DNA of 64,000 bases from Alitabrizicola rongguiensis (GTDB lineage Bacteria; Pseudomonadota; Alphaproteobacteria; Rhodobacterales; Rhodobacteraceae): positions 1 to 64,000 of the forward strand of contig NZ_JAKENF010000006.1 of the NCBI RefSeq assembly GCF_021491355.1. Reading direction: 5' to 3'. Under the pieces are notes generated by a model, which saw nothing but the letters and a program-made list of their open reading frames with translations, searched no databases and had not been told where the DNA came from. How positions within the stretch are numbered: the stretch's first letter is position 1; each line of letters starts with the position of its first letter. The translations under genes and the position numbers were made by a program. Below are positions 1-64,000 of the stretch, in pieces.

Positions 1-22
1 CCGGATACCGTGACGCAACCGG

Positions 23-99
<77 letters not shown>

Positions 100-127
100 T
101 TTTTACACGCGTTATCAAACACTTATG

Positions 128-150
128 CGCCGCCCTCCGGGGCGGCGTTT
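128..150 (+). terminator. Rho-independent terminator after tRNA-fMet
   Basis: A perfect 8-bp stem (CGCCGCCC at 128-135, GGGCGGCG at 140-147) with a TCCG loop is followed by TTTGCGTTT. It lies 28 bases after the tRNA, inside the element, so the element brings its own terminator for the tRNA it rebuilds. Confidence 0.8.
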
Positions 151-166
151 GCGTTTGCACCACCCG

Positions 167-185
167 TGGAAGCACTGTGGAAGCA
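167..185 (+). repeat. Paired TGGAAGCA motifs, candidate integrase arm site (left)
   Basis: TGGAAGCA occurs at 167-174 and 178-185, exactly 11 bases apart, preceded by ACCCG and followed by a G-rich run. The same layout occurs just inside the right att copy at 63297-63315. In the circular form the two pairs would flank the 47-bp core on both sides, as arm sites of lambda-type attP do. Protein binding is inferred. Confidence 0.55.
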
Positions 186-371
186 AGAGGGGCCGAAGTC
201 CTTAGAAACACAGCGAAAACCGACATGCCTTTGAAACGTCGAGCAGTTGCGAGTGTTTTCTGGGATTGCCCTGCAGCTTTCGATTGTTCTGTAAGCAGGA
301 CGCGCAGCAAATGCGTCGGCGATTTGACGTGGCTGAAAATGCTGACGCTTCCAACAAGGATCCTAATATCA

Positions 372-3300
372 TCACTTGGATCCGTCCGCAGAAATCCTGA
401 CGGTGCTTTTCCCTCCGCCTTGCTTGGTCACCATGATACGGACCGGGATCCGGTCTTTCATGGCCTCCACGTGGCTGATTACGCCCACTTGTCTGCCCTG
501 GGACTGAAGACCTTCCAGCGCGTCGATCGCCATATCGAGGCTCGCAGCGTCAAGAGAGCCGAAGCCTTCGTCGATGAACAAAGTTGCGGCCAAACCGGCT
601 TTGCCGCCCATCCGGGACAGGGCCAGTGCGAGGGCCAATGACACAAGGAAGCGCTCCCCGCCTGACAAGCTGCGGGTCGCCCTTGCCTCACCGCCCATGT
701 CGATATCTTCAACTTGCAGCGCAAGGTCAGCCGCGCGACGCAGGCGGTAGCGTGGGTTCAGGTCGGCAAGATGGCGGTTTGCGTTGTCGGCTAGCACATC
801 CAAGGTGATGGATTGCGCGAAGCGGGCGAAACGATCGCCATTCCTAGAGCCGATCGCAGCGTTGACCGCTTGCCAAACGTCAAGTTGAGCCCGCGCCTTC
901 GCGATCTCGGCCTCCAACCCGGCCAGTTTCTGGCGGTTTGCGGCATCCACGGTGATCTGGTTTTCAATGGCGCCCTGACGCTGCTGGCGCAGTGTAATCG
1001 CCGCATCCAGTGCATCGATCCCTTTACGCAGGTCATCGACTGGCATCTCGGGGAGATCCTGCTGAAGATCGAAGAGGTCTTGCCGGCGTTGGGTCAAGGC
1101 GGCGCGTGCGGCGATCAAGGCATCGTCAAGTCCGCGAAGGTGATCTCGCAGCGCCTGCACTTCATCCCGCCCCAGTGCAAACAGCACCTCAAGATCCTCT
1201 GTCCCCAGACCAAGGTCTGATTTTTTCTTTGCCAACTCTGCTTGAACCGCAGCGGCAGCGGCCCCCGCGGCTGAGAACTCCGCCTCTGCCGCCTGATGTT
1301 CCGTGACGGCGGCAACCGCCTTGTTCAAGGCGTCCGTGTAGATCTTCTGTGCGTCCTCCCGCGCGGCCAGTGCGGCCTTCCGACTGTCGTTGAAACGAGT
1401 CCTGTGCGCCGAGGTGGGTTCGCCACCCAAAAGTAGGGCACGTTTCTGCCGCAGTGCATCCAGAGCAAGCTGTCTGGCGTTGGCTGCTTGCCGCGCGCCA
1501 TCTGCCATCTGAGCCGCCGCATCCGACTTAGTGGCCTGCGCAGCGACTTTTGGCGCAAGCTCGGCCAAGAGATCCTTCGCCGATTTCTGAGATTGTCGGG
1601 CTTTGGTGACGCGCTCGACCAGACTTTCCAGGCGTCCAGTGAGATCAGGATCATTAAGGGCTCTGTCGCCCTCGTTCAGTGCGCGCAATAGAGGATTGAC
1701 TACAGATGCGTGCCGTTCCGCAGTCGCCCGGTGGTTTAGCTCAGCCTGACGTGCCAGCCCCAGTATACGCTCTGCTTCTGCTTTTGCAGTCGTTACGGTG
1801 TCGCGTTCTGTAACCTTGGTCGCAAGATATGCCCGCAATGCCTCCCGTTGGTCCGTGATCCCGGCCAGGCTTTTGCGGAATTGAGCGAGCGTATCCTGCG
1901 CCTTGACCTCAACCTCTTGCGCGGCACCGATGCGAAGCCGCGCGCCCTCGACCCCGGCAAGATCTGCGTCGGGTGTTTCGGACAGGCCCACCGGACAACC
2001 GGGTATTGCCAAAGCTTTGGCTCGTGCTGCTGCCCAGTCGTCCTTTGCTTTTTCAATGGCTGCCGTTGTTGCCGCAAGTGCAGACCCGGCCTGTGCAATC
2101 TGCGCCTCGTGAATGGCACGTTGACGTTCGGCCTCCATCTGCGCCGATCTGGCCTCCTGCTCATCCTTTCTGGCCCTTGCCATATCTGCGCGCAGCCTGG
2201 TCGCCAGATTGGCCAAAGCCGCATCGGCATGGATCGGATGCTCGGCAGAGCCACAGACCGGACAAGGCGCGCCGGGTTCAAGATGCAGGCGCAAGGTGCG
2301 CGCGGCCTCCGAGAGGGCAAGGTCGGCCTGCTGCGACGGCGCGACAAGGGCCGCCACCTGCGCTTCGGCCCGGATCAACGCGTCCGCTGCCGTGGCGATG
2401 GCGGCCATTGCCGCCGTCGCACCTGCCTGACCGGCCTGTCCTTGGATGAGCGCCGCAGCCTGATCGCGCTTGGCCGTGGCATGGTCGCCCCCGGCGCGGT
2501 GCAATGCGGTCAGGGCTGCGGCGAGATCTGCAAGCTGACGCGAAGCCTGTGGCGGATGCTGAAGTTCCAGCTCTGATATCTGCTTGGCAAGCTGCATCGT
2601 CTGTGCCTGCAAAATGGCGTCCTTGTCGTTCGCCTCTGTGATGGCTGACGTCAAGGCATCCGTTTCTTCCTGCAACCCTCGGCGCTTTGCTTCGGCATCA
2701 ATGGCCCCGGTCGCCGCCTTGGCCGCTTCGGCCATGGCTGCACCATAGGCCAGAATGTCGGCCCGCACCTGTTCCCAACGATCAGCAAGAGGTGAGGCTG
2801 CCGCCAGTCTGAGAATCTCGGCATCCGCATTGGTCAGATCAGTCTCAGCCTTGATGACCGCCGCGCGCAACTCTGACAGAGCCGCTGCTTCGATCTTGGC
2901 CTTGGCTGCTGCGTCCTCTGCCACCGATTGTGCTGTTTTCACCTCTGTTGCAGCCGACTGGATTTGGGCATCCAAGGTTGCCGCTTCATCCCACTGCGGA
3001 CCCAGAATCTTGAACTCAGCTTCCTTGGTGGCAAGGGCAGCTTCGGCGTCGGCTGCGGCCGTGCGCAGGCCTTCCGCCAAGGCTTCCGCGCGGGAACGCC
3101 CATCGCGCTTGGCCTCAAGTCCAGTGGCGGCGGTTGCCACTCGCACAGTGGCATCTTTGGCCTTGATCCACAGGGACCGCAGGGGTTCCGATCGATCGAT
3201 TTGCGCCAGCCGCTCCCGATCCGAGGTCGCAGCAGCATTCGCCATCGACGCCGCCGCTTCGGCCGCCTCGGCAAGCCCAAACTGGCGGGCGGCATCGGCA

Positions 3301-4103
3301 TGGCGGGCATGGCGCTCAATATCCGCCTGCAGCTTGCTTCGCTCTGCCATGGCTGCCGCGTTCTCAGCCACTAGGGTCGCATTTTCTTCGGCCAGCGCGG
3401 CCTGTTCTTCATCCGACAGCAGCCGATGCTCTCCCCGACGCAAGGCCAGCGCATCATGGGCCTGACGAGCCGCCTCGGTCCGTTCAAAAACGCGCGTCGA
3501 AACGGCACGATAGAGGCTGGTGCCGGTGACCTTTTCCAGAAGCCCTGCTCGTTCATTGGTGTCGGCGCGCAGGAAGGCATCGAAATCCCCCTGTGCTAGC
3601 AGAACGGTGCGCCGGAACTCCTCATAGGTCAGGCCGGTCAGGGCGATGATCTGCTCATTCACGGCCGTGGTCTGGCCGGCCAGCACCTGTTGATCTGATG
3701 CCCGAGCTAGAGAGCGTGCGACGTTCTGCAATTTGCCGTCCGCCTTGTCGCGGGCGCGACGGGACTGCCAGCGGGCGATATAGTCATTCCCGTCCTGCGC
3801 GGTGAAGCGCACCTCTGCCCAACCCTGAACCGCGCCACGCCGCAGGATGGCGCGTGCATCCTTGGCCTTGATGGCATCGCCCGAAGGATCGGGCACCTCG
3901 TCGCTGGACGCACCCGTGGCAAGGCGCGGCGCATCGCCATAAAGTGCAAGGCACATGGCATCGAGGATCGAGGATTTCCCCGCCCCAGTCTCGCCCGTGA
4001 TGGCAAAAAGCCCTGCGCCATTCAGGGGGGCCGCAGTGAAATCAATCTCGAAACGGTCCGACAGGCTTGCGATGTTCTGACCGGAAATCGACAGGATACG
4101 CAT
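372..4103 (-). CDS. sbcC: Exonuclease SbcC, ATPase subunit of SbcCD
   Basis: The 1243-aa product is the SMC/Rad50-like ATPase partner of SbcD. SbcCD cleaves hairpins and processes double-strand breaks in the cytoplasm. The N-terminus carries Walker A GETGAGKSS at residues 37-45. Long Ala/Glu/Lys-rich coiled coils follow, interrupted near the middle by the zinc-hook motif CPVC (about 614-617). The ABC signature LSGGERF and Walker B LFIDEGFGSLD are near the C-terminus. It is somewhat longer than Escherichia coli SbcC (1048 aa) but all motifs are intact. It starts 3 bp after the sbcD stop, so the two are co-transcribed. It lies between the two att copies, so it is probably element-borne. Confidence 0.95.
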   Translation of the reverse strand: MRILSISGQNIASLSDRFEIDFTAAPLNGAGLFAITGETGAGKSSILDAMCLALYGDAPRLATGASSDEVPDPSGDAIKAKDARAILRRGAVQGWAEVRFTAQDGNDYIARWQSRRARDKADGKLQNVARSLARASDQQVLAGQTTAVNEQIIALTGLTYEEFRRTVLLAQGDFDAFLRADTNERAGLLEKVTGTSLYRAVSTRVFERTEAARQAHDALALRRGEHRLLSDEEQAALAEENATLVAENAAAMAERSKLQADIERHARHADAARQFGLAEAAEAAASMANAAATSDRERLAQIDRSEPLRSLWIKAKDATVRVATAATGLEAKRDGRSRAEALAEGLRTAAADAEAALATKEAEFKILGPQWDEAATLDAQIQSAATEVKTAQSVAEDAAAKAKIEAAALSELRAAVIKAETDLTNADAEILRLAAASPLADRWEQVRADILAYGAAMAEAAKAATGAIDAEAKRRGLQEETDALTSAITEANDKDAILQAQTMQLAKQISELELQHPPQASRQLADLAAALTALHRAGGDHATAKRDQAAALIQGQAGQAGATAAMAAIATAADALIRAEAQVAALVAPSQQADLALSEAARTLRLHLEPGAPCPVCGSAEHPIHADAALANLATRLRADMARARKDEQEARSAQMEAERQRAIHEAQIAQAGSALAATTAAIEKAKDDWAAARAKALAIPGCPVGLSETPDADLAGVEGARLRIGAAQEVEVKAQDTLAQFRKSLAGITDQREALRAYLATKVTERDTVTTAKAEAERILGLARQAELNHRATAERHASVVNPLLRALNEGDRALNDPDLTGRLESLVERVTKARQSQKSAKDLLAELAPKVAAQATKSDAAAQMADGARQAANARQLALDALRQKRALLLGGEPTSAHRTRFNDSRKAALAAREDAQKIYTDALNKAVAAVTEHQAAEAEFSAAGAAAAAVQAELAKKKSDLGLGTEDLEVLFALGRDEVQALRDHLRGLDDALIAARAALTQRRQDLFDLQQDLPEMPVDDLRKGIDALDAAITLRQQRQGAIENQITVDAANRQKLAGLEAEIAKARAQLDVWQAVNAAIGSRNGDRFARFAQSITLDVLADNANRHLADLNPRYRLRRAADLALQVEDIDMGGEARATRSLSGGERFLVSLALALALSRMGGKAGLAATLFIDEGFGSLDAASLDMAIDALEGLQSQGRQVGVISHVEAMKDRIPVRIMVTKQGGGKSTVRISADGSK

Positions 4104-4106
4104 GAA

Positions 4107-5324
4107 TCAGGCCTCCGACAGGGCATCGCGGAAGGCCGCAAGGTGATGTGGATCCGGGGGCGTTCCATGCACTTCGGCGAAGGCCGACAGGAACAGATCT
4201 TCGGGTGACGTTTCTGCCAGCGTCGCGGGCGGACGTTCTCCTGCTGGTTGATCGTTGCGAATGATCGAAAGACCGGCGAGCCGGGCCGGCGTCCGCTCCA
4301 TCTGGGTCTCGATTTCGGCAGCGAGCATCGTTGCGGGACGATCAGCCGTCAGAGACAAGTATACGAAGGGTTGCTCGTCACGCGGGGTGTCTGGGTCCAA
4401 GGCAAGCTTGACGAGCCCTGCCAGCACATCTTCCAGCTTTCCGTGCCCCGAAGGTGGGAGACGAAACATCTGGACGGGGCGGTCTATGGGCACATGCCGA
4501 TGCGCGATGCCGTCTGTCAGGTCGATCAATGTCACGCCATGATCGTAGGCAATTTCCGAGGCGGACAGCGGAAAAGCTGAACCTGAATAGCGCACGCGCC
4601 CACCATCCAGCGATTGCGGCCTGTGCAGATGGCCAAGTGCGACATAGCCAAGCTCGGCCGGGAAAACATCCGGCGGCACCGCATGTTCACCGCCGATCAG
4701 GATGCGGCGCTCTGCCCCTTCCGAGGCGAGTCCGCCTGAACAGGTGAGGTGGCCCATCGCAAGAAGCGGCAATCCACCGGCACGGGCAACAGCGGCCTCG
4801 CTCATCTCACGGTGCAGGGCGCGCACGGCGACCGTGATGGCGGGTTCGTCACCTTGCTCCGCACCGAGGTGCAGGCCCGGCAGATCGGCCTGGCGAAGGA
4901 AAGGAACCGCCAGCACATGAGCGCGTATTGCCCCATGGCGATCCCGTAGCGGGATCAAATGCCGGTCAAGATCGACCCCACCAGCGTCACGCCGCAAGGT
5001 GCCAAGGACATGAACGCCCAGTTCATTCAACACCGCCTCGGGCGCTTCCAGGCGCTGTGCAGGATCATGGTTGCCCGCGGTCAGGATGATCTGCAGATGC
5101 GGTTGCGACCGAACCATGCGTGCGATGGCCCCGTAAAGAAGGCGTTGCGCTTCGCCGGAAGGATTGATCCCGTCGAAGACATCACCTGCTACAAGCAGCG
5201 CGTCCACGTCTTCCGCCAGTATCACATCATGCAAACGATCCAGAAACGCCCGGTGTTCATGGTCGCGAGACCAGCCATTCAGGGTCTGGCCAATGTGCCA
5301 GTCAGCGGTGTGAAGTATGCGCAT
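4107..5324 (-). CDS. sbcD: Exonuclease SbcD, nuclease subunit of SbcCD
   Basis: The 405-aa calcineurin-like phosphoesterase is the Mre11-type nuclease that pairs with SbcC. The metal-binding motifs appear in order: DWHIGQ near the N-terminus, GDVFDG, GNHDPAQR and GHLHRP. Length matches the family. It is the first gene of the sbcDC operon and the promoter should lie in the 388-bp gap to its right. Phage T4 carries functional homologues (gp46/gp47) for recombination-dependent replication, so a role in phage DNA metabolism is possible, though capture of a host copy is equally consistent. Confidence 0.95.
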   Translation of the reverse strand: MRILHTADWHIGQTLNGWSRDHEHRAFLDRLHDVILAEDVDALLVAGDVFDGINPSGEAQRLLYGAIARMVRSQPHLQIILTAGNHDPAQRLEAPEAVLNELGVHVLGTLRRDAGGVDLDRHLIPLRDRHGAIRAHVLAVPFLRQADLPGLHLGAEQGDEPAITVAVRALHREMSEAAVARAGGLPLLAMGHLTCSGGLASEGAERRILIGGEHAVPPDVFPAELGYVALGHLHRPQSLDGGRVRYSGSAFPLSASEIAYDHGVTLIDLTDGIAHRHVPIDRPVQMFRLPPSGHGKLEDVLAGLVKLALDPDTPRDEQPFVYLSLTADRPATMLAAEIETQMERTPARLAGLSIIRNDQPAGERPPATLAETSPEDLFLSAFAEVHGTPPDPHHLAAFRDALSEA

Positions 5325-5712
5325 CGGATATCCGGAAAGTTACTGGTCTCCAAAGTATTGCAGAGTTCCAAGCGACTCAGCCATCGAATTCCCGCGCTTG
5401 GGCAAGCCCACGTGTGTCCGGTGCGGCCTAGCAGCTAGCGGCGCGATCCTACTCAGACTTTAGTGCCGCCGGAAAATCCGGCAGGGTTCAGAGGCTGCAT
5501 GCGTCTGAAGCTACGGTCCGGTTCTCTTTGCGTATTGGATGCAGGCATGAGGAGCGAACGTCTCATGCAAGGCATTGAAAGAGAGGTGAAAAATGCGTTG
5601 ACAAACCTGCCCCCCTTGACGCAGATTCCAATCATCGCAGAGGTGCGCCCGGAGAGAGATCTCGCGGGCGCTTTTTCGTTTCTGGCTCCGGGCGGGAACG
5701 GCACCTCCATCC
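5325..5712. other. Gap between sbcD and the repressor gene
   Basis: No convincing gene is seen. Open frames on both strands (5453-5716 minus, 5463-5750 plus) have no family resemblance or ribosome site. The gap must hold the sbcD promoter. A plus-strand terminator sits at 5645-5676, and TTGACA occurs at about 5608-5613, so a short plus-strand RNA is conceivable. Confidence 0.4.
5645..5676 (+). terminator. Rho-independent terminator
   Basis: The 7-bp stem GCGCCCG (5645-5651) pairs with CGGGCGC (5665-5671) and is followed by TTTTT. It points right, yet no plus-strand gene precedes it. It may end a short untranslated RNA. Confidence 0.6.
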
Positions 5713-6390
5713 TCATATCTCCCGCGCGAACCAGCGGATGCGGCCGATGATGCGGATCTCGTCAGCCGTGCGCTCGTAGGCGGGGTAGTGCGTGTTGTCC
5801 GAGATCACCCGCACGGCAGGAGGGTCGCTGTTGGGGATGTGCTCGAGGCGCTTGGCCACCAGGCCCATGCCGTCGTCGAGGACGAAGATGCCAGGGGGGC
5901 TGGGGAACTGGCGCGTCATGTCGACAAGCACGGCATCCCCGTCCTGCAGCGTGGGGACCATGCTGTCGCCTTCGACATGCATGATCCGGAGCTGTGACGG
6001 GCTGGCCTTCAGCTTGTGGCGGATCCACGACTGGCGGAAGTGGTAGGCGCGGCCGGGTGTGTCGCTATCCTCGGTCACCACCGCGCCGCCACCCATGGCG
6101 GGGCGAGGTGTCGCATGCGCGATCGCCACGAAGGCATCTTCGGGGGTCTCGGTGAAGGGGGAGGGGCCCTCAACCTCGCCGATCCCATGGATCAGCCACT
6201 CGCGGTCCACCTTCAGCACACGGGCGACGTCGGCCAGCCGGTCAATTCTGGGGCGCGAGGAGCGCCCGCGCAGGATGTCATAGACGAAGGAGCGGTTGAC
6301 CCCGGCCATCTCCGCAACATGGGCCGGTGCCAGGCCGAGCTGGTCGGAACGAGCCCGCAGACGGTCGGCCAGGGTGTGATGTTCGGTCAT
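5713..6390 (-). CDS. Phage repressor, HTH plus S24 peptidase (CI/LexA type)
   Basis: The 225-aa product has an N-terminal helix-turn-helix (residues about 10-65, with AHVAEMAGVNRSFVYDIL) and a C-terminal S24 self-cleavage domain with catalytic Ser in EGDSM and Lys in VAKRLE. Such proteins hold the prophage silent and are inactivated by RecA-stimulated autocleavage after DNA damage. The open frame extends further upstream, but the ATG at 6390 is chosen because it begins the HTH domain. It is divergent from the early operon, with the shared control region in between, the standard lysogeny switch. Confidence 0.9.
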   Translation of the reverse strand: MTEHHTLADRLRARSDQLGLAPAHVAEMAGVNRSFVYDILRGRSSRPRIDRLADVARVLKVDREWLIHGIGEVEGPSPFTETPEDAFVAIAHATPRPAMGGGAVVTEDSDTPGRAYHFRQSWIRHKLKASPSQLRIMHVEGDSMVPTLQDGDAVLVDMTRQFPSPPGIFVLDDGMGLVAKRLEHIPNSDPPAVRVISDNTHYPAYERTADEIRIIGRIRWFAREI

Positions 6391-6432
6391 CTTTTCCCCA
6401 AGGGGCTGTGGATAGAGTGGGATATGACAGGA

Positions 6433-6461
6433 TTGAATTTGGATCGTCAAGCGGCTAGAAC
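6433..6461 (+). promoter_or_regulatory. Candidate early promoter
   Basis: TTGAAT (6433-6438) and TAGAAC (6456-6461) are separated by 17 bp. Transcription would start near 6468, upstream of the ATG at 6499. The site lies next to the divergent repressor gene, so it should be repressor-controlled. No clear operator palindrome was found. Confidence 0.45.
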
Positions 6462-6498
6462 AAAAGCCAAACAGATTGCATGGGAATCGGGGGCACGG

Positions 6499-7182
6499 AT
6501 GGAGATCGAGAAGGCGTATTTCACCCTGCCGGAAGTCCTCGCCCGCTGGTCGATGCCCGAGGTCGATCTGGTCTATCTCGCCGAGAACGACCAGCTTCGG
6601 CTGTCGGTCCGCATCCTGAACCTGCCCATCGAGTTTGGCGACTTCGAGGAAACCGACGATGGCCGCTGCTTCTCGATCCCCACCGTGCGGTCCTTGTTCA
6701 ACGGGCTGCTGGACCTTCACGTTCAGGACGTCTTCCAGCTCTTCCGCCTTGGCGAGGTCAGCATCACCCGGTTCCGGACAGCGAAGGCGGACTATGCCTG
6801 CTTCTACGGTTCGCGTGAATGCCTGACGATCCGCAAGCCCGATCTTGTTCTAAGGCGCGAAGAACGTGACCGTTTCGAGGCGGCGACAGGGTTTGGCGGT
6901 GCCTCCGGCTTGAAGTCCGCTGGCGGGTTTCACGCCTCCGCCGACTATCAGAGCGTCCGCTGCCATGGCCGGGAGTTCCGGCTGGGTCCGATCCAGGCAC
7001 AGGTCGTGCGGATCCTGCATGCGGCGGCCAAGCAGGGCGATCCGTGGCAGAGCGGCAAGGCGGTGCTCTCGTCGGCCGGGTCGCGCAGCCTCAAGATGGC
7101 GGACGTCTTCAAGTCCAAGAAGGACTGGCCGCTCCTCATCGAGTCGAACGGCCGCGGGGCGTATCGCCTCGCGGGCCTCTGA
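6499..7182 (+). CDS. Uncharacterised early protein with possible C-terminal winged helix
   Basis: The 227-aa protein is first in the early operon and divergent from the repressor. An in-frame ATG at 6424 would add 25 residues, but the candidate promoter at 6433-6461 would then lie inside the gene, so 6499 is preferred. The N-terminal half mentions no known motif. The C-terminal part has a helix-rich stretch (GPIQAQVVRILHAA) followed by a Lys-rich strand region, resembling a DNA-binding winged helix. A Cro-like or early regulatory role is a guess from position. Confidence 0.7.
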   Translation: MEIEKAYFTLPEVLARWSMPEVDLVYLAENDQLRLSVRILNLPIEFGDFEETDDGRCFSIPTVRSLFNGLLDLHVQDVFQLFRLGEVSITRFRTAKADYACFYGSRECLTIRKPDLVLRREERDRFEAATGFGGASGLKSAGGFHASADYQSVRCHGREFRLGPIQAQVVRILHAAAKQGDPWQSGKAVLSSAGSRSLKMADVFKSKKDWPLLIESNGRGAYRLAGL

Positions 7183-7384
7183 GTCGGACCCTCCGCGCGT
7201 CCCTACTTGCTCCCCGTGGTGGGATGCTCTGGGGGATGGAAGGGGATGGCGATCCCACCGACATGCGTTTCAGCCCATGATTGAAACGGTCCGACTGATC
7301 CCCCGCCGTATCCCACTCTGATCCCGACGACATCCCCGCATCGCGCCGTGCATCTTCCTCCCAACGACACACCGGGAGAGGACG

Positions 7385-7588
7385 ATGCAGACCAGAACCT
7401 GCCTGAACCAGACCGAACTTGCCGCACGCTGGAGCATTTCGGCGCGCACTCTTGAACGCTGGCGCTGGACCGGCGAGGGCCCGGCCTTCCTGAAGATCGG
7501 CGGCCGTGTGGTCTACCGGCTCGAGGATGTGCTGGCCTATGAGCAGGCCCGCCAGCGGCGCAGCACTGCGGATCGGGGCGCGGCATGA
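7385..7588 (+). CDS. Small HTH protein, excisionase/AlpA type
   Basis: The 67-aa protein is a single MerR-like winged helix-turn-helix: LNQTELAARWSISARTLERW followed by FLKIGGRVVYRLEDVLAYE. This is the fold of excisionases and AlpA regulators, which bend DNA at att sites or control integrase genes. It overlaps the next gene by 4 bp (ATGA). Excisionase for the integrase at 59015-60169 is plausible since both would be near each other in the circular form; a transcriptional role is equally possible. Confidence 0.75.
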   Translation: MQTRTCLNQTELAARWSISARTLERWRWTGEGPAFLKIGGRVVYRLEDVLAYEQARQRRSTADRGAA

Positions 7589-7950
7589 TGGCCCGAAATT
7601 CCATCCTCCGCGCCACAGGCGTCGTGTCGATCTTTGGCGCGGCCGGACCTGCCCTTGATGAGGTCGGGCTTTCAGCCTGGATCGCGCAGGCCGCTCCCGG
7701 CGAGACGCTGGTCTACCATCGCGGATTTCTCGCGGTCGACGCGACCTCAGTCATCTCGAAGCTGCCTGCTGAACAGCAGCGCACCCTGCGCCTGGTGGCA
7801 TCGGCCGCCCTGCGCGCCGCCGAGCAGGGTCTTGTCCACCTGGTGCAGGCCCGGATCGGCCCCGACCAGTTCGCCTACATCGCCATCGCCCGGGCCAGAC
7901 CCCGCCAGGCCGGTCCTGCCCTTTCCATGCGCCTTCTCGAAGCCGCCTGA
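7585..7950 (+). CDS. Hypothetical phage protein
   Basis: The 121-aa protein is not recognised. It has a mixed alpha/beta composition and a central QQRTLRLVASAALRAAEQG helix that could bind nucleic acid. It is translationally coupled to the HTH gene before it and sits in the early operon, whose genes are all compact and co-directional. Confidence 0.65.
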   Translation: MMARNSILRATGVVSIFGAAGPALDEVGLSAWIAQAAPGETLVYHRGFLAVDATSVISKLPAEQQRTLRLVASAALRAAEQGLVHLVQARIGPDQFAYIAIARARPRQAGPALSMRLLEAA

Positions 7951-7976
7951 TCCTATCCCCCATCACGGAGACCCTC

Positions 7977-8465
7977 ATGACGTTCCCGCAGAACACCCCC
8001 AGCATCGATCAGCTGATCAACCTGCCCGCAGGCGAGATCGCCCAGCTTCCGGTTGAACTTCTGGCCGCCCTGCAGCGCGAGATCGACGCGGCAGCCAAGG
8101 AGATGAAGGCCGTCACCGCGCGCTTTTCCACGGCACTCGAGGTCCGCTACTCCGCCCGCGCCGCCGAGGCCCGCCACCTGCTGGCCAAGGACACCGGTAC
8201 CGTCCGCATTGTCGATGGCGATTTCACCGTGGTCGCCGATCTGCCGAAGCGCGTCGAATGGGACCAGGCCAAGCTCGCGGCAATGGTCGAGCGCATCCGC
8301 GCTGCGGGTGAAGATCCGGCCGAATACGTCGAGATCAACTTCAAGGTGCCCGAGCGCGCCTATGCCGCCTGGCCCGAGGCGATCCGCCAGGGCTTCGAGC
8401 CCGCCCGCACCGTCAAGACCGGCACGCTGAAGGTCGAGATCCTGCAGCGGGAGGATCGCGCGTGA
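7977..8465 (+). CDS. Hypothetical early protein upstream of the recombination genes
   Basis: The 162-aa protein is unrecognised. The first 70 residues are strongly helical (LLAALQREIDAAAKEMKAVT) and look like a coiled coil. The rest is alpha/beta. Its stop overlaps the GTG start of the AAA ATPase (GTGA). Constant proximity to an annealing/SSB-type pair would suggest an accessory role in recombination, but this is inference from position only. Confidence 0.65.
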   Translation: MTFPQNTPSIDQLINLPAGEIAQLPVELLAALQREIDAAAKEMKAVTARFSTALEVRYSARAAEARHLLAKDTGTVRIVDGDFTVVADLPKRVEWDQAKLAAMVERIRAAGEDPAEYVEINFKVPERAYAAWPEAIRQGFEPARTVKTGTLKVEILQREDRA

Positions 8466-9331
8466 GCCTGCCCATCATCACCGCCGACCAGCGGCTGGCC
8501 GAGCCGCGCGGCATCAAGGGCTGCATCTTCGGCAAGTCCGGCATCGGCAAGACCAGCCTTCTCTGGACGCTCGACCCGGCCCGCACGCTGTTCATCGACC
8601 TCGAAGCGGGCGATCTCGCCATCGAGGGCTGGCCGGGTGACAGCATCCGGCCGCGCACATGGGCCGAGTGCCGGGATTTCGCGGTGTTCATCGGCGGGCC
8701 CAATCCGGCCCTGCGCGACGAACAGCCCTACAGCCCCGCGCATCATGCTGCCGTCTGCCAGAAGTTCGGCGATCCGGCCGCGCTCGACCGCTACGACACC
8801 ATCTTCGTCGACTCGATCACCGTGGCGGGGCGGCTCTGCTTCCAATGGTGCAAGGGCCAGCCGGAAGCGGTGTCGGAGAAGACCGGCAAGCCCGACGTGC
8901 GTGGGGCGTACGGGTTGCACGGGCGCGAGATGATCGCCTGGCTGACCCACCTCCAGCATACCCGGGGGCGCAACGTCTGGTTCGTGGGGATCCTCGACGA
9001 GAAGTTCGACGACTTCAACCGGCGCGTCTTCCAGCCGCAGATCGACGGATCGAAGACCGGGCTCGAGCTGCCGGGGATCGTCGACGAGGTGATCACCATG
9101 GCCGAGTTGAAGGCCGATGGTGGTGATCCCTACCGCGCCTTCGTCTGCCACACCATCAACCCCTGGGGCTTTCCGGCCAAGGATCGTTCCGGTCGCCTCG
9201 GCCAAGTGGAAGAGCCGCATCTCGGCCGCCTGATGGACAAGATCCGCGCCCCCGGCACGCCCGCGCCCCGTCGCCTGACCTTCACGCCGCCCGCTGATGG
9301 CGCGGCCGATCACCCCCATCCGCAATCCTGA
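8462..9331 (+). CDS. AAA ATPase of phage recombination, Sak4-like
   Basis: The 289-aa RecA-fold ATPase has Walker A FGKSGIGKTSL near residue 25 and a Walker B-like TIFVDSIT near 118. Its size and architecture fit the AAA_24 family, which includes Sak4 single-strand annealing proteins of phages. Those proteins anneal DNA with help from an SSB-like partner, and the next gene encodes one. It starts with GTG overlapping the previous stop. A general nucleotide-binding role is the fallback if it is not a true Sak4. Confidence 0.8.
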   Translation: MSLPIITADQRLAEPRGIKGCIFGKSGIGKTSLLWTLDPARTLFIDLEAGDLAIEGWPGDSIRPRTWAECRDFAVFIGGPNPALRDEQPYSPAHHAAVCQKFGDPAALDRYDTIFVDSITVAGRLCFQWCKGQPEAVSEKTGKPDVRGAYGLHGREMIAWLTHLQHTRGRNVWFVGILDEKFDDFNRRVFQPQIDGSKTGLELPGIVDEVITMAELKADGGDPYRAFVCHTINPWGFPAKDRSGRLGQVEEPHLGRLMDKIRAPGTPAPRRLTFTPPADGAADHPHPQS

Positions 9332-9351
9332 TCCGCAAGAGGAGACACCCC

Positions 9352-9951
9352 ATGGGTTCCTGGAACGACTTCAACGACGCCCAGTCCAACACCAACCTCA
9401 TCCCCAAGGGCACGCTGGCCAAGGTCCGCCTGACGATCCGTCCCGGCGGTTTCGACGATCCCTCGCAGGGCTGGACCGGGGGCTATGCCACCCGCGGCTC
9501 GACTGGCGCCGTGTACCTGAACGGCGAGTTCACCGTGACCGAGGGGCAGTATGCCCGGCGCAAGATCTTCACGCTGATCGGCCTCTACAGCCCGAAGGGA
9601 CCGGACTGGGCCAACATGGGCCGCAGCATGATCCGCGGCATGCTGAACTCGGCGCGCGGGATTTCCGACAAGGACCAGTCCCCGCAGGCGCAGGCGGCGC
9701 GGCGGATCAACGGGCTCGGGGATCTGGACGGGATCGAGTTCCTGGCCCGGATCGACGTCGGCACCGATGCCACCGGCGACGACAAGAACGAAATCCGCAG
9801 CGCTGTGACGCCGGACCATCGGGATTACGCCCAGCACATGGGGCTCGCCGCACCGCCCGGCTACCACCTGCCCGCGCAACCCGCGCCGCAGCAGCCGGTT
9901 CAGGCGCAACCTGCGTCGCCGGTGCCCGGTCGTCCCTCCTGGGCGCAGTGA
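9352..9951 (+). CDS. SSB-like phage DNA-binding protein
   Basis: The 199-aa protein opens with a beta-rich domain (KGTLAKVRLTIRPGG, GAVYLNGEFTVTEG) suggestive of an OB fold, then has a Pro/Gln/Ala-rich disordered tail from about residue 165. The layout resembles single-stranded DNA-binding proteins and the DUF669-type partners of phage annealing ATPases. It directly follows the Sak4-like ATPase and precedes the helicase. SSB function is inferred from architecture and neighbours. Confidence 0.65.
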   Translation: MGSWNDFNDAQSNTNLIPKGTLAKVRLTIRPGGFDDPSQGWTGGYATRGSTGAVYLNGEFTVTEGQYARRKIFTLIGLYSPKGPDWANMGRSMIRGMLNSARGISDKDQSPQAQAARRINGLGDLDGIEFLARIDVGTDATGDDKNEIRSAVTPDHRDYAQHMGLAAPPGYHLPAQPAPQQPVQAQPASPVPGRPSWAQ

Positions 9952-9962
9952 GGGCCTGATCC

Positions 9963-11654
9963 ATGCGCCTTCGCCCCCGACAGAGCCTCTTCGTGGAGCG
10001 CAGCCTCGCTGCGCTCTGCGATCAAGGCAACACCCTCAGCATCGCCTCGACGGGCTTCGGCAAGACCATCGCCCTGTCGGCGGTTGTCGCCAAATCCCTC
10101 GAGGGCAGTGATGCCAAGGCCTGCATCCTCGCGCATCGCGACGAACTGACCGCACAGAACCGGGCGAAGTTCAGCCGGGTCGCGCCTGACATCACCACCT
10201 CCGTTGTCGATGCCGAGGCCAAGAGCTGGGCAGGGCGGGCGACCTTCGCCATGGTGCCGACCCTCTCGCGGCCCTCCAATCTGGCGGCGATGCCTGCGCT
10301 CGACCTTCTGGTCATCGACGAGGCGCATCACGCGGTGGCCTACAGCTATCGCCGGATCATCGACCATGTCCGGGGCGCCAATCCTGCCTGCCGGATCTTC
10401 GGCGTCACCGCCACGCCTAACCGGGGCGACCGCAAGGGTCTGCGCGAGATCTTCGACAATGTCGGCGACCAGGTGCGGCTGGGCGAGCTGATCGCCTCGG
10501 GCCACCTTGTCCCACCCCGCACCTTCGTCATCGACGTCGGTGTGCAGGAACAACTGCGTGCCGTGCGCAAGAGCGCTGCCGACTACGACATGACCGAGGT
10601 CGCGCAGATCATGAACCGCGCGCCGGTGACGGATGAGGTCGTGCGGCACTGGCAGGAAAAGGCGAGCGAGCGGCCGACCGTGGTGTTCTGTTCCACCGTC
10701 GCCCATGCCGAAAACGTCGCTGCCGCCTTCAACGACGCTGGGGTTTCGGCGGCCGTCATTCATGGCGATCTTGATGCCGGCATGCGTCGCCGAATCCTCG
10801 CCGCCTATGCCTCGGGCGAAATTCGCGTCATCGTCAACGTGGCCGTGCTGACCGAGGGCTGGGACCATCCGCCCACCTCCTGCGTCGTGCTGCTGCGGCC
10901 GAGTTCCTACAAGTCGACCATGATCCAGATGGTCGGGCGTGGACTGCGCACGGTGGATCCCGAGGAACACCCCGGTGTCGTGAAGACCGACTGCATCGTG
11001 CTGGATTTCGGCACGTCGAGCCTGATCCACGGCACGCTGGAACAGGATGTCGATCTGGACGGCAAGACCGAGTCCGGCGACGCGCCGACGAAAACCTGCC
11101 CGGCCTGTGAGGCGGAAATCCCGCTGGCCGCCATGGAATGTCCGCTCTGCGGCGAGGTGTTCGCGCGCGACGTCGAGGAACCCGGCGAAGGCCAGGATGT
11201 CATCCCGCTTTCGGGTTTCATCATGTCCGAGATCGACCTTCTGAAGCGGTCAAGCTTCGCATGGGTCGATCTCTTCGGCGATGATGCCGCGCTGATGGCC
11301 AACGGCTTCAATGCCTGGGGCGGGATCTTCTTTCTCGACGGTCGCTGGCACGCGGTGGGTGGCGCGAAGGGCCGCGCGCCCCGGCTGCTGGGCGTGGGAG
11401 AGCGGACAGTCTGCCTCGCGCAGGCTGATGACTGGCTGAACGAATACGAGACCGACGAGAGCGCCTTCAAATCGAAGAGCTGGCTGAAGCAGGCCGCGAC
11501 GGAAAAGCAGCTGCAGTATCTGCCGACCGAGTTCCGACAGGACTATGGCCTGACCCGCTATCGCGCCTCGGCGCTGATGACCTTCGGATTCAACAAGCGC
11601 GAAATCCGCCAGCTCGTCGGCCGTGCCAGCCCGGACATCGGGAGGGCGGCGTGA
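9963..11654 (+). CDS. DEAD/DEAH-box SF2 helicase with zinc ribbon
   Basis: The 563-aa helicase has Walker A STGFGKT near residue 30, the DEAH box VIDEAHH near 120, motif III TATPNRGD, and the C-terminal helicase motifs LTEGWDHP and MVGRGLR. Around residue 380 a zinc ribbon (CPAC...CPLC) follows, then about 160 residues of unknown fold. It unwinds DNA or RNA, here most likely during phage replication or recombination. Its stop overlaps the GTG start of the next gene. Confidence 0.9.
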   Translation: MRLRPRQSLFVERSLAALCDQGNTLSIASTGFGKTIALSAVVAKSLEGSDAKACILAHRDELTAQNRAKFSRVAPDITTSVVDAEAKSWAGRATFAMVPTLSRPSNLAAMPALDLLVIDEAHHAVAYSYRRIIDHVRGANPACRIFGVTATPNRGDRKGLREIFDNVGDQVRLGELIASGHLVPPRTFVIDVGVQEQLRAVRKSAADYDMTEVAQIMNRAPVTDEVVRHWQEKASERPTVVFCSTVAHAENVAAAFNDAGVSAAVIHGDLDAGMRRRILAAYASGEIRVIVNVAVLTEGWDHPPTSCVVLLRPSSYKSTMIQMVGRGLRTVDPEEHPGVVKTDCIVLDFGTSSLIHGTLEQDVDLDGKTESGDAPTKTCPACEAEIPLAAMECPLCGEVFARDVEEPGEGQDVIPLSGFIMSEIDLLKRSSFAWVDLFGDDAALMANGFNAWGGIFFLDGRWHAVGGAKGRAPRLLGVGERTVCLAQADDWLNEYETDESAFKSKSWLKQAATEKQLQYLPTEFRQDYGLTRYRASALMTFGFNKREIRQLVGRASPDIGRAA

Positions 11655-12055
11655 ACCATGTCGCGCATAGTGCGCCCCCGCGCGAACCGGCGCGCCATGG
11701 GCACCCGCGTCTGCAACCTTGCGCCGTCTGCCTGCGTCCCGCGCAAGGCTTCGGCTTCTTCAACCCCGCCAAACCACGCCCCCGCAAGCATCGCTGGTTC
11801 TGCTCGATGCCCTGCCAGGCATGGTTCGCGGCCCGCCATCGCAAAGGACTGACCATGCAGGGAATGACCGAGGAAGAGCGCGCAGCGATCGCGCTGGTGA
11901 TGAAGCGTCTGGGCCAGACGATGGACCGGATCGGCTGGGACAAGCGGCTTCGCGATCTCACGGCGGCCGACGTCACGGCGCTGATCGAAGAGGTGCTGGA
12001 AGGCTACGGCGCCGAGATGTCGCGCATCGCCGCCACGGCGGAGGTGCCGTTCTGA
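11651..12055 (+). CDS. Small zinc-finger phage protein
   Basis: The 134-aa protein has CAVC near residue 24 and a later FCSMPCQ, which together could bind one zinc. The C-terminal half is helical (ERAAIALVMKRLGQTMD, ADVTALIEEVL). It resembles small DUF6511-type phage proteins, but the family call is tentative. It overlaps both neighbours by start-stop coupling, between a helicase and a nuclease. Confidence 0.65.
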   Translation: MNHVAHSAPPREPARHGHPRLQPCAVCLRPAQGFGFFNPAKPRPRKHRWFCSMPCQAWFAARHRKGLTMQGMTEEERAAIALVMKRLGQTMDRIGWDKRLRDLTAADVTALIEEVLEGYGAEMSRIAATAEVPF

Positions 12056-12822
12056 TGCTGGACTACAATCACCGCCCCGGCATCGCCGAACGCGTCAACG
12101 CCGCCATCGATGCCGCGTTGGTCGCCGAGCGCAAGGCCACGCCGCCTCGGATCTATCTCGGCGCATCCCGGCTGGGGCATGACTGCGAACGGGCCCTGCA
12201 GTTCGAGTTTGCGGGCGCGCCCAAGGACGACGGTGCGGACTTCGGCGGTCAGACGTTGCGGATCTTCGAGATCGGCCATCAGCTCGAGGATCTGGCCATC
12301 CGCTGGCTGCGCGCGGCCGGGCTCGACCTCTACACCCGCAAGGGCAACCGCCCTGATGGCGAGCAGTTCGGCTTTTCCGTCGCGGGCGGGCGCATCCGAG
12401 GCCACGTCGACGGGATCATCGCCGCAGCACCAGCGCCGCTTGGCATCGGCACTCCCACGCTCTGGGAATGCAAGACTATGAACGCCAAGAACTGGCGCGC
12501 CTGCGTCAAGGACGGGGTCGCCCTCGCCAAGCCGGTCTATGCCGCGCAGATGGCGCTCTACCAGGCCTACATGGAAGGGACGGTCCCCGGCATCTCGGCC
12601 AATCCGGCGCTGTTCACCGCGATCAACAAGGACACCGCCGAACTGCACCACGAGCTTGTGCCCTTCGACGCAGGGCTCGCGCAGCGCATGTCCGACCGGG
12701 GCGTCCGGATCCTGCAGGCGACCGATGCGGGTGAGCTTTTGCCTCGCATCGCCACCAATCGTGACTTCTTTGAATGCCGCTTCTGCCCATGGGCCGCGCG
12801 CTGCTGGGGGCTGCCCAAATGA
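12055..12822 (+). CDS. PD-(D/E)XK nuclease with Fe-S cysteines, Cas4-like
   Basis: The 255-aa nuclease has the core motifs GHVDGII and LWECKTMNAKNW, giving the D...ExK active site. An early Cys (DCERALQF, about residue 43) and a C-terminal trio (ECRFCPWAARCW) match the four-cysteine Fe-S cluster of Cas4/AddB-like exonucleases. Such phage exonucleases resect DNA ends for annealing proteins, consistent with the Sak4-like and SSB-like genes upstream. ATG at 12055 shares an A with the previous TGA. Confidence 0.85.
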   Translation: MLDYNHRPGIAERVNAAIDAALVAERKATPPRIYLGASRLGHDCERALQFEFAGAPKDDGADFGGQTLRIFEIGHQLEDLAIRWLRAAGLDLYTRKGNRPDGEQFGFSVAGGRIRGHVDGIIAAAPAPLGIGTPTLWECKTMNAKNWRACVKDGVALAKPVYAAQMALYQAYMEGTVPGISANPALFTAINKDTAELHHELVPFDAGLAQRMSDRGVRILQATDAGELLPRIATNRDFFECRFCPWAARCWGLPK

Positions 12823-15134
12823 GCGACGACAAGATCATCCACTTCAGCCCGTGGCAGGATTTCAACGACGCCACGACGGCCGAAGATCCGTTTGGCGTGG
12901 AGCCGGACCCGGTCCAGATCGCGACGTTCCTCGATGTCGTGTTCGGCTGGTGCGAGGGCCAGATCCCGGTCCGAGGCTTTGTCGATATGGGGCAGGGCAA
13001 GGAGGGCCGGCCGCACAACGTCTGGATGGACGCTGACGCCACGGCACCGGGCAAGCTCGCCACATTCGCCAACTGGGCCTGGCGCGAAGGGGCCGCCGTC
13101 TCTGTGATCCCCGGCACGGTCGCCGGGGCAGGACAGGCCAAAGCCGCCGAAGTGCTGCAAATGCAGGCACTGGTCGTCGATCTCGATGCGGGCGATATCC
13201 CCGCCAAGCTCGCCCATCTGCTGCGCCATCTGGGTCAACCCACGCTGATCATCGAGAGCGGCGGGCGGACGCCCGAAGGTGCCAGCAAGCTCCATGTCTG
13301 GTGGAAGATGACCGAACCCGCCGAGGGGGCGGCGCTGGCCAGTCTTTGCCGCCTGCGGGGCGAGATTGCCCTGAAGGTCGGCGGTGACACGCATTTCCGG
13401 TCTGCGCACCAGCCGATCAGGGTGGCGGGCACTGTCTATCACAAGCATGGCAACCAGCGCCTGGTGCAAATCCGCGAGCACCATTCCGTCGAGGTCGATC
13501 TCGACGAGTTCGCAGAGCGCGTGGCCGAAATGCCGCCCTTGCCGGGGGCCGGGATGGTCGCCAGCGGAAGTGTCACCCCGGACAAGCCCCGCCTCGACGA
13601 TGTCTTGGTGACCCCTGTGCGCGAGGGTGGGCAGGACGACTGGTCCCGTTTTGAGGGGGCATCGGCCGCGATCGGGCATTTCATCCGTTTGGTTCACGAA
13701 GGCCGGATGTCGAAGGACGAAGGCTGGGAGGCGATCTGCGGCTACAACGCCGCCATGTTGCGGCCCTCCTGGCCGATCGAGCGCCTGCAGCGCGAGTCCG
13801 AGCGGCTCTGGGATCTGCACGTCCAGAAAAACGGCCCGCCGCTGGTCCGCCTCGACAGCGCAGCCCCCGCGCCGAGCGAGATGCCCACCTTCACACTCGG
13901 CGCGCTGCTGGACGATACCAGCCCGATGCCCGAGGACATCATCGCGCCCCGTGTGCTGACGCCGGGTGGCTTGTTGGTGCTGGGCGGTGCGCCGAAGGTC
14001 GGCAAGAGCGATCTGACCATCAGCTGGCTCGTGCACATGGCCGCCGGTCAGCCCTTTCTCGGCTTCACCCCGCCACGCCCGCTGCGGGTGTTCTATCTGC
14101 AAGCCGAGATCCAGTATCACTACCTGCGCGAGCGGTTGGGCCAGATCGCGCTGCCCGCCAGGGTTCTGGATGCCGCACGCGACACCTTCGTGGCAACGCC
14201 GAAGCTGAAGCTGCTGCTCGATACCGAGGGCAGCGTGCGCGTAGCGCGCGCCATCCAGGCGGCGTTTCCGGATGCGGGCCCGGACATCATCTGCATCGAC
14301 CCGATCCGCAACCTCTTCGATGGTGGGCCGGCCAATTCACATGGGGGTAGTGGCGGCGAAAACGACAACACCGCAATGATGTTCTTCCTCAAGGACCGGG
14401 TCGAGGTGCTGCGGGATTACATCAACCCCGCCTGCGGGGTGATCCTGGTCCATCACACGCGAAAACTGTCGAAGCAGCAGCTGAAGGATGATCCGTTCCT
14501 CGCCCTGTCCGGGGCCAGCGCGCTCAGGGGCTTCTACACCTCCGGCCTGATCCTGCACCGGCCGGATGAGGACGCCCCGGAGCGAAAGCTCGAGATCGAG
14601 CTCCGAAATGGTCCCGCGCTGCCCTCGAAGCTGATCGACAAGGTTGGCGGCCAATGGGTCGAGATCAACCCGATGAACGAGCGCCTGGTCCGCGCCGAGG
14701 TTGGCGCGAAATACGATGCAGAGCGCGTCCGCAAGCAGGAGGTGATCCTGTCCATCCTGCTCGAGGAAGCGGCCGAGGGACGGCTCTATACCGTCAACCA
14801 GTTCGCCGAGGTCTTCGAGAACAAGGGTGGTCTGGGCGGCAAGGACGCCATCCGCGACCGGATCGCCGTGCAGGCCACCAAGGGTGGCATCAAGTTTGTC
14901 CGCAACGCGGCCCCCTATGGCCTCGGGCCCTCACGCTCGCGTTTCGGATACCTCTGCGTCGAGGGAATGGTCATGCCCGTGGGGCACGGCGAGGAGGTCG
15001 ATCCGGAGACCGGCGAAGTCAGCCCCGCACGCGTTGCGGTGCTGCCCACCCATTACAAGTCGCCCCAGACCGGCGCGCTCCTCGAGGTCGAAAACCCGCA
15101 TGTCTGGGTCTATCCGGAGGGGGAACGGCCATGA
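12819..15134 (+). CDS. Primase-like domain fused to RepA-type AAA ATPase
   Basis: The 771-aa replication protein has an N-terminal half with primase-type signatures (ALVVDLDAGD, LHVWWKM, DTHFRSAHQPIRVAGT). The C-terminal half is a RecA-fold AAA_25 ATPase with Walker A GGAPKVGKSDL near residue 390, Walker B IICIDPI and VILVHHTRK. This arrangement combines priming and replicative helicase activity in one chain. ATGA coupling to the nuclease fixes the start at 12819. The repeat cluster that follows (15252-15408) may be its origin. Confidence 0.85.
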   Translation: MSDDKIIHFSPWQDFNDATTAEDPFGVEPDPVQIATFLDVVFGWCEGQIPVRGFVDMGQGKEGRPHNVWMDADATAPGKLATFANWAWREGAAVSVIPGTVAGAGQAKAAEVLQMQALVVDLDAGDIPAKLAHLLRHLGQPTLIIESGGRTPEGASKLHVWWKMTEPAEGAALASLCRLRGEIALKVGGDTHFRSAHQPIRVAGTVYHKHGNQRLVQIREHHSVEVDLDEFAERVAEMPPLPGAGMVASGSVTPDKPRLDDVLVTPVREGGQDDWSRFEGASAAIGHFIRLVHEGRMSKDEGWEAICGYNAAMLRPSWPIERLQRESERLWDLHVQKNGPPLVRLDSAAPAPSEMPTFTLGALLDDTSPMPEDIIAPRVLTPGGLLVLGGAPKVGKSDLTISWLVHMAAGQPFLGFTPPRPLRVFYLQAEIQYHYLRERLGQIALPARVLDAARDTFVATPKLKLLLDTEGSVRVARAIQAAFPDAGPDIICIDPIRNLFDGGPANSHGGSGGENDNTAMMFFLKDRVEVLRDYINPACGVILVHHTRKLSKQQLKDDPFLALSGASALRGFYTSGLILHRPDEDAPERKLEIELRNGPALPSKLIDKVGGQWVEINPMNERLVRAEVGAKYDAERVRKQEVILSILLEEAAEGRLYTVNQFAEVFENKGGLGGKDAIRDRIAVQATKGGIKFVRNAAPYGLGPSRSRFGYLCVEGMVMPVGHGEEVDPETGEVSPARVAVLPTHYKSPQTGALLEVENPHVWVYPEGERP

Positions 15135-15613
15135 TCGCCCCCGACAACTGCTTTGCGCGGCACTGCGCAGAGACCAGTTTGAACCAGATTGGCCACACTG
15201 CCGAGACTGCCTCGTCATCCTTACGCGGGACCACGCAGGGTCCAGTTGTGACCAGTTTCGGCCCGCTTCCGAAACTGCCCCTGCAGGATTGCGCGGATGC
15301 CGCAGCGGCTACGCTGCAACCAGTTTCGGCAGGATCGACCGAAACCCACCTCCCGAAACTGGAATTCCTGTTTCCTGTCAGTGTCTTGAGACGGTTTTCA
15401 AGTTTCGGGGGTGAAACCACCCCCTACGGGGGTGGGGGAGAACGCCGCAGGCGGGTTCTCCCTCGCCCACCCCCAGGGGTTTCGCGCGCGTGGCCTGTCG
15501 AGTGCCGGATCACCCGATCCGGCAACGGCAGCCCAGACCTTCCGCAACATTCACCCGATGTCGCCTTCCACCGAGCAGCCAACCAGAAGAGGAGCCCCCC
15601 ATGGCTGACCTGA
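15131..15613 (+). CDS. Possible 160-aa protein across the repeat region
   Basis: An open frame begins with ATG overlapping the primase TGA, the coupling used throughout this operon, and ends 13 bases into the resolvase gene. The product is low in complexity, Pro/Arg-rich towards the end and unlike any known protein. The DNA is full of inverted CCAGTTTCGG repeats. It may be an origin or control region read by chance as coding. Confidence 0.25.
   Translation: MIAPDNCFARHCAETSLNQIGHTAETASSSLRGTTQGPVVTSFGPLPKLPLQDCADAAAATLQPVSAGSTETHLPKLEFLFPVSVLRRFSSFGGETTPYGGGGERRRRVLPRPPPGVSRAWPVECRITRSGNGSPDLPQHSPDVAFHRAANQKRSPPWLT
15252..15408. repeat. Cluster of CCAGTTTCGG repeats in both orientations
   Basis: CCAGTTTCGG occurs at 15252-15261 and 15320-15329, and inverted CCGAAACTG(G) at 15269-15277 and 15353-15362. 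Partial copies are at 15339-15345 and 15401-15408. The first pair forms a 9-bp stem with a 7-base loop and the second pair is a perfect 10-bp inverted repeat. Position right after the primase-ATPase gene suggests replication iterons or an operator. Confidence 0.6.
15417..15435. repeat. Perfect hairpin CCACCCCC/GGGGGTGG
   Basis: Eight-base arms flank a TAC loop. No T run follows, so it is not a standard intrinsic terminator. It sits at the right edge of the CCAGTTTCGG cluster and may be part of the same control or origin region. Confidence 0.5.
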
Positions 15614-16137
15614 CACCCGCCACCCGACCCCATGTGGCCATCCCCGATCTTCCGGCCTCCGTCCGGTCCGGCCGCACCCTGTTGGCCCTTGATCTCGGCA
15701 CCACGACAGGATGGGCGCTGCACGGTCTTGATGGGCTGATCATCAGTGGCACGGTCTCATTCCGTCCCGGTCGCTTCGATGGCGGTGGCATGCGCTATCT
15801 GCGGTTCACCAACTGGCTCGCAGAGCTGGACCGTCTGTCTGGGCCCATCGCATCCATCTGGTTCGAAGAAGTCCGTCGCCACGCGGCTACCGATGCCGCC
15901 CATGTCTATGGCGGGCTGATGGCCACGCTGACCGCATGGGCGGAACTGCGCGGCGTGCCCTACGAGGGTGTCCCGGTCGGCACGATCAAGCGCCACGCCA
16001 CCGGCAAGGGCAACGCCGACAAGGCGGCGATGATTGCCGCCGCCCGGGCGCGGGGGTTCAGTCCCGCCGATGACAACGAGGCTGATGCCATCGCGATCCT
16101 GTTCTGGGCGCTCGAGACCAAGGGGGGCCTGCAATGA
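15601..16137 (+). CDS. RuvC-like Holliday junction resolvase
   Basis: The 178-aa RNase H-fold nuclease has acidic residues in LALDLGTTTGWAL (near residue 30), IWFEEVRRH (near 83) and DDNEADAIAIL near the C-terminus, the spacing of RuvC-type resolvases. It would resolve branched phage DNA before packaging. The ATG at 15601 follows an AGAGGAG ribosome site, so the longer upstream frame is not used. Confidence 0.85.
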   Translation: MADLTPATRPHVAIPDLPASVRSGRTLLALDLGTTTGWALHGLDGLIISGTVSFRPGRFDGGGMRYLRFTNWLAELDRLSGPIASIWFEEVRRHAATDAAHVYGGLMATLTAWAELRGVPYEGVPVGTIKRHATGKGNADKAAMIAAARARGFSPADDNEADAIAILFWALETKGGLQ

Positions 16138-16340
16138 CTGGGATGCGTTTTGCACCGAAAGGCTATGGCGGTCGCCGTCGGAACCCCGATGAGGTCAAAC
16201 GCGATGGCTGGCACGAACAGCGCGTGTTGGCCGTCGCCCTCGACGATCACCGCCTGACCTGGCCCGAACGGGAACTGGTGCGCCAGCTTGGCGAAAAACT
16301 CTATGGCCCGGCCACCAGCGGGCGGGAGGTGCAGCGATGA
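16134..16340 (+). CDS. Small basic phage protein
   Basis: The 68-aa protein is rich in Arg and Lys and has no recognised domain. It is coupled to both neighbours by ATGA overlaps, which is good evidence that it is translated. Basic charge suggests nucleic-acid or protein binding. Confidence 0.6.
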   Translation: MTGMRFAPKGYGGRRRNPDEVKRDGWHEQRVLAVALDDHRLTWPERELVRQLGEKLYGPATSGREVQR

Positions 16341-16765
16341 CCGTCTGGACCCCAGCGCTGGTCGAAGAACGGCTGGCCGAAGCCGCTTTCGTCCTGAAGC
16401 GTCTGCCCGAGCCCCGCAGGCAGGGCTACTTCAGCACCTGGCCTGCAGTCCTGCACAGCTTTGCCGACAAGGTCGGGCAGGAGCCGAAGCCCATGCGCGT
16501 GCTGCCCTCGCCGCAGGCGATCAGCCGGATGGAGGAAACGCTGACCTGGACTGCCTGCCTCGAGCCGATGGACGGCCGCATCGTCTGGATGAAAGCCCAT
16601 GGCGAGCGGTGGAAGGAGATCTGCTGGTCCGCAGGGCTGCACCGGTCAGCCGCGCATCAGCACTGGCAATTCGGCCTCGCGGTGATCGCGCTCACCCTCA
16701 ACAAGCGGCGGTTCAACCGCAACCTGTCGAAGCAGCGCGTGATCGAACTGGCCAGTGGCGCGTAA
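16337..16765 (+). CDS. Phage protein with possible HTH (DUF6362-like)
   Basis: The 142-aa protein resembles the DUF6362 group found in early regions of alphaproteobacterial phages; the family name is from memory and tentative. The C-terminal half (RWKEICWSAGLHRSAAHQHW) looks like a helix-turn-helix. It is the last gene of the early operon, before an inverted repeat that may terminate transcription. A switch to late expression is a possible role. Confidence 0.6.
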   Translation: MTVWTPALVEERLAEAAFVLKRLPEPRRQGYFSTWPAVLHSFADKVGQEPKPMRVLPSPQAISRMEETLTWTACLEPMDGRIVWMKAHGERWKEICWSAGLHRSAAHQHWQFGLAVIALTLNKRRFNRNLSKQRVIELASGA

Positions 16766-16781
16766 CCCCTCGTGCCAGATA

Positions 16782-16806
16782 GAAAATTGTCCGCCGGACA
16801 GTTTTC
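16782..16806. terminator. Long inverted repeat, probable terminator of the early operon
   Basis: Arms GAAAA-T-TGTCC and GGACA-G-TTTTC surround a GCC centre, with one mismatch. It begins 17 bases after the early operon stop, and its right arm ends in TTTT. The symmetry would also suit a dimeric regulator. Confidence 0.5.
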
Positions 16807-16926
16807 GAAGGGACAGAAAGCCCTTTCCCGGGCTAGAAAGTTGATATGCTCGGGAGAGGAGCGCGCGGGGCAGGGGTGGCATCGAATGCGACACAAAAGA
16901 GATGGTCGCAAATGCTGACCGACCTC

Positions 16927-17073
16927 TCAGACCTCGCTTGATCGACGACGCTTCACATCGTCCCATATGTGCGCTCCAGTATCGTACAACTCGCGCAGCG
17001 CCCGCGGCCCTTGAGAGATCGCGATCGCGTAGAGCCCGAGACGGATTACAATCGGGACGATAATTGCAGGCAT
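16927..17073 (-). CDS. 48-aa hydrophobic small protein
   Basis: The reading frame starts MPAIIVPIVIRLGLYAIAIS, a membrane-like N-terminal helix, and continues into an acidic/basic tail ending KRRRSSEV. GGAG lies 7 bases upstream of the ATG at 17073. It runs against the surrounding genes in a gap of 690 bp. It is not recognised, but the start site and amphipathic layout favour a real small membrane-associated protein. Confidence 0.5.
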   Translation of the reverse strand: MPAIIVPIVIRLGLYAIAISQGPRALRELYDTGAHIWDDVKRRRSSEV

Positions 17074-17455
17074 TCGACATCTCCACGCATAAACAAGATA
17101 GCTGGTAGATTTGCATCGTCATCAGTTTTTCAACTCCTCGTCGGCACCTTATTTTCTTGTCGGAGCGAGATCACCTTCCCGTCCGCCAATCCTTGGAGCA
17201 ATGTCGGGTCTTTGGTTCCTTCCCGGCGATATTCGTATGCTGGCGGGCGAAGCGCGGCACATCGCCAGCGATAGGGCCGGATTTTTGGGAAGCCACCCAA
17301 AAGCCAGCGTCGCTTGAACCCGCCTGAAACACCGCAAAATCAAACCCTTGAAGCTAGACACCCCCGGTGGCCGTTGGACCCCGCACGGAGTCCAGTCTGG
17401 ACCCCGGAGTCCGGAAGCCAGGGGTTTCCACCCTGATCCGAGGAATGACCCGCAG
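17074..17455. other. Gap before the ParB-methylase gene
   Basis: No convincing gene is seen. One 68-aa plus-strand frame (17111-17317) lacks a ribosome site and a recognisable sequence. Base composition is slightly more AT-rich at the left. The promoter of the methylase block is expected here. Confidence 0.4.
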
Positions 17456-18796
17456 ATGACGCTTAGCTTTGCCCCGGACCGCATCGAGACGTGGCCGCTG
17501 GCCAGGCTGCAGCCATACGCCCGCAATGCGAAGGCGCACGGGCCGGACCAGGTCGCGAAGATCGCCGCCAGCATGGCCGAGTTCGGCTGGACCGTGCCGT
17601 GCCTCGTGGCCGAAGACGGAGAGTTGATCGCGGGGCACGGGCGCGTGCTGGCCGCCACGCAGCTCGGGCTGACCGAAGCGCCGGTCATCCTGCTGGGCCA
17701 TCTGACCGAGGCGCAGCGTCGGGCCTACCGGATCGCGGACAACAAGCTGACGGAACTCGGCACCTGGGACGAGGCGCTGCTGTCGGCCGAACTGAACGAC
17801 CTGCTGGCCGAGGATTTCGACCTGTCGCTGGTCGGTTTCTCGGACGGCGAACTCGACAAGCTGCTGGCCTTCGTGCCGGAGGGGGACGGGGAAGAAGGTC
17901 GCGCCGGGGGCTCCGTGCCGCCGGTGACGATCCCCGAGCCGCCGCGCAATCCGGAGTCGCGCACCGGCGATCTCTGGATCCTTGGCGATCACCGCCTGCT
18001 GTGCGGGGACAGCACCAGCGCGGCGGACGTGCGCCGCCTGATGAATGGCGAGCGCGCGATCCTGTTCGCCACCGACCCGCCGTATCTGGTGGATTACGAC
18101 GGCTCGAACCATCCGACCCGCAACAAGGATTGGTCTGAGTCCTATGGCACGACCTGGGACGACAGTTCGCAGGGGGCGGAGCTCTACGACGGGTTTATCG
18201 CGGCGGCCGTTGCCGAGGCGATCACCGAGGATGCGGCGTGGTATTGCTGGCATGCCTCGCGCCGCCAAGCGATGCTGGAAGCTTGCTGGGAGAAGGCCGG
18301 CGCTTTCGTCCATCAGCAGATCATCTGGGTGAAGGACCGCGGGGTTCTGACCCGGTCCCACTACCTCTGGAAGCACGAGCCCTGTTTCATGGGGTGGCGT
18401 CGGCCGAACCGCCCACCCAAGGTGGCGGAAGAAACCCTGCCATCGACATGGGCGCTGCCGAGTTTCGCCAAGGACGACCGGCCCGACCATCCGACGCCGA
18501 AACCGCTCGACGCCTTCGGCATCCCGATGCGCCAGCATGTTGCGCGCGGTGGGCTTTGCTACGAGCCGTTCTCAGGCTCCGGCTCGCAAATCATGGCGGG
18601 CGAAGCCAACGGCCGCCGCGTCTTCGCGATGGAAATCAGCTCGGCCTATGTCGATGTCGCCGTCGAGCGCTGGCAGGCCGAGACCGGCCGCGACGCGATC
18701 CTCGACGGAGATGGTCGGACCTTTGCACAGGTCAGAACCGAGCGGCTGGGCGAAGCCCCGGCCGCACCTGAAAACCAAACCGAAACCGCAGCGTGA
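17456..18796 (+). CDS. ParB-like domain fused to DNA methyltransferase
   Basis: The 446-aa protein has an N-terminal ParB/Srx-like domain (NAKAHGPDQVAKIAAS, ELIAGHGRVLAA) and a C-terminal amino-methyltransferase with catalytic TDPPY near residue 205 and SAM-binding EPFSGSGSQIMAGE near 375. DPPY points to N6-adenine methylation. Phages use such enzymes to protect their DNA from host restriction or to mark origins. ATG at 17456 is chosen because the ParB domain begins right after it; the extra upstream residues are low in complexity. Confidence 0.88.
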   Translation: MTLSFAPDRIETWPLARLQPYARNAKAHGPDQVAKIAASMAEFGWTVPCLVAEDGELIAGHGRVLAATQLGLTEAPVILLGHLTEAQRRAYRIADNKLTELGTWDEALLSAELNDLLAEDFDLSLVGFSDGELDKLLAFVPEGDGEEGRAGGSVPPVTIPEPPRNPESRTGDLWILGDHRLLCGDSTSAADVRRLMNGERAILFATDPPYLVDYDGSNHPTRNKDWSESYGTTWDDSSQGAELYDGFIAAAVAEAITEDAAWYCWHASRRQAMLEACWEKAGAFVHQQIIWVKDRGVLTRSHYLWKHEPCFMGWRRPNRPPKVAEETLPSTWALPSFAKDDRPDHPTPKPLDAFGIPMRQHVARGGLCYEPFSGSGSQIMAGEANGRRVFAMEISSAYVDVAVERWQAETGRDAILDGDGRTFAQVRTERLGEAPAAPENQTETAA

Positions 18797-18797
18797 C

Positions 18798-19895
18798 ATG
18801 CATGACCTGGCTTTACCTTCCTCCGGACGCGCTTCCGGAGCCGGAGACGCGTGCCTGTTCGGACTCTCGCTGTGCTCTGGCGCGGGCGGGCCTGACCTCG
18901 GGCTCACCATCGCCATCCCCGGATATCGTGCTGTGGGCCATGTCGAACGGGAAACCTTCGCCGCAGCCACGCTCGTGGCGCGGATGGAGGACGCGTCCCT
19001 GGATCGCGCGCCTGTCTGGGACGATGTTGCCACCTTCGACGGGCGCCCTTGGCGCGGCGCGGTGGATATCGTCACTGCGGGCTATCCGTGCCAGCCGTTC
19101 TCCGTCGCGGGCAAGCGCCGGGGTGCCGACGACCCGCGCCACCTCTGGCCGCATGTCGCTCGCATCATCGGCGAAATCAAACCGCCCTTCGTCTTCCTCG
19201 AAAATGTCGCCCATCATCTCCGCCTCGGCTTCCCCGAAGTCGCCAGCGGACTGGTCGGCATGGGCTACCGCCTTGCGGCAGGCCTGTTCACGGCGGCGGA
19301 AGTCGGCGCGCACCACAGGCGCGAGCGGCTCTTCGTCCTGGGCATCCGCGAAGGCGACGAGTTGGCCGACCCCGCGCGCCTGCTCTGGCACCCGGTCGAG
19401 TGGCGGGAACCGGACGGAACTGCTGCGCCTCTGGCCGACGCCCCGTGCCAGTGCGAACGAGAACCGGCAGACGAAGCCGACGCCCTCGCAGGAAGCGGGG
19501 CAGCACGGCATGAACCTCGCGACGACGGCCGCGCTCTGGCCGACGCCGATGGCGAACGATGGCTGCAAGCCGAGCGCGGGCAATCGCCGGACAGCGGACC
19601 TGACGCATTCGGCGGGGCTGTGGATGACGCCGACGGCGCGCGATCACAAGGACGGCGCGACGAGCTTGGCGAACACGCCGGTCAACGGCCTGCTTGGCCG
19701 CCAGGTCCTCACGACGCCGATGGCTGGGCGCGATACCTGCGATGCGCGCCGGACCTTGAACCCGCTGTTCGTCGAGGCGCTGATGGGCTGGCCCACCGGG
19801 TGGACCGGCTTCGCCTCTGTGGCAATGGCGTGGTCCCCCTGGTTGCGGCGCATGCGCTGCGAACTCTGGCGGCTGAATTGCTGGCCGATGGATGA
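18798..19895 (+). CDS. DNA cytosine-5 methyltransferase (phage type)
   Basis: The 365-aa product has motif I CSGAGGPDLGL, catalytic motif IV GYPCQPFSVAGKRRG, motif VI FLENV, motif VIII RRERLFVLG and motif X GNGVVPLVAAHALRTL near the end. It methylates cytosine C5, probably for anti-restriction. It starts one base after the ParB-methylase stop. From about 19418 the overlapping +1 frame, ending at 19908, also reads as a family-like sequence (LWPTPRAS repeats, LNPLFVEALMGWPTGWTGF). That frame's stop overlaps the next start as ATGA. An ancestral or programmed frame change is possible. Confidence 0.82.
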   Translation: MHDLALPSSGRASGAGDACLFGLSLCSGAGGPDLGLTIAIPGYRAVGHVERETFAAATLVARMEDASLDRAPVWDDVATFDGRPWRGAVDIVTAGYPCQPFSVAGKRRGADDPRHLWPHVARIIGEIKPPFVFLENVAHHLRLGFPEVASGLVGMGYRLAAGLFTAAEVGAHHRRERLFVLGIREGDELADPARLLWHPVEWREPDGTAAPLADAPCQCEREPADEADALAGSGAARHEPRDDGRALADADGERWLQAERGQSPDSGPDAFGGAVDDADGARSQGRRDELGEHAGQRPAWPPGPHDADGWARYLRCAPDLEPAVRRGADGLAHRVDRLRLCGNGVVPLVAAHALRTLAAELLADG

Positions 19896-19904
19896 GGTGG
19901 AGGC

Positions 19905-20114
19905 ATGAGCCAGACCCGCCTCATGTCGCTGGTCGAGTCCGTCGCCAACGTAATCGTCGGCTATGGCGTCGCCGTGGTCACGCAGATCGTGATCTTCCCT
20001 ATCTTCGGGCTGCACACGACGCTGGCCCAGAACCTGAAGATGGGCGCGGTGTTCACCGTGGTCAGCATCGCGCGGTCCTACGTCCTGCGGCGGCTGTTCG
20101 AAAGGTTCCGTTGA
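19905..20114 (+). CDS. Small two-helix membrane protein (DUF7220-like)
   Basis: The 69-aa protein has two hydrophobic segments (VIVGYGVAVVTQIVIFPIFG and NLKMGAVFTVVSIARSYVLR). It resembles the DUF7220 group often found beside phage methylases; the name is tentative. GGAGG precedes the ATG. Function unknown. Confidence 0.65.
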   Translation: MSQTRLMSLVESVANVIVGYGVAVVTQIVIFPIFGLHTTLAQNLKMGAVFTVVSIARSYVLRRLFERFR

Positions 20115-20344
20115 CGTGATGCGGGACGATCATTTATCCTGGCGCTGCTGCGAATTTGGCCTCGGCCGAATTGAGTAAGCCAGCGGCTACTCTGACCTGA
20201 GGTCTTGTCCTGCAGGTTTCGCGGTCCGGCATGCGGAGCCACGGATCACCGGGCCTCGCGCGAGCAGGAGCTTCCAGCCGGGGAGCGTCCGTTACGGGCG
20301 TCGCGCATTCGCTTCTCACGAAGTCGAATGAAAGGACCCGTGTC

Positions 20345-20719
20345 ATGGGATCTGTTAAACGTATCCGTCAAAGGAAGATGATGGCCCAAGGTGGCCGCTG
20401 CTACTATTGCGGCATGCCGATGTGGGACGATGCTGTGGAAGCCGCAACTTCTCAACGAAACTACCAAACGAGGCGGACCCCAAAGGCGCTACGCTGCACC
20501 GCCGAGCATCTACACGCCCGCTCCGACGGTGGTAGCGACACGGATGAGAACATCGTTGCGGCCTGCTGGTACTGCAACAGCCAGCGCCATAAGCGGAAGT
20601 GCCCGCCCTCGCCCGAAGAGCATCGCGTGTATGTCCAGAAGCGCATGGCAGCCGGAAAGTGGCTGCTGGCGCAGGTGTCATTGGTCGGTCTCACAGCGAC
20701 ACTGACGAGGCCATCGTAG
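20345..20719 (+). CDS. HNH endonuclease
   Basis: The 124-aa nuclease has zinc cysteines in CYYCGM and CWYCNSQRH and the HNH core in CTAEHLHARSDGGSDTDEN. In many phages an HNH protein next to terminase is needed for DNA packaging cuts, and the terminase genes lie about 1 kb downstream. The ATG at 20345 is chosen over an upstream frame because the zinc-binding fold starts soon after. Free-standing homing endonuclease is the alternative. Confidence 0.85.
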   Translation: MGSVKRIRQRKMMAQGGRCYYCGMPMWDDAVEAATSQRNYQTRRTPKALRCTAEHLHARSDGGSDTDENIVAACWYCNSQRHKRKCPPSPEEHRVYVQKRMAAGKWLLAQVSLVGLTATLTRPS

Positions 20720-20770
20720 ATACAGGCCGCCGCCCGGTCGGGGCGGCGGCGTAGCATTTCTGGCGTTGGG

Positions 20771-21289
20771 TCAGGCGGCGGGAAGCCTGTAGACCCGCCC
20801 GCGCCCCTCGACCTTCTCCGAGGTCACCTCGAGCCCGAGCTTCTTCTTCAGAGCACCGGCCATCGCGCCGCGAACCGTGTGCGACTGCCAGTCCGTCGCT
20901 GCCATGATCTCCTCGATTGTGGCGCCGTCCGGTGCCCGCAACATTTCAATCAGCGCTTCCTGCTTGGTGCCCTTCCGGCGCGGGGAAGATCTGGTGACGT
21001 TTTCGGCTGGTGTCGTGGTGGCATCGTGCTCGGTGATCCCGAGCATGCTCTGTGCCAGCGGCGTTGCGCGCAGGGTGATCGGGCCGCGCGCCTCGTCGTG
21101 CCGCCAGACGGTGTTGAGGTCGGTGGCGGGGATTTCCTCGATCAGCCCGAGCTTCAGAAGGCTCTTGCAGACATTGCCGACAGCGCCGCCCTTCAGCTTG
21201 GCGGTGATGGGAAAGACCGCGCCATCATCGCGCGCGCAGGCCGCCGAAAGGATGACCGCTTGGGTATCGGTCAGCTGGATCTGAGGCAT
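20771..21289 (-). CDS. DUF3489-like protein
   Basis: The 172-aa protein runs opposite to its neighbours. The last 70 residues (TKQEALIEMLRAPDGATIEEIMAATDW...) match the DUF3489 winged-helix pattern, whose members are thought to bind DNA. The N-terminal half (LTDTQAVILSAACARDDG) also looks helix-turn-helix-like. A regulatory role in the packaging region is inferred. Confidence 0.75.
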   Translation of the reverse strand: MPQIQLTDTQAVILSAACARDDGAVFPITAKLKGGAVGNVCKSLLKLGLIEEIPATDLNTVWRHDEARGPITLRATPLAQSMLGITEHDATTTPAENVTRSSPRRKGTKQEALIEMLRAPDGATIEEIMAATDWQSHTVRGAMAGALKKKLGLEVTSEKVEGRGRVYRLPAA

Positions 21290-21385
21290 AGGGTCGTCTC
21301 CGTTCTCGGGGCCGCGACTGCCGCTGCCCTCCTACGGCCCCAAGCCGCGCTGGGCGCACGGCGAGAGTTCTGGCGTTGCGGTTGG

Positions 21386-21610
21386 TCACTCGGCGTGTTC
21401 GCCCTCCTTGAAGGCGCTGTCGGTGATCTCGCGCAGCTTGGCGCGGTAGTGGTTCAGGGTGCCGACGTGCCCCCAATGGATCTCGTCGGGGCTGGTTTCG
21501 AAATGGTCGGCGCTGAGGGCAGCGAGGCGTGCCAGCATCGCGTCGATCTCGCATTTGGCGGCGATGAAGGCGTCGAGGGCTTTCTCGTTGGCGGTGGCGC
21601 GGCGGGTCAT
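21386..21610 (-). CDS. Small helical protein
   Basis: The 74-aa acidic helical protein has no recognised domain. ATG at 21610 is preferred, with CGGAG at a normal distance; a GTG at 21673 would add 21 residues. It lies upstream of the DUF3489 gene on the same strand, so the two may be co-transcribed. Confidence 0.6.
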   Translation of the reverse strand: MTRRATANEKALDAFIAAKCEIDAMLARLAALSADHFETSPDEIHWGHVGTLNHYRAKLREITDSAFKEGEHAE

Positions 21611-21721
21611 TCTGGTGGCTCCGTAGTGAGTTGCATCGTTTCGTTGGAGTGACGTTTGCTCCGTCCGCGCCACTTATCAACTCGATAAGCACATGAAACT
21701 GAATGATAATCGGAGCCGTCG

Positions 21722-22282
21722 ATGCAGGGCATGAGCGAGCGCCAGTACGCCGCGCATGTCGGGCTGTCGCGGGGCGCGATCCAGAAGGCGAAGACGGCCG
21801 AACGGCTGGTCCTCTATCCCGATGGCAGCATAAACGCGGCCGCCAGCGATGTGCGTCGGTCTGAAACCACTGACCCGTCCAAGACCCGCAAGCCGCCCGA
21901 ACCTAAGCTGAAACCCGTCCCCGAGGCGGCAGTGGCTGCCGTCGGCGACACCCTGCGCGAACAGGGCCTCGCGGTCCCTGCGGTCGGTGGCGGCACGACC
22001 TTCCTGCAGGCGAAGACCGCCAACGAGGTGCTGAAGGCGCAGGAGCGGCGGATCCGGCTCTCGAGGCTGAAGGGGGAGTTGATCGAGCGGGCGCGCGCGC
22101 TGTCGCTGGTGTTCCGCCTCGCGCGGGAGGTGCGGGACGCTTGGGTGAACTGGCCTGCACGCGCGGCGGCGCTGATGGCGGCCGATCTGGGGGTCGAGCC
22201 AGCCGCGATGCAGAAGGTCCTGGAGAAACATGTCCGTGCCCACCTCGACGAGCTTGGCGAGGTCCGGCCCGATTTCCGGTGA
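21722..22282 (+). CDS. Terminase small subunit-like DNA-packaging protein
   Basis: The 186-aa protein has an N-terminal HTH (MSERQYAAHVGLSRGAIQKA), a Lys/Pro linker, and a helical C-terminus (LVFRLAREVRDAWVNWPAR). Placement immediately before the large terminase and the HTH-plus-oligomerisation layout fit a small terminase that recognises phage DNA. It overlaps the large subunit gene by 53 bp. Confidence 0.75.
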   Translation: MQGMSERQYAAHVGLSRGAIQKAKTAERLVLYPDGSINAAASDVRRSETTDPSKTRKPPEPKLKPVPEAAVAAVGDTLREQGLAVPAVGGGTTFLQAKTANEVLKAQERRIRLSRLKGELIERARALSLVFRLAREVRDAWVNWPARAAALMAADLGVEPAAMQKVLEKHVRAHLDELGEVRPDFR

Positions 22283-24233
22283 TGATGAAGCACTGACGGA
22301 CTTCGACGGCGCGGGCGAGATCCTGCGCGCCTGGGGCAACGGGTTGCGGCCCGACCCTGACCTGACCGTCTCGGAATGGGCGGACCGGCATCGGATGCTG
22401 TCAGGTCGCGCATCGGCTGAACCGGGGCGGTATCGCACAGGGCGCACGCCCTATATGCGCGAGATCATGGACCGGCTGTCGCCGGGCGATCCCACGCAGC
22501 GGATCGTGTTCATGAAGGCCGCGCAGGTCGGCGCGACCGAGGCGGGCAACAACTGGATCGGCTTCGCCATCCATCAGGCGCCGGGTCCGATGCTGGCAGT
22601 CCAGCCGACGGTCGAACTGGCCAAACGCAACTCGCGCCAGCGGATCGACCCGCTGATCGGCGAGAGCCCCGAGCTGCGGGAGCGGGTGAAGCCCGCGCGA
22701 TCCCGCGATGCGGGCAACACGATGCTGTCGAAGGAGTTCGCGGGCGGCATCCTGATCATGACGGGGGCGAACTCAGCGGTCGGGCTGCGCTCGACCCCGG
22801 CGCGCTACATCTTCCTCGACGAGGTCGATGCTTATCCGGCCTCGGCCGATGAGGAAGGCGATCCGGTGACGCTGGCCGAGGCCCGGTCGCTGACCTTCGC
22901 CCACCGGCGCAAGGTGTTCCTGGTCTCGACGCCCACCATCCGGGGGCTAAGCCGGATCGAGCGGGAGTTCGAGGCCAGCGACCAGCGCCGGTTCTTCGTG
23001 CCGTGCCCGCACTGTGGCCATTCGCAATGGCTGAAGTTCGACCGGCTGCGCTGGCAAAAAGGCAAGCCGGAAACGGCGGAATATCATTGCGAAGGCTGCG
23101 ACGCGGCCATCGCGGAGCACCACAAGACGGCGATGCTGGAGGGCGGCGAATGGCGGGCGACCGCCACGGCCGCCGATCCGACCACGGCCGGCTACCACCT
23201 CTCGGCGCTCTATTCGCCGGTGGGCTGGCTCAGCTGGACCCGCATCGCCCGTGGCTGGGACGCGGCCCAAGGGTCGGATGAGGCGATCAAGGCGTTCCGC
23301 AACACCATCCTCGGCGAGACGTGGGTCGAAAGCGGCGAAGCGCCGGACTGGCAGCGGCTTTACGACCGGCGCGAGGCGTGGAAGCCGGGCACGGTGCCAG
23401 CGGGCGGGTTGTTCCTGACCGCCGGGGCGGACGTGCAAAAGGACCGGATCGAGGTCGATGTCTGGGCCTGGGGTCGCGGGCTGGAGAGCTGGCTCGTCGA
23501 TCACGTGGTGATCGAGGGCGGACCCGACCGGCACGACGCGTGGTCGGAACTGACGGCGATGCTGGACAGAAGCTGGCCGCATGAACGCGGCGCGCATCTC
23601 AGGATCGCGCGGCTTGCCATCGACACCGGCTATGAGGCCCCGGCCGTCTACTCCTGGTCACGGGCGCAAGGCTTCGCGCAGGTGTCGCCGGTGAAGGGCG
23701 TCGAGGGGTTCAACCGCTCGAGCCCGGTGTCGGGGCCGACCTTCGTCGACGCAACCGAGGGCGGCAAACGCCTTCGGCGCGGGGCGCGCCTCTGGACCGT
23801 GGCGGTCTCGACCTTCAAGGCCGAGACCTATCGCTTCCTGCGGCTGGCGCGCCCGACCGAGGAGGAGATGGCCGACGGGGCTGTGTTCCCGCCCGGCTCG
23901 GTGCACCTGCCGACATGGGTGGAAAGCGAATGGCTTAAGCAGGTCGTGGCCGAACAGCTGGTGACGGTCCGCACCAAGCGCGGCTTCGCGAAACTCGAAT
24001 GGCAGAAGCTGCGCGAACGCAACGAGGCGCTGGACTGCCGGGTCTACGCCCGCGCTGCCGCGTGGATTGCGGGTGCGGACCGCTGGCCCGACGAGAAATG
24101 GCACGACCTCGAGGATCAGCTCGGGGCGGCGCCAACAGAAACGGATGGCGCAGGGCGGGTCCACCGACCGCAATTCGCACCCCAGGGAAAGCGGCAGTCG
24201 GACTGGCTTGGCCGACGCGGAGGGTGGTTCTGA
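22230..24233 (+). CDS. Terminase large subunit, GpA family
   Basis: The 667-aa packaging motor has a Walker A-like KAAQVGATEAGNN near residue 95, Walker B YIFLDEVDAYP near 195, a zinc ribbon (CPHCGHSQW...YHCEGC), and a C-terminal nuclease region with AIDTGYEAPAVYSW. GpA-type terminases cut concatemers and pump DNA into the prohead. The start at 22230 overlaps the small subunit by 53 bp; no better in-frame ATG exists, although GTG at 22236 is possible. Confidence 0.92.
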   Translation: MSVPTSTSLARSGPISGDDEALTDFDGAGEILRAWGNGLRPDPDLTVSEWADRHRMLSGRASAEPGRYRTGRTPYMREIMDRLSPGDPTQRIVFMKAAQVGATEAGNNWIGFAIHQAPGPMLAVQPTVELAKRNSRQRIDPLIGESPELRERVKPARSRDAGNTMLSKEFAGGILIMTGANSAVGLRSTPARYIFLDEVDAYPASADEEGDPVTLAEARSLTFAHRRKVFLVSTPTIRGLSRIEREFEASDQRRFFVPCPHCGHSQWLKFDRLRWQKGKPETAEYHCEGCDAAIAEHHKTAMLEGGEWRATATAADPTTAGYHLSALYSPVGWLSWTRIARGWDAAQGSDEAIKAFRNTILGETWVESGEAPDWQRLYDRREAWKPGTVPAGGLFLTAGADVQKDRIEVDVWAWGRGLESWLVDHVVIEGGPDRHDAWSELTAMLDRSWPHERGAHLRIARLAIDTGYEAPAVYSWSRAQGFAQVSPVKGVEGFNRSSPVSGPTFVDATEGGKRLRRGARLWTVAVSTFKAETYRFLRLARPTEEEMADGAVFPPGSVHLPTWVESEWLKQVVAEQLVTVRTKRGFAKLEWQKLRERNEALDCRVYARAAAWIAGADRWPDEKWHDLEDQLGAAPTETDGAGRVHRPQFAPQGKRQSDWLGRRGGWF

Positions 24234-24442
24234 TGACCGACTGGACGGAAACCGAGCTCTCGGCGCTGCGCAGGGCCTATGCCAGCGGCACGACGCGGGT
24301 CAGCTATGATGGAAAATCCGTCGACTATGGCTCGGCCGAGGATCTACTGGGCCGCATCCGGACCATCGAACGCGCCATCGCGGGTACCACGCGACCGCTG
24401 CCGGTCGCCGGGCTTGCGGGCTTCTCGCGCGGGGACTGGTGA
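24233..24442 (+). CDS. Head-tail joining protein, gpW-like
   Basis: The 69-aa protein (TETELSALRRAYASGTTRVS, DLLGRIRTIERAIAG) matches the size and helix-strand-helix pattern of lambda gpW, which completes the head at the portal. It sits in the canonical place between terminase and portal and overlaps both by TGATG couplings. Confidence 0.8.
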   Translation: MTDWTETELSALRRAYASGTTRVSYDGKSVDYGSAEDLLGRIRTIERAIAGTTRPLPVAGLAGFSRGDW

Positions 24443-25953
24443 TGTCGGCCAGCTGGTTCGATAGGGCCATTGCCTCTGTCGCCCCTCGGGCCGCCGCCCG
24501 TCGCGTGCTGGCGCGGCAGGCCTTCGAAACCCTGACGCGCGGCTATGATGGCGCGGCGCGCGGGCGTCGCACCGAGGGCTGGCGTGCGCCGGGATCCTCG
24601 GCCGACACCGAGATCGGCGGCGCCGGGGCGCTGCTGCGCGACCGGATGCGCGATCTGGTGCGCAACAACCCGCATGCGGCCAAGGCCGTTGCGGTGCTGG
24701 TGAACAACATCGTGGGCAGCGGCATCATGCCCCGTGCCGCCAGCGGCGACGACGAGCTGGACCGAAAGGTCGACGCCCTGTTCACCCGCTGGACAGCGGA
24801 GTGCGATGCCGACGGCCAGCTGGATTTCTACGGCCTGCAGACATTGATCTGCCGCGAAATGGTTGAGGCGGGCGAGGTTCTGGTGCGCCGCCGTCTTCGG
24901 CGATCCTCGGACGGACTGCCGGTGCCGCTGCAAGTGCAGGTGCTGGAGGCTGACTTCCTCGACGCCACGAAATCCGGCGCCCTCGGCGCGGGGCGGCTGG
25001 TGCAGGGGATCGAGTTCGATCCGGTCGGCAAGCGGCGGGCCTACTGGCTGCACGCCGAGCATCCGGGCGACGCCTATGGCGCCTTGCAGAACGGCTTGCA
25101 GAGCCGCCCGGTCCCGGCGAGTGAGATCGCCCATGTCTATGAAAAACAGCGCACGCAGGCCCGCGGGGTTCCCTGGGGCGCGCCGGTGATCCGGTCCTTG
25201 CGCGATCTCGACGACTATGAAGTGGCCGAACTGGTCCGCAAGAAGACCGAGGCCTGCGTCACCGCGATCGTCTTCGGCGACGACGAAGCGCAGCAGGGCA
25301 TCGCGCCCTCCGTGGTCGATGCCGACGGCAACCGGGTCGAGCAGTTCGAGCCGGGGCTGATCGCCTACGCGCGGGGCGGCAAGGACATCCGGTTCAACCA
25401 GCCCGCTGCCACCGGCGGCTATGGCGAATACAAGCGCGCGAGCCTGCACACGATCTCAGCCGGGTTCCGGGTGCCTTACGAATTGCTGACCGGGGATCTG
25501 TCCCAGGTCAACTATTCCTCGATCCGGGCGGGTCTCGTCGAGTTCCGCCGCATGATCGACGCGGTCCAGTGGCAGCTCTTCATCCCGATGCTCTGCGCGC
25601 CGGTCTGGCGCTGGTTCACCGAGGCTGCATGGGCAGCAGGGCAGATCCCGACTCCGGATGTGCCGGTGGAATGGTCGCCGCCGAAGTTCGATGCCGTCGA
25701 TCCCTACAAGGACGCGATGGCCGACCTGCTGGCGATCCGGACCGGCACCATGACGCTGGCGCAGGCCATTGCCCGGCAGGGCCACAACCCGGACGCGGTG
25801 CTGGCAGAAATCGCCGCGACCAATGCCAAGCTCGATGGCCTCGGCCTCGTGCTCGACAGCGATCCGCGCCGCGTCACCAAGACCGGCAGCGCGCAGGCTG
25901 GCGACCCGACCAGTGACCCGGCCGCCTCCGCATCCGAACCAGAGAAGGAATAG
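24442..25953 (+). CDS. Portal protein, lambda family
   Basis: The 503-aa portal forms the ring through which DNA passes. Family-like features include LLRDRMRDLVRNNPHAAKAV near residue 60, SGIMPRAA, and GDLSQVNYSSIRAGLVEFRR in the C-terminal half. The C-terminal tail is Pro/Ala-rich and disordered. Start at the ATG that overlaps the gpW-like stop; a GTG one codon earlier is the alternative. Confidence 0.92.
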   Translation: MSASWFDRAIASVAPRAAARRVLARQAFETLTRGYDGAARGRRTEGWRAPGSSADTEIGGAGALLRDRMRDLVRNNPHAAKAVAVLVNNIVGSGIMPRAASGDDELDRKVDALFTRWTAECDADGQLDFYGLQTLICREMVEAGEVLVRRRLRRSSDGLPVPLQVQVLEADFLDATKSGALGAGRLVQGIEFDPVGKRRAYWLHAEHPGDAYGALQNGLQSRPVPASEIAHVYEKQRTQARGVPWGAPVIRSLRDLDDYEVAELVRKKTEACVTAIVFGDDEAQQGIAPSVVDADGNRVEQFEPGLIAYARGGKDIRFNQPAATGGYGEYKRASLHTISAGFRVPYELLTGDLSQVNYSSIRAGLVEFRRMIDAVQWQLFIPMLCAPVWRWFTEAAWAAGQIPTPDVPVEWSPPKFDAVDPYKDAMADLLAIRTGTMTLAQAIARQGHNPDAVLAEIAATNAKLDGLGLVLDSDPRRVTKTGSAQAGDPTSDPAASASEPEKE

Positions 25954-25957
25954 GGCC

Positions 25958-27991
25958 ATGCCCGACACGATGATGGTGGCCCCGCTCGCCCTGCCAATGC
26001 AGCTGCGGCGCGCGCCCATCCTGCCCGCAACCGTCAATTCCGAGGCTAGATCGGTCGACGTCGTCTTCACCACCGGCGCAGCCGTCCGGCGGCGGCGCTG
26101 GACCGGCTGGGACACCTCCGTGCCCTTCGATGAAATCCTCGAGGTCAGCGACCGGGCGGTGGACCTGACGCGCCTCAACGCCGGGGCCCCGGCGCTCGAC
26201 AGCCATTCGGTCTGGTCCTCGCATTCGCAGGTGGGCGTCGTCGAACGTGCCTGGATCGAGGGCAAGGAGGGCAAGGCCACCATCCGCTTCCCGCGCGAGG
26301 GGCTGGACCAGGCCGCCGACCGGATGTTCGGCCTGATCAGCGACGGCATCATCCGGAACGTCTCGGTCGGCTATTCCATCGAGCGGGTGAAAGTGGTCGA
26401 GCCCGCCGCGAAGGGCGAGGTCGAGCAGCGCATCGTCGAGCGCTGGACCCCGCTTGAGGTCAGCTTCGTGACCGTACCCGCCGATCCCCGCGCGCAGGTG
26501 CGTGCGGCCGACCAAGCCAGCTATCCCGTCGAGATCGTCGACACCCGCATGCAAAAGGAGGCATCCATGCCTGAGAGCACGACCCATGTGGCCGGGGATG
26601 TCCCCGCCAGCCATGAGACCCGCCAGCCGCCCGTCGTGGCCCCGGCGAACCCCGAACCGACCAGCGCACGCATGCCGGAACCGGCACCTGCGCCGGACAG
26701 CGAGGCCATCGCGACCCGCGCTCGCGAGGCAGAGCGTGACCGCGTCTCGACCATCTACGATCTGGCCGGGCGGCTGAACCTCGAGCGCGGCTTCGCCGAG
26801 GATCTGGTCAAGCGCGGCGTCAGCGTCGACGAGTCCCGTCGCCTGATCCTGGATCAGGTCGCGGCGAAGTCGGACGAGACCCGGACCTTCCCGCATGTCT
26901 CGATCCCGCTCGGCGGCCGGGATGATTGCATCACCCGCCGCGACGCCGTGGCGAACGCGCTTCTTCACCGCTACAGCCCGACGCTGTTCCCTCTGGAAGA
27001 TGCCGCGCGCCAGTATCGCGGGATGACGCTGCTGGAACTCGCCCGCGAAAGCCTCGGTAATGCGGGGGTCAACACGCGCGGCCTCTCGCGTGATGAGGTG
27101 GCGACGCGGGCGCTGCACTCGACCTCGGACTTCCCCGAGATCCTGTCGGCCGTCACCAACAAGACGCTGCGGCAGGCCTATGACGCCTATCCCCGCACCT
27201 TCGCGCTCTTCTGCCGTCAGGTGCTGGCGACCGACTTCAAGTCGATGCACCGCGTCCAGCTCGGCGAGGCCCCGCAACTGCTTGAGGTGGGCGAAAGCGG
27301 TGAGTTCAAGCGCGGCACGCTCGGCGAGAGCAAGGAGAGCTACAAGGTCAAGACCTATGGCCGGGTCGTCGCGATCACCCGGCAGGTGCTGATCAACGAC
27401 GACCTCGACGCTTTTACCCGGATCCCGGCGATGTACGGCAACTCCATCGCGCAGTTGGAGTCGGACGTCGTCTGGGGCATCATCACCGCGAACCCGGCGA
27501 TGGCCGACGGCAACGCGCTGTTCCACACCACGCACAAGAACCTCGCAGGCACCGGTGCTGCGCTGGATGTCGCCAGTGTCGGCGCGGCGCGGGCGGCGAT
27601 GGCCCTGCAGACCGGCCTCGACAAGAAGACGGTGCTGAACATCCGGCCCGCCTTCCTGATCGTCCCCGCGGCCCTTGAACTGAAGGCCGAGCAGTTGGTC
27701 GCCCAGAACCTCGTCCCCGCCGACAGCGCCAAGGTCGTGCCGCAGTCGATCCGGACGCTGTCGCCCATCAGCGAGCCGCGTCTCGACGCCGCCAGTGCCA
27801 CCGCCTGGTATCTGGCGGCGAGCCCGAACCAGATCGACACCATCGAGTACGCCTATCTCGAGGGCCAGCAGGGCGCCTACATCGAGACCCGCAACGGCTT
27901 CGACGTCGACGGCGTCGAGATCAAGTGCCGCCTCGACTTCGGCGCCAAGGCCATCGACTGGCGCGGCCTCTACAAGAACCCGGGCGCATAA
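25958..27991 (+). CDS. Prohead protease-major capsid fusion protein
   Basis: The 677-aa protein combines two head functions. Residues about 1-200 are an HK97-type prohead protease (DSHSVWSSHSQVGVVERA, NVSVGYSIERV). A Pro/Ala/Glu linker follows (about 205-260), then a delta/scaffold-like helix and a major capsid domain to the end (TSDFPEILSAVTNKTLRQAY, IKCRLDFGAKAIDWRG). The protease would cut itself from the capsid part during assembly. Fusions of this kind are known in phages. ATG at 25958 follows the portal stop. Confidence 0.88.
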   Translation: MPDTMMVAPLALPMQLRRAPILPATVNSEARSVDVVFTTGAAVRRRRWTGWDTSVPFDEILEVSDRAVDLTRLNAGAPALDSHSVWSSHSQVGVVERAWIEGKEGKATIRFPREGLDQAADRMFGLISDGIIRNVSVGYSIERVKVVEPAAKGEVEQRIVERWTPLEVSFVTVPADPRAQVRAADQASYPVEIVDTRMQKEASMPESTTHVAGDVPASHETRQPPVVAPANPEPTSARMPEPAPAPDSEAIATRAREAERDRVSTIYDLAGRLNLERGFAEDLVKRGVSVDESRRLILDQVAAKSDETRTFPHVSIPLGGRDDCITRRDAVANALLHRYSPTLFPLEDAARQYRGMTLLELARESLGNAGVNTRGLSRDEVATRALHSTSDFPEILSAVTNKTLRQAYDAYPRTFALFCRQVLATDFKSMHRVQLGEAPQLLEVGESGEFKRGTLGESKESYKVKTYGRVVAITRQVLINDDLDAFTRIPAMYGNSIAQLESDVVWGIITANPAMADGNALFHTTHKNLAGTGAALDVASVGAARAAMALQTGLDKKTVLNIRPAFLIVPAALELKAEQLVAQNLVPADSAKVVPQSIRTLSPISEPRLDAASATAWYLAASPNQIDTIEYAYLEGQQGAYIETRNGFDVDGVEIKCRLDFGAKAIDWRGLYKNPGA

Positions 27992-27993
27992 GG

Positions 27994-28281
27994 TCAGATT
28001 AGGCCATAGAGGTCGCGGCGTCCGTGCACGGCGCGGACGATCTCGATGTCGTCGCCGTCGATCCGGTAGAGCAGCAGGTAGGACCCGCTGACCAGATAGC
28101 GCAGCCCGGGGCGGATATCGTCCCGGGCTGGGCCCATCTGCGGGTTGTCAGCCAGGTGGCTGGCGACCTCGTCCAGCCTGTCGAGGACGCGGTCGGCTGC
28201 GGACGGATCGTCCTCGGCGATGTGCGTCCAGATCTCGATCAGGTCTTCGCGGGCCGCCCGCGTGAAGAAGATCCGTGGCAT
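27994..28281 (-). CDS. RelE/ParE-family toxin
   Basis: The 95-aa toxin has the RelE/ParE fold pattern: FTRAAREDLIEIWTHIAEDD, DEVASHLADNP, and C-terminal LLLYRIDGDDIEIVRAVHGR. ParE members poison gyrase and RelE members cut mRNA; the motif pattern here is closer to ParE. The gene is antisense to the head operon, 2 bp after the capsid stop, and 5 bp downstream of its antitoxin. Confidence 0.9.
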   Translation of the reverse strand: MPRIFFTRAAREDLIEIWTHIAEDDPSAADRVLDRLDEVASHLADNPQMGPARDDIRPGLRYLVSGSYLLLYRIDGDDIEIVRAVHGRRDLYGLI

Positions 28282-28286
28282 GCGTG

Positions 28287-28526
28287 TCAGGACGCGCTTC
28301 TGCGGTTCCGGGCCTCGCGCTTGATATCGGCCATGGTCGTGCCCGGCTTGGCGCGGCCGCTGGCGATCCCGGCATCCCAGAGTTCACCCACGACCCGACG
28401 GGCCCTCCATTCGCGCAGCGCCTCGCGGACCACCTCGCTCGACGAGGCATAGGCACCGCTGCCCACCGCTTCCTGCAGCAGAGCGGCGTGCTCGTCGGTG
28501 ATCGAGATGCTGATCTTGCCGGCCAT
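28287..28526 (-). CDS. ParD-type antitoxin
   Basis: The 79-aa protein has an N-terminal ribbon-helix-helix (KISISITDEHAALLQEAVGS, SSSEVVREALREWRARR) and a C-terminal toxin-binding tail. It neutralises the toxin just downstream and represses the pair. The MAGK start at 28526 is preferred to an upstream ATG. The pair is a self-contained insert between the capsid gene and its next partner. Confidence 0.9.
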   Translation of the reverse strand: MAGKISISITDEHAALLQEAVGSGAYASSSEVVREALREWRARRVVGELWDAGIASGRAKPGTTMADIKREARNRRSAS

Positions 28527-28597
28527 GTCCGATCCTCCTGCCGCAAAGGTAGGAAAAATTCGCACCACTCGCAACTGCCACCAGAAAGGAAATCCCC

Positions 28598-28933
28598 ATG
28601 AAGAACTACGTCCAGCCCGGCAACACCATCACCCTGACCGCGCCCTATGCCGTCACCTCCGGCGATGGCCTGCTTGTTGGCTCCATCTTCGGCGTCGCCG
28701 CTGGCACCGCCGCCATTGGCGAGGCAGTCGAGGCCGCGCTCACCGGCGTCTACGATCTGAAGAAGGTCGCATCGCAGGCCTGGGCCGCAGGCGACAAGGT
28801 CTATTGGGACAACACCGCCAAGGAAGCGACCAGGACCACCACCTCGAACACCCTGATCGGCGTGGCTGTGGTCGCGGTGGCGGGCGGCGCAGGCGATACC
28901 ATCGGTCGCGTGCGCCTGAACGGGGCCTTCTGA
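28598..28933 (+). CDS. Capsid decoration protein, DUF2190-like
   Basis: The 111-aa beta-rich protein (NTITLTAPYAVTSGDGLLVG, AWAAGDKVYWDNTAKE) matches the DUF2190 pattern, whose members follow capsid genes and are thought to stabilise heads. It has a good ribosome site (AAAGGAAA) and resumes the head operon after the toxin-antitoxin insert. Confidence 0.82.
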   Translation: MKNYVQPGNTITLTAPYAVTSGDGLLVGSIFGVAAGTAAIGEAVEAALTGVYDLKKVASQAWAAGDKVYWDNTAKEATRTTTSNTLIGVAVVAVAGGAGDTIGRVRLNGAF

Positions 28934-28939
28934 TCGAGC

Positions 28940-29782
28940 CTAGATGGCGACGAGATACCGAGCCCGGAGTTCCGCGAGATGTGACGTCAGCCAAGCCGGC
29001 CCGGTTTGCGCCCAGGTTTCCCAGAGCTCCGGATAGCTCATGGCGACGAAACTCGGACCCGCGCCCGCGACCCGTTCGGCGAAAGCAGCGATTTCGGCGC
29101 GATGTGCCGCAAACTCGGGGCAAGCATCGGGGTTCTGCGGCTCCCAGAACAGATAGAGGAGCGTCGTGGGGCCGTCCCGGAACGTGTGCGCCAGACCGAA
29201 GGCGTGCTTGATCAGTTGGGCCGCATCCAGCCAGACATAGCTGTCGGGCGCGGACATCAGACGGATCATCTCGCGGAAATAACCATGATCGCGCCTGCCG
29301 TCGCGGATTTGCTCGGCATAGGCAGGCGAGAAGGCGGCGCGGTGTCTGACAAGGTACTCGGTCAGTTTGGACTCGATGCCGACCACCCCGGTCGGGCCTG
29401 AAAGCAGAACATCGAGGTTCGGGGATCGTCCGCCCCGCAGGCCAGTCGGGCATTTCCGCTCGAACTGGAGTTGATCGAAGGCCGCGCCGCCTGGCATCGC
29501 CAGATCACCGATGCGACGGCGGAAGGGTGCAAAGCAGTTCACGGCAAGTGCAGACGAGGAATGCGCCGCCCGGAATTTGGTCTGAAGCTCGTTGCCGTCG
29601 CCCGCGCTGAGATCGGCCTCGAAGTCCTCGGGCACGACCATCGGCAGCAGGTTGCCCCTGAAATCTGCGGCATAGCCGTTGTCGTCGATCAACCCGTCAG
29701 GACGCTGACGGGCCAGTGCCCTTCTGAGGGCGACAAGCGCTCGGGTGCGAACGGGGCTTTGGGAAATGGAAACAAGTGTCAT
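28940..29782 (-). CDS. Putative PGN_0703-like restriction endonuclease
   Basis: The 280-aa protein runs antisense inside the head operon. The segment SPNLDVLLSG...GVVGIESKLTEYL has the D...ExK layout of a PD-(D/E)XK nuclease, and the overall pattern resembles the PGN_0703 family of putative restriction enzymes; that assignment is from memory. The start is uncertain: ATGs exist at 29782, 29794 and 29848, none with a clear ribosome site. It is probably a prophage-carried exclusion gene expressed in the lysogen. Confidence 0.65.
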   Translation of the reverse strand: MTLVSISQSPVRTRALVALRRALARQRPDGLIDDNGYAADFRGNLLPMVVPEDFEADLSAGDGNELQTKFRAAHSSSALAVNCFAPFRRRIGDLAMPGGAAFDQLQFERKCPTGLRGGRSPNLDVLLSGPTGVVGIESKLTEYLVRHRAAFSPAYAEQIRDGRRDHGYFREMIRLMSAPDSYVWLDAAQLIKHAFGLAHTFRDGPTTLLYLFWEPQNPDACPEFAAHRAEIAAFAERVAGAGPSFVAMSYPELWETWAQTGPAWLTSHLAELRARYLVAI

Positions 29783-29798
29783 GGAGGGCAGCATAACC

Positions 29799-30110
29799 GT
29801 GAACGCATTTGCATCCACAGTAGATTTGCTCTTCGCCGATCCGAACATCGGCCGGGACGCGGTCTACATCGCCGATGGCGGCGCGCCCAAGCTGGTGCGC
29901 GTCGTTGCCCGGCGCGCCGATGCGATCACCGACTTCGGCGACGCGCGGCTCTGGTCCGAAACCACGCGCATCGACCTGCGCGTGGCCGAGGTGCAAGCCC
30001 CGCGCCCCGGCGACCGCATCGAGATCGACGGCGACGCCTTCCTCATCCAGGGCGAGCCCGTTCGCGACCGCGAGCGGCTGGTCTGGACCGTCGATCTGAG
30101 GGTCGCATGA
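29799..30110 (+). CDS. Head-tail connector protein
   Basis: The 103-aa protein (VDLLFADPNIGRDAVYIADG, RPGDRIEIDGDAFLIQGEP) is beta-rich and sits where head completion or ATP-binding sugar-transporter-like connector proteins occur in lambdoid siphophages. GTG at 29799 is preferred because GGAGG precedes it; ATG at 29781 is the alternative. It overlaps the next gene as ATGA. Confidence 0.65.
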   Translation: MNAFASTVDLLFADPNIGRDAVYIADGGAPKLVRVVARRADAITDFGDARLWSETTRIDLRVAEVQAPRPGDRIEIDGDAFLIQGEPVRDRERLVWTVDLRVA

Positions 30111-30736
30111 AACTGAAGCTCGACATTGATCCCGACATCGTCGCGATGATGGCGGCCGAGGTCGCGGCGGGCGAGCGGGCCGTGTCGGCGGCGATCCGCG
30201 AGGCCGGGACAGGGCTGAAGGCCGCCTGGCGGCTGCAGATCACCGGCGCGGGGCTCGGGGCCCGGCTTGCCCGCACCATCCGGTCGGAGCAGTTCCCCAA
30301 GGCTACGCCCAGCCTCAACGCGGCTGCCGTGGTCTGGTCTAACGCCCCGGTCATCGTCGGCGCGCACGATAGCGGTCCGCTGATCCGTTCGAAAAACGGG
30401 TTCTGGCTTGCGATCCCCATGCCAGCGGCTGGCAAATCGACGCGCGGCGGCCGGATCACCCCCGGCGAATGGGAACGCCGCACCGGGCTGAAGCTGCGCT
30501 TCATCTATCGCCGCCGGGGACCGAGCCTGCTGGTGGCCGAGGGGCGGCTGAACACGAAGGGCCGCGCCGTGGCCTCGCGGTCGAAAACCGGTCAGGGTGT
30601 CGTCACCGCGCCGATCTTCCTGCTGGTGCCGCAGGTCAAGCTGCCGAAGCGGCTGGACCTCGCGCGGGATGCTGCGAGGGCGCACGATGCGGTGCCGGGG
30701 TTGATCGTCGCGAACTGGGTGGATGCCAAGGTGTGA
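30107..30736 (+). CDS. Tail completion protein, DUF6441-like
   Basis: The 209-aa basic protein has an N-terminal helical region (VAMMAAEVAAGERAVSAAIR), a middle segment (PLIRSKNGFWLAIPMPAAG) and an Arg/Lys-rich remainder, a pattern like the DUF6441 and HK97 gp10 neck proteins. Position between connector and tail terminator supports a neck or tail-completion role. Confidence 0.7.
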   Translation: MKLKLDIDPDIVAMMAAEVAAGERAVSAAIREAGTGLKAAWRLQITGAGLGARLARTIRSEQFPKATPSLNAAAVVWSNAPVIVGAHDSGPLIRSKNGFWLAIPMPAAGKSTRGGRITPGEWERRTGLKLRFIYRRRGPSLLVAEGRLNTKGRAVASRSKTGQGVVTAPIFLLVPQVKLPKRLDLARDAARAHDAVPGLIVANWVDAKV

Positions 30737-30750
30737 TCACCATCCGCCCA

Positions 30751-31041
30751 TCAGTAGCCTGCCTCTCGTTGATGGCGCACGGCCAATACGACCGCCGTCT
30801 CGCCGTCGAGCCGATAGAGCGACACATAGCCACTGTCGCCAAAGGTAATGAACCACTCGCGGAATTCCGGTTCCATGTCCTCGACCGGCCGCCCGGCACC
30901 GGGCTGATCGCGCAGGATGTTCATGCCTTCGCGGATGGATTTGGCGGCGCGTCGGGCAGCGTCAGGGTTCTTGTCGGCAAGGAAGCGGTAAAGCCGTTCG
31001 ACATCCCGCAGCGCGGCGGGCGACCAGATCAGTTGTGGCAT
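30751..31041 (-). CDS. RelE/ParE-family toxin (second pair)
   Basis: The 96-aa toxin reads LIWSPAALRDVERLYRFLAD, IREGMNILRDQPGAGRP and VSLYRLDGETAVVLAVRHQR, the RelE/ParE pattern. It differs clearly from the toxin at 27994-28281, so the two pairs are not a recent duplication. It overlaps its antitoxin by 13 bp and is antisense to the tail operon. Confidence 0.9.
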   Translation of the reverse strand: MPQLIWSPAALRDVERLYRFLADKNPDAARRAAKSIREGMNILRDQPGAGRPVEDMEPEFREWFITFGDSGYVSLYRLDGETAVVLAVRHQREAGY

Positions 31042-31313
31042 TCAGGAGCAGCCGCCTCTTCGCCTGCTTCCAGCTTGGCAAGCCAAGCATCGGCTTCGTC
31101 ATGTGTGACATGCTTGCCGGTCGCCTGATACTCATGCCAGGCCTGCAACCCCGCTTGCCGGAACGCCTCACGCTTCTCCTCGCGCTCGATGAATTGCGCG
31201 ACGGCCTCGCGCAGCATCCAGTGTGTCGAGCGGTCCTTTGCATCCGCCAACCGTTTGAGGCGGTCACGGGTATCCTGATCGAGCTTCACGGCGATGGGGC
31301 GGACGGCGCTCAT
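31029..31313 (-). CDS. Ribbon-helix-helix antitoxin (second pair)
   Basis: The 94-aa protein has an N-terminal CopG-type DNA-binding domain (RPIAVKLDQDTRDRLKRLAD, STHWMLREAVAQFIE) and an acidic C-terminal tail for toxin binding. It is the upstream gene of the pair. The spacing to the resumed tail operon leaves about 90 bp for its own promoter. Confidence 0.88.
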   Translation of the reverse strand: MSAVRPIAVKLDQDTRDRLKRLADAKDRSTHWMLREAVAQFIEREEKREAFRQAGLQAWHEYQATGKHVTHDEADAWLAKLEAGEEAAAPECHN

Positions 31314-31402
31314 GGGTACGGCTCCGGGTGAGTATTCATGGGTATTACCTTTAGCACATCACTGACTGTCGCAGAAGTCACAATTGAGCCAAGGGCCGCC
31401 GA

Positions 31403-31822
31403 ATGCCAACTTCTCGCGAAACCATCCTCGCCGCGCTGCACGCGCGGCTTTCGGCGCTGCCCGCAACCGCTTTGCGCGGTGATGTGCTGCCCGAACGCGT
31501 GCCGACGGCGGGCCTCCTGATCCTGCGCGACGGTGAACCTGGCGAGCCCGAGGTGACGCTCTCGCCTCTGCGCTATCACTACCAGCACCGGACCGAGATC
31601 GAGGCGGTCGTGCAAGGGGCCACCCGCGACGCCGCCTTCGACACACTCTGCGCCAGCATCGGCGCGGCGGTTGCCGCCGACCGCACGCTGGGCGGTCTCT
31701 GCGACTGGGTCGAGGCGGAAGCGCCGCGCCCGGTCGATCTGGCCGTGGAGGGTGCCGCCAGCCTGAAGGCGGCGGTGATCCCGGTCGTCCTTCACTATTC
31801 CACGGCTGACCCGCTCGGCTGA
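31403..31822 (+). CDS. Tail terminator-like protein
   Basis: The 139-aa protein (RETILAALHARLSALPATAL, IEAVVQGATRDAAFDTLCAS) has the length and alpha-beta pattern of tail terminator proteins (lambda gpU/DUF3168 type), which stop tail tube growth. It directly precedes the tail tube gene. Confidence 0.68.
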   Translation: MPTSRETILAALHARLSALPATALRGDVLPERVPTAGLLILRDGEPGEPEVTLSPLRYHYQHRTEIEAVVQGATRDAAFDTLCASIGAAVAADRTLGGLCDWVEAEAPRPVDLAVEGAASLKAAVIPVVLHYSTADPLG

Positions 31823-31846
31823 TCCCCTTCACCACAGGAGAACACG

Positions 31847-32785
31847 ATGGCACGAGCCCATGGGGCGCGGGCGCAGATGGCGCTTGCGTTCGAATCTGTC
31901 TATGGCACCGCGCCCGCCACGGGCTATCGTACGGTGCCTTTCGCCAGCACCACGCTCGGCTCTGAGCAGCCGCTGATCGCCTCGGAACTGCTGGGCCAGG
32001 GACGCGACCCGCTGGCCCCGATCAAGGATGCGGTCACCGCCGACGGCGATGTGGTGGTGCCGATCGACGTCGAGAACTTCGGCCTCTGGCTGAAGGCGGC
32101 TTTCGGTGCGCCTGTCACCTCTGGTACGACGCCCAAAACCCATACCTTCCAGTCCGGGAGCTGGACGCTGCCCTCGATGGCCATCGAGACGGCCATGCCC
32201 GAGGTGCCGCGCTATGCGATGTACACGGGCTGCGTCTGCGACCAGTTGTCGTGGCAGATGGCGCGGTCGGGGCTGCTGACCGCCACCGCGCGACTGGTGG
32301 CGCAGGGCGAGAATGTTGCCGCCACCACGGCCGCAGGCACTCCCACCTCGCTGGCGCTGCAGCGGTTCGGCCACTTCAACGGAGCGATCACGCGCAATGG
32401 CACGCCGCTCGGCAACGTCATCTCGGCCGAGGTGACCTATTCCAACGGTCTCGACCGGATTGAGACCATCCGCTCGGACGGCCGCATCGAAGGGGCCGAC
32501 CCGGGCATGGCCGCGCTGACCGGCCGGGTGGAGGTGCGCTTTGCCGACACCGCGCTGATCACGCAGGCCATCGACGGCACGCCCTGCGAATTGATCTTCG
32601 CCTGGAGCCTCGGGGCCGAGGCCAGCTTCACCTTCACGGCGCATGCCGTCTACCTGCCGCGCCCGCGCATCGAAATCCCGGGCCCACAGGGCATCCAGGC
32701 CACTTTCGACTGGCAGGCGGCCAAGGCCACCAGCCCCGCCCGCATGTGCACCGCCGTCCTCGTCAACACCGTCGCAACCTATTGA
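31847..32785 (+). CDS. Major tail tube protein
   Basis: The 312-aa beta-rich protein (AQMALAFESVYGTAPATGYR near the N-terminus, repeated short strands) has the size and position of siphovirus tail tube proteins: after the terminator, before the tail chaperones and tape measure. It has a clear ribosome site (ACAGGAGAA). Confidence 0.78.
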   Translation: MARAHGARAQMALAFESVYGTAPATGYRTVPFASTTLGSEQPLIASELLGQGRDPLAPIKDAVTADGDVVVPIDVENFGLWLKAAFGAPVTSGTTPKTHTFQSGSWTLPSMAIETAMPEVPRYAMYTGCVCDQLSWQMARSGLLTATARLVAQGENVAATTAAGTPTSLALQRFGHFNGAITRNGTPLGNVISAEVTYSNGLDRIETIRSDGRIEGADPGMAALTGRVEVRFADTALITQAIDGTPCELIFAWSLGAEASFTFTAHAVYLPRPRIEIPGPQGIQATFDWQAAKATSPARMCTAVLVNTVATY

Positions 32786-32796
32786 GAAGGCCCTCC

Positions 32797-33234
32797 ATGC
32801 TGACCCTCGACCTTTCGAACGCGCCGCAGTGGTGCGACCTCGTCCCCGGCGTGCGCCTCCGGCTCCGCCCACTGACCACGGCGCTGATGGTGGCTGCACG
32901 CGGTGATCCGGCGATTGCCGACCTGCCCGAGGGGGCCGCGACCGAGGAGGCCGCGCTCGCCATGGCCAAGGCGCTGGCGCGGCGTGCGATCCTCGAATGG
33001 GAGGGGATCGGCGATGCGGATGGCAATCCCATCGATCCGAGCCCCGAGGCCATCGACGCGCTTCTCGACATCTGGCCCGCCTTCGAGGCGTTCCAGACTT
33101 CATACGTCGCCAAGGCTCTCCTGCTGGACGCGGAAAAAAACGGCTCTGCGCCCTTGCCGACTGGTCCTTCGGCGGGGGCGAGGGCTACTGCGCGGCCTGC
33201 GCGGGATCCTGTCCCGACTGCCCCGCACGGCTGA
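32797..33234 (+). CDS. Tail assembly chaperone, short (G-like) form
   Basis: The 145-aa protein is the product if no frameshift occurs. Sequence LTTALMVAARGDPAIADLPE and DALLDIWPAFEAFQTSYVAK precedes a tail of low complexity after the slippery site at 33135-33141. Tail chaperones coat the tape measure protein during tail assembly. It lies between tail tube and tape measure as in lambda G/GT. Confidence 0.8.
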   Translation: MLTLDLSNAPQWCDLVPGVRLRLRPLTTALMVAARGDPAIADLPEGAATEEAALAMAKALARRAILEWEGIGDADGNPIDPSPEAIDALLDIWPAFEAFQTSYVAKALLLDAEKNGSAPLPTGPSAGARATARPARDPVPTAPHG

Positions 33235-33461
33235 ACCAGCCGCTGACGCTCGAAGGCGCGCAGGTCTGGGACCTGGCGCAGCGCCTTGGCGGGCAGATGC
33301 GCGTCATCCCCGGCGCGGTGATCGGCTGGGACATGGGCGCGGCGCTGGCGCTGGGCTTGGCCCTCGGCATCTCCTCGCCTGCCATGGCCGAACTGCTGCC
33401 CGCCCTCGAAGCGGTGATGGTCCGCCGCGTCAACGAACAGATCGCGGCGAACCGCGACTGA
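32797..33461 (+). CDS. Tail assembly chaperone, frameshifted (GT-like) form
   Basis: A -1 shift at A-AAA-AAC (33135-33141) joins the first 114 codons to a second open frame that runs from 33141 to 33461. The extension begins RLCALADWSFGGGEGYCAAC and contains four cysteines (CAAC, CPDC) plus a helical region near ALALGLALGISSPA. It has no start codon of its own with a ribosome site nearby, which favours access by frameshift. Confidence 0.75.
33135..33141 (+). other. Slippery heptamer AAAAAAC for -1 ribosomal frameshift
   Basis: In the zero frame the codons read GAA AAA AAC, so the heptamer is A-AAA-AAC, a classical -1 site. The -1 frame is open for 107 codons beyond it, while the zero frame continues 31 codons. 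Position between tail tube and tape measure is where lambda G/GT shifts. Confidence 0.75.
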
Positions 33462-33488
33462 CCCCATCCCACCCGGAGCCCAGATCCC

Positions 33489-35930
33489 ATGGCCGAGAAA
33501 CGCGTCTCCGTCCGGCTTGCCGCCGTCGGTGGCCGCCAGGTGCGCGCCGAACTGGAGGGCATTGGCGAGGCCGGATCCCGTGGCTTCGGCCGCCTGTCCT
33601 CGGAGATGGAACTGGCGAACACGCGGCTGGCGAGCTTCGCGCGCCGGGCCGGGATCGCGCAGGCGGCGGTCGCTGCTGCTGCGGCCGCGGCTGGCGCGGC
33701 GATGGTGCGCTCGGGGCTCGCCAACATCGACGCGCAGGCCAAGCTGGCGCAATCGATGCGGACGACCGTCGAAAGCATCCAGACCCTGACCTGGGCCGGG
33801 GAACTGGCGGGCGTCTCGATGGGCGAGATCGAGCAGGCGACGAAGAAGCTGACCACGCGCCTGTCGGAGGTCGCCAGCGGCTCGGGCGCGGCGGTCGGCG
33901 CGCTGCGGCGGCTGAACCTGACGGCGGCGGAACTGCAGGCCTTGCCGCTCGACCAGCGCATCGTGACGATCCAGGACGCGCTGACCCGCTTCGTGCCTGA
34001 GGCCGAGCGGGCGGCTGTCGCCTCGGACCTTTTCGGCGACCGGGCGGCGCTCGCGTTCCTCCGGATCGACAGCGCCACGCTGCGCGATGCTGCCCGCGAC
34101 GTGCAGGACTTCGGGGTGGCGGTCGGCGCGGCCGACGCCGCACAGATCGAGCGCACGGGTGATGCCATCGCGCGGCTCAGCCTGATCTGGACCGGTCTCG
34201 TGAACCGCCTGACGGTCGCCGTCGCCCCGGCGCTGGAAACCATCGCCACCAAGCTCGCCGATATGGCACGCGCGACCGGCCCCATCGGGCAGGCGATCAC
34301 GGCGCTTTTCGACAACCTTGGGCGGCTGGCTACCTATGCCGCGGCCTTTGCCGCCGTCATGGCAGGCCGCTGGGTGGCGGGAATGGCGGCCGCAGCCCTG
34401 TCGGTGCGCGGCCTTGCCACCGCACTGGTCTTCCTGCGCGGCGCGCTGATCCGCACCGGGATCGGAGCCCTGATCGTCGGGGTGGGCGAGCTGGTCTACC
34501 AGTTCTCACAGCTCGTGGCCCGGGTCGGAGGCGTGGGCGAAGCGTTCCGCCTGCTGGGCGATCTTGCATCGGAGGTCTGGTCTCGGATCGGCCTGTCGCT
34601 CGACGCGGCATTGGCGCGGATGGCCGCTGGCTGGGAGGGGCTGAAGGCGGCCGGTCTTTCGGCGCTCGAAGGAACCATCGCAGGCGTGGTCAGCTTCGGC
34701 GACCGGACGGCGGCGATCTTCCAGGGAGCCTATGACGCGGCCGTGGCGACCTGGGGCAGCCTGCCCGGGGCCATCGGCGATTTCGCCTTCCAGGCCGCAA
34801 ACGGGCTGATCTCGGGCGTCGAAGCGATGCTGAATGGCGTCGTGACGCGCATCAACAGCTTCATCGAGACCCTGAACGCCGCGCTGGCGCTGCTGCCGGA
34901 GTGGGCCACCGGCGAAGGCGGGGTACGGATCGGCATCCTCGATCCGGTCGAACTCGGCCGCATCGGCAATCCCTTCGAGGGCGCCGCGACCGCAGCCGGT
35001 GCCGCCGCCGCAGATGCCTTCTCGGCCGCGCTGTCGCGGACCTACCTCGACCCACCCGATCTTGGCCTCGGTGCCATGGCCGACGATGCCCGCGCGCGAG
35101 CCGACGGTTATCGCGAGGCGGCCGGGATGCTCGCCGATGCCGCCGGTCGGCCGCTGGCCAGCTGGCAGGCGCTGAAGGATGCGGTGACTGGCACGGGGAC
35201 CGAAGCTGAAACCGCACTCGCCGATGCAGCCGCTTCGGCCGATGCCCTGACGGCCGGGCTGAACGACACGGCCACCGCAGCCGATGGCGCGGGAAGTGCC
35301 GCGCGCGATGCCGGGGCAACTGCGGCGCAGGGCGCAGACACCGCATTGACCGGCTGGCAAGCCGTCACCGCAGCCCTCGCCGACTACGCCGCCAAGGCGC
35401 GCGACATCGGCGGGGATGTCGGCAGCGCGCTGGTCGGGGCCTTCACCTCGGCTGAGAATGCCATCGGCGACTTCGTGAAGACCGGCAAGCTCGACTTCCG
35501 CGATCTGGTCACGTCGATGATCGCCGACCTCGCGAAACTGGCCGCCCGGCGCTTCATTCTCGGCCCGATTGCCAACGCCCTTTCCGGCGCGCTGGGCGGG
35601 GCGGGTGGGCTCTTCGCGAACATCCTGCATACGGGCGGTGTCGTCGGCGTATCCGGTCCCGGACGGATGGTCTCGGCAATGGCCTTCGCCAATGCCCCGC
35701 GCATGCACAATGGGGGCTGGGCCGGTCTGCGCCCGGACGAGGTGCCCGCGATCCTGCAAAGGGGCGAGCGTGTCCTGTCCCGGCGCGAGGCGGCAGGGTT
35801 CGGCCAGTCGGGCGCATCGACCGTCAACGTCACGATCAACGCCCGCGATGCCGAGAGTTTCCGCCAGTCCCGTACGCAGGTCGCCAGCGACATCGCCCGC
35901 GCCGTGTCGCTGGGCCGGAGGGGGATGTGA
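33489..35930 (+). CDS. Tail tape measure protein
   Basis: The 813-aa protein sets tail length. Residues about 280-345 hold hydrophobic helices, long Ala-rich helical stretches follow, and the C-terminus (FRDLVTSMIADLAKLAARRF, DEVPAILQRGERVLSRREA) matches lambda-family tape measure ends. At roughly 1.5 angstrom per residue, the tail would be near 120 nm, a typical siphovirus. It follows the chaperones and precedes the distal tail gene. Confidence 0.9.
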   Translation: MAEKRVSVRLAAVGGRQVRAELEGIGEAGSRGFGRLSSEMELANTRLASFARRAGIAQAAVAAAAAAAGAAMVRSGLANIDAQAKLAQSMRTTVESIQTLTWAGELAGVSMGEIEQATKKLTTRLSEVASGSGAAVGALRRLNLTAAELQALPLDQRIVTIQDALTRFVPEAERAAVASDLFGDRAALAFLRIDSATLRDAARDVQDFGVAVGAADAAQIERTGDAIARLSLIWTGLVNRLTVAVAPALETIATKLADMARATGPIGQAITALFDNLGRLATYAAAFAAVMAGRWVAGMAAAALSVRGLATALVFLRGALIRTGIGALIVGVGELVYQFSQLVARVGGVGEAFRLLGDLASEVWSRIGLSLDAALARMAAGWEGLKAAGLSALEGTIAGVVSFGDRTAAIFQGAYDAAVATWGSLPGAIGDFAFQAANGLISGVEAMLNGVVTRINSFIETLNAALALLPEWATGEGGVRIGILDPVELGRIGNPFEGAATAAGAAAADAFSAALSRTYLDPPDLGLGAMADDARARADGYREAAGMLADAAGRPLASWQALKDAVTGTGTEAETALADAAASADALTAGLNDTATAADGAGSAARDAGATAAQGADTALTGWQAVTAALADYAAKARDIGGDVGSALVGAFTSAENAIGDFVKTGKLDFRDLVTSMIADLAKLAARRFILGPIANALSGALGGAGGLFANILHTGGVVGVSGPGRMVSAMAFANAPRMHNGGWAGLRPDEVPAILQRGERVLSRREAAGFGQSGASTVNVTINARDAESFRQSRTQVASDIARAVSLGRRGM

Positions 35931-36556
35931 TGGCGTTTCACGAGGTCCGGTTTCCGGACAACATCAGCCGTGGCGCGCGCGGCGGCCCCGAGCGGCGCAC
36001 CCAGATCGTCGAACTGGCGAGCGGTGCCGAGGAGCGCAACGCCAGCTGGGCCAACTCGCGCCGCCGCTACGACGTGGCCTACGGCATCCGCCGCGCCGAC
36101 GATCTGGCGGCGGTCGTCGCCTTCTTCGAGGCGCGGAACGGCCGCCTCCACGGCTTCCGCTTCAAGGACTGGGCCGATTTCAAATCCTGCCTGCCATCGC
36201 AGACGCCGGGGCCCAACGATCAACCCATCGGCACTGGCAACGGCGCGGCCACGCAGTTCCAGCTGACCAAGCGATACACATCCGGCGCGCAGTCCTGGTC
36301 GCGGGCCATCACCAAGCCCGTCGCCGGGACGGTCACCATTGCCTTGAACGGCCTGCCGCAAGCCTCCGGTTGGTCGGTCTCGACCGCGACAGGCCTCATC
36401 ACCTTCACCACCGCCCCCGCCGCTGGCGTCGCGATCACCGGGGGCTTCGAATTCGACGTGCCCGTCCGCTTCGACACCGACGCCCTCGACGTCACCCTCG
36501 ACCTCGAACGGCTCGGGTCGATCACCTCGATCCCGCTCCTGGAGATCCGCACATGA
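35930..36556 (+). CDS. Distal tail protein, DUF2460/TIGR02217 (GTA gp12-like)
   Basis: The 208-aa protein begins AFHEVRFPDNISRGARGGPE and has RLHGFRFKDWADFKSC, both hallmarks of the DUF2460 family, which includes Rhodobacter GTA gp12. It forms part of the tail tip. ATG at 35930 shares its A with the tape measure TGA. Confidence 0.9.
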   Translation: MAFHEVRFPDNISRGARGGPERRTQIVELASGAEERNASWANSRRRYDVAYGIRRADDLAAVVAFFEARNGRLHGFRFKDWADFKSCLPSQTPGPNDQPIGTGNGAATQFQLTKRYTSGAQSWSRAITKPVAGTVTIALNGLPQASGWSVSTATGLITFTTAPAAGVAITGGFEFDVPVRFDTDALDVTLDLERLGSITSIPLLEIRT

Positions 36557-36903
36557 ACGACGAGACCGGATTTCTGGCGGCGGTCCTGCGCGAGCTTGCG
36601 GCCTCGACGGCGGTGATCCTCGCCGCCTGGGGCGCGCTTGGCGGGGCCACCAATGCGCTGACCACCCGGATGCGGCTGCGCGACGCCCTGCGCCACATTC
36701 TGCTCGGAGGCCTGATCGCGGCCGGAATGGGCAGCTTCTCGATGGCGCTCGTCACCGCCTGGCTCTCCCTGCCGCCGCAGGCGATCCCCGCGGGCGGGGC
36801 GGCGGGCTCGGCCGCCTACCTCGTCGGCGTCTTCGGCCCCGCCTTCATCGAACTCGTCCTCGCCCGGCTCAGCGGCGCAAAGGGAGGGGCCGACGATGAA
36901 TGA
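36553..36903 (+). CDS. Membrane protein, possible holin
   Basis: The 116-aa protein has three hydrophobic stretches: TAVILAAWGALGGATNAL, ILLGGLIAAGMGSFSMALVT and AAGSAAYLVGVFGPAFIELV. Small multi-pass proteins just before a phage lysozyme are usually holins that open the inner membrane at lysis. No family is recognised. Confidence 0.65.
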   Translation: MNDETGFLAAVLRELAASTAVILAAWGALGGATNALTTRMRLRDALRHILLGGLIAAGMGSFSMALVTAWLSLPPQAIPAGGAAGSAAYLVGVFGPAFIELVLARLSGAKGGADDE

Positions 36904-37027
36904 CCTTCTCCGCCGCGCGCGCGCCCTTCGCTGCGAGCCGGGCGATCCCGGTCAGGCCTTCCGCCACCGCCTCGGCGTGGGCCTCGCCATCGCCGCGCTG
37001 ATCTTCGTCCTCTCGCTTCTCAGGTAA
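36896..37027 (+). CDS. 43-aa single-helix membrane protein
   Basis: The reading frame overlaps the holin-like gene by 8 bp and ends 4 bp before the lysozyme. It is basic at the N-terminus and closes with the membrane helix GLAIAALIFVLSLLR. The tight packing supports translation. Possible second lysis component. Confidence 0.55.
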   Translation: MNDLLRRARALRCEPGDPGQAFRHRLGVGLAIAALIFVLSLLR

Positions 37028-37031
37028 TTCC

Positions 37032-37691
37032 ATGCACATGACAGACCGGGGCCTTCTGGCCCTCGTCCGGCACGAAGGCGTCGTGCCCGGACCCTATCTC
37101 GACGTGAAGACCGTCTGGACCTTTGGCATCGGCCACACGGCCGCCGCCGGTCCGCCCGATCCGGCGACCATGGCGCGCGGGATGCCTGCCGACATCGACG
37201 TCGGGATCTGCGAGGCGTTCCGGCTCTTCCGCGCCGACCTTGCCGCCTACGAGGCCGGGGTGCGCCGCGCGGTGAAGGTGCCGCTGGAACCGCACGAGTT
37301 CGATGCGCTGGTCTCGTTCCACTACAATACGGGCGCCATCGCCAGGGCCACGCTGACGAAGGCACTCAACGCGGGCAATCGCGTTGCAGCCGCCGACGCG
37401 TTTCTGAACTGGCGGCGACCGGCCTCGATCATTCCCCGCCGCGAGGCCGAGCGCGACCTGTTCCGCCACGGCCGCTATCCCGGCGGCACGATTCCGGTCT
37501 GGTCCGTGGACCGCGGGGGCCGCGTCGATTTCTCGCGCCCCGTTCGTCGCCTGACTGAGGCCGAGGCTTTGGCGTTCCTGCGCCCGCCGCTCGTGCCGCA
37601 CCCAACTGTTCCCGAGCCTGCGCCCGAAGCGCCTTCCGGCTGGCTCGCCCGGATGGCCGACATCTTCACCACCCTGATCCGAAGGGCCTGA
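37032..37691 (+). CDS. Endolysin, GH24 lysozyme
   Basis: The 219-aa muramidase has catalytic Glu in VRHEG near residue 15 and the Asp/Thr motif YLDVKTVWTFGIGHT, the E...D...T layout of T4 lysozyme. It cuts peptidoglycan for host lysis. There is no signal peptide, so it relies on a holin. A Pro-rich linker and a helical C-terminus (WLARMADIFTTLIRRA) extend it beyond the catalytic domain. Confidence 0.9.
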   Translation: MHMTDRGLLALVRHEGVVPGPYLDVKTVWTFGIGHTAAAGPPDPATMARGMPADIDVGICEAFRLFRADLAAYEAGVRRAVKVPLEPHEFDALVSFHYNTGAIARATLTKALNAGNRVAAADAFLNWRRPASIIPRREAERDLFRHGRYPGGTIPVWSVDRGGRVDFSRPVRRLTEAEALAFLRPPLVPHPTVPEPAPEAPSGWLARMADIFTTLIRRA

Positions 37692-37695
37692 TCCC

Positions 37696-37926
37696 ATGCG
37701 CTACATTCGTCCGACCTCGCTCACCTGGTGGGCAGGGCTGCTCGCCTTCGCCACCGGCGCCGCCTCGCTCCTGCTGCCCGCCACCGGCACGCTCGCCGAT
37801 CTTGCCCGCCTTGTCGCAACGCTGGCAGGCTCAGGCGATGCATCGCCTGCCGCGCTGATCGCCCTCGGCCTCGGCCTGATCGGTCTGCGCGACCGCCTCG
37901 AACGCGGGTTCCGCGGCGATGATTGA
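37696..37926 (+). CDS. Small membrane protein after the lysozyme
   Basis: The 76-aa protein has two hydrophobic segments (LTWWAGLLAFATGAASLLLP and SPAALIALGLGLIGL) and a basic-acidic tail (RDRLERGFRGDD). Position suggests a holin or spanin-like lysis accessory; which one cannot be told. Confidence 0.65.
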   Translation: MRYIRPTSLTWWAGLLAFATGAASLLLPATGTLADLARLVATLAGSGDASPAALIALGLGLIGLRDRLERGFRGDD

Positions 37927-38014
37927 GTTCCTCGCGGGCATGGTCGTGGGCGGTGCCGTCGGCATCCTGATCGCCGCCCTCTGCGCGGCTGCAGCACGGG
38001 GAGACCGGCCATGA
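37919..38014 (+). CDS. 31-aa glycine-rich membrane peptide
   Basis: The frame reads MIEFLAGMVVGGAVGILIAA and ends RGDRP. It overlaps the genes on both sides (8 bp and 4 bp, ATGA). A GxxxG-type membrane helix and tight coupling argue that it is real. Likely part of the lysis cassette. Confidence 0.5.
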   Translation: MIEFLAGMVVGGAVGILIAALCAAAARGDRP

Positions 38015-38895
38015 AGTTCCTGAACCCCGCACTGCAGGCCCATCTGGACGAGGGCACGACGACGCTCGCGTGGTGCTGGCGTATCTCCCGCGCCGATGGC
38101 GTGACCTTCGGTTTCACGGATCATGACCGGACCCTCACCTTCGACGGAACCGAGTTCGAGCCGGAAAGCGGGCTGACGGCATCCGAGGTCCGTTCGGGCT
38201 CAGACCTCTCTGTCGATGCGCAGGACGCGCAAGGCGTGCTCTCCTCCGACCGGATCACCGAGACAGACATCCTCGACGGCCGGTGGGACAATGCGGCGGT
38301 CGAGGTCTGGCGGGTGAACTGGGCCAGCCCGGCGCAGCGCGTGCTTCTGCGGCGTGGGGCCATCGGCCAGATCCGGCGCGGGCGGCTCGCCTTTGTGGCC
38401 GAGGTGCGCAGCCTTGCCCATGTCCTCGGCCAGACGGTCGGGCGGACGTTCCAGGCGAGTTGCGATGCCGCGCTGGGCGATGCGCGCTGCGGGGTGAATC
38501 TTGAGGCCCCGGCCTTCAACGGGACCGGTGCGGTCATCGATGTGCTGCGGGACCGGACCTTCACCACAACCGGCCTCGGCGCCTTCGCGGCGGGCTGGTT
38601 CGCCTTCGGGCTGGTCGAATGGACCAGCGGCGCGAATGCCGGACGGCGGATCGAGGTGCTGTCGCACGATCTGGTCGATGGCGTGGCGATCCTGACCTTG
38701 CTGGAAGCCCCGGTGCGCCCGATCATGGCGACGGATGCCCTCGTGGTCCGGGCGGGCTGCGACAAGCGGATCGCCACCTGCGGCACGAAGTTCGCCAATG
38801 TCGCCAACTTCCGGGGCTTCCCGCACATCCCGGGCCAAGACGCAGTCATGCGCTACGCCACCAAGGATGGCGGCCACGAGGGGGCGGTGCTGTGA
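38011..38895 (+). CDS. DUF2163 tail protein (GTA gp13-like)
   Basis: The 294-aa protein has the DUF2163 pattern: TLAWCWRISRADGVTFGFTD at the start, SGLTASEVRSGSDLSVDAQD, and the C-terminal CDKRIATCGTKFANVANFRG. In Rhodobacter GTA the homologue (gp13) is a tail-tip hub protein next to gp12 and gp14, the same order as here. Start overlaps the preceding small gene. Confidence 0.9.
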   Translation: MKFLNPALQAHLDEGTTTLAWCWRISRADGVTFGFTDHDRTLTFDGTEFEPESGLTASEVRSGSDLSVDAQDAQGVLSSDRITETDILDGRWDNAAVEVWRVNWASPAQRVLLRRGAIGQIRRGRLAFVAEVRSLAHVLGQTVGRTFQASCDAALGDARCGVNLEAPAFNGTGAVIDVLRDRTFTTTGLGAFAAGWFAFGLVEWTSGANAGRRIEVLSHDLVDGVAILTLLEAPVRPIMATDALVVRAGCDKRIATCGTKFANVANFRGFPHIPGQDAVMRYATKDGGHEGAVL

Positions 38896-39338
38896 TCGTG
38901 CCCGTCCCGGCCGCCGATCCGGCCCGCGTCATCGCCGTCGCGCGGTCGTGGCTTGGCACGCCCTACCACGACCAGGCCAGCCTGCGCGGGGTCGGCTGCG
39001 ATTGCCTCGGCCTCGCGCGCGGCGTCTGGCGCCAGGTGGTCGGGCCAGAGCCATTCCCGATCCCGCCCTACAGCCGGGACTGGGGCGAGACCGGGCCGCG
39101 CGAGGTGCTGACCGACGGGGCGCGGGCGATGATGCCGGAGATCGCACCGGCCGACGCCTTACCCGGTGCGCTGATCCTGTTCCGCATGGTGCCGCGCGCC
39201 ATAGCAAAGCATGTCGGGATCCTCACCGGCCCCGACACCTTCCTGCACGCCTATGAGCGGTTGGGCGTGATCGAGGAACCGCTGACGCCCGCCTGGCGAC
39301 GCCGCATCGCCTTCGCTTTCCTCTTCCCCGCACGCTGA
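38892..39338 (+). CDS. NlpC/P60 peptidase (GTA gp14-like)
   Basis: The 148-aa papain-fold peptidase has catalytic Cys in GCDCLGLARG and His in AKHVGILTG. Tail-associated NlpC/P60 enzymes loosen peptidoglycan during DNA entry. GTG at 38892 overlaps the gp13-like stop as GTGA. Order and size match GTA gp14. Confidence 0.9.
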   Translation: MIVPVPAADPARVIAVARSWLGTPYHDQASLRGVGCDCLGLARGVWRQVVGPEPFPIPPYSRDWGETGPREVLTDGARAMMPEIAPADALPGALILFRMVPRAIAKHVGILTGPDTFLHAYERLGVIEEPLTPAWRRRIAFAFLFPAR

Positions 39339-39347
39339 GATTTTCCC

Positions 39348-42300
39348 ATGGCCACGCTCGTCCTCGGCGCCGTCGGTTCCGCCATCGGCGGGGCCTTCGG
39401 CGGTGCGATCCTCGGTTTTTCCGGGGCCGCCATCGGCGGTTTCATCGGCTCGACCATCGGCTCGGTCGTCGACAGCTGGATCGTGTCCTCACTGGCCCCG
39501 GCGCAGAAGATCGAAGGGCAACGCCTCGATAGCCTGCGGATAACCTCGGCCACCGAGGGCGCCATCATCCCGCGTCTTTACGGCCGCATGCGCATTGGCG
39601 GCAACATCGTCTGGGCCACGGACTTCCGCGAGGAGACGAAGACCACCACGCAGGGCGGCGGCAAGGGCGGCGGCGGCGGCAAGGTCCGGACGACCGAGTA
39701 CCTTTACTATGCGTCCTTCGCCGTCGCGTTGTGCGAAGGGCCGATCACCGGCATCGGGCGCATCTGGGCCGACGGCAAGCCGCTCGACATGACGGGGATC
39801 ACCTGGCGCTGGTATCCGGGGAACGAGACCCAGACGGCCGACCCGTTCATCGCGGCCAAGATGGGCGCCGCCAACACCCCGGCCTATCGCGGCACCGCCT
39901 ATGTCGTCTTCGAGGAGCTGCCGCTTTCCACTTATGGCAACCGCCTGCCGCAGCTGTCGTTCGAGGTTTTCCGACCACTGGCTGATCCCGACACGGCCGA
40001 GGGGCTGGTGAAGGCCGTCACCATGATCCCGGCCTCGGGCGAGTTCACCTATGCGACCGCCCCGGTCAAGAAATCCACTGGCGCTGGCGGCATGACCGTC
40101 GCCGAGAACCTGAACGCGATCTCCGACACCGCCGACATCGTCGTGGCCCTCGATCGGCTGCAGGCCATGGCCCCGGCTGTCGAAAGCGTCAGCCTCGTCG
40201 TCGCCTGGTTTGGAGATGATCTGCGCGCCGGGAACTGCAAGGTGCGGCCGGGCGTCGAGGTGGACACCAAGACCACGACACCTTCGACTTGGGTCGTGAA
40301 TGGCGTCAGCCGTGCAGACGCATTTCTGGTCAGCCGAGATGCCGAGGATCGTCCGGTCTATGGCGGCACGCCTGCGGATTTCGCGGTAGTTCAGGCCATT
40401 CAGGAGATGAAGGCACGCGGGCTGCGGGTGACCTTCTATCCCTTCCTGCTGCTTGACGTGCCGCCCGGCAACACCAAGCCCAATCCCTACAGCGCCAATG
40501 CCGCTGCCTTGGGCCAGCCGACATTCCCCTGGCGGGGGCGGATCACCTGTTCCCCGGCTGCGGGTTTTGCAGGGTCGGTGGACAAGACCGCCCCCGCTGC
40601 CACGCAGGTCTCGGCACTGTTCGGCACGGCGGCGCCCGCGAACTTCAGCGTGTCAGGCACCAATGTCAGCTGGACCGGCCCGGTCGGCGAATGGTCGCTG
40701 CGCCGGATGATCCTGCACTACGCGCATCTGTGCAAAGCGGCCGGGGGCGTCGATGCCTTCCTGATCGGCTCCGAAATGCCCGGCCTCACCACAATCCGGT
40801 CGGGTGCCAGCAGCTATCCCGCCGTCACCGCCTTCAAATCCCTCGCGGCAGATGTGCGCGCGATCCTCGGCGCGGGTCCAAGGATCGGCTATGCCGCCGA
40901 CTGGTCGGAATACTTCGGCCACCAGCCGAGCGACGGCAGCGACGATGTCTATTTCCATCTCGATCCGCTCTGGTCGGATGCCAACATCGATTTCATCGGC
41001 ATCGACAACTACATGCCGCTGTCGGACTGGCGCGACGGGTTCGATCATGCCGATGCCCTCGAGGGCTGGCCCGCAATCCATGACCGGGGCTATCTGCAAG
41101 CGAATATCGCCGGTGGCGAAGGCTTCGACTGGTTCTACGCCTCGGCCGCCGACCGGTCGGCCCAGATCCGCACGCCCATCACCGATGGCGCCGCGGGCAA
41201 GCCTTGGGTGTTCCGCTACAAGGATCTGCGGGCCTGGTGGTCGAACCCGCATTTCAACCGGCCGGGCGGGGTGGAGAGCGGCACGCCGACGTCGTGGGTG
41301 CCGCAGTCGAAACCCATCTGGTTCACGGAACTCGGCTGTCCCGCCATCGACAGGGGAACGAACCAGCCCAACGTCTTCTTCGACCCGAAGTCGTCAGAGA
41401 GCTTCACGCCCTGGTTCTCGCGCGGCTGGCGCGACGATGCGATCCAGCGGGCCTATCTCGAAGCGAGCTACCTCTGGTGGGGCGAAGGGGCGAACAACCC
41501 GACGTCGTCCGTCTACGGCGGCCAGATGGTGCATGTCCCCGAATGCGCCGCCTGGACCTGGGACGCGCGTCCCTATCCCTTCTTCCCCGAACTGACCGGC
41601 ATCTGGACGGACGGGCCGAACTGGCGGCTCGGGCACTGGCTGACGGGGCGGTTGGGCGCGGTGTCGCTTGCCGCCCTCGTGCGCCACCTATGCCTGCGCG
41701 CTGGGCTGGCGGAAGACCTCATCGACGTCTCCGGCCTCTGGGGCGCGGTCGAAGGCTATGTGATCGGCGCGCTGGAAAGCCCCCGCGCGTCGATTTCCAC
41801 CCTGGCCCGCCACTTCGGGTTTGACGCCATCGAAACGGAGGGGGTGATCCGCTTCGTCATGCGCGGGCGGGCATCCAGCCTCACCCTGACGGTGGATGAT
41901 CTGGCGGCCAGCCGGGAAGGCGAGGCGTTTGAGCTAACCCGTGGCCAGGAGACCGAACTGCCCCAGGCCCTGAAGTGGCAGGCCGCGCGAGCGGATGAGG
42001 ACTATGACGCCGCGCTGGTCGAGGCACGCCGCATCACCGTCGACACGACCCGCATTGCCTCCGAGTCCTTCCCCATGGCGATCCCGCCCGAGGAGGCCGA
42101 GCGCCGCTGCCGCCGCGCGCTGATGGAAGCCTGGATCGGCCGGGAGACAGCCTCCTTCCGTCTGCCGCCCTCGCGACTGGCGCTAGACCCCGCCGATGTG
42201 ATCCGGCTGGTCCATGACAGCCGCGAGATCGAGTTGCGCCTGGTGTCCATCGCCGATTCCGATGGGCGTGGCATCGAGGCTGTCCGCCAGGACCGCGCCG

Positions 42301-43319
42301 CCTATGACCTGCCGCCCGGAGATCCCCGGCCCGCAAGCCTTGCCAGCCCCGTCGTCTTCGGCACGCCAGACGTGGTGATGCTGGACCTGCCGCAGATCAG
42401 CGAGGACCAGTCCGTCCATCGTCCCCTGATCGCCGCCCATGCCAGCCCCTGGCCGGGCGAGATCGCGGTCTTCCGCAGCGCCTCGACGGACGGCTTCAAT
42501 CTGCTGACGACCTTCGGCAGTCGCGCGCGGATCGGTACGCTGGCCTTCGACTTCTTTCCGGGGCCCACCTCCCGCTTCGATCTGGGCAACGCGCTGGTCG
42601 TCGATCTTCTGTCCGGAACGCTGGAAAGCGTGACCGACGTTGCCCTGTTCGGCGGGGCAAATGCGCTGGCCGTGGAGACGGAGGCCGGGGTCTGGGAAAT
42701 CGTCCAGGCAGGCGCGGCTGAACTCATCGCCCCCGGCCGCTACCGACTGACCCGCCTCCTGCGCGGCCAGCGCGGAACGGAACATGCGATGGGCAATCCG
42801 GTCCCGACTGGTGCGCGGGTCGTTGTACTGGATACGACGTTGGCATCACTGCCCATCGCCGAGGCCGATCTCGGACTGCCGTGGAACTGGCGGGTGGGTC
42901 CGGCCGCGCGTTCTGTCACGGATGACAGCTACACCGCGCTGGGCTTCACCCCCACTGGCCGGGGGCTTGTTCCCTTTGCGCCGGTCCATGTCGAACAGCC
43001 CTGGCGGACGGCCCGCAGCCCGGGCGATCTGACCATCCGCTGGACGCGGCGATCCCGCGCGATGGTGGCCGATGCCTGGGAGCAGGTCGAGGTGCCGCTG
43101 GCCGAGGACCTGGAAAGCTACGATGTGCAGATCCTCGACGGGGCTGCCGTCAAGCGCACGCTGACCGGCACCACGACCGCCGTCCTCTATACGGCCGCCC
43201 AGCAGAGCGCCGATTGGGGCGCGCCGCTCGGGCCCGGCCAGACGCTGGCGATCCGCATCTTCCAGCTCTCGAACCGCCTCGGCCGCGGCACGCCCGCGTC
43301 TGTGACCCTCCAGTTCTGA
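39348..43319 (+). CDS. Host specificity/tail hub protein with TIM barrel (GTA gp15-like)
   Basis: The 1323-aa protein is the largest here. It starts with a Gly-rich hydrophobic stretch ([20 protein letters not shown]), has a TIM-barrel glycosidase-like middle ([50 protein letters not shown]) and a beta-rich C-terminal half. This is the layout of GTA gp15 and related phage baseplate hub proteins, which bind or cut surface glycans. It ends 11 bp before the tail fibre gene. Confidence 0.9.
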
Positions 43320-43330
43320 CGGGAGCTCCC

Positions 43331-45253
43331 ATGTCCGACACCACGACCCATCTGGGTATGCCTTACCTGCTGGCGGCTCAGGCGCAGAAGCATGCCACGC
43401 ACAACGAGGCCCTGCGCCTGCTCGACGCCATGGTGCAGCTTTCCGTTCTCGACCGCACGCGGACGGCCCCGCCCGCCAGCCCCGTCGATGGGAACCGGCA
43501 TCTTGTGGCCTCGGGCGCCACCGGCCTCTGGGCTGGGTGGGACTTGAACGTGGCCTTCTGGGTTGACGGTGCGTGGATCCGGCTTGTGCCGCGCACCGGC
43601 TGGCTTGTTTGGGCGGCGGCCGAGGGGCTGTTCCTCGTCTGGACCGGCAGCGCTTGGGAGGTGGTGGGCGAGCCGCGCGACGTGTCGGACGCCGTGTTCA
43701 GCCTGGTCAACGACGCCGATCCGACGAAGAAGGCGACCTTCTCGCTGGCGGGAATCACAACGGGCACCACGCGCAGCTTCACACTGCCGAACACCTCGTC
43801 GGAACTTGCGATCCTCGCAGGCACCCAGACCTTCACCGGCAACAAGACCTTCTCGGGGACGCTGACCGCCTCGGGCACGGTGACGACATCCGGGGCAACT
43901 GCGACCATCGGGACCGCAACCGGCACTGCGACCTATGGCATGGGGACCGGCGCTACGACCACCGGCGTCACCAAGACCGTGAACATCGGCACGGGTGGCG
44001 CCGCCGGATCGACCACGGTCGTGAACATCGGCTCGGCTACCGCCGGAGCTGGCGGGACGAGCGTCATCAACACGCCGACCGTTACCTTCGCCAATGCCGT
44101 GACGCAGGTCGGCATGCCGCAGGCGAACCTCACCGCGCAGCTTCTGGGCCTCGGCGGGGCGACGGCCGACAGTTTCAACCGTCTGTCGGTGAACACCCCG
44201 GCCGTTCTTCTGAACAACGCCGGCGCAGGTATCGAAGCCACCGTGAACAAGGCGGCCCCGGCGAACGACGCCGCCTTCGCATTCAAGACCGGCTTCTCCG
44301 CCCGCGCGCTGATCGGGTTGCTCGGCAATGACGATTTCAGCTTCAAGGTCAGCCCGGACGGGACGGCCTTCTTCGACGCGATCCGCATCGACCGCACCAG
44401 CGGCCAGTTGGAACTGCCGCAACCCACGGTCCTGCCGGGACTGGCCGCCGCGCCGACCCCGCCGCCTGCGGGAAAGGCCGCGATTTACGCGCGCAGCCGG
44501 GCTGGTGCGCCGTGGATCGACGTCATGCGCCCCTCCGGCCGGGACTTTCCCCTGCAGCCGCACTTCGGGGTGAACCGGATCGCCAACTGGGCGCCTTCGA
44601 CCGGCACGACGATCACCAGCGAAGGCCTGCCCATCACCTCGGTCGGCACGGTCTCCCACCCGACGCTCGCCGCCACGAACCTGGCAGCTTCCATGCGCCG
44701 CTGGCGTCTGACCTCGGCGGCCGTCGCGGACTCGGTGGCCGACCAGCGATCCGCAGGCTGGGCCTGCTGGCGCGGCAATGCCGCAGGCCTTGGTGGCTGG
44801 ACCTTCGTCACGCGCCTGTCCCTCACGACCCTGCAGGCAACGGGCATGGGATTCTTCGGCCTCTATGGATCGACGGCCGCACTGGCCACCACCCTTACGG
44901 TGGCCGCAGCCATCAACTGCATCGGCATCGGCTTCCAGCGCGGCACGCATGCCAACTGGCAGCTGGTTCGCAACGACGGGACCGGCGCGCCGACGCTGAC
45001 CGACATGGGGGCGAGTTTCGCCATCGTCACGGGTGGCGTTCTGACCCTGTTCATCGCCGCGCCGCCGAACGGATCATCCGTCTGGGTGCGAGTTGTGGAC
45101 GAAGTTTCCGGCGCGGTCTTCGAGCAGGAGATCACCGCCGACCTGCCTGCGAACACGCAATTCCTGTCGCCGCGCCTCTTTCTCAACACCGGCGCGACAG
45201 CCGCCGCCGTCGCCTACGACTGCGCCGGGGTCTATGTGGAGACCGATTTCTGA
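43331..45253 (+). CDS. DUF2793 tail fibre or receptor-binding protein
   Basis: The 640-aa protein opens with DUF2793 ([20 protein letters not shown]) and then has Thr/Gly/Ser-rich beta repeats ([23 protein letters not shown]) typical of tail fibres. The C-terminal 170 residues are a beta-rich domain that could bind receptors. It is the last structural gene, where host range usually changes fastest. Confidence 0.78.
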
Positions 45254-45317
45254 GGTGCAGGAGGAGTCCCAGCTTCGTATTGGCATCGGCAATTGACTGT
45301 TCTCCAGCAAAACTGGT

Positions 45318-45770
45318 TCAGGCTTCACCACCGATCTCGATCTCGTCCTCGCTCCCCAGCAGCCATTTCTGTAACGTGCTGACCGCTTCGCTCACCCGCT
45401 CAGGCTTCCGCAAAGCGCACTCCCAGATCGTCGCCACGCGCCAGCCTGCCTCCAGAAGATCTCGTCGGACGGTGCTGTCTCTTGCAATGTTCGCTGCGAA
45501 CTTCGCCTGCCAGAATTCGGGGCGTGTCGAAGGGCTGGTTGTGTATCGACACCCCTCGTGACGATGCCAGAAGCAACCGTGCACGAAGACGACGGCATGG
45601 TACTTTGGGAGTACGAGGTCGGGCCGTCCTGGTACGACGCTGGAATGAAGCCGGAAGCGAAAGCCGCGCGCGTGCAGGGCTCGCCTGAGAGCAAGCTCTG
45701 GCTTCGTGTTCTTTCCGCGTATTCCGGACATCATCCGGGAACGGGTCAGCTCATCGACGATATCGGCCAT
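45318..45770 (-). CDS. vsr: Very short patch repair endonuclease Vsr
   Basis: The 150-aa enzyme nicks next to T in T:G mismatches made when 5-methylcytosine deaminates. Motifs include SRMMSGIRGKNTKPE, PGRPDLVLP with the active-site Asp, and GCFWHRHEGC with zinc and His ligands. ATG at 45770 gives the usual length. It is divergent from the cytosine methylase at 45837, the normal partner gene, with 66 bp between them. Confidence 0.93.
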   Translation of the reverse strand: MADIVDELTRSRMMSGIRGKNTKPELALRRALHARGFRFRLHSSVVPGRPDLVLPKYHAVVFVHGCFWHRHEGCRYTTSPSTRPEFWQAKFAANIARDSTVRRDLLEAGWRVATIWECALRKPERVSEAVSTLQKWLLGSEDEIEIGGEA

Positions 45771-45836
45771 TGTGTCCTGGTTTTTGTCCTTGAACCTGGT
45801 ATACACCGGCTGGGTGAATTTCGTCAGGAGCCTGAT

Positions 45837-47369
45837 TTGCCTTCCACTTTCGGCATTGTCGATCTGTTTGCCGGCCCGGGCGGACTTGGCGAAGGGTTTG
45901 CTTCCCTGGTCGAGGACGGCCATGCGCCGTTCCGGATCGGCATATCGGTCGAGAAGGAGGTGTCGGCCCATCGGACCCTGACGCTGCGCGCGTTCCTGCG
46001 CGAGTACCGCGTGCGTCATGGAGTCTTGCCGAAAGAATTCATCGATTTCCATGCTGGGCTGACATCTGAACCGGACTGGTCAGCCGTCGATCCAGGTGCA
46101 TGGCGGCATGCTGTTGAAGAGGCGCGTGCGCTCGAGCTTGGAACGGAAGCTGCTGCGACAGCAATCGACGGGGCAGTCGAGAAACTGAAAGCCGAGTACG
46201 ACGACACGGTCCTTATCGGCGGCCCGCCATGCCAGGCCTATTCCCTCGTGGGGCGAGCTCGGTCGAGAGGCAAGGTCGGATATGTCCCGGAGGAGGATGC
46301 GCGGCACTACCTCTTTCGAGAGTATATTCGGGTGTTGGACAAGCTCCGTCCGGCCGCCTTCGTGATGGAAAACGTCAAGGGCATACTCTCGTCGACGGTC
46401 GAGAGCCGACTGGTCTTCGAGATGCTGATGGAAGACCTGTCCTCGCTCGGTACTGGGCGGGACCATCACTACGAGCTGCGGGCAATCCGTATCCTGGATG
46501 GCCAGGCCGGCCTGAAGGAAGCGATGCAGCCATCCGACTTCATCGTCCGGGCCGAGGGGTTCGGCGTCCCACAGCGCCGCCACAGGGTGATCATCGTCGG
46601 GATCCGCTCTGATCTCGCGCACCGGGCCACGGGTGCCGAGATCGCCGTGTCAGGAGGGACCAGGACGGTCAGCGATGTCATCGGCTTCTTGCCCCCCCTG
46701 CGTAGCGGAATCAGCCGAGGTTACGACGACGCAACTGCGTGGCAGCGAGAAGTCACCGATGCCGCAAGACTGTTGGCCAGCATTTACAAGGGCAAGGATG
46801 ACGGCGCGCTTCGCGAAGCCTTTCAGTCCGTTTCAAGCAGGATGCGAGTTGCGTCACCAGCTGATCGCGCGGCCTCATGGCTTCCCGAAGGCTATGGCAT
46901 CGCGAACGATGAATTGGTGCAATGGCTCGAACGGCCAGACCTGCGCGCGATAGCTCAGCACGAGACCCGCGGGCATATGAAGTCGGATCTGGGCCGCTAC
47001 CTGTTCGCGGCCGTGTTCGGGTCTGTCCGTGGCTACAGCCCGAAGGCCGCTGATTTTCCCTTGGTGCTCAGCCCGGACCACCGCAACTGGCACAGCGGTG
47101 TCTTCAATGACCGCTTTCGGGTGCAGCTGGCGGACGAGGCTTCGACCACTGTCACGAGCCATATCTCGAAGGATGGTCACTACTTCATTCACCCTGATCC
47201 CATTCAGTGTCGCAGCCTGACAGTGCGCGAAGCTGCTCGTCTGCAGACCTTTCCCGACGATTACCTGTTCCTCGGCAACCGCACGCAGCAGTATGTCCAG
47301 GTTGGCAATGCTGTACCGCCGTTTCTTGCGAGGCAGATTGCCATGCTTGTCCTGAAAGCAGTGATCTGA
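45837..47369 (+). CDS. DNA cytosine-5 methyltransferase (DrmMII/Dcm-like)
   Basis: The 510-aa enzyme has motif I VDLFAGPGGLGEGF near residue 7, catalytic motif IV GGPPCQAYSLVGR, motif VI FVMENVKGI, motif VIII QRRHRVIIVGIR and motif X QVGNAVPPF. The start is TTG at 45837: AGGAG lies 6 bases upstream and motif I follows at once, while no ATG serves. In class 2 DISARM a cytosine-5 methylase (DrmMII) marks self DNA. It faces the drm operon tail to tail, with 26 bp between stops. Confidence 0.9.
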   Translation: MPSTFGIVDLFAGPGGLGEGFASLVEDGHAPFRIGISVEKEVSAHRTLTLRAFLREYRVRHGVLPKEFIDFHAGLTSEPDWSAVDPGAWRHAVEEARALELGTEAAATAIDGAVEKLKAEYDDTVLIGGPPCQAYSLVGRARSRGKVGYVPEEDARHYLFREYIRVLDKLRPAAFVMENVKGILSSTVESRLVFEMLMEDLSSLGTGRDHHYELRAIRILDGQAGLKEAMQPSDFIVRAEGFGVPQRRHRVIIVGIRSDLAHRATGAEIAVSGGTRTVSDVIGFLPPLRSGISRGYDDATAWQREVTDAARLLASIYKGKDDGALREAFQSVSSRMRVASPADRAASWLPEGYGIANDELVQWLERPDLRAIAQHETRGHMKSDLGRYLFAAVFGSVRGYSPKAADFPLVLSPDHRNWHSGVFNDRFRVQLADEASTTVTSHISKDGHYFIHPDPIQCRSLTVREAARLQTFPDDYLFLGNRTQQYVQVGNAVPPFLARQIAMLVLKAVI

Positions 47370-47395
47370 TCCTGGCAATCATTCACCCTGCGCTC

Positions 47396-49081
47396 TCAGT
47401 CCTCCGGCAACCCTTCCGACAGCCACTTGGCCTCGCTTCGGGATGACACGATGCAAAGGTAGGCCCGCGCGCGAGAGAACGCGACATAGGCCAGTTCGCG
47501 GCGGTCCATTTCATCGCCACTGGCAATCAGGATTATTGCCGGGCGCTCCAGACCCTTGAACCGCCGCACGGTATCCACCACCACATCCTCTAGCGCCATC
47601 GTTTCTGCATCTGTGAGTGGGATGCTGGTTCCGCTGCTTCTTTCGACGAAACTTGTGCGGGCGGCTGGTCCGTTGACAAGCACGGCAATGTCGCCAGGGG
47701 CAACTTCCTCGTTGAACACGAGCCGTCTAAGCTCCCTGTATGCCGCTTCGATTTTTTGATCAGCATTTTCGGCAGTGATCCAGGATACTTCGAGACCATC
47801 GGGTCCATCTGCGATTATCTCGGGACCGGAATAATGCACTGAAGCGGCACTGTGGATGTTCTTTGTGTTTCGGAGGTTCCGGGAAAGCCGAACCGGAATG
47901 ACACTCAGGTCGTGAACGCTAACCCCCGCGCTCTCGTAGACCCTCTGGTTGTTGTCCATGAACACACGCAGGTGTCCTCCATGGGTCAGGCAGGCATCGA
48001 TTGCGATCCACCAGTCGGCGCTGAAGTCCTGGCCTTCATCGACAACAATCGTGTCCCACCTGAGTGCAGGCTGAACCTCCACCGCGCGGTAGAGCGCGTG
48101 GGAAAGCGCTGTTTCATAAAGTTCCCGCTCACTGATATCAGAAGGTGGCGGAACACCAGCCTGATGCGAGATGCGCCCACACAGAGCGTGAAATCCGGCC
48201 ACCGTGAGGTTCTCGACGCCCTTCAGCTTTCGCTCGAGGTTCGTCGCGAGCGGCCGACTGTGACAGGTCAGAAGGGTCTTCCGTCCAGCCGCGGCAGACC
48301 TGATCGCTTCCTCGATTGCCACCACGGTCTTGCCAGTCCCTGCGCCTCCACGGATGAGCGCCCGGGGGATATCGGCGATGACGTCGAGGATATGGTACTG
48401 GGACGGTTCAAGGACGCGGAACTCCGTGTCGGCTTCTGCAAGAGCAGCGCCGATGCGGAAGCTGAGCGTGAAAGGATGCGCCAGCAGCCTTTCCAGCGCG
48501 GCGATGCCGTCGTGGCCCAGAGCCTCGCAATTGTCTGGCCGTTTCCCTGCCTTTAGTCGGTCGTCCAACCATCCGCGAAGACCATGCTGCAACTGGCGCG
48601 AACAACAGAAGATCGAGGCCGGGCGATCAGCTCCGAGGTTGCCGGGAGGCGAGCCCGTACCGGGAAAGATCACTCCATGGGCAGAATGAATGAAGCGCTT
48701 GGGCCATCTTGCTGACTCGTTGAGCCGCTTCAGGATCTCATGCTTTGCGCTTCGCGCCTGTGCAACCGGATCCTTGATCTTGTGGACGAAACCGCCGTGA
48801 TCCGTGCTGCGCCACTGACCGTCTCTCGGATCGAACGAGATTTCCTTCCCGCCCTTTACCTCGATGGCGAGGATGCCATGGATGGGGTGCGCGATCAGGA
48901 AATCGCATTCACCGTCCCTCTCGTTACCGAGACTGTCAGTGCCCAGCCAAGGGCTCGAGTAGAAGACATGAAAACTGTCGTCGAGGACGTCAGCGAGGCG
49001 ATCGTAAACGCGAACCTCAGCCCGACGTCTCGGATCATCGAGGACCGAGCGGGGGAGCTTCCTTGGCCAGAGCACCGCCAT
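47396..49081 (-). CDS. NERD-domain SF1 helicase
   Basis: The 561-aa protein has an N-terminal NERD nuclease-related domain (GECDFLIAHPIHGILAIEVK, with D...ExK residues at about 60-75) followed by a UvrD/DEXQ helicase: Walker A RGGAGTGKT near residue 240, DEGQDF, and C-terminal VDTVRRFKGLERPAIILIA and YVAFSRARAYL. Nuclease and helicase in one chain would suit DNA cleavage in a defence complex. Its ATG overlaps the drmB TGA, so the two are translated together. Confidence 0.88.
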   Translation of the reverse strand: MAVLWPRKLPRSVLDDPRRRAEVRVYDRLADVLDDSFHVFYSSPWLGTDSLGNERDGECDFLIAHPIHGILAIEVKGGKEISFDPRDGQWRSTDHGGFVHKIKDPVAQARSAKHEILKRLNESARWPKRFIHSAHGVIFPGTGSPPGNLGADRPASIFCCSRQLQHGLRGWLDDRLKAGKRPDNCEALGHDGIAALERLLAHPFTLSFRIGAALAEADTEFRVLEPSQYHILDVIADIPRALIRGGAGTGKTVVAIEEAIRSAAAGRKTLLTCHSRPLATNLERKLKGVENLTVAGFHALCGRISHQAGVPPPSDISERELYETALSHALYRAVEVQPALRWDTIVVDEGQDFSADWWIAIDACLTHGGHLRVFMDNNQRVYESAGVSVHDLSVIPVRLSRNLRNTKNIHSAASVHYSGPEIIADGPDGLEVSWITAENADQKIEAAYRELRRLVFNEEVAPGDIAVLVNGPAARTSFVERSSGTSIPLTDAETMALEDVVVDTVRRFKGLERPAIILIASGDEMDRRELAYVAFSRARAYLCIVSSRSEAKWLSEGLPED

Positions 49082-50940
49082 CAGCTTCTCCGAAGCATGT
49101 CTTCGAAGTATCCGAGCCCCGAACCCGTCCCGTCCCCGGTCAGCAGCGCGCGGTCAAGGAAGCTGTTGAAGGCCTCACATGATGTCTCGGGAGCAAGGCA
49201 GCATGCGTGGCAGACCGAATGGGAGTAGCTGTTGATCGCTCCCATCATATCCGTGATGCACAGCGGATCGGATGAGCACCACTCGATCGCGTCGATGGCA
49301 CGTTGCAGGATGCCCTCGATGCGCCCCGCCTTGCCCTGCCTTTCTAGCCCGCCGAGCGTTCCATCGGAGTCCGGTGTTGCGGTATAGATCAGAAGCCCAG
49401 CCATCTGCTCATCGCCCGTCCCGGCATAGATCCTCTCCTGAAGGGACGCGGAGGAGTATCCACACTCGAGCGTCAGTTGACGCATGAGCGCGTGCGCGAG
49501 GGTGTGACAGAGCATGTAGCGCGGGGTAATCGCCTGCGGCGGCTTTGCATCGTCGCCATAGCGTTCCTTCCAGTCCGCCTGGTGTCGCGTCTCGCACTCG
49601 GATACGCGCGCGATGACATCAGGTCGGGCTTCCCACGTCGCCAGCCGTTCCTCGTTCAATGCGAGGAAGATGCCTTCGCCTCGAACTTCAATCGCCGGCA
49701 GCCACTCAAGCGGAGCCTTGGAGAGCCGTGCCACTTCGGGTGAGTCGGGATCCCCAGGCGGATTGATCCGGGTGAATCCCTTGATGGCACGCACCTCACG
49801 AAGGCGGACAGCCCGTACAACTCTGAAGATCCACGGAGCTATATCAGGAGATACCGTTTCTCTTCGGGTTTCGAAGTCGATGTCGGGGGTCCGACTCCGA
49901 CCAGGCTCCGTGACGAATTGTCGGTATTCTGCCGGACGCAGGTCGTCGGTCCGCATCTGTCCGTATGAGGTGAGGCGCGCACGGATCGCCTCTGCCAGTT
50001 CGGCAGGTGACATCTCGAGCTCCTTCAGGATGCTCTCCAGGTCACCTTTAGCCAGGAATCCGATGTATTCCTCAAGCTTGGACAGGTCATCGAGATTCGT
50101 CAGGGAACTCCACCAGTCGCCCAGAACTTCCTGAAGACGGTCGGACCAGGGTGGGATGCTCAGGGCTGACTCCGTCACGGCAAAGTACAGGTTGGACGCA
50201 CCTCGCTGCACCGCGTACTGCTCCTTGCCGCAAGTTTCATCGCCATCGGCCAGCCAAGGTCTGTGCCCCCGGCATTTCGGCCCACGTTCCCAAGTCTTCT
50301 TCGAGAAAACGCCGTCCATCGACCGACGCGCGCCGCACTTGGGGCAACTGAGGATGAGGCCGGCAAGGCCGGGTTTCTCGGAACGCAGGATCAGGCCAGG
50401 ATGACGCTCCGCATTGTCACGCTTCGAAACCGTGCAATCCGGCTTGTGCCCCACCCACCAGTCCCAGGGGAACTCGTCGACGTGGCCATGCTTGCAGGCC
50501 ATCACGAAGCGGACGGGGATGACGAAGACCTTGCTGTCGCCATGGGATTTTTCCGTGCACGTAGCGCAGTAGCGATAGGCCTTGCCCGGATCGTTCTTCC
50601 ATCGCCGTTCCGGCTTGATGACATCGCAGCTGGGACATTGCAGCCATTTCGGGAAGCGAACGGCGACGAGACGTCGGGTATCCGGCTCGTCATCCTTTCC
50701 CCGCTCGAGCGTCACAGGGGGCGTCCTGAAGCCCTTCACGCCCAGCTTCTTCTGCAAGCGCGTCTCACGGATGACCTGAGGGTGGGCCAGACCTGCGGGG
50801 GGAAAGGACCGATCCCATTCCTCTAGGCCCGCCGCGATACCCGAAACAGCTCCTCCACCCGCCCTGAAATCCACCACCGAGCCGGGGCCAAATGTCGAAA
50901 CGACTGCGCTGCGACGCAAATCCTGAAGGTCATTCTTCAT
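49081..50940 (-). CDS. drmB: DrmB, DUF1998 protein of DISARM
   Basis: The 619-aa protein starts SAVVSTFGPGSVVDFRAGG, typical of DrmB. Zinc cysteines occur in CPSCDVI and CATCTEK (about residue 110-135) and CPKCGARR (about 200). The C-terminal DUF1998 domain shows HTLAHALMRQLTLECGYSSA and CHACCLAPETSCEAFNSFLD. DrmB acts with the helicase DrmA in phage restriction. The second ATG (50940) has AAAGG at good distance, so the one at 50949 is not preferred; the start overlaps drmA by 11 bp. Confidence 0.92.
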   Translation of the reverse strand: MKNDLQDLRRSAVVSTFGPGSVVDFRAGGGAVSGIAAGLEEWDRSFPPAGLAHPQVIRETRLQKKLGVKGFRTPPVTLERGKDDEPDTRRLVAVRFPKWLQCPSCDVIKPERRWKNDPGKAYRYCATCTEKSHGDSKVFVIPVRFVMACKHGHVDEFPWDWWVGHKPDCTVSKRDNAERHPGLILRSEKPGLAGLILSCPKCGARRSMDGVFSKKTWERGPKCRGHRPWLADGDETCGKEQYAVQRGASNLYFAVTESALSIPPWSDRLQEVLGDWWSSLTNLDDLSKLEEYIGFLAKGDLESILKELEMSPAELAEAIRARLTSYGQMRTDDLRPAEYRQFVTEPGRSRTPDIDFETRRETVSPDIAPWIFRVVRAVRLREVRAIKGFTRINPPGDPDSPEVARLSKAPLEWLPAIEVRGEGIFLALNEERLATWEARPDVIARVSECETRHQADWKERYGDDAKPPQAITPRYMLCHTLAHALMRQLTLECGYSSASLQERIYAGTGDEQMAGLLIYTATPDSDGTLGGLERQGKAGRIEGILQRAIDAIEWCSSDPLCITDMMGAINSYSHSVCHACCLAPETSCEAFNSFLDRALLTGDGTGSGLGYFEDMLRRS

Positions 50941-53900
50941 GCGTATCATCCTTTGCCCTTAGGACATGGGCCATCCTGAAGGGAGTTCCAGCCTCCACAG
51001 TCCGCATGGAGTTGAGGGTGGGCCAGGCGGCACCGGCGTCGCGACCGGCGGCCCGGCGAGCGGCAGCGCGCTCGGCACTCTGGAGAAGGGATTTCCCTCC
51101 CTTGTGGTCACTCCAGTAAACTGTGGGGGACCTTGCACGCCATGTGTCGAGGCGGCGCTCAAGCTCTCTTCGGACTTCAGTCTCTTCCGGATCGACCCGC
51201 TTCGCCCGCTCGACGAGCAGGTCGATGATGTCCATCGCCAGATCTTCCGCGTCGTCGTCCATGCTGGGAGAGTCGAGCATGTCGGGAACAAGGTGGCGCA
51301 CAGCGGCAACCAGTGCCGCATGCAGCGCCCTGTCGCGAGCCCGTGACGCGAAGGGAGTAACGCTGGTCGCCTCGACATCCCTGTAGAGCGTGCGGTGCCA
51401 GCTGCAGAACGTCTCGAAGTGAGAACGGTCGCGCGCCTTCGCGTTGTTGAGAACCGAGACGACAAGGCCGCTGACGTCTCCCCGCCCGACGCGGCTGGTC
51501 GACTGGATGTACTCGGCGATGGTCTTGGGTTGTCCGTTGACCAGCATCAGTCCCAGCCGCGAAATGTCCACGCCGACGCTGACCATGTTGGTCGCGAGAA
51601 CGGCATCGACAGCGCCAGGGAAACCGACCTTTATGTCTAGCACGTCGAGCATTCCGCGGATTTCTTCCTGCGTCCGCCGGGATGTAAGTTCCTCGACGTT
51701 GCTGAGGGGTCTTCTCTCCTCGGCGCGAGCATCAGCATAGAGCGCTATGCTGTCGGTGACGTCGTCCTGCATGAGGACGAGCGCACCTCCAAGCTCGCGA
51801 AGCGAGTTGAAGTACCCGACGAGCGTCCAGTAAGCGTCTCGGCGAACGTCATCGCTGAATGCCCCGTACGCCGTTTGCAGCAGGGAGCCCGCAACTGCCT
51901 GCAACGTGAACTTTGCCGATCGACCGGCCGTTGTGACACCGAGATAGCGTCTCCCCACAGCCTTCGGCCGCCGATCACGAACCGCGAAACCGGAATCGTC
52001 GTGATCTATCGCTGGCGGTGGGAACTGGAATGCTTCGCGATCGAAAAGGGCCAACACCTGTTCCGACGCTCTGCGGATCGTGGCGGTCGAGCCAATGACC
52101 TTTGCCCGGTGTCCGCGAGCGGCGAACATCAGGTCGAATGCCGCCTCATATGCGCCCGCGATCGTTCCCAGAGGACCGGAGATCAGATGCAGCTCGTCCT
52201 GGATGATGAGGTCAGGCGGAGAGCCACTCGAAACCCCAAGCAGGCCGTTGGTTCGCTTTTCTCGAACGATCTGAGCGAACTTGTCAGCCGTTCCGATGAG
52301 CAACGTCGGCCGCCTGTCGTAGACATCTTCGTCCACAGTGAAGACCGGCAGGATTCCGTGCATCTTGCACGTGCTGTTCGTGCATTTGGCATCAACGGGT
52401 GAAGTGGCGCTCGCCATCGACCAGGTCAGTTTCTCACCACAGGCTGGACAGCGGGCGAGCTGTTTTGGCGAAGCCACCTCCGAAGACCCTCGGAAGAAGG
52501 CACATGCGTCGGCACGCTTGTTGGGAGTAGCGTCTCCTCCGACCCAGAGGCCGATCGAGAAAGGTTCGTCACCTTGAAGCGGCAGGCCGTCGGGCGCAGA
52601 CTCGCGACCAGAGCGTATCGCCTCCAGAGCCACGATCATCGCGGCAGAGCGTGCGAACTGCTGGGTCGTGAGAAGTCGCAGCGTGTAGCGCATGAGGGCA
52701 CAGACACCACTGTGGTCACTCGGATCATCCGAGAGCCGACGATACACGGCGATGCACGCGATCAGCGCGAGGTATGCCTCGGTCTTGCCACCACCGGTGG
52801 GAAACCAGAGGAGGTCCATGACGCCCCGGTGCATGTGATCACGGATGACCGAGGATGGCGCACTGAGGAGCAGGAAGCCCAGCTGGAATGGGCGCCAGCG
52901 CAGGGGTCCGTGGCGGCTCTTTGAGTTGTCCCAAGAATGCTGCAGATGCATGGCCAGGTTTGCCAGCTGGAAAGCGCGGCGCAGACGCGGATCAGTGCCA
53001 AGCTGGTCAACCGATGCCCGCATGCGCCCAAGCGCCAGATCACATTGCGCTAGATGCGCCTCAGCCACGGCTCTCAGTTCTGATCGCACGTCTGAAGTAT
53101 CGTCGAGGCGCTTCCGCTGCACATTTATCCAACGGTCATAGGCATCGCAGAAAAGTTGCAATCCCTGCTTGAGGGTTGCTGCATCGGCGGAGGCCAGTGC
53201 CTCAGCCGAAAGCGGATCGAAACCCACGCTGTCCTTCCCAAGCTCGGAAAAGAATGGGTGGCCATTCGGATCGACGCCCTCGACGATCGCTGAAGGGAGC
53301 CAGGTCGTCCCGACCCATCGTGCAGTTGGGCGGGTTCCGGCTGCGTGGTCCAAGGACTCCCACTCGGCGGAGCAGACATGTCCGACAGCGAACTCGGCCA
53401 CGTTCCTGTACAGCAGAGCTCCGCTTTCCTCGTCACTCACGGCGGCGGTTCCATCGTCCCCCCCTTGATGCCGCGACGCCGCGCGCCGGGGGGGCTTCGG
53501 CACCAGCAAAGTGCCCTCGCAAGGCTCGACGCGAAGTGCCGTCTGGAACAGCGATGCAGCCTCGATCTCGTTTCTACCCTGTTCTGGGACTATCGAATTC
53601 ACGAGCGAGAGAGTGACGAGAACGGACTCACCTGCATTGATGCATCGGACACTGAGCGAGACGTTGGGTAGCCCGTCACCGTATTCCGCCAGCTCAATCT
53701 CACGCGTAGGTCCGGGCGGCAGATCAAGAACCGGAATCTCAGCCCTGTGCGGTTGGCGGACCCAGATGTCGACGTCGTCGCGATTTTCGATCCGATACGT
53801 GGCGAAGCTGCAGGTAACCCGCACTTGCGGGATACCACTGGACGCAACAACGCTGAATGATATGCCTGCCACGGAGGGCTTCTGGATCGAGCCAGTCCTG

Positions 53901-54124
53901 ACTGCATCGTTCTCGCCGTCGGTCTCATCGCCCGAGCCAGCGCCCGCGGTCCCGAGGCGTTCATCATCCTCGCCCGACATCGCCGTGCGCTGGGGCCAAA
54001 GGATGCCGGTGAGGTAGACATCGGAAGGACGCGCGGCCAGTTCCTCTTCCTCGGCACGGGGTCCGACCAGATCCTCGGCGAGCCTACAGGCGACGGTATC
54101 TCTGTCCAGTGATTTGTCTTGCAT
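50930..54124 (-). CDS. drmA: DrmA, DISARM SF2 helicase
   Basis: The 1064-aa helicase has Walker A FPTGGGKTEAYLAL near the middle, a DEAH-like IIQDELHLISGPLG, motif III GSTATIRRAS and the C-terminal VGVDISRLGLMLVNGQPK and STSRVGRGDVSG. This is the DISARM DrmA architecture (related to MrfA/YprA-like helicases). With DrmB it forms the DISARM core that loads on unmodified phage DNA. ATG at 54124 is chosen: it begins 4 bp after the previous stop, and the 41 upstream residues are within that gene. Confidence 0.9.
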   Translation of the reverse strand: MQDKSLDRDTVACRLAEDLVGPRAEEEELAARPSDVYLTGILWPQRTAMSGEDDERLGTAGAGSGDETDGENDAVRTGSIQKPSVAGISFSVVASSGIPQVRVTCSFATYRIENRDDVDIWVRQPHRAEIPVLDLPPGPTREIELAEYGDGLPNVSLSVRCINAGESVLVTLSLVNSIVPEQGRNEIEAASLFQTALRVEPCEGTLLVPKPPRRAASRHQGGDDGTAAVSDEESGALLYRNVAEFAVGHVCSAEWESLDHAAGTRPTARWVGTTWLPSAIVEGVDPNGHPFFSELGKDSVGFDPLSAEALASADAATLKQGLQLFCDAYDRWINVQRKRLDDTSDVRSELRAVAEAHLAQCDLALGRMRASVDQLGTDPRLRRAFQLANLAMHLQHSWDNSKSRHGPLRWRPFQLGFLLLSAPSSVIRDHMHRGVMDLLWFPTGGGKTEAYLALIACIAVYRRLSDDPSDHSGVCALMRYTLRLLTTQQFARSAAMIVALEAIRSGRESAPDGLPLQGDEPFSIGLWVGGDATPNKRADACAFFRGSSEVASPKQLARCPACGEKLTWSMASATSPVDAKCTNSTCKMHGILPVFTVDEDVYDRRPTLLIGTADKFAQIVREKRTNGLLGVSSGSPPDLIIQDELHLISGPLGTIAGAYEAAFDLMFAARGHRAKVIGSTATIRRASEQVLALFDREAFQFPPPAIDHDDSGFAVRDRRPKAVGRRYLGVTTAGRSAKFTLQAVAGSLLQTAYGAFSDDVRRDAYWTLVGYFNSLRELGGALVLMQDDVTDSIALYADARAEERRPLSNVEELTSRRTQEEIRGMLDVLDIKVGFPGAVDAVLATNMVSVGVDISRLGLMLVNGQPKTIAEYIQSTSRVGRGDVSGLVVSVLNNAKARDRSHFETFCSWHRTLYRDVEATSVTPFASRARDRALHAALVAAVRHLVPDMLDSPSMDDDAEDLAMDIIDLLVERAKRVDPEETEVRRELERRLDTWRARSPTVYWSDHKGGKSLLQSAERAAARRAAGRDAGAAWPTLNSMRTVEAGTPFRMAHVLRAKDDTHEE

Positions 54125-54128
54125 GAGC

Positions 54129-56006
54129 TCAGCCCCGATCAGTTCTGTAAGACGGAAATCCTGCAATTTTAGGTGCAAGCAGAAATCCAGAGGACGCCCA
54201 CGGCTCATGCAAGCTCTCAGCATCACCATCCTCTGGCGCCAGCACAATGGATGAACAGCCTTGCGCTTTCACATAATCAATCTGGTCCGGGATTCTAAAA
54301 GAAACGCCGCCAGGTTTGAATGATATTTCTTGAATGTCTCTCGAGAAGCTGCCCGACATGACGCCAACACACGTTTCAGGTTCGCCGAAGTGAATCCCAT
54401 ATTTGAGATCGCTGCCTGATCGCTTGACTAGATGGTATGCAGTGACAGAGCTTGAGACGGCGGCAAGAAAGTCTTGAGCGGCTGTAGCCTCAGCCGACTT
54501 GAACTCAGTCGCACCGACAAGAAACCTTGGCTCGATGTCACCATTCCGCCCAATTTCTATATACACCTGTTGTTCGCGATAGTTTTGATTGGAACAGAAC
54601 AGGCGTCCAGAATTTAGCCGATCGGTCCGCAAGGACTTGTTTGGCGCAACATAAAGCTCCTTGCGGGCGCGTGTCGCACCGACAAACAGAACACGGGCTT
54701 CTTCGACGACATCTTCTACCAACCGCGACTTGCGGGCCTCGGGCATCATCAGGATTACCACATCCGCCTCACGTCCCTTGCTCGCGTGGATCGTGCTTAG
54801 CGTGAAACCCTGCAAGCCGAACTCTGACCGGGCTAACTCGATTGGAGGGCGGGCCCCCGCCAAGCGCCGCCTCAACTGCAGCATGTCCACCACCCCATCA
54901 TGACGACCCGCCAGTTTCAGAAGCGACAGCCACGCGGATGACCAATCTTCTCGGGCCTTGCCCTTGCCTTCAACATTGGCAAACCAGAGCTCACGAAATT
55001 TTTCCTCAGACACGAAAGGTTCCAAGAAATGCGAAAAGCACAGGGCAAGCCAAGCAGGCAGCCCAGGATCATAATCTGAGAGGCGAAGACTGTGGGCATC
55101 CGCCTGACCTTGAGAAAAGTCTAGAACATCCGCTCGATTTCGGAACAGGACAAGAAGGTCTCGCGGAGCATCTGCAGGGTGCTGTTTGATGAATTCGTCG
55201 AAATCACCAGCAGAAAGATCCTCAATCGCTTTTGCCACCCAATCTCGAAGCTCTAGAACCTGATGCTCCGACTTCATCAACTCGGTGCGCAAATCCGAAT
55301 AGATTGTCTTTAGTTGAGCCGAAGATGTGCGATGAACTTGACCGAGAGGCAGGCTTGAGAAATTCCCGAGTCTTCCGGCGCGTACCCGCTCTAGCAAAGA
55401 TCCGTCATTGGAACGAATGTTGCGCTTGGAATTACGCTTGGAGAAACCATAGATCGCCTGAGCCTCGTCAGCAAAAATTGTCACCCCACAATCAGTCGGT
55501 AGATGCCCAACCATTGATTCTATGAGTTCGGCACGGGCCCCGACAATGTCCTGGGCCTCATCAATTATGACATGCTCGACTCTGGAATACTCGTCAGCCA
55601 CATCCTCATCAGACGTTAGCAATGCGATTACGCTCTCAATGTTATCGTCGTACGAACGTGTCAGACGGGCACTGGGGTCGTGCCCAGATCGGACCGCCCA
55701 CGCGTGGGAGTCGATTGTCGCGTTGTGAATAGCATAGGATGCTTCACCGACGTACGAGTGAAGGCGTGCACGTATTTCCGCCGCGGCTGCTCTGGTGAAG
55801 CTAATCATCAAGATGTTACTCGGCTCGATGTCTTCTTTAGTGATCAGGTGTGCAAGACGAGCACATGCGACAGCTGTCTTGCCCGTGCCAGGTCCTGCTT
55901 CGACTATCAGTCGAGCATCACTGTCCGCAGTGATCACGCGCATCTGCTCGGCGTCCCAGGCCGTAAGCAAATGGCTTGCTTCAACTACTGTGCCCTCATC
56001 CAACAT
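54129..56006 (-). CDS. UvrD-like SF1 helicase B (tandem paralogue)
   Basis: The 625-aa helicase has Walker A VEAGPGTGKTAVACARLAHL near residue 35, Walker B HVIIDEAQD, motif III ADEAQAIYGF, and C-terminal TLSTIHASKGREADVVILMM and VLFVGATRARKELYV. It is similar along its length to the helicase upstream. ATG at 56006 is chosen because it gives the same length as that paralogue (625 and 626 aa); a longer frame begins inside the neighbour. The DNA is noticeably more AT-rich than its paralogue. The C-terminal 120 residues match no known domain. Confidence 0.85.
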   Translation of the reverse strand: MLDEGTVVEASHLLTAWDAEQMRVITADSDARLIVEAGPGTGKTAVACARLAHLITKEDIEPSNILMISFTRAAAAEIRARLHSYVGEASYAIHNATIDSHAWAVRSGHDPSARLTRSYDDNIESVIALLTSDEDVADEYSRVEHVIIDEAQDIVGARAELIESMVGHLPTDCGVTIFADEAQAIYGFSKRNSKRNIRSNDGSLLERVRAGRLGNFSSLPLGQVHRTSSAQLKTIYSDLRTELMKSEHQVLELRDWVAKAIEDLSAGDFDEFIKQHPADAPRDLLVLFRNRADVLDFSQGQADAHSLRLSDYDPGLPAWLALCFSHFLEPFVSEEKFRELWFANVEGKGKAREDWSSAWLSLLKLAGRHDGVVDMLQLRRRLAGARPPIELARSEFGLQGFTLSTIHASKGREADVVILMMPEARKSRLVEDVVEEARVLFVGATRARKELYVAPNKSLRTDRLNSGRLFCSNQNYREQQVYIEIGRNGDIEPRFLVGATEFKSAEATAAQDFLAAVSSSVTAYHLVKRSGSDLKYGIHFGEPETCVGVMSGSFSRDIQEISFKPGGVSFRIPDQIDYVKAQGCSSIVLAPEDGDAESLHEPWASSGFLLAPKIAGFPSYRTDRG

Positions 56007-56092
56007 TGGGTACTCATCACCCGTTTCAGCCGAGTCACCAACGTGTGCACGGCATCCAACTGAATCCTCTTTGTTCTGGTCCTGAATGAGTG

Positions 56093-57973
56093 CTACCTCC
56101 GGCTGAAAAAGAAGAAAGGGGGGAACGCGACGATTCTCGGCGTCAGGACGAAACCGGAGGAAGCCCAAGGTTCATTCAGTGTCTCAAGTTCAGTGTCGTC
56201 TGGACTCAGGACGACCGTTGCACAGCCCTGACCTCTTACATGGTTCACATAACCCGGTGGCTTGTGGCTATTCTTCTGGTTCTTGTTCGCGAGTATCTCC
56301 CACAGGTCGTATGTGAGGTTGCGCGACAGGGCGCCGACGCATGGACCCTCGTTGCCAGCACGAATTCTGTATCGCCAATCGAGATTGGGATCGGCTTCCA
56401 GCTTATAGGTGGTTACGATATCGGCGACCTTGGCAAGAAATGCCTGTCCCGCTGCGGCGTCGGCTTTGCTGAATTCGCTTCGACCAACGAGACCGCGCGC
56501 AATGATGTCGCCATCGCGGCCGATCTCAACCATCGTCGATTTGCCGTTTCTGGCCGAACGATGAACCCGTCCTGATGGCAATGTTGATGCTCTGAAGGAG
56601 TTGCTCTCCCCGACGATTAGGGATGCGCGTGCACGCGTGGCGCCGACAAAGAGCACACGCGTCTCTTCTTTCTCGTCCTCGATGCTCTCGAACTCTGCGC
56701 CGTTCGGCAGCAGCAGAACGACGTTGCTGGCCTCGCGACCCTTGCTCGCGTGTATCGTCCCGACGATCGGTCCGTGGAGGCCGTATTCGGGTAGAGTCAG
56801 CTCGACCGGAGGGCGGGTCTGGCCTAGGCGCCTTCTCAGCCTCTGCATGTCAACAGAGCCGTCCTTGCGGCCTGCAATGCGCATGAGGTGCTGCCAAGCT
56901 TCAGCTGGACCATAATGCGGCGCAGCCTTGTTCTCGATGCGCGCTGCCCAGAGGTCTAGAAAGCGTCGTTCGGCGATAAACGGGTCAACAAAGTCCGCGA
57001 AACAGATCGCCAGCCACGCCGGCAGCGTTACCCCATATCCTGACAGACGCAGCCGATGTGGAAGGTCGCAGAATTGTGATGCCATCAGGACCTCGGCACG
57101 GGTTCGGAAGAGCAGAAGGTCGTCGCTTGTGAAGTCCGCAACTTTCATCTGCGTCCACTTCAGCCCCTGTTGGTCCGCCAGCGCCCGGATCTTCTCTGCT
57201 GTCTGGCCGTGCAACCCGTCGCGGTGTTTCTGCTTGTCGAGAACATCACTCCGCAGTTCGGAGAATATCTTGCGAAGTCCAGGGGACGATGTGCGATAAA
57301 TTTCCTTCAGGATGAGAGTTCTAAAGCCCAGCGCGTTCGCGCTCAGCAAACGGTCAAGCAGCGGCTTGCCGGGCTCTGAAGCTCCTACCTTGCGACGTCC
57401 CATGCTGTCGTCGGAGAAGCCATAGATCGCTTGGGCCTCGTCGGCGAACACCGTGACTCCGCAGGCCGAAGGTAGCCGATTCACCAGAGCCTCTATCAGG
57501 TCCGCTCGCTGCCCGACGAGGTCTTGCGCCTCGTCAATGACGACGTGTTCGATTTGCGCCAGCTCGTCTGCCACGTCCTCATCAGTCTTCAACAGCGCAA
57601 TGACGCTGGCAATGTTCTCTTCGTAGGACCCGGTCAGCCTAGCGTTCGGGTCATGGCCGGAGTGGATGGACCACGCATGCGAATCGATAGTCGCGATCCG
57701 GATGGCAAAGGATGCATCGCCGACGTAGGAGTGCAGCCGTGCACGGATTTCTGCCACCGCTGTCCTGGTGAAGCTGATCATCCAGGTGTTGCTTGCCTCA
57801 ATATCTTCTTCGTTGATCAGGTAGGCGAGGCGCGCGCAGGCGACGGCTGTCTTTCCAGTTCCGGGACCTGCTTCAACGACAAGCCGAGCATCCGTATCTG
57901 CCTCGATCACCCTGCGCTGATCTGCATCCCAGCCTGTATCCAGCGGACCTTTCCCGGCAATATTCATGGCCAT
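56093..57973 (-). CDS. UvrD-like SF1 helicase A (tandem paralogue)
   Basis: The 626-aa helicase has Walker A VEAGPGTGKTAVACARLAYL, Walker B HVVIDEAQD, motif III ADEAQAIYGF, and C-terminal VGTIHASKGREASNVVLLLP and VLFVGATRARASLIV. It lies 8 bp after the WYL regulator stop, with GGGAG before the ATG. Both paralogues end in near-identical tails (PWASSGF). It could act with the DrmA/DrmB core or be a separate DNA-unwinding module; GajB of Gabija is a UvrD-like relative in function, but its partner GajA is absent. Confidence 0.87.
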   Translation of the reverse strand: MAMNIAGKGPLDTGWDADQRRVIEADTDARLVVEAGPGTGKTAVACARLAYLINEEDIEASNTWMISFTRTAVAEIRARLHSYVGDASFAIRIATIDSHAWSIHSGHDPNARLTGSYEENIASVIALLKTDEDVADELAQIEHVVIDEAQDLVGQRADLIEALVNRLPSACGVTVFADEAQAIYGFSDDSMGRRKVGASEPGKPLLDRLLSANALGFRTLILKEIYRTSSPGLRKIFSELRSDVLDKQKHRDGLHGQTAEKIRALADQQGLKWTQMKVADFTSDDLLLFRTRAEVLMASQFCDLPHRLRLSGYGVTLPAWLAICFADFVDPFIAERRFLDLWAARIENKAAPHYGPAEAWQHLMRIAGRKDGSVDMQRLRRRLGQTRPPVELTLPEYGLHGPIVGTIHASKGREASNVVLLLPNGAEFESIEDEKEETRVLFVGATRARASLIVGESNSFRASTLPSGRVHRSARNGKSTMVEIGRDGDIIARGLVGRSEFSKADAAAGQAFLAKVADIVTTYKLEADPNLDWRYRIRAGNEGPCVGALSRNLTYDLWEILANKNQKNSHKPPGYVNHVRGQGCATVVLSPDDTELETLNEPWASSGFVLTPRIVAFPPFFFFSRR

Positions 57974-57981
57974 AGAGCTCC

Positions 57982-58896
57982 CTACCGAAAAATTTCGTGT
58001 GTTGCTGGCTTATTCAGGTCCGCGCTTAACGCTGATCGCGCTGCATCACCGAGCACGTCACGGTTCAAAAGCACGATCTGCTGGTCCTGGGGCTTCCTCG
58101 CGGCTGGATCGGTATCGAGCCCAAGCCGACGAAGCGCATAGTAGAGCAACGCCCGTCGAACGCTGATCTCAGCCTTGCCACCCTTCATGCCGTAGTCGAG
58201 CGCGATCACCTTGGCTTGCGTATCGGACAAGGCAGGATGGGGGCCGATTTCCAGCGTTGCGAAGGTGTGCCAGTCCTGATCGCTCTCGGCCAGAACGTCC
58301 GACCCGCGCGATGCGCGGATGTCGAGGATCCGGGACAGCAGGAAATCCTTGAACATCTCGTCGGTGAGGCAGAATGCGCGGGTGTGCCAGCGGAAGCCGT
58401 CGAACGCGATGGCATGTGGCGCGATCCAGCGCCACCGGGGCTCAGGATTGGACAGGGACTGATACTGCACCTCGATCGCCTCGGATCGGCGGATCGCGTC
58501 GACCACGGACCGAAGGGTTGCGGGATCGACGCCACGCGCCGGGGTGGGGGCGGAATCGTAGGCGGGCAGGCCTGAAATCCAGCAGTCGTCGTGATCGAGG
58601 ATGTCGTCGGCGACTGATCGCAGCTGGGCGAGGTACCGACCGGCATCGAGCTTGTCGAACACCGGCTTGAAGCCTGGTTGGCGCACATAGGTCCGCAGGC
58701 TGCGGTTGTAGTCCATGTTGTGAGGGGCGAGGCCGATGTAGCGACTCAGGTCGGATGACGCCTGGTTCACAGACAGCCCGAACTGCGTCATCACATCGCT
58801 GCGGTTCACATGCCCCTCCCAGAACAGGCGGAACTCGATGAACTCGAGCCTTTGCTCGACCCCCCAACGAAGCTCCGACCTGTCGTTGCTCACCAC
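57982..58896 (-). CDS. WYL-domain transcriptional regulator, CapW/BrxR-like
   Basis: The 304-aa protein has an N-terminal winged helix (VNRSDVMTQFGLSVNQASSD), a WYL domain (RRSEAIEVQYQSLSNPEPRW, DGFRWHTRAFC) and a C-terminal WCX extension. CapW and BrxR, regulators of CBASS and BREX defence loci, share this design and repress their own operon. Here it is the first gene of the defence operon. GTG at 58896 has GGGAG upstream; GTG at 58893 is also possible. A palindrome overlapping the likely promoter is at 58918-58936. Confidence 0.88.
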   Translation of the reverse strand: MVSNDRSELRWGVEQRLEFIEFRLFWEGHVNRSDVMTQFGLSVNQASSDLSRYIGLAPHNMDYNRSLRTYVRQPGFKPVFDKLDAGRYLAQLRSVADDILDHDDCWISGLPAYDSAPTPARGVDPATLRSVVDAIRRSEAIEVQYQSLSNPEPRWRWIAPHAIAFDGFRWHTRAFCLTDEMFKDFLLSRILDIRASRGSDVLAESDQDWHTFATLEIGPHPALSDTQAKVIALDYGMKGGKAEISVRRALLYYALRRLGLDTDPAARKPQDQQIVLLNRDVLGDAARSALSADLNKPATHEIFR

Positions 58897-58917
58897 GCTC
58901 TCCCGTCATCGGTCGAT

Positions 58918-58936
58918 GCGCATGGAAATTATGCGC
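58918..58936 (-). promoter_or_regulatory. Palindromic operator candidate for the WYL regulator
   Basis: Perfect arms GCGCAT (58918-58923) and ATGCGC (58931-58936) flank a 7-base centre. Read on the minus strand the right arm includes CATAAT, a good -10 box, 22 bp upstream of the GTG. A second inverted repeat, CCCA-N5-TGGG, lies at 58938-58950. Autoregulation by the WYL protein is inferred. Confidence 0.55.
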
Positions 58937-59014
58937 GCCCAATTTCTGGGCTTTCTTCGACCGTAGCCGCGCGATGCTTGGGGATCAATCGAAAAGGGAA
59001 GGGTTGGCGCGCAA

Positions 59015-60169
59015 TTATCCCAAGGATTGCCGCAGGTTCTGCGCGACGGCATCGGCCGCCATCCGAACTGGTTCCGCCGCGAGATGGGCGTATCGCGCCG
59101 TGGTCTGGACCTGCGTATGGCCAAGGAGCTTGCCGATCATCGGCAGGCCCTGACCCGACGCCACGGCCGTGGACGCGAAGGTGTGGCGCAGGTCGTGGAT
59201 GCGGACGTCCTTGACCCCTGCGCGGGCACGGACGCGTTGCCAGAAGGGTTGCAGATCGCTCAGGGGCTTGCCGGGCAACGTGCCGGTAATCACCCACGGA
59301 TTGCCGTCGATGCGCTGGGCGCCCCGCAGCAGATCCACCACCGGCTGGCCAACGTGGACGACCTTCGCCCCTGTCTTGGAATCCGGCAGGCGCAGGGCAG
59401 GGACGTCGAGATCGACGTAGGACCATTTCAGCGACATGATCTCGTTCAGGCGGCATCCGGTCAGGATCAGCAGACGCGCAGCAAGGATGGCCGAAGGCAG
59501 TTCCACCCCTTCCGCTTCCATTTCGCGCAGCACCTCGCCGATCCGGCGCAGCTCCGCCGCGCGCAGGAACCGTTCACGTTTCTCCTCAGGGTATTTCCGT
59601 ATGTGCTTGCGCGGGTTGGTCCCGTCCGGACGCAGACCCCACATCTCGGCGAGGCTGAACATCTTCGAGACCACCTCAAGGCAGCGATTGGCCTGATATG
59701 GGATGTGCCGCAAGTCGTGGTGGAACTTGGCGACATCCGCCCGCGTGATCCCCGTGACCGTCAGCGGCCCGAGTGCGGGCAAGATGAAGCGCTGCAGGTT
59801 CCGGCGATACTCCTTTCCCGTGCTGGCCTTTACGCGGATGGCGATGTGTTCCTTGTCGAACCGTTCGGCCAGCTCCTTGATGGTGATGGCCTTCCGCCCT
59901 GTGTCCCGTTCGGCGGCTGGGTCCTGTCCGTTGCGCACAGCGGCCACGATGGTAATGGCCCGGGTGCGCGCCTGTTCGCAGGTCAGCACGGTGGTGGGGC
60001 CGAGACTAATCCGCCTCGAGCGGCGTCCGGCGCGATATTGCACGACATAGCCTTTGCGCCCGCTTGGCAGCACTCGAAGTCCGAAGCCAGGGATGTCACT
60101 GTCCCAAACGAAGTATTCGGCGGCCTGGACCTCTGCGGTGTCGACGATGCGCTTTGTGAGTTTGGGCAT
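59015..60169 (-). CDS. int: Tyrosine recombinase (phage integrase)
   Basis: The 384-aa integrase has the N-terminal DUF4102-like arm-binding region (DSDIPGFGLRVLPSGRKGYV), a SAM-like core-binding domain, and the catalytic set: Arg in TGCRLNE, Lys in SKTGAKVV, HDLRH, GHT and final Tyr in TTARYAHL. It inserts the element at the tRNA-fMet gene. ATG at 60169 is chosen because the conserved domain starts at once; the upstream 79 residues are unrelated. It lies 3.3 kb from the right att copy, with accessory genes between. Confidence 0.93.
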   Translation of the reverse strand: MPKLTKRIVDTAEVQAAEYFVWDSDIPGFGLRVLPSGRKGYVVQYRAGRRSRRISLGPTTVLTCEQARTRAITIVAAVRNGQDPAAERDTGRKAITIKELAERFDKEHIAIRVKASTGKEYRRNLQRFILPALGPLTVTGITRADVAKFHHDLRHIPYQANRCLEVVSKMFSLAEMWGLRPDGTNPRKHIRKYPEEKRERFLRAAELRRIGEVLREMEAEGVELPSAILAARLLILTGCRLNEIMSLKWSYVDLDVPALRLPDSKTGAKVVHVGQPVVDLLRGAQRIDGNPWVITGTLPGKPLSDLQPFWQRVRARAGVKDVRIHDLRHTFASTAVASGQGLPMIGKLLGHTQVQTTARYAHLAAEPVRMAADAVAQNLRQSLG

Positions 60170-60508
60170 GGGAGATCGGCTTTCGGGTTGTCCGGCTTCC
60201 ACAGTGTGCAACGCGGATGGATAGTCAACGAACACATTGATATCGCGTATAAAAAGGAAAATCTGCGCAATCACACGCAGGGGTCGCATCGCAGTCGTGA
60301 GCGGAAGGGATGGTCCGTACGAATCAGAGCGCGGGTTGGCTACTGGTCGCGGATGGACGGATGAAGGTCTGCTGCCGAAAGCCGTGATGATGAGAGACTT
60401 CCGCACGCGCCGTAAAAGAGGCTTGGGGTGCCCAGTTAGTCCGTGACAATGGCACCCGGATTAATGAGACATATTGACATGTCGCATTAATCAGCCTAAA
60501 TCATCCGC
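60170..60508. other. Intergenic region between int and the MerR-like gene
   Basis: The 339-bp gap is without a convincing gene. It holds the int promoter on the left and, on the right, the palindromic promoter of the MerR-like gene (60460-60502). The DNA is more AT-rich around 60225-60265 and near 60460-60500. Confidence 0.5.
60460..60502 (+). promoter_or_regulatory. Promoter within a 32-bp palindrome, MerR-like gene
   Basis: ATTAATG-A-GACAT (60460-60472) mirrors ATGTC-G-CATTAAT (60479-60491) around a 6-base centre, with one mismatch. TTGACA (60474-60479) and TAAATC (60497-60502) are 17 bp apart. The start site would fall at or near the ATG (60509), suggesting a leaderless message. The palindrome overlaps the -35 box, so the encoded regulator probably binds here. 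Confidence 0.65.
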
Positions 60509-61189
60509 ATGTCAGAAAATGAACTCACACTCGAAGAGCTGAGCGAACGCACCGGCGTTGAGGCCCGTACTTTGCGGTCCTGGGTGAGCGAGGGCCTGCT
60601 TTCACCGCCTTTCAAGGGTGGGCGCGGCGCACGTTATCCTGCCAGCAACGCGGACCGGGCGCTGGCGGTTCGGGCGCTAAAGGACGTTCACGGGCTATCG
60701 CTCTCAGAAATCGGACGCCGTTTCATGATGGCGACCGAGGACCAGATCCGTGAATGGGCGCTCGAAGCTGGGGCAACCTTGGCACCTCGGGGCTCAGCGC
60801 GCGACTACCTGGGTCGTATACAGGCGCGCAGCAGCAAGCCACTGCCGGCGCAGCGATCGACAGACGTCCATCCGAAATCCTCTTTCATGGTGAAGCCGCA
60901 GTTTGAACCACCGGCGGCGTCACTTCTGCGCAAGCCGCATCCTGTTCTGAACAGCGAAGAACGCACTGCTGACCTCGCGAACATTGAGCGGTTGATCCTT
61001 CAGCTCGAGAAGGTGCTCGAGGCTCCCGCCCCAAGACGATCACGGGGCACCATCTGGACTCGCATATCCGTCACGCCCGATCTCGAACTGTCGGTCCGTG
61101 GCGATCTCGAGCCGCGCGAACGGATCCTTTTTGAACAACTCGCGGACCAGTTCCGCGCCATTCTTACCGGGAGAGCAAGAAATGAATGA
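60509..61189 (+). CDS. MerR-like regulator
   Basis: The 226-aa protein begins with a MerR winged helix (LTLEELSERTGVEARTLRSW, GARYPASNADRALAVRALKD, GLSLSEIGRRF). The linker is Ser/Pro-rich; the C-terminal part (ERTADLANIERLILQLEKVL, ISVTPDLELSVRGDLEPRE) is a small alpha-beta domain that could sense a ligand or bind the VWA partner. It overlaps the VWA gene by 8 bp, so the two are co-expressed. Confidence 0.85.
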   Translation: MSENELTLEELSERTGVEARTLRSWVSEGLLSPPFKGGRGARYPASNADRALAVRALKDVHGLSLSEIGRRFMMATEDQIREWALEAGATLAPRGSARDYLGRIQARSSKPLPAQRSTDVHPKSSFMVKPQFEPPAASLLRKPHPVLNSEERTADLANIERLILQLEKVLEAPAPRRSRGTIWTRISVTPDLELSVRGDLEPRERILFEQLADQFRAILTGRARNE

Positions 61190-62504
61190 TGTGAATTTCA
61201 CCGCTACCGCCGCGTTCGACCGGAAACTCTTTTGGGAGGGCGGCGATTCCGTCCGCTACCTTGTCGCCCGTCTCCAGGCTAAATTGAAGGATGACCGCCG
61301 CCCAGCCGAGCACACCCCGCTTAACATCGCTCTGGTCATTGATGCCAGCGGTTCGATGGGAGGCGGAAAGCTCGATGCGGCCAAGGCAGCTGCTCTGGGG
61401 CTCGCGGAACGCCTGACGGAGCGCGATCGCTTGACGCTTGTGTCCTTCGCCTCGGATGTGCAGGTCCATCTCGACGCAGTTCCGGTGTCCAAGGAGAACC
61501 TGCTCCGGATCCGTGCCGAAGTCTTCAGGCTGCAAACGCGTGGCATGACCAATCTGTCCGGCGGTTGGTTCGCCGGGGTCGAATGTGCGGCAAGGATTGC
61601 GGAAGACGACGCGCGGATGACGCCCCGCATCATCATTCTGAGTGATGGCCATGCCAACGAAGGGATTTCCGATCAGAACGAGCTGCGTGAACATGCCGGG
61701 GAACTCAGGCTGCGAGGTGTTCTTACTTCGGCACTCGGCATCGGAGACGGTTATGATGAACAGCTCCTGCGGGGCATTGCCGAGAACGGGGGCGGCCGTC
61801 TTCATGACGCGGAACTCACAAGCGAAATTTCCTCGGTCCTTCTGGGCGAGCTTGATGACATCTTCGGCACCCTCATCGAAGGCGCTGAGATCATGCTGAC
61901 CGTGCCGCCCGGCGTTCGCGTCGACGTTCTAGGCAAGGGGGACGCCGAGGTCCGCGGCGGTCGCGTCGTAGTTTCCACGGGCCCGATCCAGAATGACGTT
62001 GCGCGCTTCGCTGTCTTCAAGGTGACTTGTCCCAAAGCGCAGCGCGGTGAGGAGTTCAGGTTCGGGATGGTTGCGACCGGGCGCGTCGTCGCTGATCGGA
62101 ATACGCTTGAGACCAGCGCGGTGTCAGTAAACCTCGTTGCCGTGGACACCATGGTGAACAAGGACCAGCCCCGGGATTCGGAGATTGCCGAGATTGTTGC
62201 GCGGACGTGGAGTGCGCATGTCGTTGCCACGGCCGCAAAGATGAACCGCGACGGAGCCTATGAAGACGCGAAAGAACACATCGAAGGGGAGCTGCGCCAC
62301 TTTCGCCGCTATGTAGAGGGCCTTCCTCGCGGGCAGGACATGGTCGGTGAACTTGAACTCTTGGCCCGCCGCGTTGGCCGTGAGTTCTCTTCGAGGATGC
62401 GGAAGGAAATGGTGGTCCAATCAGCGCTGGTCATGGAGAGCAGAGTGGACCGTCGTGGTGCCGGGAAGGCGGCGTGGAGTGCACGGATGGAGCGCGGTGA
62501 TTGA
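61182..62504 (+). CDS. VWA-domain protein
   Basis: The 440-aa protein has an N-terminal von Willebrand A domain with the metal site DASGSMG near residue 53, a conserved Thr in TRGMTNLSGG near 120 and Asp in ILSDGHANEG. The remainder is a beta-rich domain followed by C-terminal helices. There is no signal peptide or membrane helix, so it is cytoplasmic. VWA proteins usually act with AAA ATPases or as scaffolds; no ATPase is adjacent here. The MerR-like protein upstream is its likely regulator or partner. Confidence 0.87.
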   Translation: MNDVNFTATAAFDRKLFWEGGDSVRYLVARLQAKLKDDRRPAEHTPLNIALVIDASGSMGGGKLDAAKAAALGLAERLTERDRLTLVSFASDVQVHLDAVPVSKENLLRIRAEVFRLQTRGMTNLSGGWFAGVECAARIAEDDARMTPRIIILSDGHANEGISDQNELREHAGELRLRGVLTSALGIGDGYDEQLLRGIAENGGGRLHDAELTSEISSVLLGELDDIFGTLIEGAEIMLTVPPGVRVDVLGKGDAEVRGGRVVVSTGPIQNDVARFAVFKVTCPKAQRGEEFRFGMVATGRVVADRNTLETSAVSVNLVAVDTMVNKDQPRDSEIAEIVARTWSAHVVATAAKMNRDGAYEDAKEHIEGELRHFRRYVEGLPRGQDMVGELELLARRVGREFSSRMRKEMVVQSALVMESRVDRRGAGKAAWSARMERGD

Positions 62505-62554
62505 TGATCATGGGTGACGGCGAGCCATTCAACGCACAGAGTTGAGGATCAATT

Positions 62555-63235
62555 TTGCCAAAATGTAACCGATGCGGTGGTCAGATCACTTTTCGAGTTG
62601 TTGATGGACAAACGATCCCAATTCACTTGAGTGGGGGATGCAATGATGAGTACCGGGGTCGTAGAGTAGCACCTTCCATTAAGGCGATTGCCGAGAACGC
62701 AAAGTTTGACGAGCCAAGATCGTATTTGAACCCGAACGCCAAGTGTCCCGTTTGCGGCGCAAGCGTGTTCTTCTATCAAAGCGAAGATGGTGGTCGAGTG
62801 TTTTTCGACGATGTCGGATGGCCTTGGCCAAAGCATCCTTGCACTGACCGCGCTGCGGTCCAGCACAGCAAGACAATCTACGCGCCTTCGTCAGTCTCCA
62901 ATAGTACCAGAACGGACTGGACGAAGAAGTACACGTTCTTCAGACTGACCAGTCTTCGCCGTGATGGTGGGCGACTGCATCTAGGATTGAAGGAGATCAC
63001 CAATGGCGTAGGTGGATTTTTCCGAACTCTGTTTTCCAACACTGAACGAACCTACACGTTTAGTGAGGTGAAGCTCGAAAAGGCTGACGTTCAGGACAGT
63101 GACTTTCGCAGTGCGCCCAGTTTCCTGATTGAGAAGGGGGATCTCGTGGCAGACACTGCTATTCTTCACTTTATTTGCCCTAGGAAAGGCAAGATCGTGC
63201 GGGCAAGAATGAAGCGTGTAGACGTGCGTCAGTGA
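62555..63235 (+). CDS. Orphan zinc-ribbon protein
   Basis: The 226-aa protein is unrecognised. CNRC near the N-terminus with a later Cys, and CPVCGASVFFYQ near residue 63, suggest two zinc ribbons. The C-terminal half is beta-rich and basic. The start is TTG at 62555, since the first cysteines follow at once. The DNA is clearly more AT-rich than its surroundings, a sign of recent acquisition. It lies next to the right att site, a common cargo position. Confidence 0.65.
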   Translation: MPKCNRCGGQITFRVVDGQTIPIHLSGGCNDEYRGRRVAPSIKAIAENAKFDEPRSYLNPNAKCPVCGASVFFYQSEDGGRVFFDDVGWPWPKHPCTDRAAVQHSKTIYAPSSVSNSTRTDWTKKYTFFRLTSLRRDGGRLHLGLKEITNGVGGFFRTLFSNTERTYTFSEVKLEKADVQDSDFRSAPSFLIEKGDLVADTAILHFICPRKGKIVRARMKRVDVRQ

Positions 63236-63296
63236 CGGGGAACTTGCTGGTTCTCTAATGATCGCTTCGCTACCGGAAAATCATTCCGCTACCCGT

Positions 63297-63315
63297 TGGA
63301 AGCATGGTGGAAGCA
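63297..63315 (+). repeat. Paired TGGAAGCA motifs, candidate integrase arm site (right)
   Basis: TGGAAGCA occurs at 63297-63304 and 63308-63315, the same 11-base spacing and orientation as 167-185, with ACCCG before and a G run after. It lies 130 bases before the right core, while the left pair is 67 bases after the left core. Confidence 0.55.
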
Positions 63316-63444
63316 CAAGGGGGAAAACCGCTGCGCAATCCTGACAATCCGTGCGCAGTCCGCCCATGTAGGCCCGGCCAGCAACTGGCGGAAACCGCGC
63401 AATAACTCGCGATCCTGAGCGATTGTTCATGTTGTGTTCGTAAC

Positions 63445-63491
63445 GGCTCATAACCTGAAGGCCGCAGGTTCAAATCCTGCCCCCGCAACCA
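63445..63491 (+). repeat. attR core: duplicated 3' end of tRNA-fMet, 47 bp
   Basis: Identical to 53-99. The bases before it do not continue the tRNA (GTAAC instead of GTCA), so this is a fragment, not a gene. It marks the right end of the 63.4-kb element. The minus-strand serine recombinase reads through it and ends within it. Confidence 0.9.
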
Positions 63492-64000
63492 CCGAATCCG
63501 ACGAAAGCCCTCGCAAACGCGAGGGCTTCGTCGTTTGGGACTCCCCCAAGGCAAGGATCGCCCCCAACTCGCCAAAGAGTTCAAGCACATGGCCGCCCGG
63601 AGCTGACGGATCAGGGTGCAGCCGGATCTCCGAAACCAGAGCCCGCAGGTGCTCGATCGCCTCGGGCCGCGTCCCTTCGGCATTGAGCGAAGACGCGAGG
63701 TCCGCAACCTTCCTGCGGTAGGTCTCCGCCAGACCGGGATGGAAGCGGATCGGTTCCTCCGGGGCGCCAAGCTCGGCCAGTTGCGCCTCGAGCGTGGCGC
63801 GGCGCGCTTCGAGGTCATCCATGCGCGCCTTCATCGACGGATGGAACATACCCTCGGTGATTGCGGTGACAATCTGTTCGATCTTCTGGCGAACCGACCG
63901 GAGTTCGCCCTCGGTGGTCGTGCGCGCCGACATCTCGTCCTGCTTCAACCGGTTCCATTCGCGGTGATACTCGGCGATGAACTCCGCCAGCAAATCCGGA
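63448..64000 (-). CDS. Serine recombinase, C-terminal part (cut by window end)
   Basis: About 184 codons of the 3' part are visible and the frame stays open at 64000. The sequence is the helical coiled-coil tail typical of large serine recombinases (AEYHREWNRLKQDE, ELRSVRQKIEQIVTAITEGM, DDLEARRATLEAQLAELG). The last residues, VVAGAGFEPAAFRL, are encoded by the duplicated tRNA end, which also provides the TGA stop. The catalytic domain is outside the window. It belongs to a neighbouring element. Confidence 0.8.
   Translation of the reverse strand, partial: PDLLAEFIAEYHREWNRLKQDEMSARTTTEGELRSVRQKIEQIVTAITEGMFHPSMKARMDDLEARRATLEAQLAELGAPEEPIRFHPGLAETYRRKVADLASSLNAEGTRPEAIEHLRALVSEIRLHPDPSAPGGHVLELFGELGAILALGESQTTKPSRLRGLSSDSVVAGAGFEPAAFRL
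63501..63527. terminator. Hairpin after the right att copy
   Basis: GCCCTCGC and GCGAGGGC arms with a short A-rich loop lie just after the tRNA fragment, inside the recombinase tail. The T run is weak. It could have been the original terminator of tRNA-fMet before integration. Confidence 0.5.

What the first reader, a model, noticed from the sequence alone, without database searches (positions are those of the whole stretch)
45318..58896. DISARM-like locus with no DrmC, carrying three SF1 helicases instead
DrmA, DrmB and a cytosine-5 methylase together identify DISARM of the class 2 type. In described systems a PLD nuclease (DrmC) completes the core, and class 2 also has DrmE. No HxK-type PLD motif is seen in any open frame here. 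A NERD-helicase is fused into the operon after drmB by start-stop overlap, and two UvrD-like helicases plus a WYL regulator precede drmA. The order regulator, helicase A, helicase B, drmA, drmB, NERD-helicase is tightly packed on one strand, which points to a functional unit. The NERD domain could supply the missing nuclease.
Basis: partly seen in the sequence, partly recalled or inferred. Interest (0 to 1): 0.9.

Follow-up and report, generated by a model that had tools for sequence, protein, structure and literature searches.

The report
DISARM-like defence operon with NERD nuclease-helicase
A prophage in an alphaproteobacterium carries an untested anti-phage gene cluster that keeps the DNA-sensing core of the known DISARM system but has a helicase-nuclease where its usual nuclease would be and adds UvrD-type helicases, a gene order that recurs in many other bacteria.

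Summary
On the minus strand, 58896 to 47396, lie a WYL regulator, two UvrD-like helicases, DrmA, DrmB and a NERD-nuclease/SF1-helicase. A DrmMII-type cytosine methylase and a Vsr nuclease follow. Scans showed no DrmC, DrmE, DrmD or DrmMI; PLD-domain hits in the genome lie on other contigs. The order UvrD-DrmA-DrmB-NERD-helicase occurs in 51 of 103 DrmB loci compared (a set enriched for this clade) and in 2 of 17 from an even draw. NERD-helicase after DrmB and DrmC never share a locus (0 of 103). UvrD-bearing DrmAB form one clade. Key catalytic residues are invariant. DrmA keeps an acidic trigger-loop-like segment and the methylation-sensing valine of studied DISARM. I conclude that this is a DISARM-like class, not described in the text I read, in which a NERD helicase-nuclease stands in for DrmC and a dedicated UvrD helicase is core; the second UvrD is a rare duplication (3 of 68 loci). 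Defence activity is inferred, not tested. Bell et al. 2025 mention many uncharacterised DISARM-like classes.

The parts
47396..49081 (-). NERD nuclease domain fused to SF1 (UvrD/RecD-like) helicase, 561 aa; candidate effector in the drmC position
   Evidence: Pfam NERD 39.7 bits, UvrD_C_2 35.7; PADLOC RTasNERD-Hel E 2.7e-52; E22, D60, E74, K76, Q108 and Walker lysine K251 in 66 of 66 rows, two of them duplicates
49081..50949 (-). DrmB (MZB/DUF1998 protein)
   Evidence: NCBIfam DrmB_fam 516.5 bits against cut-off 240; PADLOC DrmB E 3.4e-82; profile A1 matches DrmB of 7S9V, E 1e-119
50930..54124 (-). DrmA (YprA-family SF2 helicase), about 1064 aa from the ATG where relatives begin to align; the ORF is open from 54247
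   Evidence: PADLOC DrmA E 2.7e-194; NCBIfam DrmAS 849 bits, below cut-off 950; 7S9V DrmA E 4e-127; sensor valine conserved
54129..56006 (-). UvrD2, second UvrD-like helicase, paralogue of UvrD1; the ORF is open from 56168, start inferred
   Evidence: Pfam UvrD-helicase E 2e-29; 52% identical to UvrD1; a second UvrD in 3 loci
56093..57973 (-). UvrD1, UvrD/GajB-like SF1 helicase with a C-terminal ~160-aa domain of no known family
   Evidence: Pfam E 7.2e-27; K41, D147 and E148 in 73 of 73 UvrD rows; AlphaFold2 pLDDT 86; C-terminal domain without Pfam match at E 1
57982..58896 (-). WYL-domain regulator upstream of UvrD1
   Evidence: Pfam WYL E 2.2e-11
45837..47369 (+). C5 cytosine DNA methylase of DrmMII type (TTG start inferred from the 510-aa relative in L001)
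   Evidence: Pfam DNA_methylase E 1.3e-41; PADLOC DrmMII E 1e-81
45318..45773 (-). Vsr-type mismatch endonuclease, divergent from the methylase (start inferred)
   Evidence: Pfam Vsr E 9.4e-29; TIGR00632 133.9 bits above cut-off 97.85
59015..60406 (-). Tyrosine integrase of the prophage
   Evidence: Pfam Phage_integrase E 1.7e-19; phrog_1 integrase E 3.3e-57
53..99 (+). attL-like 47-bp direct repeat = 3' part of tRNA-Met 23-99
   Evidence: exact repeat, ARAGORN
63445..63491 (+). attR-like 47-bp direct repeat, right end of the prophage
   Evidence: exact copy of 53-99

Best explanation
The locus is an anti-phage system of the DISARM kind, belonging to a distinct class of DrmAB operons: [UvrD helicase]-DrmA-DrmB-[NERD nuclease/SF1 helicase], often with a 5mC methylase and Vsr nearby. 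Proposed mechanism: the DrmMII-type methylase marks resident DNA; DrmAB, held off by an acidic trigger loop, loads on free or single-stranded ends of incoming or replicating phage DNA and is slowed by 5mC; the dedicated UvrD helicase unwinds or feeds that DNA; the NERD-helicase, in the position of DrmC, cuts the unwound strand. Vsr repairs T:G mismatches from deaminated 5mC, and WYL controls transcription. Shown here: gene content, order, conservation, intact active-site residues, NERD-helicase and DrmC in the same position but never together. Inferred: defence activity, complex formation, direction of unwinding, methylation protection. It is carried by a temperate phage, which would protect its lysogen from rival phages, its own DNA being protected by the methylase.
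For: DrmA and DrmB homology. Conserved order: 51 of 103 deduplicated DrmB loci have UvrD-DrmA-DrmB-NERD-helicase; NERD-helicase after DrmB and DrmC never together (0 of 103); UvrD plus DrmC in 5; median gaps -9 (70 loci), -4 (101) and -1 (62) bases, measured on mechanical ORF starts. UvrD-bearing DrmAB form one clade (21 of 35 rows, SH-aLRT 97; the 99-row FastTree agrees). UvrD is closely tied to this operon: in 72,556 plasmid records a tblastn at E 1e-15 hits 8 records, and all 8 hold DrmB within about 5 kb. NERD residues E22, D60, E74, K76, Q108 and Walker lysine in 66 of 66 rows; UvrD K41, D147, E148 in 73 of 73. Sensor valine (V1296 of Serratia DrmA) is V in 69 of 70 UvrD-class rows, I in one; acidic trigger-loop-like segment kept. 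Methylase present in 37 of 53 UvrD loci with long flanks against 4 of 14 without UvrD. DISARM biochemistry: PMC9142583, four sections read.
Against: No experiment. The 80 loci were sought with a query built from this clade, so 51 of 103 is not a prevalence; in the even draw the full order is 2 of 17 DrmB loci, and both of these are also in the 80. 10 UvrD loci have neither NERD-helicase nor DrmC after DrmB (9 with nothing on that strand, 1 with an unrecognised frame), so the effector is not always there. L076, whose DrmA is close to the window's (1266 bits), has a methylase and no recognised UvrD before DrmA. 12 of 41 UvrD+NERD loci with long flanks have no methylase in view. NERD-helicases also occur outside this class: 7 of 15 plasmid records are in UvrD-drmAB loci, and the one in Sphingomonas naphthae sits beside a DUF3883 gene. 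No PDB chain resembles the NERD-helicase by sequence at E 0.01, and I made no model of it.
Confidence: 0.62

Rival explanations
1. Class 2 DISARM that lost DrmC and DrmE, with UvrD and NERD helicases as unrelated neighbours in a defence island.
For: DrmMII-type methylase, DrmAB core, other defence-type genes around several of the loci.
Against: Adjacency and co-direction of UvrD, DrmA, DrmB, NERD-helicase conserved across divergent loci, one clade; 8 of 8 plasmid records with a UvrD hit have DrmAB beside it.
Confidence: 0.05
2. Only UvrD-DrmA-DrmB-NERD is the system; the Dcm/Vsr pair is an independent module that travels with it, and DrmAB discriminates by DNA structure alone.
For: Dcm/Vsr position and orientation vary, the Dcm proteins differ between loci, and 12 of 41 UvrD+NERD loci with long flanks lack a methylase within view.
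Against: Methylase in 29 of 41; the window's methylase is closest to PADLOC DrmMII; the 5mC-sensing valine is kept.
Confidence: 0.25
3. A DNA repair or recombination helicase-nuclease set (like MrfAB or AddAB) used by the prophage for its own replication rather than defence.
For: YprA family includes repair helicases (PMC12458937, text read); the prophage also has SbcC/SbcD-like genes.
Against: Similar operons sit on plasmids and in loci where the window's phage genes were not detected; no DrmA or DrmB was seen in the visible part of 40 related phage slots, and one has Gabija there; DrmA and DrmB are split as in DISARM.
Confidence: 0.08

Closest known systems
DISARM class 2 (DrmMII, DrmE, DrmA, DrmB, DrmC)
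   Same: DrmA, DrmB, 5mC methylase of DrmMII type
   Different: no DrmC or DrmE found; UvrD helicase before drmA; NERD-helicase after drmB; DrmA below NCBI's DISARM cut-off
DISARM class 1 (DrmD, DrmMI, DrmA, DrmB, DrmC)
   Same: DrmAB core, trigger-loop-like segment, sensor valine
   Different: no DrmD, DrmMI or DrmC found; DrmA lacks the long N-terminal part, which carries an EVE-like domain in class 1 according to PMC12458937
ARMADA type II (Bell et al. 2025, PMC12458937)
   Same: YprA-family helicase with a GajB-like UvrD helicase and a methylase, several helicases in one operon
   Different: helicase and DUF1998 part are separate genes here; no BrxHII or PglX found; no RelE part recognised in the UvrD, which comes first; Vsr is a separate gene, not fused
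TALON (Bell et al. 2025, PMC12458937)
   Same: YprA helicase with a NERD nuclease
   Different: no TPR-CSD or TBP match among the locus proteins scanned; NERD is fused to an SF1 helicase; DISARM-type split DrmA/DrmB
DISARM-like operons with ShdA (RmuC-domain) proteins in Pseudomonas (PMC10270631, passages)
   Same: DISARM-like operon with an additional DNA-acting component
   Different: RmuC domain there, NERD-helicase and UvrD here; I did not test these loci for overlap
Gabija GajB; NERD-helicases of DRT systems
   Same: family resemblance of UvrD1/2 and of the NERD-helicase (PADLOC best hits)
   Different: no GajA or reverse transcriptase among the hits shown for the locus proteins

Membership tests
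DISARM class 2 | DrmA | tested here: inconclusive
   PADLOC DrmA E 2.7e-194, but NCBIfam DrmA equivalog 849 bits, below cut-off 950
DISARM class 2 | DrmB | tested here: met
   516.5 bits against cut-off 240
DISARM class 2 | DrmC (PLD nuclease) | tested here: not met
   none among locus proteins; whole-genome PLDc_2 hits on other contigs only; a DrmC query gave one weak hit, E 1.1e-4, 26% identity, on another contig
DISARM class 2 | DrmE | tested here: not met
   no PADLOC DrmE among the hits shown for the locus proteins at E 0.01 and for the methylase at E 0.001; lists cut at 25 families for three proteins; not searched genome-wide
DISARM class 2 | DrmMII cytosine methylase | tested here: met
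   best PADLOC hit DrmMII, E 1e-81
DISARM class 1 | DrmD and DrmMI | tested here: not met
   not among the hits shown for window proteins 45318-60406; not searched genome-wide
[quoted passage not shown]
   DrmA and DrmB are separate genes; no BrxHII or PglX among the hits shown
Gabija | GajA beside GajB | tested here: not met
   no GajA among the hits shown for window proteins 45318-60406
DISARM (any class) | anti-phage activity | not testable with these tools
   needs plating assays

The most novel reading that the evidence does not exclude
This is a third DISARM class with its own effector chemistry: a several-motor machine in which methylation-sensing DrmAB licenses a UvrD helicase and a NERD nuclease-helicase to unwind and degrade phage DNA, in the manner of AddAB or RecBCD. 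It would supply the nuclease step left open for studied DISARM, with NERD and DrmC exchanged in the effector position at least once, and it moves between hosts partly as large cargo of temperate phages.
Probability: 0.4. Interest if true: 0.75.

Novelty: new variant of a known kind. Interest (0 to 1): 0.62.

Why it matters
The structural study of DISARM leaves open which nuclease acts after DrmAB, since DrmC is dispensable and often missing (PMC9142583, discussion read, which proposes recruited PLD proteins). A class in which a NERD helicase-nuclease sits in place of DrmC, with invariant catalytic residues, gives a directly testable answer for part of the family. It also adds a cassette of about 13.6 kb to known phage-borne defence cargo; the P2/P4 hotspots are described as about 1-5 kb (PMC9122126, passages).

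Tried and rejected
DrmC supplied from elsewhere in the genome: rejected; the PLDc_2 hits are in 499-, 734- and 946-aa frames on other contigs, the last below the cut-off, and the DrmC query hits only the 499-aa frame weakly. att sites directly flanking the defence locus: no exact direct repeat of 12 bases or more between 44300-47450 and 58700-62000; the repeat found instead bounds the whole prophage. The tRNA-Met copy at the end of contig C7 as an empty site: rejected, its downstream DNA differs from that behind attR apart from a 50-base stretch of 80% identity; I take it as a second tRNA-Met copy and the contig break as an rRNA-operon repeat (inference). Identity of the UvrD C-terminal domain: model of high confidence but no PDB match at E 0.001 or better (best 0.37, BrxL); in the viral library two HIRAN-domain proteins are among the top five (E 0.025 and 0.33). 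Too weak to claim; a HIRAN-like end-binding role is a lead only. The full UvrD1 model matched UvrD/PcrA/Rep first and GajB at rank 25. The ~1000-aa divergently transcribed protein of one subclade had no family in the copies scanned; not followed. INPHARED phages: no DrmB match in 50,697 records. Of 80 IMG/VR loci with the same tail gene, 40 had at least 1.5 kb downstream and none showed DrmA or DrmB in the part held. Of 10 proteins from such slots scanned with PADLOC, 4 had hits at E 1e-10 and 6 had none.

Literature: searches. Seen: PMC12458937 outline, parts 1-4 of 8, figure legends and find passages, supplements not readable; PMC9142583 outline and four sections; find passages only of PMC9866893, PMC11705971, PMC9252829, PMC10270631, PMC10952713, PMC9122126, PMC13192584; the Ofir 2018 paper is not held and is known to me only through these papers and recall. 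None described this gene order in the text seen. Most subscription papers and all supplements were out of reach, so prior description is not excluded.
Full report
What is there. On the minus strand the window holds, in transcription order, a WYL regulator (58896-57982), two UvrD-like SF1 helicases (57973-56093 and about 56006-54129), DrmA (about 54124-50930), DrmB (50949-49081) and a NERD-nuclease/SF1-helicase (49081-47396). Behind it stand a DrmMII-type cytosine methylase on the plus strand (about 45837-47369) and a divergent Vsr nuclease (45318-45773). Refined starts come from the position where relatives begin to align and the sequence itself. In 2-kb steps G+C is 0.54-0.64 from 46 to 60 kb against 0.64-0.71 for the phage genes from 8 to 44 kb.

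No DrmC or DrmE found. Pfam and PADLOC scans of the locus proteins show neither (PADLOC lists are cut at 25 families for the two UvrD proteins and the methylase). A six-frame search of the whole genome with PLDc_2 gives five hits, all on contigs C6, C7 and C8, none on the window's contig C10; a DrmC query gives one weak hit on C8. DrmB occurs once. [quoted passage not shown]

A conserved operon. I compared 105 DrmB loci: seven plasmid-collection records, 80 from a genome scan seeded with this clade, 17 from an even draw over class and phylum and the window; two are duplicates, leaving 103. UvrD is found in 68, NERD-helicase after DrmB in 60, both in 51, DrmC in 16, UvrD with DrmC in 5, NERD-helicase with DrmC in 0. 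Median gaps between neighbours are -9, -4 and -1 bases. Because the scan was seeded with this clade these are not prevalences. The even draw found DrmB over the family cut-off in 8 of 385 and 11 of 398 genomes, the window's own in both. Its 17 other loci divide into 4 with DrmC, 2 with the full UvrD-DrmA-DrmB-NERD order, 6 with a NERD-helicase-like gene beside DrmAB but no UvrD (four upstream of DrmA, two downstream of DrmB, the one in L126 with only 198 bits), and 5 with neither, one of them on a 3.4-kb contig.

Phylogeny. On concatenated DrmA+DrmB the UvrD-bearing loci form one clade (35 rows, 21 with UvrD, SH-aLRT 97; the 99-row FastTree agrees, with a warning about long branches). On the midpoint-rooted trees its sister group is the NERD-helicase-without-UvrD type; the DrmC-type loci without UvrD lie apart. 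Inside the UvrD clade one subgroup has DrmC instead of the NERD-helicase and another has no recognised effector, so the effector position has been exchanged. An exception outside the tree is L076: its DrmA is close to the window's, but a methylase and no recognised UvrD precede it. The second UvrD occurs in the window, L010 and L050 only, as one well-supported branch.

UvrD belongs to the operon. In 72,556 plasmid records UvrD1 hits 8 records at E 1e-15, and every one has DrmB within about 5 kb on the same strand (the Tsukamurella operon; one second place in that record was not examined). The NERD-helicase is less exclusive: 15 records, 7 in such operons; of the other eight I opened two, one beside a disrupted DrmAB and one beside a DUF3883 gene.

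Function of the parts. In 66 NERD-helicase rows (two of them duplicates) E22, D60, E74, K76, Q108 and the Walker lysine are invariant; the reading as a PD-(D/E)xK site is recalled knowledge plus the family description in PMC12458937. In 73 UvrD rows K41 and D147-E148 are invariant, so both copies in the window look active. DrmA aligns with Serratia DrmA (7S9V) from about residue 215 on. The window's DrmA has about 36 residues before the YLTGILWP motif, against 164-208 in the class-1-like rows L006, L007 and L112; DrmC-type rows such as L078 are short there too, and some mechanical ORFs of the UvrD class read longer. A 45-54-residue acidic stretch remains at the place of the trigger loop in the 18 UvrD-class rows printed (median 49 over 70 rows). 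The valine that aligns with V1296, proposed as methylation sensor, is V in 69 of 70 UvrD-class rows and 29 of 29 others. The UvrD C-terminal domain folds confidently (pLDDT 95) but has no clear relative.

Mechanism. Taken with published DISARM biochemistry (DrmAB binds 5'-overhang DNA, its ATPase falls on 5mC DNA, DrmC is dispensable), the likeliest scheme is: methylase marks self; DrmAB loads on unmodified ends; UvrD unwinds; the NERD-helicase degrades. The last two steps are inference, and so is defence itself.

Carrier. The window is nearly all prophage: an exact 47-bp repeat at 53-99 (3' part of tRNA-Met) and 63445-63491, S24-type repressor, helicase and primase, terminase, portal, tape measure and tail genes, a GTA-like tail protein, and the integrase at 59015-60406. 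The defence locus lies between the last tail gene (ends 45253) and the integrase. The same tail genes flank DrmAB loci in L001, L060 and L068, and one of them (DUF2793) the viral contig L131; L120, a DrmC-type locus, has weaker tail matches. IMG/VR gave five DrmB relatives, two of them 98% identical in the part present. In relatives of this phage the slot behind the tail varies; one carries GajA and GajB (885 and 749 bits). No DrmB was found in 50,697 INPHARED records. Archaeal proviruses with class 2 DISARM genes are on record (PMC11705971, passage), so prophage carriage as such is not new.

Novelty. Bell et al. 2025 state that the DISARM-like clade holds many uncharacterised classes (legend read) and describe ARMADA, BRIGADE and TALON; in the text and legends I read, this order is not described, and my six literature searches did not find it. 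RmuC-domain ShdA proteins in DISARM-like operons of Pseudomonas are reported (PMC10270631, passages). I rate it a new variant of a known kind.

Noticed in passing
window 53-63491: An apparently complete 63.4-kb prophage in tRNA-Met with a GTA-like tail module; the DISARM-like locus is its cargo. The window starts at base 1 of contig C10.
   Followed up: partly
L150:13539-17226 (IMG/VR), and L139-L218 downstream of the DUF2793 tail gene: The stretch behind the tail genes of related phages is variable cargo: Gabija (GajA+GajB) in L150, GajB-like helicase in L172 (and by a weaker test L163), a LmuB-like ATPase in L167; 6 of 10 proteins scanned had no PADLOC hit.
   Followed up: partly
L061:1326-4361, L004:3358-6324, L082:1522-4461 and others: A divergently transcribed protein of about 980-1050 aa, without family match in the copies scanned, recurs upstream of UvrD in one subclade; in L004 it is followed by a DpdE/BrxHI/DrmD-like SNF2 helicase.
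   Followed up: partly
L114:755-5805, L127:1-5733, L115:508-5093, L118: A sister type of DrmAB locus with a protein of about 900-1330 aa (no PADLOC match in the three scanned; DUF1232 match in L114) and a NERD-helicase-like gene upstream of DrmA, without UvrD or DrmC recognised.
   Followed up: partly
L001:3707-9804: In Shinella sp. PSBB067 a type III restriction-modification-like pair stands between the WYL gene and UvrD of an otherwise matching operon.
   Followed up: partly
window 372-5324: SbcC- and SbcD-like genes at the left end of the prophage.
   Followed up: no
L219:6627-18570 (Tsukamurella plasmid): Actinobacterial UvrD-DrmA-DrmB operon with an annotated cytosine methylase upstream and a further annotated helicase and methylase-type gene downstream instead of NERD or DrmC.
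   Followed up: no
L076:2827-10930: DrmA close to the window's, preceded by a methylase on the other strand and an unidentified 604-aa frame, with no UvrD recognised: an exception to the gene order.
   Followed up: partly
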